IMG/VR virus record: IMGVR_UViG_3300008450_000550
Coordinates: 1 to 21,371 of that record
Length of the DNA: 21,371 bases
DNA from: a virus
Reading direction: 5' to 3' (one strand)
In this document: positions 1 through 21,371 of the stretch, piece after piece
Position numbering within the stretch: position 1 is the stretch's first letter
Layout of the letters: every line of letters starts with the position of its first letter
The notes under the pieces: model-generated
Databases searched by the model: none
What the model was told of the DNA's origin: nothing
What the model saw: the letters and a program-made list of their open reading frames with translations, nothing else
Program-made: the position numbers and the translations under genes

Positions 1-98
1 GCCTGTTTCCCGTCTCCTCGGGATGATTCAATTTTGTATGTTCCATAGGCGATGTCCAGGCCGGAAAAAATCGCTTTGAACCTGGTGATGTCGGTCAT
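1..98 (-). CDS. Probable phage DNA primase, N-terminal fragment (runs off left edge)
   Basis: A start codon at 98-96 opens a frame that stays open to base 1 (32 full codons). The visible protein begins MTDITRFKAIFSGLDIAYGT and continues with a Lys/Glu/Ser/Gly-rich stretch. From memory this FxxxFxGLxxAYGxY opening resembles the N-terminus of archaeo-eukaryotic-type (AEP/prim-pol) primases found in phages and TOTE-type systems. That is recognition of a short motif; none of the catalytic residues is inside the window. An A/G-rich sequence (AGAAAGAAGAA) just upstream is a modest ribosome binding site. The gene follows the ssDNA-binding-like gene in the same direction, across a 119-nt gap, which fits a replication block. 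An unrelated protein cannot be excluded from 32 residues. Confidence 0.5.
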   Translation of the reverse strand, partial: MTDITRFKAIFSGLDIAYGTYKIESSRGDGKQ

Positions 99-217
99 TT
101 CTTCTTTCTAGTGAGGTGGGGCCTACTCAAGCCGGAAGGGGTACCCGAAGATTGCCAGCCAGGAGCTACCTGGCGTGCAACAACTATCAGTCTCCCGAAC
201 ATTTTCGGCCCCGAAAA
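99..217. other. 119-nt intergenic gap with a long imperfect hairpin
   Basis: This is the largest non-coding gap of the window and I see no gene in it. It holds an inverted repeat at 152-180: outer arms TTGC/GCAA, a 2x2 internal loop, inner arms GCCAGG/CCTGGC and a 5-nt loop. A second perfect inverted repeat (ATTTTCGG/CCGAAAAT) lies at 201-218 and overlaps the stop codon of the upstream minus-strand gene. Neither is followed by a T-run on either strand, so neither looks like an ordinary intrinsic terminator. They may be mRNA-processing or stabilising structures between the ssDNA-binding-like gene and the probable primase gene. Confidence 0.5.
152..180. repeat. Inverted repeat / potential RNA hairpin
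   Basis: Arms 158-163 (GCCAGG) and 169-174 (CCTGGC) pair around AGCTA. The stem is extended by TTGC (152-155) and GCAA (177-180) across a 2x2 mismatch, giving ten base pairs in all. It lies midway between two minus-strand genes. No T-tract follows, so termination is doubtful. Confidence 0.5.
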
Positions 218-991
218 TCAGAATGGTGCTGGACCGTTGCCGGATGCTCCAGACTCGCTTTCGTGTTTCACTTTCACGTCACCCGCACTGACCGATTGTG
301 CGAATGCTTTGGCTGCATTGTAAATGTCGCTGCTCTCGACAGGGCCGAGGCGCTCGATCTCCCAGCCAAACCACTTGCCCTTGTCGTTGGACTCGCCAAC
401 GGTGGTGAGCTGGTAAAGCTGGCTGTACATCGGAGGGGTAAACAGGCCGTTCTTGCCCTGCAGCTTGACTGACTGCATCATGGAGTTCCACTTGCGGCTC
501 TTCTTGAGCTGCGTGGACTTCATGGTAATCAGAGCAGGCTCAGGCACGCCGTCCTGGCTGACCAACATCACGTAGTAGTTGGCCGTGTTCTCGATGTAGT
601 TGCCATTGTCCAGGTAATCCTTGTTGTCGCCAGGCTCTTTGTGAGTCTGCGACAGGATGTCGCTGGTTGCAGGGTAGATATGCACAGGTGCACCGCTGCC
701 TTGACCACGTGGGGCCCACTCGATGTACTGGCGCACATAGGCGCATGGCACAACGGTGATACCTTTCTTGCCGTCAAACAGCTCACCCGTAACGGAGTTA
801 AGGACCATGCCCGGAAGAGCACCGTCAACTTCGCCAACTTCAGGGCTGGTGCTGGTGAGCAAGCGCAGGAAAGGAAGTGCATAGTCTTCCTGCGTCATGC
901 CGTCAAAGCCGGCTCCAGCGTCCTGTTCCAGGTCGCTCATGATCGCCAGTGCGGTGCTGGCAGTCTTTTCCGCGATTTCGTTCTTAGCCAT
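218..991 (-). CDS. Conserved phage protein, possible ssDNA-binding protein
   Basis: The start at 991 gives 257 aa beginning MAKNEIAEKTASTA. It is preferred because AAGGAAC sits about 8 nt upstream; a longer TTG start at 1012 would place that ribosome binding site inside the gene. The protein has a helical N-terminus, then a beta-rich body with the runs GMTQEDYALPFLRLL, ITVVPCAYVRQYIEWAPR and PALITMKSTQLKKSRKW, and a low-complexity Ser/Gly/Pro tail. The family is widespread in phage replication modules in my memory, and a role in binding single-stranded DNA (T7 gp2.5-like) is plausible from context. No diagnostic OB-fold motif can be read by eye, and the C-terminus lacks the strongly acidic tail typical of gp2.5. 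The gene is certain; the function is a guess. Confidence 0.8.
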   Translation of the reverse strand: MAKNEIAEKTASTALAIMSDLEQDAGAGFDGMTQEDYALPFLRLLTSTSPEVGEVDGALPGMVLNSVTGELFDGKKGITVVPCAYVRQYIEWAPRGQGSGAPVHIYPATSDILSQTHKEPGDNKDYLDNGNYIENTANYYVMLVSQDGVPEPALITMKSTQLKKSRKWNSMMQSVKLQGKNGLFTPPMYSQLYQLTTVGESNDKGKWFGWEIERLGPVESSDIYNAAKAFAQSVSAGDVKVKHESESGASGNGPAPF

Positions 992-1008
992 GATTCGTGT
1001 TCCTTGTT

Positions 1009-1563
1009 TCAAGTTGATTTGATGACAGCCTTTTGGCCAATGAATACGCCAAAAAGCTCAGTGTCGACGGGCTCACCCTTCTCGACACGTTCCTTAACCC
1101 AGGCCTTGAGGGTCTGGGGCTCTATCTTCTGTGCTTGCTCGGCAGGGTAGCCTTGCTCGCCCAGGAGATTCAGTAGACGAACAGAGAGTTCGTCTTCACC
1201 GCGTCCAAAGCGAACGCTGATGGTGTTTTTAATGATGTCGTCAAAACCGTGGTCGCGCAGCCACTGGTAGGCTTCGGACTGGCGCGCCTTTGGAATGCTC
1301 GCTCCGTAGAACGGCTTGATGTCGATACTGCTGCCATCTTCCATGACGAATTTCTTCATCCCAGTTTCGGCCATGGCCTCTGGGATAGTCTGCTCGGTGA
1401 GCTTGCGGTACTGCTCATTGCGCTCAGACAGGGTCTCCTCCATCTCTGCAATCTCTTTTTCGAGCATCTTGGCACGCTTGGCCAGGCCAGCAATACCAGT
1501 CACTTGCTCGTCAGATACCTTCAACGCACCTGCGTCATCTTCAAATAAATTCGTAAGACTCAT
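1009..1563 (-). CDS. Conserved phage coiled-coil protein, function unknown
   Basis: The start at 1563 gives 184 aa beginning MSLTNLFEDDAGALKV and is backed by AGAAAGGAG about 5 nt upstream; the nine extra upstream codons lack such a signal. Residues about 20-60 form a heptad-rich, Lys/Glu-rich coiled coil. The remainder is a mixed alpha/beta domain with conserved-looking runs such as ASIPKARQSEAYQWLRDHG, ISVRFGRGEDE and ELFGVFIGQKAVIK. I remember similar proteins beside ssDNA-binding and primase genes in many phages, without an assigned function. Its start overlaps the end of the upstream 114-aa gene by 23 nt, and its stop lies 17 nt before the next start, so the three genes are one operon. 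Confidence 0.85.
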   Translation of the reverse strand: MSLTNLFEDDAGALKVSDEQVTGIAGLAKRAKMLEKEIAEMEETLSERNEQYRKLTEQTIPEAMAETGMKKFVMEDGSSIDIKPFYGASIPKARQSEAYQWLRDHGFDDIIKNTISVRFGRGEDELSVRLLNLLGEQGYPAEQAQKIEPQTLKAWVKERVEKGEPVDTELFGVFIGQKAVIKST

Positions 1564-1885
1564 CACTTTCTCCTTTCTTGAACAAATCAACCTCCAGCGG
1601 AATGTAGCGGCGCTCGCGCTTGTCCCACTTGAGGCACTTAAAACGACCGCTGTTTTTTGCGGCCGCTACTGCACAGGTGATACCTATGGCAGACGGGTCA
1701 CCGATGAGGAGCAGGAAGTCCTCGTCAGTAAATTTCTCCAGCTTGCGCTGAATGCGGCGGACTGTCGGTACAACAGAGAATGCTATCTGCGCGTTGGGCG
1801 GCAAAATAGTTTCGATCTGGCCGTAGTCCAGAGCGCTTGCGATGTTGTGTTGCGTAGTCTCTGAGACGACGTAAACCTTGGGCAC
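1541..1885 (-). CDS. Conserved hypothetical phage protein, 114 aa
   Basis: This is the first gene of the leftward replication operon. It starts with GTG at 1885, supported by AAAGGAG 8 nt upstream. The product is a small soluble protein with no membrane segment. Visible features are an N-terminal beta strand (MPKVYVVSETT), a central stretch LPPNAQIAFSVVPTVRRIQRKLEKF, a hydrophobic segment FLLLIGDPSAIGITCAVAAA, and an acidic tail. I remember similar sequences as conserved unknowns in podovirus-like phages. There is no recognised catalytic motif. It ends inside the next gene (23-nt overlap), which suggests translational coupling. Confidence 0.8.
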   Translation of the reverse strand: MPKVYVVSETTQHNIASALDYGQIETILPPNAQIAFSVVPTVRRIQRKLEKFTDEDFLLLIGDPSAIGITCAVAAAKNSGRFKCLKWDKRERRYIPLEVDLFKKGESDESYEFI

Positions 1886-1916
1886 GTGAATTTCTCCTTT
1901 CTGAATTCGAACAGGC

Positions 1917-1946
1917 AGTGTACACTATCTTTTCAGGGCATTGCAA
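1917..1946 (-). promoter_or_regulatory. Predicted sigma70-type promoter for the leftward replication operon
   Basis: Read on the minus strand, TTGCAA (1946-1941) and TACACT (1922-1917) are separated by 18 nt and lie 32-61 nt before the GTG of the 114-aa gene. The -10 hexamer is part of a perfect 10-bp palindrome, AGTGTACACT (1917-1926), so the plus strand carries the same TACACT hexamer facing the helicase gene. The plus-strand -35 at the matching distance (TTTCTG, 1898-1903) is poor. This 82-nt region is the only space between the divergent genes, so promoters for both directions must lie here or farther upstream. Confidence 0.5.
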
Positions 1947-1967
1947 CCCCCTGCCAGAAAGATATAT

Positions 1968-3422
1968 ATGACTGATCAATTTTTATCGACCTACCCCTTC
2001 AAGAACAAGCCGTTTGTCCATCAACAGGCTTACCTTCAGCGCTTCTGGGACTTCCAGGTGGCAGCTCTTTTTGCCGACATGGGCACAGGCAAGAGCTTCA
2101 TGCTGATCAACAACGTAGCCATACTCTACGACAGGGGCAAAATCAACGGGTTTTTGATCGTAGCGCCAAAGGGCGTCTACCGCAACTGGTACGACACTGA
2201 AATCCCTAAGCACTTACCCGATCACATTGTCTACCGCATGGCCATCTGGTCGCCCAACCCGCGCAAGGCCGAGCAAAAGGCGATGGACGACCTGTTCACC
2301 GTCACAGAGGACCTCAAAATCCTGGTCATGAACGTCGAGGCCTTCAGCACGGCCAAGGGCACCGCTTACGCCAAGCGTTTTTTGCTGGTGCACAACGCCA
2401 TGATGGCGATCGACGAGAGCACCACCATCAAGACGCACACCTCTGCGCGCAGCAAGAACACCGAGAAGGTGGGCCGTGGCGCGCGGTACAGGCGCATCCT
2501 CACGGGCTCCCCGGTCACTAAGAGCCCGATGGACCTGTACCAGCAGTGTGCTTTCTTGTCCGACGGCTGCCTGAACGTCAGCAGCTTCTACGTCTTCCAG
2601 GCCCGCTACTGCGTCACCGTGGAGCGCCAGCTCAACACCCACAGCTTCAAGCAGGTGGTGGGCTACAGGCGTCTAGACGAGCTCAAGGAAAAGCTCGACC
2701 GCTTTGCCTTCCGCGTGAAAAAGGAAGAGTGCCTGGACCTGCCGGACAAGCTCTACATCAAGCGCGAGGTGGACCTGACGCCCGAGCAGATCAAGGCGTA
2801 CAACGAGATGAAGGCGCTGGCCCTGGCGCAGATTGACGGCGGCATTGTGAGCACCGTGAACGCGCTCACGCAGATCATGCGCCTGCACCAGATTGTCTGC
2901 GGCCACGTGAAGCTGGACGACGGCACGGTGGTGGAGTTACCCAACAAGCGCCTGGACGAGCTCTTGGCCATTGTCGAGGAGACGGACGGCAAGATCATCA
3001 TCTGGGCCAACTACCGCCACGACATCGAGGCCATCAAGATCGCTCTGGCCAAAGAGTACGGCATGAACAGCGTGGCCACCTACTACGGCGACACCGAATC
3101 GGAGGAGCGCCAGCGCATCGTCAATGACTTTCAGAACCCTGACAGCGAGCTGCGCTTTTTCGTCGGCAATCCCAGTACAGGCGGCTACGGCCTGACCCTG
3201 ACAGCGGCCCACACCATGGTCTACTACAGCAACAGCTTTGACCTGGAAAAGCGCCTGCAGTCTGAGGACCGAGCACACCGGATTGGCCAGACCAAGAACG
3301 TCACCTACATTGACCTGATGGCCGTGGGCACCGTGGACGAGAAGATCGTCAAGGCGCTGCGTTCAAAGATCGACATCGCAACCCAAGTGCTCGGAGAGGA
3401 AATCAAAGCATGGCTCATCTGA
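1968..3422 (+). CDS. SNF2-family (superfamily 2) DNA helicase/ATPase
   Basis: The start ATG at 1968 gives 484 aa; the ribosome binding site (AGAAAG) is weak. Superfamily 2 motifs are all readable: Walker A DMGTGKS (37-43), motif II as DEST (149-152), motif III LTGSP (178-182), motif IV around IIIWANYR (343-350), motif V GGYGLTLTAAH (405-415) and motif VI QSEDRAHRIGQ (431-441). The QxxDRxHRIGQ form is characteristic of SNF2/Swi2 proteins. Such enzymes translocate on double-stranded DNA and remodel forks or strip proteins; phage copies usually sit in replication/recombination modules. It is compact, with little beyond the two RecA-like lobes. The downstream nuclease gene overlaps it by 13 nt, so the two products are probably made together and may act as a pair. 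Confidence 0.93.
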   Translation: MTDQFLSTYPFKNKPFVHQQAYLQRFWDFQVAALFADMGTGKSFMLINNVAILYDRGKINGFLIVAPKGVYRNWYDTEIPKHLPDHIVYRMAIWSPNPRKAEQKAMDDLFTVTEDLKILVMNVEAFSTAKGTAYAKRFLLVHNAMMAIDESTTIKTHTSARSKNTEKVGRGARYRRILTGSPVTKSPMDLYQQCAFLSDGCLNVSSFYVFQARYCVTVERQLNTHSFKQVVGYRRLDELKEKLDRFAFRVKKEECLDLPDKLYIKREVDLTPEQIKAYNEMKALALAQIDGGIVSTVNALTQIMRLHQIVCGHVKLDDGTVVELPNKRLDELLAIVEETDGKIIIWANYRHDIEAIKIALAKEYGMNSVATYYGDTESEERQRIVNDFQNPDSELRFFVGNPSTGGYGLTLTAAHTMVYYSNSFDLEKRLQSEDRAHRIGQTKNVTYIDLMAVGTVDEKIVKALRSKIDIATQVLGEEIKAWLI

Positions 3423-4114
3423 TCCCCTGGTCCACCCGCTTCGTGTACAAAAAACTCGAAAGAATTGACACGTCGGCCGGACGTGTTTACGTTTTGCCAA
3501 ATAACGAACATGTCCCGTCGGTGACAACCATCCTGGACCGCACCAAGGACAAGGCTGCGCTCAAGGAGTGGGCCGATCGGGTTGGCCAAGCCGATGCCGA
3601 TCGCCAGAAAGCGGAGGCCTCATGGGTGGGCACGCACATGCATCTGGCACTTGAGCACATTCTGAGCGGTGAGCCGTGGGCCGTGAACCCTGACTGGCTG
3701 GCCATGAGGGGCTACGAGATGGCCTTTCGCCTGGCCAACAAGTACTTTGGCGCGATCTCCGAGATTCACGGCTCAGAAGTGTCACTGCACTACGGCTACC
3801 AGTACGCCGGTTCTACCGACCTGGTGGCCACGTACCGTGGCAAGCTGGCCATTGTGGACTTCAAACAGTCGGTCAAGCCCAAGCGCCACGAGTACATCAC
3901 CGACTACTTTCATCAGCTCGCAGCGTATGCCACGGCGCACGACTGGATGTACGGCACCAACATTGACTTCGGTGCGGTGCTGATTGCAGTGCAGGACGGC
4001 ACAACGCAGGAGTTCACCACCACGGGTCGAGAGTGGCGAAACTTCAAGACCCAGTGGATGGCGAGACTTACCTTGGCGCAGCAGGCGGCTGTTGCTGCGC
4101 TGCCATCCCGCTGA
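3410..4114 (+). CDS. PD-(D/E)XK nuclease, RecB/Cas4-like exonuclease
   Basis: The protein has 234 aa, and its ATG lies inside the last codons of the helicase gene with AGAGGAAA upstream. The nuclease core is legible: a helical motif GTHMHLALE (74-82) like the RecB-family GxxxH...E element, E123, D137 in YAGSTDL, the D150-F-K152 metal-binding/catalytic signature in AIVDFKQS, and Q169-x3-Y173 in HQLAAY. This arrangement matches RecB/Cas4-like exonucleases in phage recombination modules. There is no four-cysteine iron-sulphur cluster, unlike typical Cas4. The probable role is DNA end processing together with the helicase. The last 47 nt overlap, in the opposite direction, the end of the 1088-aa virion gene. 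Confidence 0.88.
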   Translation: MAHLIPWSTRFVYKKLERIDTSAGRVYVLPNNEHVPSVTTILDRTKDKAALKEWADRVGQADADRQKAEASWVGTHMHLALEHILSGEPWAVNPDWLAMRGYEMAFRLANKYFGAISEIHGSEVSLHYGYQYAGSTDLVATYRGKLAIVDFKQSVKPKRHEYITDYFHQLAAYATAHDWMYGTNIDFGAVLIAVQDGTTQEFTTTGREWRNFKTQWMARLTLAQQAAVAALPSR

Positions 4115-7100
4115 TGGTGTCAAACGGGAACAGCGACTGCATCATCGAGCGCGCGCTGGAGTTGGCAGGGGCGTTTGATGCACCAGGCTGGCTGGGGGCG
4201 CTTGGCGTGGGGTTGAGTCCAGGGACGCCACGGGTGCTGGGCGCTGGAGGACTCTGACGCTGCTGGCGCTGGCGCTCCTCTGTCTGGCGCAACGACTCGT
4301 TAAATTGACGCAGCTCTTGCGCTGCCCGCATCCGATCCGATGGCGACTGGCTGGTGGCGACAGGTGCAGGTTCAGGCTCGTCAAAGGTGGCATAGGTCAG
4401 CCCCGCGTTCAACATGTAGCTGTGTAGCTGTCGTGCGATCTGCAGTTTTTCCCGCTCTGTTCGCCCTTTCCTGAGGAGCAGTGCCGCGAAATTAGGGTCC
4501 TGCGCTGCTTTTTCCAGCATGATCCTGGTGTTCATGCCTGGCATCTTGTCAAACATAGAACGCACCGCTCTGGAGCCTGCGGCAGCGGCGACCAGCACAC
4601 CAGGGCCATCCGGGGCCACTGCACTACCAAGTCGCGCACCGATGACGCGCTGTATGAACTCTTCGACCGCATCGCTGCCAGGAACAATGTTGTCCAACGT
4701 CCGTCCACTGGCTATGGCTCTTTCGATGCGAACCATTGGATCGGTCAGGCGTTTAATGCCTTTCATTTCGCTCAGGGTCATGATGCCGTTGGCACGCATG
4801 ATGTTGACCACCGATGGCAGGTTCGGGCCTAGGGGCTTGAAGAAGGCCTCTTCAAAAGCCTGCGGGCTGAGGTTGCCATTAGCGTTTGTGGCCTTGGTGT
4901 ACGCGTAATCGTACAGGGACGACTTCAGTCCTCGGATGGCAGCCTCACTCTGGTCCGATTCCTTGACCATCTTAACCAGGTTCTGCATGTCCCGAACCGG
5001 TGTATTACCGTTGAGGATAGTGCCCAATGCAAGGCTGGGACGCTCCGAACCTGCTTTGATGACATTGGCAAAGGCATACTGATCAGCGGCTCGTTTCATA
5101 AGCGCGCTGTTTTGGTTTTGGACCATGCGGAAAGCGTTTTCAGCCTTAACCGTATCCCTCAGGTCAGCCGTCATCCCCAGCTTGTCCAGCATGGGCTTAT
5201 TTTCAGAAATGAATTTGTTCAACCTTGAGGTAACAACGCGCGTGACGTCACGGCCAGTCTCCGGGTCAAACCGGGTCTCAAGAGAGGCCGCCGCACCCAT
5301 ACGGAGAACACGCTGCTGAGCATCCGCCAAGGATGCCGCTCCTGCGCGCGAAACTTCAGCTGCAGGTTTGAGCGCAAGAGCTTGCGGGCTATTTACGCCA
5401 AAGGTGCGCACTGCGTCGTCGTAGCGCGTGGACATAAACTTCACTGCGCCCTCGATCTCGTTCATGCGCTGCGCAGTCACGTCGGCATTGGCTCCAAAGG
5501 CACGGCTCACCAGTATTTCGGCAGGCAGGCGCTCGGCACCGGTTCCCGTCACGCCGCCAACCGTGTTCGCGAAAGAGCGGGTAAAGACATCGTTCAAGGA
5601 CTTGGAGAACTGACGCGCCTCTTCAAACTCAGGGTTTTTGAGCGAGTTAAGGTCCTGCAGCATGCCATCGGCCATCCTGCCGTAGAAGTCAGCGTTGTTG
5701 ACGTCACCTTTCCCGGCAGCTTCACGGGACATTTTGAGCAACGTGGAGCGGTAGTTCACCAACTCGTCAACGCTTATGGGCTTGGTCTTAGGCAAGAAAC
5801 GCTGAGGAATCCTTCCCGTATCTAAAAACTCCTGCGTCTGCCGGCCCGCACGGAACCTGCTCACGGAATCTTGGTTGACTCCCATGGCGTCCATGATGTC
5901 ACGAACAGGTTTTGGAATGGCAGTATCGTACAGGGCTTGGCCTACGCTGGAAGCGCGCTCGGCAAAGCTGTTGGCGGTGTTGGTAGGGTCTATCGAAGGC
6001 GCGACATAGTCCTGCCGGGGAATGTACCGAACAATGTCTCTTCCTGTCCGAGGGTCCTGTCCTATCACAACCCTTTCTTTCGTCGTCTTAAGGCTGGGCT
6101 TGGTCAAGGAATTTAAAGCACTTTTCCAAAGGCCGCTCTCATAGTCGCGCGCGTCGCGCAGCGCGAGCTCGGTCTGCTCCTTAATCGTGGCTCCAATGGC
6201 CCTTCTTGCCTCAGGCGTGTCTTTCGTGAGCTCGGAAATCTTCAGCGCTGCAATTTTGTCAGCATCCTTCAAACGCTCGTCAAGCATGGAAGTGAAACGA
6301 GCCTCTTGTAGTTGCGCGGCCATAAACAGGGCGTCCTGAGTGCCGATGTTTTTCAGCCTGTCTGCCAGCAGTTGATACGCTTTGAAAGCCTGTCTTCCCT
6401 GCTCCCGAGACTTGGCAAGGAAGTCTTTGTTGGTCTGGCCTAAGCCCGACTCCAGTGCAATTAATCCCAAGCTGTCTGTCTTCTGCGCAGAAGTGGGCGT
6501 GATGCGGGTCCCACCCGGTACAGTATCCTTGTCGATGGGCATGTCCGCTTCTAGGCGACGAATCAAAGCGGGGATGTCCTCGCCAAACTCTTCCAGAATC
6601 GTGTACAAGCGGTTCGCGGCCCGGGCTTCTCGTGAAGCCTCGCTAAAGTTGCCTTTAATTTTCGACAGCCCGTCCATCACGGTCCCTGTCTGGTTGATCA
6701 GGAAGCGGCCTGGGGACAAGACGCCACCAACAACCTCCCCGGCAAAGCGCGTGCCAGGTGCTCCAGGGTCATAGTTCTCTGCTACGCCGGCCCCGGCACT
6801 TGCACCAAGGGCACCCATGACCTCGCTGGTTTTGAATGTCTTGGGATTGCGAATAGCTGCATCGCGAATTTCCGTGACAAACCTTCCGACACGGCTGCCG
6901 GTCATCGTGGGCAAGTAAGGAACGGCTGCCGCAAAAGGCAAACTGCCCCCAAACGTCTTACCCGCTTCTCGATAGACCTTTTTGGTGGGGTCAGTTGGCT
7001 CCGGGAAAAACCCTTTATAGGCATCCTCAGCGCTCTGCCCCGCATAAAAGCCACCGATACCGCCAGTTACCATGCCACCGATCGCCCCAAGTGGGCCAAA

Positions 7101-7334
7101 TGGCATGCCTAGCTTCAGTCCGGCCACGGCCCCAGTTACAGCCGGAGTGGCAGTGATAAGGCCCTGCCCCGCGCCCTGAGCATATTCGCCCACGCGCTCA
7201 GAAAAACTGGGTCCGGCTGACTCAAGCCACTTTGGAAGCTGGTCAGTAGACGGGCTAAATGTCTCTGTAAACCTTTGCCCCAAGGTGGAGTCAGCAGGCT
7301 CAAGCCATTGTGGAAGCTGGTTTTTTTCCGACAT
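4068..7334 (-). CDS. Large internal virion (DNA ejection) protein, 1088 aa
   Basis: The ATG at 7334 is preceded by AAGGAAG. The N-terminus holds a duplicated short motif, LPQWLE (7-12) and LPKWLE (33-38), at a 26-residue spacing. It is followed by a Gly/Ala-rich hydrophobic stretch (about 52-100) with glycine-zipper character that could insert in a membrane. The long middle is alpha-helical and charged, and the last 100 residues are Pro/Gln/Ser-rich. I see no lytic-transglycosylase motif. It is the last and largest of four consecutive large genes downstream of the nozzle-like gene, the position of T7 gp16, which supports an internal virion role by synteny rather than by sequence match. The last 16 codons overlap the nuclease gene on the other strand. 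Confidence 0.75.
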   Translation of the reverse strand: MSEKNQLPQWLEPADSTLGQRFTETFSPSTDQLPKWLESAGPSFSERVGEYAQGAGQGLITATPAVTGAVAGLKLGMPFGPLGAIGGMVTGGIGGFYAGQSAEDAYKGFFPEPTDPTKKVYREAGKTFGGSLPFAAAVPYLPTMTGSRVGRFVTEIRDAAIRNPKTFKTSEVMGALGASAGAGVAENYDPGAPGTRFAGEVVGGVLSPGRFLINQTGTVMDGLSKIKGNFSEASREARAANRLYTILEEFGEDIPALIRRLEADMPIDKDTVPGGTRITPTSAQKTDSLGLIALESGLGQTNKDFLAKSREQGRQAFKAYQLLADRLKNIGTQDALFMAAQLQEARFTSMLDERLKDADKIAALKISELTKDTPEARRAIGATIKEQTELALRDARDYESGLWKSALNSLTKPSLKTTKERVVIGQDPRTGRDIVRYIPRQDYVAPSIDPTNTANSFAERASSVGQALYDTAIPKPVRDIMDAMGVNQDSVSRFRAGRQTQEFLDTGRIPQRFLPKTKPISVDELVNYRSTLLKMSREAAGKGDVNNADFYGRMADGMLQDLNSLKNPEFEEARQFSKSLNDVFTRSFANTVGGVTGTGAERLPAEILVSRAFGANADVTAQRMNEIEGAVKFMSTRYDDAVRTFGVNSPQALALKPAAEVSRAGAASLADAQQRVLRMGAAASLETRFDPETGRDVTRVVTSRLNKFISENKPMLDKLGMTADLRDTVKAENAFRMVQNQNSALMKRAADQYAFANVIKAGSERPSLALGTILNGNTPVRDMQNLVKMVKESDQSEAAIRGLKSSLYDYAYTKATNANGNLSPQAFEEAFFKPLGPNLPSVVNIMRANGIMTLSEMKGIKRLTDPMVRIERAIASGRTLDNIVPGSDAVEEFIQRVIGARLGSAVAPDGPGVLVAAAAGSRAVRSMFDKMPGMNTRIMLEKAAQDPNFAALLLRKGRTEREKLQIARQLHSYMLNAGLTYATFDEPEPAPVATSQSPSDRMRAAQELRQFNESLRQTEERQRQQRQSPPAPSTRGVPGLNPTPSAPSQPGASNAPANSSARSMMQSLFPFDTISGMAAQQQPPAAPR
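7255..7318 (-). repeat. Short direct repeat encoding duplicated LP(Q/K)WLE motif
   Basis: Two near-identical stretches on the minus strand encode QLPQWLEPADSTLGQRF and QLPKWLESAGPSFSERV at the start of the 1088-aa protein. On the plus strand they read CTCAAGCCATTGTGGAAGCT near 7299 and CTCAAGCCACTTTGGAAGCT near 7221. The period is 26 codons (78 nt). The listed interval lies between and around these copies and is approximate. Confidence 0.6.
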
Positions 7335-7343
7335 AAAACTTCC

Positions 7344-9383
7344 TTAGCGTTGCGGAATCTTGCCAAGTGTGGTTCCATTGAACAACACGAATGTACCAGG
7401 GGGGTAGAGCAGGGACTCTTCGTAGGTCGTCACAACAGGGGGAAGGTCCAACAGCTTGTAGTGCTGGCGGTACTCCGAAGCCTTTTTACGCGCCAACGCC
7501 TTGTCCTCAGGCTTTAATCCCGAACCTTCTCGGCCCTGGCTCTCCAGCTCTTGAATCATGTCTCTAAGAGTGCCGCCCAATGCAATGAGCTTGTTGCCGT
7601 AAGCATCGCCGCCCCTTGCCGCGCTAGGGATGATCCCAATCACTGGGGCCAATCGCTCTTGTTCCCTGACGCTACCCTGGGCGCTCTTAAGCAGCGCTTC
7701 AACAACACGCTCAGCCTGTTGTTTGGCTCTTTGGCGCGCTATGGCAACGTCGGAAAATGGAGCACCCGCTCCTGGGATTTGAGAGATCACATCTTTCGCG
7801 GTATTGATTGGCCCGGAAATAAGGTCTCTGTTTTGCCAAAGAGAAAACGTAGGAGCGTTTTCTTGCGGTCTTGCAGGACGTGTTGTGATAGGCTGGCTGC
7901 TCACGCTGTCTTCGCCGTAAGGCGCACCGGGATCACTCTGGTCGACAGAAACGTCGCGGCCGGGCTGATCAACAGGCGCGCCCTGCCCTGTCGGAGCGGT
8001 CTGCCTTGTCGGAGCGCCTGAACCCATTACGCGAGGCAGTGACTTGCGCACTTCTCTGTACCCCAATATCGTTTTTTCCACGGGGTCAATAATTGGCACT
8101 GGAACAGCGCGGGTGTAGTGATCCTCTGCTAAAGACAGGATTCTTTCCTCTTCTGGAGTAATGGTGCCGTTCTCGCGCTTTGGACCCAGTGTCGCAAACG
8201 TATCCAGCATGCGGCCTTCCAGGCTGTTGCCGAACATGCCTGTGCCTGCACCCGCTTTCTTGGCTCCTATTTTCTTGGCCTCGATTCTTGCTTGGGAACG
8301 CAGCACCTCGTTGAGCAAATTTCCCTTGCGCTTTTGCAACTCGCTGTTCTGGGCATTGATCTTGTCAATGTCCTTCTCGCCTTGCTGCAGTGCCAAGGTT
8401 TTGATCTGACGGTCGATCTGGGTGATCTGGTCAAGCTGTCGGCCCATAGCGGCGGGCAATGTTCGTGTGGCCCCTGCCAAACGGGACATAAAGCTGCCGG
8501 TCAATGGACGGCCTGCCTCGTCTGTGTTTGCAGCGAAGCCAAAGGCCCGTTGTCCAAGGTCAAACAGCATCTGTGCCTGCATGGCATTCCTGTCCGGACC
8601 CAACAGTCGGTTGAGCGTAGGCAGGCGAGACGCAACTGCTTCGTCCAGGGTTGGGGCTCTTCTTGGCTGCTCGTTAAACAAGCCCATGGCTTGCTGGCGT
8701 GCAGCATCCACCATCTCCTGCGGGAACATCATGGACTCTTCAGAAGGCGCTTGTTGAGCGACGGGGGTCACGCCTTCTTCATCTGACCCGTCGCTAAAAT
8801 TTTGGACGAGCCCACCTTTGGCCATTGCAACTGGCGGCTGGTCAGAGGCAGGTGCTCCGCCGCCCATGCCTGCCATCAGCTCGGCGATACCGCCTTGCTG
8901 GGGAGGTGGAGGCATGCCAGCATCAGGAGGCAGCGGGGGCATTCCAGGAGGCGGCATGCCCATGTCAGCAGGCACTGGAGGCATACCGGGTGGGGGCATG
9001 CCAGGAGCACCGCCTATCATCGGGGCCTGTGGTCCTTGAGCCATGGCCTGTGACTGAGGCAACGCGGCGATACCGCCCTGCTGCGCCAAAACAGGCTGCA
9101 GCATCGCGAGCACGGTCTCAGGCGTTTCAATGGCAGCCTGATAACCAACAAGATCGGCCAACTCGTCACGGCGCGCGTCAATTGAACGCATGTCGCCACG
9201 CAGGTTGTTCATCAAGATTTCTGGTGTGTTGGGACGACGCTCCAACATTGCCTCGGGGCTGTCGCCCTCATCATCGCCCTCGTTTTCGTCGTCATCATCC
9301 TCGGACATGGAGTCCATAAAGCCCTGCATGATGCCGACGTTTTCGACGTCGTCGTCTTCTTTCTTCATCATTCTCTTGTTCAT
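7344..9383 (-). CDS. Virion-associated low-complexity protein, 679 aa
   Basis: It starts at ATG 9383 with AAGAGG upstream and is separated from both neighbours by 9 nt. Domains in order: a very acidic N-terminus (Asp/Glu runs in residues about 8-45), a helical segment, a Met/Pro/Gly-rich region with repeated GMPPPGMPP-type units (about 125-170), the motif MAKGGLVQNFSDGSDEEGV, a charged helical middle (about 290-400), a Pro/Thr/Gln linker, and a helical C-terminus ending in a small beta segment (PPGTFVLFNGTTLGKIP). The AKGG-type motif recurs in the 663-aa protein encoded nearby. Position among the large late genes points to a structural or internal virion role. No enzyme motif is visible. Confidence 0.75.
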   Translation of the reverse strand: MNKRMMKKEDDDVENVGIMQGFMDSMSEDDDDENEGDDEGDSPEAMLERRPNTPEILMNNLRGDMRSIDARRDELADLVGYQAAIETPETVLAMLQPVLAQQGGIAALPQSQAMAQGPQAPMIGGAPGMPPPGMPPVPADMGMPPPGMPPLPPDAGMPPPPQQGGIAELMAGMGGGAPASDQPPVAMAKGGLVQNFSDGSDEEGVTPVAQQAPSEESMMFPQEMVDAARQQAMGLFNEQPRRAPTLDEAVASRLPTLNRLLGPDRNAMQAQMLFDLGQRAFGFAANTDEAGRPLTGSFMSRLAGATRTLPAAMGRQLDQITQIDRQIKTLALQQGEKDIDKINAQNSELQKRKGNLLNEVLRSQARIEAKKIGAKKAGAGTGMFGNSLEGRMLDTFATLGPKRENGTITPEEERILSLAEDHYTRAVPVPIIDPVEKTILGYREVRKSLPRVMGSGAPTRQTAPTGQGAPVDQPGRDVSVDQSDPGAPYGEDSVSSQPITTRPARPQENAPTFSLWQNRDLISGPINTAKDVISQIPGAGAPFSDVAIARQRAKQQAERVVEALLKSAQGSVREQERLAPVIGIIPSAARGGDAYGNKLIALGGTLRDMIQELESQGREGSGLKPEDKALARKKASEYRQHYKLLDLPPVVTTYEESLLYPPGTFVLFNGTTLGKIPQR
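8908..9010 (-). repeat. Coding repeat for Met/Pro/Gly units
   Basis: Within the 679-aa gene, a GGAGGCATGCC/GGCGGCATGCC-like unit recurs several times on the plus strand and encodes repeats of the type GMPPPGMPP and AGMPPPP. The units are irregular in length. This looks like expansion by replication slippage of a disordered linker. Confidence 0.6.
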
Positions 9384-9392
9384 ATCGACCTC

Positions 9393-11192
9393 TTAGAAAA
9401 GTTTCAGGCCTGCTCTTTGAGCGCCAGCGGCAGTGGAAATTGCCCCCAGGCCAATGCCCAGGGCTTGCTGGAATGGGCTGGCGGTAGGCGTGCTCACGAC
9501 ACTCGTTTGCATCTGCGAGGACGGCGCGCCCCTGTAAATGTCCGACAAGAAACCTGCTTGTTGGTAAGGCGCGTAGATTTGTTGCATCTGCGTGGCCCGA
9601 GTGGCGTCGAGCGCTTGCTGGTTGAGCGCCTGGCGAGCCTGACCTGTGTTGAACAAGAAGTTGATGTCGCCTTGCTGCATGCCTTGCGCGGTCTGGCCAA
9701 GAGCTGCCTGCTGCACACCCAACTGACCAAGCTGACCGGCCATCGCGCCAAGGCCCTGGGCCTGCTGTTGGCCAATGCCAAACTGCTGGCCAGCCAAGCT
9801 GCCGATACCTTGGCCCAGCTGCTGGAACTGCTGCCCCTGTTGGCCAAAGATGCCAGCGGCCGTCTGGGCTGCCTGGTTGCGCGCCTGGGCCTGCTGCATC
9901 AGCAAGTTGGAAATGTTTTGGTTGATGGCTGCCTCCTGGCCTGCCAGTGCACCGCCCTGAGAAGCCAGATTGCCATACTGTTGGCCAGCCTGCAAGAACT
10001 GACCGGCAGCGCCCTGACCCAACTGAGCCTGCTGCACGCCGAGATTGCCCAACTGGCTGCCAGCCTGCACACCCAACTGAGCCTGCTGCGCGCCCAACTG
10101 GCCGATGCCTTGGCCAGCTTGCATCTGACGCTGCTGTTGCTGCTCAAACGCGTTCATGGCCTGCGCCTGTGACTGGCCATAGCCCTGCGACAAGAGATTG
10201 GCGATCGTGGATGCGCGCTGGTCCATCAGGTTGCGCTCCATCTCAGCACGCTGCACGCCTTCTCGCTCACCACCAAACGCGCCCGATCGAACGGCTTGAG
10301 CCGCCAAGCCCTGCCCAGCAATCGCACCTTGGCGATTGATCTGGCGTATGGTCTCGTCAATGACCTGCTGGCGGTAAGGGTCCATGAACGCTTGAGCGGA
10401 ACGTGGATCGTAGCCCTGAGCTGCACCGCCGAGTGCGCCAATGCCCATGCCCAACGTTTGCTGGCCTTGCAGCAGGCCCATGCCGATGGTGGATGTAGCA
10501 GGGTTGAGGTTTGCTTGGCTGGAGCCCGCAGCAAGGTTCTGGGCCGTGGACAACGCGCCAAGGCCCGATTGCAAATCCTGGCGAGCAGCGCCAAACTGCC
10601 CAGTGGTGTCGGACATCGCAGCACGCCTTGCAGCGCTGTCCAAGTAGCTCAAGCCTTCACCGATTTGGCCGATGCCTGCAGTGGTGTTGGCAGCGGCCTG
10701 GCCAGCTTGGCGCATCGCGGCCTGTGCGTCAAAGAACTGGTTGCGGGTGTCTGCGCCACGCAGCACATCTGCTGCTTCGCCCGTAGTGTTGTAAGCAGAC
10801 TGCAAGGCAGTATTGGCGCTCTCCAAGTAGGGGTTAAACGCCCCGATGCCCTGGCGAGCAGCCGCATCCAATGCAGCTTGCTGAGCCGGCGTAAAGGCTG
10901 CTACGTTGAAGGCAGGCAGTTGAGAAGCAAGGCTGGGGCGATTAGGAGAAGCGCGTCCTTCTGCTGCACCAAACTCACGGAAATGCTTTGCAGCAAACTG
11001 CTCAGCTGACAAACCGCCTGGGTTTGCCTTGAATGCGGCAGCGACATCTGGGTTTTGCTGGAAATACCGAGCAGCACCTTCTCTGTCTGGACCACCAAAA
11101 GCCAAGTTCTCCGCCTGCTCCATCAGGCGGAGTTTTGCCTTCTCAATCTCCGGGCTTTCTTGGACTATCTGTGTTTGTGTTGTCGTTGCCAT
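9393..11192 (-). CDS. Gln/Ala/Gly-rich internal virion-type protein, 599 aa
   Basis: The ATG at 11192 directly follows the stop of the upstream gene (TAAATG), with AAAGGGGAAA as ribosome binding site. Residues 43-80 form a compact unit, YFQQNPDVAAAF...HFREFGAAEGR, which resembles the roughly 40-residue 'NPDV...GxxEGR' repeats I remember from bacterial secreted and surface proteins; here it occurs once. Residues about 90-330 are Ala-rich helices. Residues about 350-520 consist of degenerate QQAQLGxxAG-type repeats with an 18-residue period, predicted to be long amphipathic helices. The C-terminus ends in a hydrophobic Gly/Ala segment. This composition recalls membrane-spanning ejection proteins. 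The function is inferred from composition and gene order. Confidence 0.75.
   Translation of the reverse strand: MATTTQTQIVQESPEIEKAKLRLMEQAENLAFGGPDREGAARYFQQNPDVAAAFKANPGGLSAEQFAAKHFREFGAAEGRASPNRPSLASQLPAFNVAAFTPAQQAALDAAARQGIGAFNPYLESANTALQSAYNTTGEAADVLRGADTRNQFFDAQAAMRQAGQAAANTTAGIGQIGEGLSYLDSAARRAAMSDTTGQFGAARQDLQSGLGALSTAQNLAAGSSQANLNPATSTIGMGLLQGQQTLGMGIGALGGAAQGYDPRSAQAFMDPYRQQVIDETIRQINRQGAIAGQGLAAQAVRSGAFGGEREGVQRAEMERNLMDQRASTIANLLSQGYGQSQAQAMNAFEQQQQRQMQAGQGIGQLGAQQAQLGVQAGSQLGNLGVQQAQLGQGAAGQFLQAGQQYGNLASQGGALAGQEAAINQNISNLLMQQAQARNQAAQTAAGIFGQQGQQFQQLGQGIGSLAGQQFGIGQQQAQGLGAMAGQLGQLGVQQAALGQTAQGMQQGDINFLFNTGQARQALNQQALDATRATQMQQIYAPYQQAGFLSDIYRGAPSSQMQTSVVSTPTASPFQQALGIGLGAISTAAGAQRAGLKLF
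9660..10110 (-). repeat. Degenerate coding repeats (18-codon period, QQAQLG units)
   Basis: Repeated CAACTG/GCCTGCTG-type words fill this stretch. An exact 18-nt copy, CCCAACTGAGCCTGCTGC, occurs at 10018-10035 and 10072-10089, 54 nt apart, which matches the 18-residue protein period. The copies have diverged elsewhere, mostly by substitutions that keep Gln, Ala, Leu and Gly. Because it stays in frame, it is part of the gene and not an independent element. Confidence 0.75.
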
Positions 11193-13184
11193 TTATTTCC
11201 CCTTTACAGGACCGCCTTCAAGCATCTTCATGAGTTTATACATGCGCGCTGCGCCTTTGCGGCGACTTCCTGCGCCAGCGTTGCGCACTGCCTTGGCGGT
11301 GAATACAAACTCGCCATCCGACAGCATGGCTGGGATGTCGTCCGAGGTCCCAGTGCCGGGGCCGCTAATCGGCCCAGTTTTGCGAGGGAAGTTCGTAGGC
11401 ACGGGCGCACCGCCCTTGGCAAAGTTTTGTATTGGCATCTGCCCGTAAACCATGGGCACGCCATACATGCCTGCAACGTTGTAAGGCTGCGCTACGCCTG
11501 ATGGGGTACGTGTGATGCCGGTGGGCACAACTGGTGCAGCGGTCATAAACGGCATCGCTGCAGAGTAATCTGTCGCCACGATCGGATTAAAGTTGGGATC
11601 GAGCGTAGGAGACTCCAGGCCAAAACCTCCTCCTCTAATGAGCTGGTCGCGCTCTTTAGCCCGTTGCACAGACTCGTTGTATCGGTCGGTCTCAGCCTTC
11701 GAAATAGGGTTGGTGTTGTCCTTGGCCTTGAAGCCGCCCAGCGCACCTGCCCCGAGGAGGCCCAGGCCGATCTTTGGAATCAGGCCCATGCCTGCGGCCG
11801 CTGCAGGGGCTGCGGCAGTAGCAGCTGCCGTGCCGCCCGCTCCTACAGCACTCACTGTGCTGGGGGTCAACGCGGCAGTAGGAGCGGCAGCGGTAGCAGG
11901 ACCAAACATCCGACTGAAGAAGCCTTGGGACTCGGTGCCCGCAGGTGCTGCGCCAGGAATGTTTGGAGAGCCAAACGACATCCGCTGATCCGGGATGGTC
12001 GAAAGCATACTTCTGGCTGTGCCGTCGCTTTGCATGCCCGAGAACGGACTCTCTGGTTGCATGCCTATCTGAGATTGGGGCTGAGCAGATGCACTCGGGG
12101 TTCCGGCTCGCGAGTTTTCAAGGCCCTGCAGCGCAGCAGCGGACAAGCCTGACATCAGGCCAGACTTCAGAGCATCCTGAGTGCTCATGCCACCAAGTTT
12201 GCCGATACCGGCTCCCAAGATACCCGTGGCCAAGCCTGTGTTTAACGCACTGCCTGCAGCACCTGGCAGGAAGCGGCTGAGCGTGCCCATGGGGCTGAAT
12301 CCGCCGATAGTGCCGCCGCCGCCAAAGTAGCCAGTGGCACCTGCCATCAGGGCCTCTTTAAGGTTACCGCCACCAGCCAGAGTCACGCCACCAGACACCA
12401 AAGCGGCGGTTCCCGCTTTGCCCAGCGTCATACCGACAGCCGTTGGTCCGAGGACAGCGGCCAAACCCACTGTGGCCAAGACACGGCCAACAGGGTTCTG
12501 GAGCACCTTCTTGAGGGCGCTGCCGATCTTCTTGAAAGCCTTCTTGAGAAAGAACTCAGGCAGGCCTGTAACAGGGTTGATCGTGCCCGAGCCGCCACGG
12601 CTCTTGAGCAACCGGGCTTCATCTGGGGTAATGTGAGCCAGCATGGTGTCGCCATTGCGACCCTGAGCGGCCAGGTAAGACGCCACGTCGGCCAAACCGC
12701 CTCGGGCCATGGCCAACGGTTGAGTTCCGTCGAGGCCCTGCATGGCATCTACCCCCTGCACAGGAGGCACGTCCGTCATGGGGGCCTGTGCCCCTTCAAA
12801 CTGCATCAGCTGCATTTCATGCAGGAGGGAGATCAGTGCGCCCAGGAACTCTGGGTCGTACTCTTCCGGCATGTCTTCGGGGTCGATGACGTCGGTATTG
12901 ATGAGGTTTTGACGCAGCTGGTTGTACTCAGCGGGGTTCTGAGACATGTAGACCAGGGTCTCAAGCAAGGAACTGATCTCGTTCGGTGACAGTTCCACGT
13001 CAGCCAGGCTCTCGCGCATGGCCTGCTTGAGGGCAGCGTACTCCTCGGGGCTGCGCTCCTGGAGCACTGTTTGGGCTGCGTCGTAAGAGTCAGCGCTTGA
13101 AACAATGGGACGGTCGTCCGCAGGCGCTTCGCTCTGCATGGGCATGCCGTCTTGGGGCAGCGCCATGATTCCTTCATTTACCAT
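11193..13184 (-). CDS. Modular virion protein with membrane-active-like segment and tape-measure-type C-terminus, 663 aa
   Basis: It starts at ATG 13184 behind AAAGGAC. Domains in order: an acidic helical N-terminus (1-130); MARGGLADVASYL (159-171), then GDTMLAHITPDEARLLK and GGSGTINPVTGLPEF (about 178-211); a cationic amphipathic helix FLKKAFKKIGSALKKVL (212-228); a long Gly/Ala hydrophobic region (230-350); Ala/Thr/Pro linkers; AKGGAPVPTN; and a C-terminal unit (604-663) with GPGTGTSDDIPAMLSDGEFV. From memory, that last unit occurs at the ends of many phage tail or tape-measure-like proteins. The amphipathic-plus-hydrophobic centre would suit insertion into the host envelope during DNA ejection. 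It leads the four-gene cassette and has its own predicted promoter and structured leader. Confidence 0.78.
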   Translation of the reverse strand: MVNEGIMALPQDGMPMQSEAPADDRPIVSSADSYDAAQTVLQERSPEEYAALKQAMRESLADVELSPNEISSLLETLVYMSQNPAEYNQLRQNLINTDVIDPEDMPEEYDPEFLGALISLLHEMQLMQFEGAQAPMTDVPPVQGVDAMQGLDGTQPLAMARGGLADVASYLAAQGRNGDTMLAHITPDEARLLKSRGGSGTINPVTGLPEFFLKKAFKKIGSALKKVLQNPVGRVLATVGLAAVLGPTAVGMTLGKAGTAALVSGGVTLAGGGNLKEALMAGATGYFGGGGTIGGFSPMGTLSRFLPGAAGSALNTGLATGILGAGIGKLGGMSTQDALKSGLMSGLSAAALQGLENSRAGTPSASAQPQSQIGMQPESPFSGMQSDGTARSMLSTIPDQRMSFGSPNIPGAAPAGTESQGFFSRMFGPATAAAPTAALTPSTVSAVGAGGTAAATAAAPAAAAGMGLIPKIGLGLLGAGALGGFKAKDNTNPISKAETDRYNESVQRAKERDQLIRGGGFGLESPTLDPNFNPIVATDYSAAMPFMTAAPVVPTGITRTPSGVAQPYNVAGMYGVPMVYGQMPIQNFAKGGAPVPTNFPRKTGPISGPGTGTSDDIPAMLSDGEFVFTAKAVRNAGAGSRRKGAARMYKLMKMLEGGPVKGK

Positions 13185-13188
13185 GATA

Positions 13189-13243
13189 GTCCTTTCCAGT
13201 TTTTGCCAGTAGCCTCACGTGGGGCTGCGCGCCGGGAAAGGAC
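13189..13243 (-). promoter_or_regulatory. Predicted 5' leader stem that can sequester the ribosome binding site
   Basis: In minus-strand RNA, GTCCTTTCC (13243-13235) is exactly complementary to GGAAAGGAC (13197-13189), which contains the Shine-Dalgarno sequence of the 663-aa gene. The 37-nt spacer holds a second inverted repeat (13211-13226) of the form AGCC-c-CACGTG-a-GGCT. The pair would fold into a two-level stem-loop hiding the ribosome binding site. The predicted transcription start lies about 9 nt before the first arm, so the whole structure would be the leader. Regulation is inferred from pairing only. Confidence 0.45.
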
Positions 13244-13258
13244 GCGTGAATGGCTGAA

Positions 13259-13288
13259 ATTATCCAACAAAAAGTCAAGTTTTGTCCA
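13259..13288 (-). promoter_or_regulatory. Predicted sigma70-type promoter for the internal-virion gene cassette
   Basis: On the minus strand TGGACA (13288-13283) and GATAAT (13264-13259) each differ from the consensus hexamers by one base and are 18 nt apart. They lie in the 108-nt gap before the 663-aa gene, the only substantial non-coding space in the late block. This is the best promoter match I found in the window. Start of transcription would be near 13252. Confidence 0.65.
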
Positions 13289-13292
13289 CTCT

Positions 13293-13625
13293 TCATGACC
13301 GGTCTATCTCTAGAAAGGACAAGTGAAAGTCAACTGTAGACACGCTAGAGGTCACTTTTAAGATGTCGCCGGTTTCCAAAATGCAGGGAACGCCGCTAAA
13401 AGCGTCCATGGTTTGGCTCGTGGGCAGCGAATAACCCTTCAGCAGTGCGAAGGCCGTGGCCCCGCCGCTGGGGAACACGTTGATGGCCAATGTGGCCACG
13501 GACGCATTGCGATTGGTCACGCGCAGGGACGAGACAACGGCCGTATTGGCGGCGGGAACCGTGTAAAGGGTTGTCTCCGTGGCCGCTGCCGGGGTCAAAT
13601 TCTTGCGTAAGTACTTGTTTGCCAT
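13293..13625 (-). CDS. Small beta-rich virion protein, 110 aa
   Basis: The ATG at 13625 lies 2 nt after the stop of the preceding gene, so translation is probably coupled; its own ribosome binding site is weak. The sequence alternates short hydrophobic strands and turns (ETTLYTVPAANTAVVSSLRVTN, VATLAINVFPSGG, ETGDILKVTSS) and contains no helical or membrane segment. It has the look of a single beta-sandwich domain, such as a head-decoration, neck or fibre-associated protein. Similar small proteins next to tail genes are common in phages. The exact position in the particle cannot be told. Confidence 0.75.
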   Translation of the reverse strand: MANKYLRKNLTPAAATETTLYTVPAANTAVVSSLRVTNRNASVATLAINVFPSGGATAFALLKGYSLPTSQTMDAFSGVPCILETGDILKVTSSVSTVDFHLSFLEIDRS

Positions 13626-13627
13626 GG

Positions 13628-14341
13628 TCAGCCCGCTGAAACAAAGTTGATCGTCAGAATTACTGAGGGAATCGCGGGCCGCGTGGGGCTCACGTTAGCA
13701 GCGTAATGCTCCAAATACACGTCAATGTTCCCCGACCACCATGCGATCTGAAGGTAATTCACAGAAGGGTCGGTGACGGTAAAGATACCTGTAATGGCAG
13801 GCACTATGTGGGAGTAAACGCTTTCGCTTTTACGTGCAGGTATATCAAACCTGGTGTTGCTCGAGGGGTAGTTAACGCCTGTGTCCTTGGCCCAAACCTC
13901 AAACTCCGCCCCGGCGTTGCTGCGGTTTGACACCTGCAGCGTAAACGTCACCAGATACTGGCCCGAGCAGGGGACGTAAATCTTACTGTTGTCCACCACA
14001 CGAATGCCGTTGGACAGCGCCACGGTGTCAAAGGTCAGAATGTTTTCACTGGTGATGCCCGCGCTGGCCTGATCCACGTTGGACAGCAGCATGGCGTGAG
14101 GCTGCAGAATGCCGTTGGACAACTGAAAGCCCCGAAGGCCTCCGGCAAAGCCGCCGCCAGCTCCGCCGCCCATGCCCATCCAAGTGGCCGCAGCCGCAGT
14201 GTCCTGGCTCGTGACAGGGGTGTAGGTGTTGTTGAGCTGAAGGATGATCTGCTCAAGCGAACGCACCAACTGGTTGAACTGAGCCGGGTCGTAGCCCCCA
14301 GTTGACGCGTTGGGCAGACGAACGTTGGTGATCTTGCTCAT
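13628..14341 (-). CDS. Virion protein with C1q/TNF-like jelly-roll domain, 237 aa
   Basis: The ATG overlaps the previous stop (ATGA at 14341-14338). The N-terminus (1-50, MSKITNVRLPNASTGGYDPA...) is helical and probably anchors the protein. Residues about 54-72 are a glycine-rich linker (MGMGGGAGGGFAGGLRGF). Residues about 85-235 alternate beta strands: NGIRVVDNSKIYVPCSGQYL, VTFTLQVSN, a central TGIFTVTDPSVNYLQI and a terminal SVILTINFV. That pattern matches C1q/TNF-like jelly rolls, which usually trimerise and bind ligands. The likely role is an exposed decoration or receptor-contact protein. The fold is assigned by eye from strand pattern. Confidence 0.75.
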   Translation of the reverse strand: MSKITNVRLPNASTGGYDPAQFNQLVRSLEQIILQLNNTYTPVTSQDTAAAATWMGMGGGAGGGFAGGLRGFQLSNGILQPHAMLLSNVDQASAGITSENILTFDTVALSNGIRVVDNSKIYVPCSGQYLVTFTLQVSNRSNAGAEFEVWAKDTGVNYPSSNTRFDIPARKSESVYSHIVPAITGIFTVTDPSVNYLQIAWWSGNIDVYLEHYAANVSPTRPAIPSVILTINFVSAG

Positions 14342-16191
14342 CGGATGCCGTCCGGCTGGATGTCGACACGCATCGTGCCAAAGCGCCAGTTGGTATCCAA
14401 ATCGCTGCTCTCAATGCGCAGTTGAATTTGGCGTCCCCGCGCACGCGTGTCCACTTTGTCAGTGGTGGGCGTGATGATGTACGGGTCCAATGAGCTTGGC
14501 GTGGCGCTGGTCTGTGGATACAGACGCAGCAGCAAGCGTACCGTGATGTTGCCCACTTGGTTCTTGAAGTCAGGGATAAACCGCTTCATGAACAGCACTT
14601 GTTCGCCGTCACCGATGTCAAAATACCCAGAGTAAATGTGGGCGTCGATCGGCAGGCCGTCGTCGTTTACGCCCGTCTCCTGGTTGTACAGGATGGCCCT
14701 GCCAGGGGTAAGCCCAATGATCGGGGTAAGACTTGCCTGTGTTGCCTCAGGATCGTACTTGGCGGCCAGAGGACGGGGGAACGCCCCGGTGTCCCGCCAC
14801 GCAGTTCGGGCCAGTGTGCCAATAGACCAGACGTTTTCCAGGTAGTTGTACGTCACCGATCGATTGACATACAAGCTGTCAGCAGTGGGGTAGTACCACG
14901 TCACCTCATTGAACTGGGTGTTGATGCCCACGTTGACCGAGAACCCTTGGTTAAGGTTGATGTTGTCGTAGACGTAGTCTTGGACAGAGGACGGGATTTT
15001 CTTGACCGTACCGTCGAACACAAAGAAGGCGTCCTTGCTCATCCAGTACGCCACGCCGTTGACGTCAGCGCAGGCGTGGGGGCCGATGATGCCGCAGTTG
15101 GCTCCCAGCTGCTGGAAGCCAAAAGTGTAGGGTGGGCCAATGTACTGCTGGCCGTGCAAGGCCGTGTCTGTCCAAATCAAAATCTGACCGCGCGATCGCA
15201 AGGCCGAGACGATTTCGTTGCCGTCCGTGAGCCGTTGTCCGCCGGCCGTGTTGGTCGCTGTGGCAACAAACTCCCCGATGTTCTCTTGGCTTGAATAGCG
15301 CACAAACATCGGGTCCTGGCTGGTTGGATCACCGAGCACGGACTCTGTGCCAAAGCAAACCAAGTGCCGGTCAGGCGTGGAGATCACGGCAAACGTGCTT
15401 CTTGTTGGCGCGCCTGCAATGACCGTGGCCCGTGTTGTAAGGCCTGAGGCAGGGGACCACTGGAATATCTGCCCGTTCACAAGCTGCATGACCAGGTCTT
15501 CGCCGTAGTTGTCAAACTGCCAGACGCGAGAGCCGAGGGCAAGGCCCAAGACTGTAGGCGGACGAGGCGTGTTCCAAGCAAAGGCGTTCCACGAGCCAGT
15601 GTTCCAGCCGTAATCAAAGAAACTCACGTCGCTGCCAACGTTGATTTGGTACACGGCGTTTGCCGTGCCTGCAGTAGTGGCGGTGGACGTAGCAGCGGCG
15701 GGGGACAGGATTGTGTACTGGCTGCCGCTCAAGATTTGCTGAATCTCAAACTCGTTTGTCAGGTTCGCATTAGAGATGCCGCCAGGGTTGCCTGTGACGG
15801 TGTTGAATGTCACAAAGTCTCCGACCACCGCGCCGTGAGCGGCGTCGTTGACAACGACCGTGGTTGAGCCGTTGGTTGTATTAAACGTGACCGTGTCAGT
15901 AGCTCGGATGGGAGTAATGTCCGCCCAGTCCCCACCGTAATAGACATAGACCTTTCGGTTGGTGCCGAGAACCATGTAAGGGGTCCCGTCCAGTGCGTTC
16001 CAGGTAAAGACCTCGGAAACAGTCCCTACAAAATAAATCTGTGGGCTGTTAAACGACTCCCAGCCGCCGATCTTCTCGGGCAGGCCGTAACGGAACCGCA
16101 CAAAGTCAGCGTCTACCCAGCCGCCTTCTGCACCGTATTCGGTGTTCTGCTTGTCAACGCCTGGTTTGAGGAAGAGTCGCAAGAGGGCCAT
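14338..16191 (-). CDS. Tail nozzle / packaged-DNA stabilisation-like protein, 617 aa
   Basis: It starts at ATG 16191 with AAAGGGG upstream. The N-terminus LFLKPGVDKQNTEYGAEGGW followed by DFVRFRYGLPEKIGGWE (30-45) is typical of phage proteins I associate with P22 gp10-like packaged-DNA stabilisation or T7 gp12-like nozzle proteins. The body is almost all beta, with repeated WxxG/FxxYxx segments suggestive of a propeller. Length lies between P22 gp10 and T7 gp12. It precedes the large internal-virion genes in transcription order, as T7 gp12 does. The assignment to the nozzle rests on motif memory and synteny; a neck or fibre-connector protein is the alternative. Confidence 0.7.
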   Translation of the reverse strand: MALLRLFLKPGVDKQNTEYGAEGGWVDADFVRFRYGLPEKIGGWESFNSPQIYFVGTVSEVFTWNALDGTPYMVLGTNRKVYVYYGGDWADITPIRATDTVTFNTTNGSTTVVVNDAAHGAVVGDFVTFNTVTGNPGGISNANLTNEFEIQQILSGSQYTILSPAAATSTATTAGTANAVYQINVGSDVSFFDYGWNTGSWNAFAWNTPRPPTVLGLALGSRVWQFDNYGEDLVMQLVNGQIFQWSPASGLTTRATVIAGAPTRSTFAVISTPDRHLVCFGTESVLGDPTSQDPMFVRYSSQENIGEFVATATNTAGGQRLTDGNEIVSALRSRGQILIWTDTALHGQQYIGPPYTFGFQQLGANCGIIGPHACADVNGVAYWMSKDAFFVFDGTVKKIPSSVQDYVYDNINLNQGFSVNVGINTQFNEVTWYYPTADSLYVNRSVTYNYLENVWSIGTLARTAWRDTGAFPRPLAAKYDPEATQASLTPIIGLTPGRAILYNQETGVNDDGLPIDAHIYSGYFDIGDGEQVLFMKRFIPDFKNQVGNITVRLLLRLYPQTSATPSSLDPYIITPTTDKVDTRARGRQIQLRIESSDLDTNWRFGTMRVDIQPDGIR

Positions 16192-16193
16192 TT

Positions 16194-16352
16194 TTACCCC
16201 TTTGCAGCGCGCATATTGTCAACTAAGTTGGGGTATGGACGACCTGCTTTTTTGGCTGCAGCTTTTGCAGAAGCCTTCTTGGCGGGTGTCAGAGCCTTGG
16301 GCTTTCCAAGGCTCTTAGGGCGTTTCTTGTCCCAAACTGGCGTGGTTTTCAT
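16194..16352 (-). CDS. Small basic Lys/Ala-rich protein, 52 aa
   Basis: A complete frame runs from ATG 16352 to TAA 16196-16194, with GGAG 6 nt before the start. It fits exactly between the endolysin and the nozzle-like gene, ending 2 nt before the latter. The N-terminus is MKTTPVWDKKRPKSLGKPKA, the middle is a run of Lys/Ala-Ala-Lys, and the end reads GRPYPNLVDNMRAAKG. About a quarter of residues are lysine. I recall short phage proteins ending in this GRPYPNLVDNMRAA pattern. Nucleic-acid or capsid-interior binding is suggested by charge, but nothing proves it. Confidence 0.78.
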   Translation of the reverse strand: MKTTPVWDKKRPKSLGKPKALTPAKKASAKAAAKKAGRPYPNLVDNMRAAKG

Positions 16353-16399
16353 AAAAGGCTCCAGTTAACAAAATTTGGTGGTATGCGGCATTTTCGCAC

Positions 16400-16915
16400 T
16401 TAACTCAGGAAAAGGGCAATCTCAGCCTCGCGGCGCTTGACCAGACCCGGCAAGACCTTACCGCCACCTTTCGTCCAGACCCGGAACGCCTCGGCTGCAC
16501 CCTGCCAATCCCCCCGGTTGGCCCGCATCCTGATGGTGCTGCGCTGGAGGTTGCCTAACCCAAAATTGAAGGATATAGAGACCAGAGCGTCAAAGCTGCC
16601 TTGACGCCCAACCACGCCGGGAACAAGACGAAGAACACCCCGTTCAAAAGTTCCGACATCAGCGCGGAATAGTTCGTCGATCTCCGTTTTCGTCCAAACA
16701 CGGTTGTCCTCCGGTTTCAGTGGGTACTCTTTGCGGATCATGGGAATGTCAGCCTGCGTCTTGCCTTCTGGTCGAACCATCGGGAGCCTGATCTGCTCTT
16801 GGTACAGGACGTGGCCGTAGCCAATCGTCCAGATGTGGGCTGGGCAAAGGTAGGGCCGAGAGCGAAAGCCCTCGTACTTGTGCATCAAGTCTTCCCCGGC
16901 TTTGGACAGCTTCAC
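16400..16915 (-). CDS. Endolysin, GH24 (T4/P1-type) lysozyme
   Basis: GTG at 16915 overlaps the holin stop (GTGA) and has GGAG 6 nt upstream, so I take this start (171 aa); a TTG four codons earlier is also open. The active-site pattern E-x8-C-x5-T is present as E15, C24 and T30 within YEGFRSRPYLCPAHIWTIGYGH. A Cys in the second position, instead of Asp as in T4 lysozyme, is also found in phage P1 Lyz. The enzyme would cleave the glycosidic bonds of peptidoglycan. There is no signal peptide or SAR segment, so it should need the adjacent holin for release. An extra segment of roughly 30-35 residues follows the IGYGH motif compared with short T4-type enzymes. Confidence 0.92.
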   Translation of the reverse strand: MKLSKAGEDLMHKYEGFRSRPYLCPAHIWTIGYGHVLYQEQIRLPMVRPEGKTQADIPMIRKEYPLKPEDNRVWTKTEIDELFRADVGTFERGVLRLVPGVVGRQGSFDALVSISFNFGLGNLQRSTIRMRANRGDWQGAAEAFRVWTKGGGKVLPGLVKRREAEIALFLS

Positions 16916-17415
16916 TTCTTGCTCCAAGTCCTGCTTCCGAACCAGAACCCAAGGATGCCGCCCAGCATGGCCATCTCATCGCTGGAAAAAATCAGGTCAG
17001 AGTAGCGGATTACGTCGTCAATGTTCTGAATCAGGCCCGGCTGCTGGTACAGATACCAAGCCATGAAAGCGTTGATCGCCACCAACTCCAACACGAAGAT
17101 GTAAGTGACCGTGGGGCGCACAGTGCCCACGTAGCTGGACACCCAAGAGCCAGCCTTCTCCAGCACCTTGGCGTCATGAGCCAGCGCAGCCTCGGTCATC
17201 CGGGCGTCAGTTTCCATTGCCACCTGCTCGGTGCGAATCTCCTCCACACGGGCTTGGGCCGCGAAGCCAGCAGCGGCCAGTTGGAGTTCACGTTCGGTCT
17301 GCACACGGGCCAGAGCCAGCTCGTGCTTTTGGTCGGCCTTGTTCTGGAAGTATTCCAGCAGCTTTGGCAAGCCGGAGATCAGCAGCCCCCCGAGGGTAGA
17401 AATGAGTGAAAGCAT
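16912..17415 (-). CDS. Holin, three-TM (GTA holin-like) family
   Basis: The real start is ATG 17415 (AAGGGG upstream, TGATG junction with the preceding gene), giving 167 aa. There is a hydrophobic N-terminal segment (3-22), a long charged coiled-coil stretch (24-90), then W91...VRP101, a TM helix (103-122) and a C-terminal hydrophobic segment (148-160) ending FGSRTWSKK. The W-x-RP-TM ... FG-R-EK/SK layout matches the 3-TM holin family named after gene-transfer-agent release. It would make the inner-membrane lesion that lets the endolysin out. It overlaps the endolysin start by 4 nt, which strongly supports a lysis role. Confidence 0.78.
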   Translation of the reverse strand: MLSLISTLGGLLISGLPKLLEYFQNKADQKHELALARVQTERELQLAAAGFAAQARVEEIRTEQVAMETDARMTEAALAHDAKVLEKAGSWVSSYVGTVRPTVTYIFVLELVAINAFMAWYLYQQPGLIQNIDDVIRYSDLIFSSDEMAMLGGILGFWFGSRTWSKK

Positions 17416-18032
17416 CAGTTGCCCCTTTTGGTTAGCATAGCGCTGGCAATCTCCAGCATGAATTTGACTTGCTGGACGTCTTGCGGAGGCTCTGTCCAGC
17501 CCACCGTAATCTGTCCAACAAACCGGTGGTTGTCTGGCGGAACGCTTACCCGGCAGGTGTACGCCACGCCCTTTTCCAAGTACCACAGTCCTACCTCGGA
17601 TTGGGCATAGCGGTATTCCCCGCAAGGAATTTCGTTGGTCATCAACCGCACCACGTCCGAGTTGTTGGCCGAGTTCTGACTGAAGAGGCCTACGTCGATG
17701 TCTTCAATGCTCTTGTCCCGGCCGTCCTTCGTGTAGGCCCGGTAAACCGTCCTGCTGTTAAACAGCGGGTTGACCCTGAACACCGCTACCACCGTTGCCC
17801 CTGTCTTCTTCATCAACATGGAGCCCACATCATCGGCCCTTGAGGCGTTGATCTCTGGCAGCTTCTTGGACTCTTTGTAGGCGTCTAGCATGAAGGTTTG
17901 GTTCTGCCATAGGAAGTAGCCCGCAAATGCAATCACGCCCATCAAAATGATGGCGAACAGTTTAAATGGCGAGTCCACATACCCGAGCACCTTGTCTAGG
18001 GTTGTATTGGCGTTTAACTTTTCGTCGCTCAT
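17415..18032 (-). CDS. Membrane-anchored periplasmic protein, possibly GAF-like; lysis-cassette member
   Basis: The ATG at 18032 overlaps the preceding stop (ATGA), and its own stop overlaps the holin start (TGATG). The 205-aa product has a short charged cytoplasmic N-terminus, one TM helix (23-42, FKLFAIILMGVIAFAGYFLW) and a periplasmic domain of about 160 residues with two cysteines (C137, C160). The strand/helix pattern GATVVAVFRVNP ... GVAYTCRVSVPPDN ... FVGQITVGWTEPP ... FMLEIASAML reads like a GAF-type domain. I do not recognise a named family. Its place next to the holin suggests an antiholin or lysis-timing sensor, or an envelope function; this is inference. Confidence 0.8.
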   Translation of the reverse strand: MSDEKLNANTTLDKVLGYVDSPFKLFAIILMGVIAFAGYFLWQNQTFMLDAYKESKKLPEINASRADDVGSMLMKKTGATVVAVFRVNPLFNSRTVYRAYTKDGRDKSIEDIDVGLFSQNSANNSDVVRLMTNEIPCGEYRYAQSEVGLWYLEKGVAYTCRVSVPPDNHRFVGQITVGWTEPPQDVQQVKFMLEIASAMLTKRGN

Positions 18033-18475
18033 CGGATGTACTTGAAGTAGATTACAAGACCGTAAATCAACAGGGCAGCCAAGACAAGAGAGGCCATGCC
18101 AATGGCAATGTACTCAATTAGCTGTGCTATCTGTGCTGCTCTACGGGCCTTCTCGCGTTTGAGTGCTTCAGCGTCCTCTCTGCGTTTACGGGCAGCTTGG
18201 GCCTGAAACTTCTGCCAGTCGCCCCACATCCCCGGACGGCCTGCGTAGACCATGCGCTCACGCAGCTCTTCTTCTTGCTGCCTAAGCCGCTCCAAGGCCA
18301 TGAATTCCTCAAGATCAGAGCCGCCGCCTTTTTTGGTGACAGACTCCTGAATCTTGGCCTTGTTGTCGAAGTAGTCAAAGACCCGTGAACCGAGCTGGTG
18401 CAGCTCCTTGCCGTTTGCCAGAGCACCTTTTATTACTGCAAAGGCCGCATTGGCGGCGGCAATTTCTGCCAGCAT
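18029..18475 (-). CDS. Conserved coiled-coil membrane protein, 148 aa
   Basis: It starts at ATG 18475 with GAGGTG upstream. The N-terminal helix (MLAEIAAANAAFAVIKGALA) is followed by a charged coiled coil (about 54-115, rich in Arg/Glu/Gln) and one C-terminal TM helix (119-143) with a short basic tail. I recall the N-terminal pattern from conserved phage proteins without firm function. Its position just before two further membrane proteins and the holin suggests a role in lysis or envelope handling. A spanin is not supported: inner-membrane spanins have an N-terminal TM helix and a periplasmic C-terminus. The stop overlaps the next start by 4 nt. Confidence 0.8.
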   Translation of the reverse strand: MLAEIAAANAAFAVIKGALANGKELHQLGSRVFDYFDNKAKIQESVTKKGGGSDLEEFMALERLRQQEEELRERMVYAGRPGMWGDWQKFQAQAARKRREDAEALKREKARRAAQIAQLIEYIAIGMASLVLAALLIYGLVIYFKYIR

Positions 18476-18478
18476 ACT

Positions 18479-18571
18479 TCACCTCAAAACAAGAAAAACG
18501 GCCCGAACCGTCCAGATTGTCAACGCCACCAGACTGGCCGCTGCAACGAAGGCAACGCACCAGTCTTTCAT
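18479..18571 (-). CDS. Predicted 30-aa single-TM peptide
   Basis: ATG 18571 opens a frame of 30 codons ending in TGA at 18479. It begins 2 nt after the stop of the propeller gene and ends 3 nt before the start of the coiled-coil membrane gene, the tight packing seen across the block. The peptide is MKDWCVAFVAAASLVALTIW followed by TVRAVFLVLR: a single hydrophobic helix with basic residues near the C-terminus. The ribosome binding site is poor (GGCGGGAA, rather distant), so translation would rely on coupling. It could be a tiny holin/antiholin-type or membrane-targeting peptide, or a chance frame. Confidence 0.5.
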   Translation of the reverse strand: MKDWCVAFVAAASLVALTIWTVRAVFLVLR

Positions 18572-18573
18572 GA

Positions 18574-19899
18574 CTACAGGTTCCCGCCAGTTATTGCCAA
18601 TGTAGGAACAGCACTGGCAAGGGTTGTAGTTACCAGGGTCTGGGAGGCTGCAACGTTAGGGTCGGTATTTGAGTCAGTGAGAAATGCATTGGAGGCACCG
18701 CTAAAAAACGTGGTAGTAGAGTACGTGTAGGTTTTCCCCTCAATCACCACGGAATTACCGCTACCTGCCCCGCTTCCGGGCATTTTTAGAACCATGCTCT
18801 TTTTGGGAGCCCCAGTTACTGTTTCAGTGAAGTTGACATGTATATTGTCAAGAGAGTCCACTGTAATACTGGGTACTTGGATTGTTACAGTAGGGGCTGA
18901 AAGGCTTCTCTGCCATGCCAGTGCTCCAGTGGTTGCAACAAACTTAGAGAGCTGAAGAGCGCCTGACAGGGTCCCGCAAACATAGACATGTGTGCCATCT
19001 GAGCTCATGCACATGTCAGATGGAATGAGGCCCGTAGCATAAAAAGACCGTGTGTACACAAAAGACCCAGAAACTACCCTTCTTAGTATCTGCTCATCTG
19101 TATCAGGCGCGTACATCAGTAAATAAGTAATTGAGGCTGTTTCCCCGTTAATAGTTGCTATATTAAACAGCCAGCTTGACCCGTTAGCGGCCCGGCTGTT
19201 TGTGGCACCCACAGTTTCTCCCGTAGACTGTAGGCCAACAAAAAGCTCCGCTTGAAACTGAACTGAAAAACCTTTGTACCGAGCAGCCAGAACAAAGTTT
19301 GCATCATAGAAAGCCACTCCGAAAGCGCTCTCGTTGATGCTGCTTGTGTCGGTTCTTCCAATGGTTCTCTGATAGGTAACAGCGCCAGAAGAGTCAAATT
19401 TAACAACGTAAATATCGTCTCGATCTGACGCAACAAATCGTCCAACCCCCACGCAATAAGGGTTGTCTGATGCATCTATTCCAACGGCGTAAAACTCACT
19501 GTTGTTGTTTATTCGACGTTGCCATTGAATAGCGCCACTGCTGTTAAATTTTGCGACAAAGGCATTGCGGGTTGAACTGGGAGAGACATTGGCTGATCCC
19601 ACCACAACTGCACTGCCAGTAGAGTCGAGTCTGATCCTTGAGGTAACAAAAGTGTCAGGCGGATTTGTGAGCGATGTTTGCCAGGTGATTGCCGACAGCC
19701 CGGGGTCAAGCCTTAGCACTGTAAGCTGGCTTTCGTCCAGGGCCGAGCGGGACTGAAGCGCTAAGTTTATTTGGTCGTTTCTCAGGGCGATTGAGGAGTT
19801 GGTCAGGTCGCTTCCGTTGGAGTTGCTGATAGCGGCTAAAAACCCCACGGGAGCGGGCCCACCAAGGCTGGCAATAAGAATATTAAGTGTCCCGCTCAT
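18574..19899 (-). CDS. Beta-propeller tail-fibre-associated protein, 441 aa
   Basis: The ATG overlaps the tail-fibre stop (ATGA at 19899-19896). The sequence carries repeated blade-like motifs: FVAKFNSSGAIQWQR (114-128), YVVKFDSSGAVTYQR (164-178), and further versions near 60-75 (VLRLDPGLSAITWQ) and 313-328 (LSKFVATTGALAWQR). These resemble SBBP/PQQ-type propeller repeats. The C-terminus is Ser/Thr-rich. Position directly after the tail fibre and the absence of enzyme motifs suggest a receptor-binding or fibre-tip protein. The gene is visibly more AT-rich than its neighbours, which fits frequent exchange of host-range genes. Confidence 0.75.
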   Translation of the reverse strand: MSGTLNILIASLGGPAPVGFLAAISNSNGSDLTNSSIALRNDQINLALQSRSALDESQLTVLRLDPGLSAITWQTSLTNPPDTFVTSRIRLDSTGSAVVVGSANVSPSSTRNAFVAKFNSSGAIQWQRRINNNSEFYAVGIDASDNPYCVGVGRFVASDRDDIYVVKFDSSGAVTYQRTIGRTDTSSINESAFGVAFYDANFVLAARYKGFSVQFQAELFVGLQSTGETVGATNSRAANGSSWLFNIATINGETASITYLLMYAPDTDEQILRRVVSGSFVYTRSFYATGLIPSDMCMSSDGTHVYVCGTLSGALQLSKFVATTGALAWQRSLSAPTVTIQVPSITVDSLDNIHVNFTETVTGAPKKSMVLKMPGSGAGSGNSVVIEGKTYTYSTTTFFSGASNAFLTDSNTDPNVAASQTLVTTTLASAVPTLAITGGNL

Positions 19900-21371
19900 G
19901 CCAGATTCCCTGATACGACCGCGCGCGTGGCGGTAATGAAGAGGACGGTGGCCACGCCGCGAGTAGTGACGCTAAAGCTGCTGATGTCAGCGTCTGTTCC
20001 GGCTTTGTAGACATCGGTCACAGCAGAACAAGTGCAGGAAATGGCTGCAGAGGTGTTGTTGAAAATACTGATGACATCTCCCGCAGCAAACACAGCTGCT
20101 GGAACCACAACACTGCCCCCTGTTCCCAGCTCAACAAACTTGCCGACGTCCGCCGCCACCAGCGTGTAGCTTGACGTCTTGGCCCCTGATGGAGGGACGT
20201 TGCGGTAACCCACCTTGTTGGTGCCGTCTGCCGTACAGCTGTTCAGGTTGCCGCTAGTAGGCGTGCCCAGGGCAGGTGTGACAAGAGTAGGACTGGTTGC
20301 GAAGACTGCCGCGCCAGTACCCGTTTCGTCGGTCAAGGCTGCGGCCAAGTTGGCGGATGTGAACGAGCCCAAGGAAGTAGCGTTGCCCGTCGAAGTGACC
20401 GCGCCTGTCAGGTTGGCGTTTGTCGTCACATTGCCCGCTGTCAGGCCAGAGGCCGTGCCGGTGATGTTCGTGCCGACAAGGGTGGAAGGCGTTCCCAAGT
20501 TGGGTGTAACCAGGGTTGGGCTGTTGGCAAAAACGTTTGCCCCAGTGCCGGTCTCATCTGTCAAGGCTCCGGCCAGGTCGGCGGAACTAAAGGACCCAAG
20601 GGAGGTGACAGTGCCCACCGAAGTCACCGCTCCAGTGAGGTTCGAAGCGGCGGGAAGTGCTTGGAACGTGGGCAACGCGCCTGCACCATTGCTGGTCAGA
20701 ACGTGGGTCGCGGTCCCTGGTCCGGCAGAAGCCTGGAAAGCTCCGGTGCTCGTGGTCCCTGCAAAAACAACCCCGTATGCCGTTGCAGATGTAAGGCCTG
20801 TGCCACCCTGCGCAACAGAAACGGTTGCCGCTTGCTTGATCAGTTTGCCCGTGGTGCCGTTGAATGCGACCAAAGCGCTGTCAGTGGCGGAGGCAGGCCC
20901 TACAACGTCCCCGGTAACGGAGGAGCTGACGGTTTGGTTTGGCCATGTGCCACTGACCGTAATGCCCGTGCCCTGGACCAAGGAAGGGTTGGTGACGCCC
21001 GTGCCGCCGCTTGTGACAGGCAGCGCCGCACCAAGGGTCAGTGAGCTGAAATGCGTGACCGCATCTATCACGTTCACCCCGTTCACGTACAGGTGCATCT
21101 CTGCACCATTGGGCACGGTGATCCCAGTGCCTGCGGCCGTTTTTACAACAATGCTCTGGCCCCCAGACGTGTTGTTGTGGACCAGGTATTGCTTTTCGAT
21201 CGTCGGAACCACCATGTCACGTGTCGCGGTCAAGCTGCCTGTGGACGTGACATTTAGGACCAAGGCTCGCGGGACCTGCAGAGCAGGGCCAAGCAGGTCT
21301 GTGAGTGTCAGGGTCAACGTAGCGTCCGTCGTGAACACCGGATTGCTTAGGCCCGTAATGGCCTGCTCAAT
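19896..21371 (-). CDS. Tail fibre protein, 5' end beyond the window
   Basis: The frame is open to base 21371 (the first codons in view read IEQAITGLSNPVFTTDATL), so the GTG at 21338 is probably not the start and the true N-terminus lies to the right. Features are GGTG motifs typical of fibre shafts (VTSGGTGVTN, VAQGGTGLTSATAYGV), a duplicated 53-residue unit, and a beta-rich C-terminal domain (SSYTLVAADVGKFVELG ... VVVPAAVF) of the kind that caps many phage fibres. No pectate-lyase-like or endosialidase motif is visible. It likely makes the trimeric shaft for host adsorption. Confidence 0.85.
   Translation of the reverse strand: MEQAITGLSNPVFTTDATLTLTLTDLLGPALQVPRALVLNVTSTGSLTATRDMVVPTIEKQYLVHNNTSGGQSIVVKTAAGTGITVPNGAEMHLYVNGVNVIDAVTHFSSLTLGAALPVTSGGTGVTNPSLVQGTGITVSGTWPNQTVSSSVTGDVVGPASATDSALVAFNGTTGKLIKQAATVSVAQGGTGLTSATAYGVVFAGTTSTGAFQASAGPGTATHVLTSNGAGALPTFQALPAASNLTGAVTSVGTVTSLGSFSSADLAGALTDETGTGANVFANSPTLVTPNLGTPSTLVGTNITGTASGLTAGNVTTNANLTGAVTSTGNATSLGSFTSANLAAALTDETGTGAAVFATSPTLVTPALGTPTSGNLNSCTADGTNKVGYRNVPPSGAKTSSYTLVAADVGKFVELGTGGSVVVPAAVFAAGDVISIFNNTSAAISCTCSAVTDVYKAGTDADISSFSVTTRGVATVLFITATRAVVSGNLA
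20256..20642 (-). repeat. Two-copy coding repeat in the tail fibre shaft
   Basis: Copy A (20642-20484) and copy B (20414-20256) each encode 53 residues, running from NLTGAVTS to LGTPS/LGTPT, with the shared core LTDETGTGA-VFA-SPTLVTP. The offset is 228 nt (76 codons). Protein identity is high while DNA third positions differ, which points to an old duplication kept by selection on the shaft structure. Confidence 0.8.

Follow-up and report, generated by a model that had tools for sequence, protein, structure and literature searches.

A conserved promoter and tandem-hairpin leader, predicted to close a Shine-Dalgarno site, before a probable ejection-protein cassette of uncultivated water phages

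In the leader of the maturation gene of bacteriophage MS2, the equilibrium fold hides the Shine-Dalgarno sequence (SD), and a shorter hairpin in the newly made RNA leaves the SD open for a time (reviewed in PMC6071253). The leader considered here, located before a four-gene cassette of a viral DNA, is similar in that its SD is predicted to be hidden at equilibrium and open in nascent RNA. It is also a likeness that the product of the MS2 maturation gene is a low-copy virion protein, as described in the same review (PMC6071253). The MS2 sequence, however, belongs to the genome of an RNA phage (levivirus), whereas the present leader belongs to a dsDNA phage mRNA made from its own promoter, and in the latter the loop of the early hairpin is itself the anti-SD. 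The second system is the put RNA of phage HK022, of ~70 nt, which is reported to act on RNA polymerase without dedicated proteins (PMC9378689). Two stem-loops immediately past a phage promoter are common to put and to our locus; however, the length of ~70 nt and the long stems of put are not found here, as both hairpins (P2 and P4) together span 36 nt (13246-13211), the SD follows them directly and one of the loops is complementary to it. The third is the operator of T4 gene 32, also from a dsDNA phage, where a structured 5′ leader with a pseudoknot lies upstream of the initiation region. According to PMC535899, the T4 structure 5′ of the SD recruits gp32, whereas in the present leader a loop is predicted to pair directly with the SD, and the leading gene of the cassette encodes a probable structural protein.

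The window, i.e., the whole stretch of DNA analysed, is the virus record IMGVR_UViG_3300008450_000550 of 21,371 bases. Of the named relatives, Phage DSL-LC04 (OR003939) is the nearest; it is a freshwater phage assembled from a metagenome, for which a new family was proposed and whose TerL was placed near those of Pelagibacter phages (PMC10611076); the family name leads in the literature to this same paper. The minus-strand block of the window consists, in order, of genes for a 617-aa structural protein (phrog_3287) and for proteins of 237 and 110 aa, a 108-nt gap, and genes for proteins of 663, 599, 679, and 1088 aa (Table 1). In DSL-LC04, four large genes of similar order stand after the leader, the first annotated as tail tape measure protein and the last as DNA transfer protein. 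Pfam gave no match for any of the four cassette proteins of the window, and in the 663-aa protein only a short C-terminal stretch was linked to tape-measure proteins (PHROGs and a profile search of PDB chain sequences). An “internal virion” identity of the cassette is plausible, and the four genes probably form an ejection-protein cassette. An earlier note on this DNA regarded the 108-nt gap as the only large one in the late block, which turned out to be not quite correct. The ORF table leaves ~98 nt free at 18476-18573, between the 441-aa and 148-aa ORFs, where a terminator-like hairpin with a T-run is located (18513-18496, minus strand), and ~208 nt at 16192-16399, which hold an ORF below the table’s 60-aa minimum. 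At the far end of the cassette, the 1088-aa ORF (4068-7334, minus strand) and an exonuclease ORF (3410-4114, plus strand) are convergent, with a 47-base overlap at their 3′ ends.

Table 1. Positions of the leader elements and cassette genes in the window (sequences are given in the sense of the minus strand).
Feature	Position	Strand	Basis or remark
-35 hexamer TGGACA	13283..13288	(-)	TGGACA or TAGACA in 131/138 leaders
-10 hexamer GATAAT	13259..13264	(-)	NATAAT in 133/138 leaders, CATTAT in 4
Predicted transcription start, ~7 nt past -10	13250..13252	(-)	Inferred from general sigma-70 spacing
P1 5′ arm GCCA (tentative), mostly upstream of predicted start	13251..13254	(-)	Swap test 0/1000
P1 3′ arm UGGC (tentative)	13205..13208	(-)	Swap test
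P2 5′ arm CGCGUC	13241..13246	(-)	Outer four pairs formed in 138/138 leaders
P2 loop CUUUCCC, contains most of anti-SD arm	13234..13240	(-)	Leader parse
P2 3′ arm GGCGCG	13228..13233	(-)	Leader parse and alignment
Single unpaired C between P2 and P4	13227..13227	(-)	Leader parse
P4 hairpin AGCC..GGCU (CACGTG hairpin of the earlier note)	13211..13226	(-)	Top covarying pairs
P3 5′ arm (anti-SD), overlapping P2 5′ arm and loop	13235..13243	(-)	Exact complement of 13189-13197
P3 3′ arm GGAAAGGAC	13189..13197	(-)	Contains Shine-Dalgarno AAGGA (13190-13194)
663-aa ORF, first cassette gene	11193..13184	(-)	C-terminal motif common to tape-measure proteins
599-, 679-, 1088-aa genes, nearly contiguous, downstream of 663-aa ORF	4068..11192	(-)	ORF table

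The promoter of the earlier note (TGGACA, 18 nt, GATAAT) is present on the minus strand where it was placed. It is the sole minus-strand promoter-like site within 3500-21371, a region with two such sites on both strands vs. 6.1 ± 2.2 in shuffles. Across 138 distinct leaders parsed overall, all with the same promoter and a ~60-nt leader before the same gene, the spacing between the -35 and -10 hexamers is 18 nt in 119, as in the window, and 17 nt in 15. General sigma-70 spacing puts the transcription start ~7 nt past the -10 hexamer. The first hairpin begins 10-13 nt past the end of the -10 hexamer in 137 of the 138, which argues that the promoter’s transcript has the leader at its predicted 5′ end. 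In three relatives (L002, L047, and L060), the -35 hexamer (TAGACA) lies inside the final codons of the gene upstream, the promoter being overlaid on the gene end.

The distribution of the element was followed in several ways. A protein-seeded scan gave 67 IMG/VR loci, and gene starts were read in 51 of them; together with DSL-LC04, the -10 hexamer and the leader stand before the same gene in 52/52. This set is unbiased, unlike alignment A1 (104 leaders), which was selected by a DNA pattern. A degenerate DNA pattern matched at least 120 contigs, and divergent leaders were obtained by deeper protein scans. The covariance model found the leader in 19/80 and 61/84 of the relatives’ loci, once in each. 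When 20 records were searched whole, 19 gave a single strong match, with no further one below E 0.01, and the three weak extra hits inspected are unlike the leader. The exception, G015, comes from a lineage that lacks the leader; 19 relatives in the tree lack it, for which two changes on the tree are needed. In G015 the model has a single, weak match (locus L494, around 146-210; E 0.016), to a strong hairpin of another kind located just upstream of another gene, and in the very distant loci L393, L399, L401, and L405 a recurrent stretch of a different type precedes the gene, with a short inverted repeat (CAGG/CCTG), unlike the leader. Rfam 15 had no match at the gathering threshold for the window and nine relatives’ loci, a 601-nt stretch gave noise only (E 5.3), and no description of this leader was recognised in a literature search at the level of titles and abstracts. 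As judged from sequence comparison, the element is a strongly conserved RNA fold of uncultivated water phages, outside the catalogued RNA families (Rfam).

When the leaders are compared, the predicted 5′ end of the transcript is seen to carry P2 and P4, two hairpins in tandem, and their structure is well supported by the aligned sequences; P2 came to light through the divergent leaders. The P2 consensus is CGCGUC(CUUUCCC)GRCGCG, and its stem occurs as CGUGCC/GGCACG, CACGUC/GACGUG, CGCGUU/AACGCG, CAUGC/GCAUG, and other variants. In 51 of the 51 aligned leaders P2 is paired, with both-side changes at three of four pairs; in the 138 leaders pairs 2, 3, and 4 have changed on both sides with pairing kept. 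P4 is the nested hairpin pointed out earlier, and it covaries significantly. Under a tree-aware null, P4 pairs are the top two with plain MAFFT columns (51 leaders; E ~0.3 over all pairs, ~0.002 scaled to the 21 tested) and the top three with parsed columns (137 leaders; E 0 to 0.08). The parsed columns were set by the parse, which favours P2/P4, and one of the 138 leaders, without the 1-nt gap between the hairpins, was dropped. P2 is weaker under the same null (set-wise best E ~0.02 with MAFFT columns and 0.4 with parsed columns), because it rarely changes and offers few double changes. The wobbles are also informative, although inherited cells are counted many times: on the sense strand, G-U outnumbers A-C by 96 to 1 in P2 (828 cells) and by 27 to 3 in P4 (fixed columns, 415 cells), which argues that the element acts as RNA of the mRNA sense. 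This asymmetry, together with double changes that preserve pairing, speaks against an element acting as DNA, i.e., as a binding or packaging site, which we regard as highly improbable even if the strong sequence conservation includes the promoter and the additional helix P1 is free of strand bias. P1 exceeds swapped pairs in complementarity (0/1000; 27 representatives) and only ~60% of its cells are paired (alignment A4); given this, the absence of strand bias and a 5′ arm mostly upstream of the predicted start, it is kept as tentative only.

The gap between P2 and P4 is exactly 1 nt in 131 of the 138 leaders when parsed without a gap bonus (137/138 in an earlier parse that favoured it), and the nucleotide is C in all 131. 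Such a pair of stem-loops with one unpaired nucleotide between them, fixed 10-13 nt past the -10 hexamer where a long late transcription unit begins, and kept where the SD pairing is lost, could be expected if the module acted on RNA polymerase leaving the promoter, so that the ~9-kb transcript would resist pausing and termination and the SD pairing would be secondary. PutL is likewise described as two stem-loops just past a promoter (PMC9378689). Nonetheless, P2 and P4 are far smaller than the ~70-nt put RNA, there is one copy per genome, at this gene only, and the complementarity between the P2 loop and the SD would be left unexplained; a put-like action seems distinctly unlikely.

This complementarity is exact: 13235-13243 is the complement of 13189-13197, which includes the SD, as the earlier note had read it. 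AAGGA is located 5 nt upstream of the ATG at 13184, and the anti-SD arm is made of most of the P2 loop and three P2 stem bases. The pairing, P3, is formed in 99.6% of cells of A1 with no double change, but the invariance of its arms there is partly by construction, because the pattern used for pre-selection held both of them. Compensatory changes between the two arms, to which the earlier note had looked for evidence, did not emerge: the main group has near-invariant arms, nothing convincing was seen in 104 and 138 leaders, true pairs do not exceed swapped ones in complementarity among the 20 leaders whose loops are non-canonical (1400/2000 swaps as good), and the covariation test on parsed columns (137 leaders) gave no covarying P3 pair. 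Both-side P3 cells of one alignment were set aside, as they came from divergent leaders with non-corresponding columns. In the L020 group both sides are changed, and six pairs are left (GUCCUU/AAGGAC). By these comparisons P3 is nearly invariant, with no compensatory evolution evident.

Several lineages have P2/P4 but no P3, and the loss of P3 is usually joined by the loss of matching bases in the SD flank. Loss of the loop CUUUCC goes with loss of the flank GGAAAGG: of 4 independent pairs, 3.5 go in the same direction and none in the opposite one (sign test p 0.125, of low power). In the protein tree, for which 122 of 145 rows were kept after removal of near copies, P3 occurs in both deep halves of the family. 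It is the persistence of P2/P4 where P3 is lost that makes a second role for these hairpins, besides the SD pairing, probable. One proposal is that the leader is an operator, in which a phage or host protein would bind P2/P4 and repress or activate translation, possibly in an autogenous manner as for T4 gene 32. This would agree with deeply conserved hairpins adjoining the SD and with one target per genome, and the T4 gene 32 operator is indeed described as a 5′ pseudoknot plus the initiation region, with some T4-like phages apparently lacking the pseudoknot (PMC535899); since the proposal names no candidate binding protein, we consider it rather unlikely.

The folding predictions concern the SD more directly. 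The single-sequence fold of 13252-13160, proposed as a check in the earlier note, reproduced the SD pairing, but with an ordinary energy (z -0.71; 45 of 200 shuffles fold as well), which would be insufficient by itself to support the claim. In 40 sampled leaders, the mean predicted SD openness is 0.016, and it rises to 0.35 if the 7-nt loop is shuffled and to 0.50 if the shuffling covers the whole stretch; most relatives thus keep, far beyond chance, the leader’s ability, claimed at the outset, to bury the first gene’s SD. The same comparison bears on the idea that the leader merely stabilises the 5′ end of the mRNA, the SD complementarity being a by-product of a pyrimidine-rich loop. P2 begins ~5 nt past the predicted start and persists where P3 is lost, as would be expected for a stabiliser; however, the rise of SD openness from 0.016 to 0.35 on shuffling the loop and the joint change of loop and SD flank make this idea improbable. 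P3 is still favoured, owing to the burial of the SD beyond shuffles, its presence in both deep halves of the tree, and the joint loss of loop and flank.

In the 114 leaders with a canonical loop, the predicted probability of P2 falls from 0.95 in nascent RNA, before the SD emerges, to 0.02 in RNA extending through the ATG, with an SD openness of 0.01 (below 0.2 in 113 of the 114). The predictions thus include both the paired SD of the equilibrium fold and the alternative nascent hairpin with a free SD known from MS2. In the 24 non-canonical leaders P2 is predicted to change from 0.94 to 0.79, with an SD openness of 0.31. Extending the fold by 33 nt of coding sequence gives an SD openness of 0.10 for the 114 canonical leaders (0.01 before), vs. 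0.33 for 23 others. For the window, the SD-closed fold is predicted at -21.2 kcal/mol vs. -13.8 for P2+P4 at 37 °C, and at -31.4 vs. -24.7 kcal/mol at 15 °C. Elsewhere in the window, genes with an SD-like motif range in predicted openness from 0.08 to 0.91, the lowest value being that of the 679-aa gene, whose SD is also mostly paired by this measure. The folding program handles only pseudoknot-free structures, so a knot joining the outer P2 pairs and P3 is equally possible. The earlier description of a plain SD-burying helix was right as to this capacity and missed P2, which uses part of the same arm and is more deeply conserved. As P2 either competes with the SD pairing or is knotted into it, the leader is better described as two-state.

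We propose, as the reading with the best support, that this is a conserved cis-acting bistable leader with its own promoter, with P2/P4 formed and the SD open in nascent RNA and the SD closed in finished RNA, which would time translation of the cassette; we hold this to be about evenly balanced between right and wrong. The order of folding in the cell, the effect on translation, and the coupling to later genes are what we infer. The emerging RNA would fold into P2 and P4, one nucleotide apart, and the SD that follows would be free. After the SD emerges, the P2 loop UCCUUUCC would pair with the SD stretch GGAAAGGA, and in this closing P2 would either unzip or keep its outer pairs while a pseudoknot forms. 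Ribosomes could then load only in the window of time after synthesis, or upon re-opening of the leader, and the outcome may be that synthesis of the 663-aa protein is limited or timed, and through coupling that of the three later proteins as well. The second role of P2/P4 might be protection of the 5′ end, or binding of a protein or of RNA polymerase. In a broader form, which is possible but doubtful, the leader would represent a new dual-function class, in which a compact two-hairpin RNA at the 5′ end binds a virion protein or engages the machinery of transcription or decay, while its first loop serves as a delayed anti-SD.

Tailed phages need low-copy ejection and tape-measure proteins, in amounts far below that of capsid protein. 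To our knowledge, little has been described on how dsDNA phages set the dose of these proteins after transcription. Here, a conserved promoter and a predicted bistable leader stand at exactly such a gene, in well over a hundred distinct leaders, and the natural variants that lost only the SD pairing provide ready-made controls for a reporter test. If the broader, dual-function reading holds, the leader would determine how much ejection protein each transcript yields across a large phage lineage that is almost unstudied.

Follow-up and report, generated by a model that had tools for sequence, protein, structure and literature searches.

We found that the 205-aa protein encoded on the minus strand at 17415-18032 of the window, the whole 21,371-nucleotide stretch of IMG/VR virus record IMGVR_UViG_3300008450_000550, is probably a divergent class III (T4 gpT-like) holin, in which a periplasmic GAF-fold domain would serve as the control module. 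The features of this protein and of its neighbours in the lysis cassette are as follows.

17415..18032, minus strand: ORF with an ATG start, 205 aa, class III-type (T4 gpT-like) holin candidate. In the AlphaFold model, a predicted cytoplasmic helix (9-18) is followed by the TM helix (22-43), two bridge helices (45-55, 63-77) and a GAF-fold domain reaching residue 205.
17958..17999, minus strand: juxtamembrane segment, residues 12-25, LDKVLGYVDSPFKL, the best-conserved stretch of the family.
17904..17969, minus strand: transmembrane helix, residues 22-43 of the model.
17418..17846, minus strand: predicted GAF-fold periplasmic domain, residues 63-205, matching 6px4_B with Z 14.1 over 133 residues.
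17622..17624, minus strand: Cys137, invariant in relatives.
17553..17555, minus strand: invariant Cys160, aligned with Cys175 of T4 T.
18029..18475, minus strand: upstream gene, 148 aa, with a cytoplasmic coiled region and a C-terminal TM (residues 123-141).
16912..17415, minus strand: 3TM holin-like neighbour (phrog_6637; GTA_holin_3TM below the cut-off), a second holin or accessory protein.
16400..16915, minus strand: endolysin, a phage lysozyme (PF00959, E 2.4e-35).

A real gene occupies 17415-18032, and its frame is under purifying selection, with a median dN/dS of 0.067 over 2150 pairs within its cluster. A single hydrophobic segment (residues 23-41) lies near the N-terminus, and the protein has exactly two cysteines, C137 and C160, both of which are invariant in 8 diverse relatives (set A1) and in 30 relatives (set A2). 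The single-TM anchor and the two cysteines of the domain, both described in the sequence-only reading, were thus borne out. The N-termini of many relatives are rich in Lys/Arg, which agrees, as do the invariant cysteines, with the predicted N-in, C-out topology. The N-terminal helix 9-18 is also predicted, with an amphipathic moment that is not significant (P 0.17). In the 8-sequence A1 set, which was not chosen by the segment motif, residues 12-25 carry 3.27 bits versus 2.82 for the GAF domain; the larger sets are biased for the conservation of this segment because they were fetched partly via its motif. Relatives are numerous in IMG/VR, where 392 of 400 pattern matches in the first scan encode one, and peptide-pattern scans of genome contigs returned no relatives, which the patterns may simply miss. 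The 205-aa protein is matched by phrog_31287 (E 6e-22), a group of unknown function whose members include ORF-77 of Edwardsiella phage GF-2 and S13_076.

The AlphaFold2 model, built with a 30-sequence alignment, has a mean pLDDT of 82.7, rising to about 90 in the periplasmic domain, and the secondary-structure order of the domain is alpha-beta-beta-alpha-beta-alpha-beta-beta-alpha. In VIA-align the best PDB match was the T4 holin T periplasmic chain 6px4_B (Z 14.1, 133 aligned, 3.1 Å), accompanied by the further T chains 6psk_T (Z 13.9) and 6pxe_T (Z 13.5), and the GAF domains of phytochromes and similar proteins scored Z 12 to 13.6. Z differences below 1 were counted as ties, and the fold alone does not single out T because ordinary GAF domains lie within one Z unit. 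In Foldseek, 6psk_T had the highest target-normalised TM-score (0.70) among the matches listed. The matches in the viral library BFVD ran from close relatives through the 'Holin' of phiP4-3 and the 'Class III holin' of Stubb to the 'T holin lysis mediator' of PS2. The modelled periplasmic domain is therefore a GAF fold, as had been guessed from the letters, since T4 holin T chains and GAF domains head the VIA-align matches; a Pfam scan of the protein returned no family, GAF included, up to E 1. The earlier suggestion that the fold would be unrelated to the T4 system did not hold, the periplasmic domain of T4 holin T itself being the top structural match.

At the sequence level the kinship is far fainter. 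The 205-aa protein was matched by neither the PF11031 (Phage_holin_T) nor the phrog_860 profile, pairwise BLASTP against T4 T was not significant, and searching PDB sequences with the family by phmmer and hmmsearch gave nothing meaningful, so that kinship with T is visible only by fold. Profile-profile comparison with T gave a weak, collinear alignment (probability 7%, E 0.005). With the periplasmic domains only, hhalign scored 21.5. The null distributions averaged 12.1 and 12.4 (SD about 2.5), and the best of 300 column shuffles stayed just below the observed score, at 21.4; the aligned segments are in register (127/160 with 128/161). Since the sequence test failed, the protein is not filed under Phage_holin_T, and for want of a PF11031 or PHROG 860 match we place it outside the T family, as a divergent holin of the class III type. 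A phrog_860 match found in phage S13 was rejected, as it falls within the anaerobic nucleotide reductase gene.

In the window, the ORF is coupled to the upstream 148-aa gene through ATGA (18029-18032), where its ATG overlaps the stop of that gene, and to the 3TM-like gene through TGATG (17413-17417), where the stop of the ORF overlaps the next ATG; the latter coupling had been pointed out earlier, and the ATG side proves to be coupled as well. The lysozyme ORF was listed with a TTG start, but the GTG at 16915, which overlaps the preceding stop (GTGA), is the likelier one. From these chained start/stop overlaps, the interval between 18475 and 16400 can be read as a single coupled lysis cassette in the order 148-aa tail-anchored protein, 205-aa protein, 3TM-like protein and endolysin. 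A non-systematic look at the surroundings of this cassette showed no spanin genes. The 148-aa gene is kept in 78 of the 81 loci of the window cluster. Just before it, at 18479-18571 on the minus strand, lies a 30-aa hydrophobic microprotein, MKDWCVAFVAAASLVALTIWTVRAVFLVLR, which is conserved in many window-cluster loci, while other loci have coil-plus-TM proteins of 60-80 aa there; it is possibly another lysis-related membrane peptide. The neighbour at 16912-17415 had been taken as the holin of the cassette: its 3TM holin-like character stands, but GTA_holin_3TM gives it only 12.4 bits against a cut-off of 24.8.

A survey of 173 loci showed that the family gene is constant and that the neighbouring 3TM 'holin' and the type of endolysin are swapped. 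In the metagenomic relatives, the 3TM neighbour occurs in at least four divergent versions, located after or before the family gene or beyond the endolysin, and the endolysin is of the GH24, GH108, GH19 or M15 type, labels that, except for GH24 and GH108, were assigned by reading the sequences without a family match. The family gene adjoins a peptidoglycan hydrolase gene in the GF-2 group and in almost every uncut metagenomic locus. Two 'T-GH19' cassettes that apparently lacked a 3TM gene turned out to carry the fourth, divergent version. In one cassette without a separate 3TM gene, the GH24 endolysin (L184 2356-3072) bears two hydrophobic segments, 180-198 and 204-222, at its C-terminus. In addition, two contigs (98 and 93 kb) each contain two holin-endolysin stretches tens of kilobases apart (L123 and L176; L145 and L177), with about 86% nucleotide identity between the duplicates, which may be two lysis modules or chimeric assemblies.

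Two phages dispense with the 3TM gene in their lysis cassettes. Edwardsiella phage GF-2 has the order Q, ORF-77 (the family member), endolysin and Rz, and Vibrio phage IKEMa6-1 has the family member, endolysin and Rz/Rz1; in both, the family member is the sole holin candidate of the lysis region. In the case of GF-2, the only TM ORFs of this region are ORF-77, Rz and Rz1, if a weak segment of the tail needle protein encoded downstream is set aside, and this type of arrangement is common to 12 fetched stretches of the cluster (8 distinct records). Outside the lysis region, GF-2 ORF-19 (L187 13563-13805), which follows the lytic tail protein, encodes a protein of 80 aa with two TMs. The 3TM protein is thus no obligate partner of the family member, as it is swapped, changes position and, in GF-2 and IKEMa6-1, is missing altogether.

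The constancy of the family gene amid swapped 3TM and endolysin partners is easier to reconcile with a core holin than with a sensor dedicated to one particular holin. Since a 3TM holin-like protein is encoded in the window too, the 205-aa protein might nevertheless descend from or resemble a T holin and regulate a separate 3TM holin as a membrane-anchored antiholin or sensor. In favour of this, the window and almost every metagenomic cassette encode an adjoining 3TM holin-like protein, the two genes are coupled at the TGATG junction, and GAF folds often bind ligands. We regard this reading as rather unlikely, though it deserves weight, since the GF-2 lysis region has neither a 3TM protein nor another TM candidate, the 3TM partner is swapped among divergent families, and the juxtamembrane segment is conserved above the GAF domain even in the A1 set. 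Similar considerations bear on a two-component holin, in which the T-like and 3TM proteins would jointly make the lesion: their near-constant co-occurrence in metagenomic cassettes and their translational coupling suit it, but the cassettes of GF-2 and IKEMa6-1 lack the 3TM gene and both partner identity and gene order vary, and we consider it improbable.

The T4-like phages S13 and Ci1 contain a family member that does not adjoin lysis genes, together with a T4-style lysozyme, and neither showed a PF11031 or PF24205 match. This location would suit a membrane-anchored GAF protein that merely happens to lie in the lysis region elsewhere and has no part in lysis. However, the t gene of T4 is likewise distant from its lysozyme gene, and the hydrolase adjoining the family gene in nearly all uncut metagenomic loci and the GF-2 group argues against such a bystander, which we hold to be very improbable. 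The link to lysis timing drawn in the sequence-only reading was a good guess, but a sensor beside a holin is probably wrong; most simply, the protein can be read as the holin itself, with a built-in GAF-fold control domain.

As a class III-type holin, the protein would insert with a short cytoplasmic N-terminal tail, one TM helix and the GAF-fold domain in the periplasm, accumulate in the inner membrane and oligomerise late in infection, and the resulting holes would release the lysozyme encoded two genes downstream. The periplasmic domain would probably be the regulatory handle, bound by an antiholin or another signal as in T4, and the adjacent 3TM protein would then be a second holin or an accessory lysis protein. 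In T4 T, the periplasmic domain is dispensable for hole formation and serves regulation, and the segment on the cytoplasmic side, which contains F22 and R34, is essential.

In another clade we found 42 loci that couple the T-like gene to a small gene whose product has a signal peptide and two invariant cysteines (L141 3360-3644, L082 5567-5839, L173 4591-4869 and 39 further loci); this gene is absent from the window. On the tree, the T-like holins with this partner fall into a single group (one change, support 82/89), and the small gene lies upstream of the T-like gene in some loci and downstream in others. The secreted protein is predicted to form a four-helix domain (pLDDT 89) and had no match in Pfam or PHROGs. 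We infer that it is a candidate antiholin. In gross features the secreted protein resembles T4 RI, which combines a signal peptide that is cleaved off with a small, disulfide-bearing periplasmic domain (PMC11413866). Despite this RI-like architecture no kinship with RI was found: PF24205 and profile comparison gave no support, and a fold search found no RI chain among the matches listed. Tentatively, holin/antiholin control of the T4 type may extend beyond T4 and T5 phages, with a GAF-fold holin domain bound by a lineage-specific partner: in one clade this unrelated secreted two-cysteine four-helix protein would do the job of RI, and in the window clade that role might fall to another protein, for example the tail-anchored 148-aa neighbour.

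Relatives of the family are widespread in phages without a previously recognised holin of the gpT type. A large divergent family on the gpT plan would give a function to an unannotated PHROG (phrog_31287) and would offer a holin for Edwardsiella prophages and for T4-like phages such as S13, in which none had been recognised. It would also serve as a natural experiment on the way in which a GAF-fold domain was turned into the control domain of a holin, and the coupled secreted partner makes lysis inhibition beyond T4 and N4 directly testable. If lineage-specific partners do bind GAF-fold holins, lysis inhibition would be widespread in environmental phages.

Comparisons with known systems place the protein closest to T4 holin T (gpT; PF11031, phrog_860; PDB 6PX4, 6PSK, 6PXE). 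The layout of T, consisting of an amphipathic helix, a TM, a bridge helix and a globular domain (PMC12162936), is repeated by the full-length 205-aa model, which shares with gpT a predicted cytoplasmic helix, the single N-terminal TM, the bridge helix and the GAF-like periplasmic domain. The two are also close in length (205 versus 218 aa), but the 205-aa protein has a shorter juxtamembrane loop; relative to the T4 pair C175/C207, only Cys160 is aligned (with C175), and Cys137 differs from the position of C207. Unlike T4 t, genes of this family mostly sit directly in the lysis cassette, mostly with a 3TM protein. GTA_holin_3TM (PF11351, phrog_3427), a common neighbour in these cassettes, is unrelated to the 205-aa protein in architecture. 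The GAF domains of phytochromes and signalling proteins have the same fold (Z up to 13.6), but the protein shows only ~10% identity to them and no Pfam match, and in contrast to them its domain is predicted to be periplasmic and has no attached enzyme or kinase. The T5-like holins, distant homologues of T4 T, share the class III topology and the place directly before the endolysin; they were found by tblastn with T4 T, whereas the present family was not.
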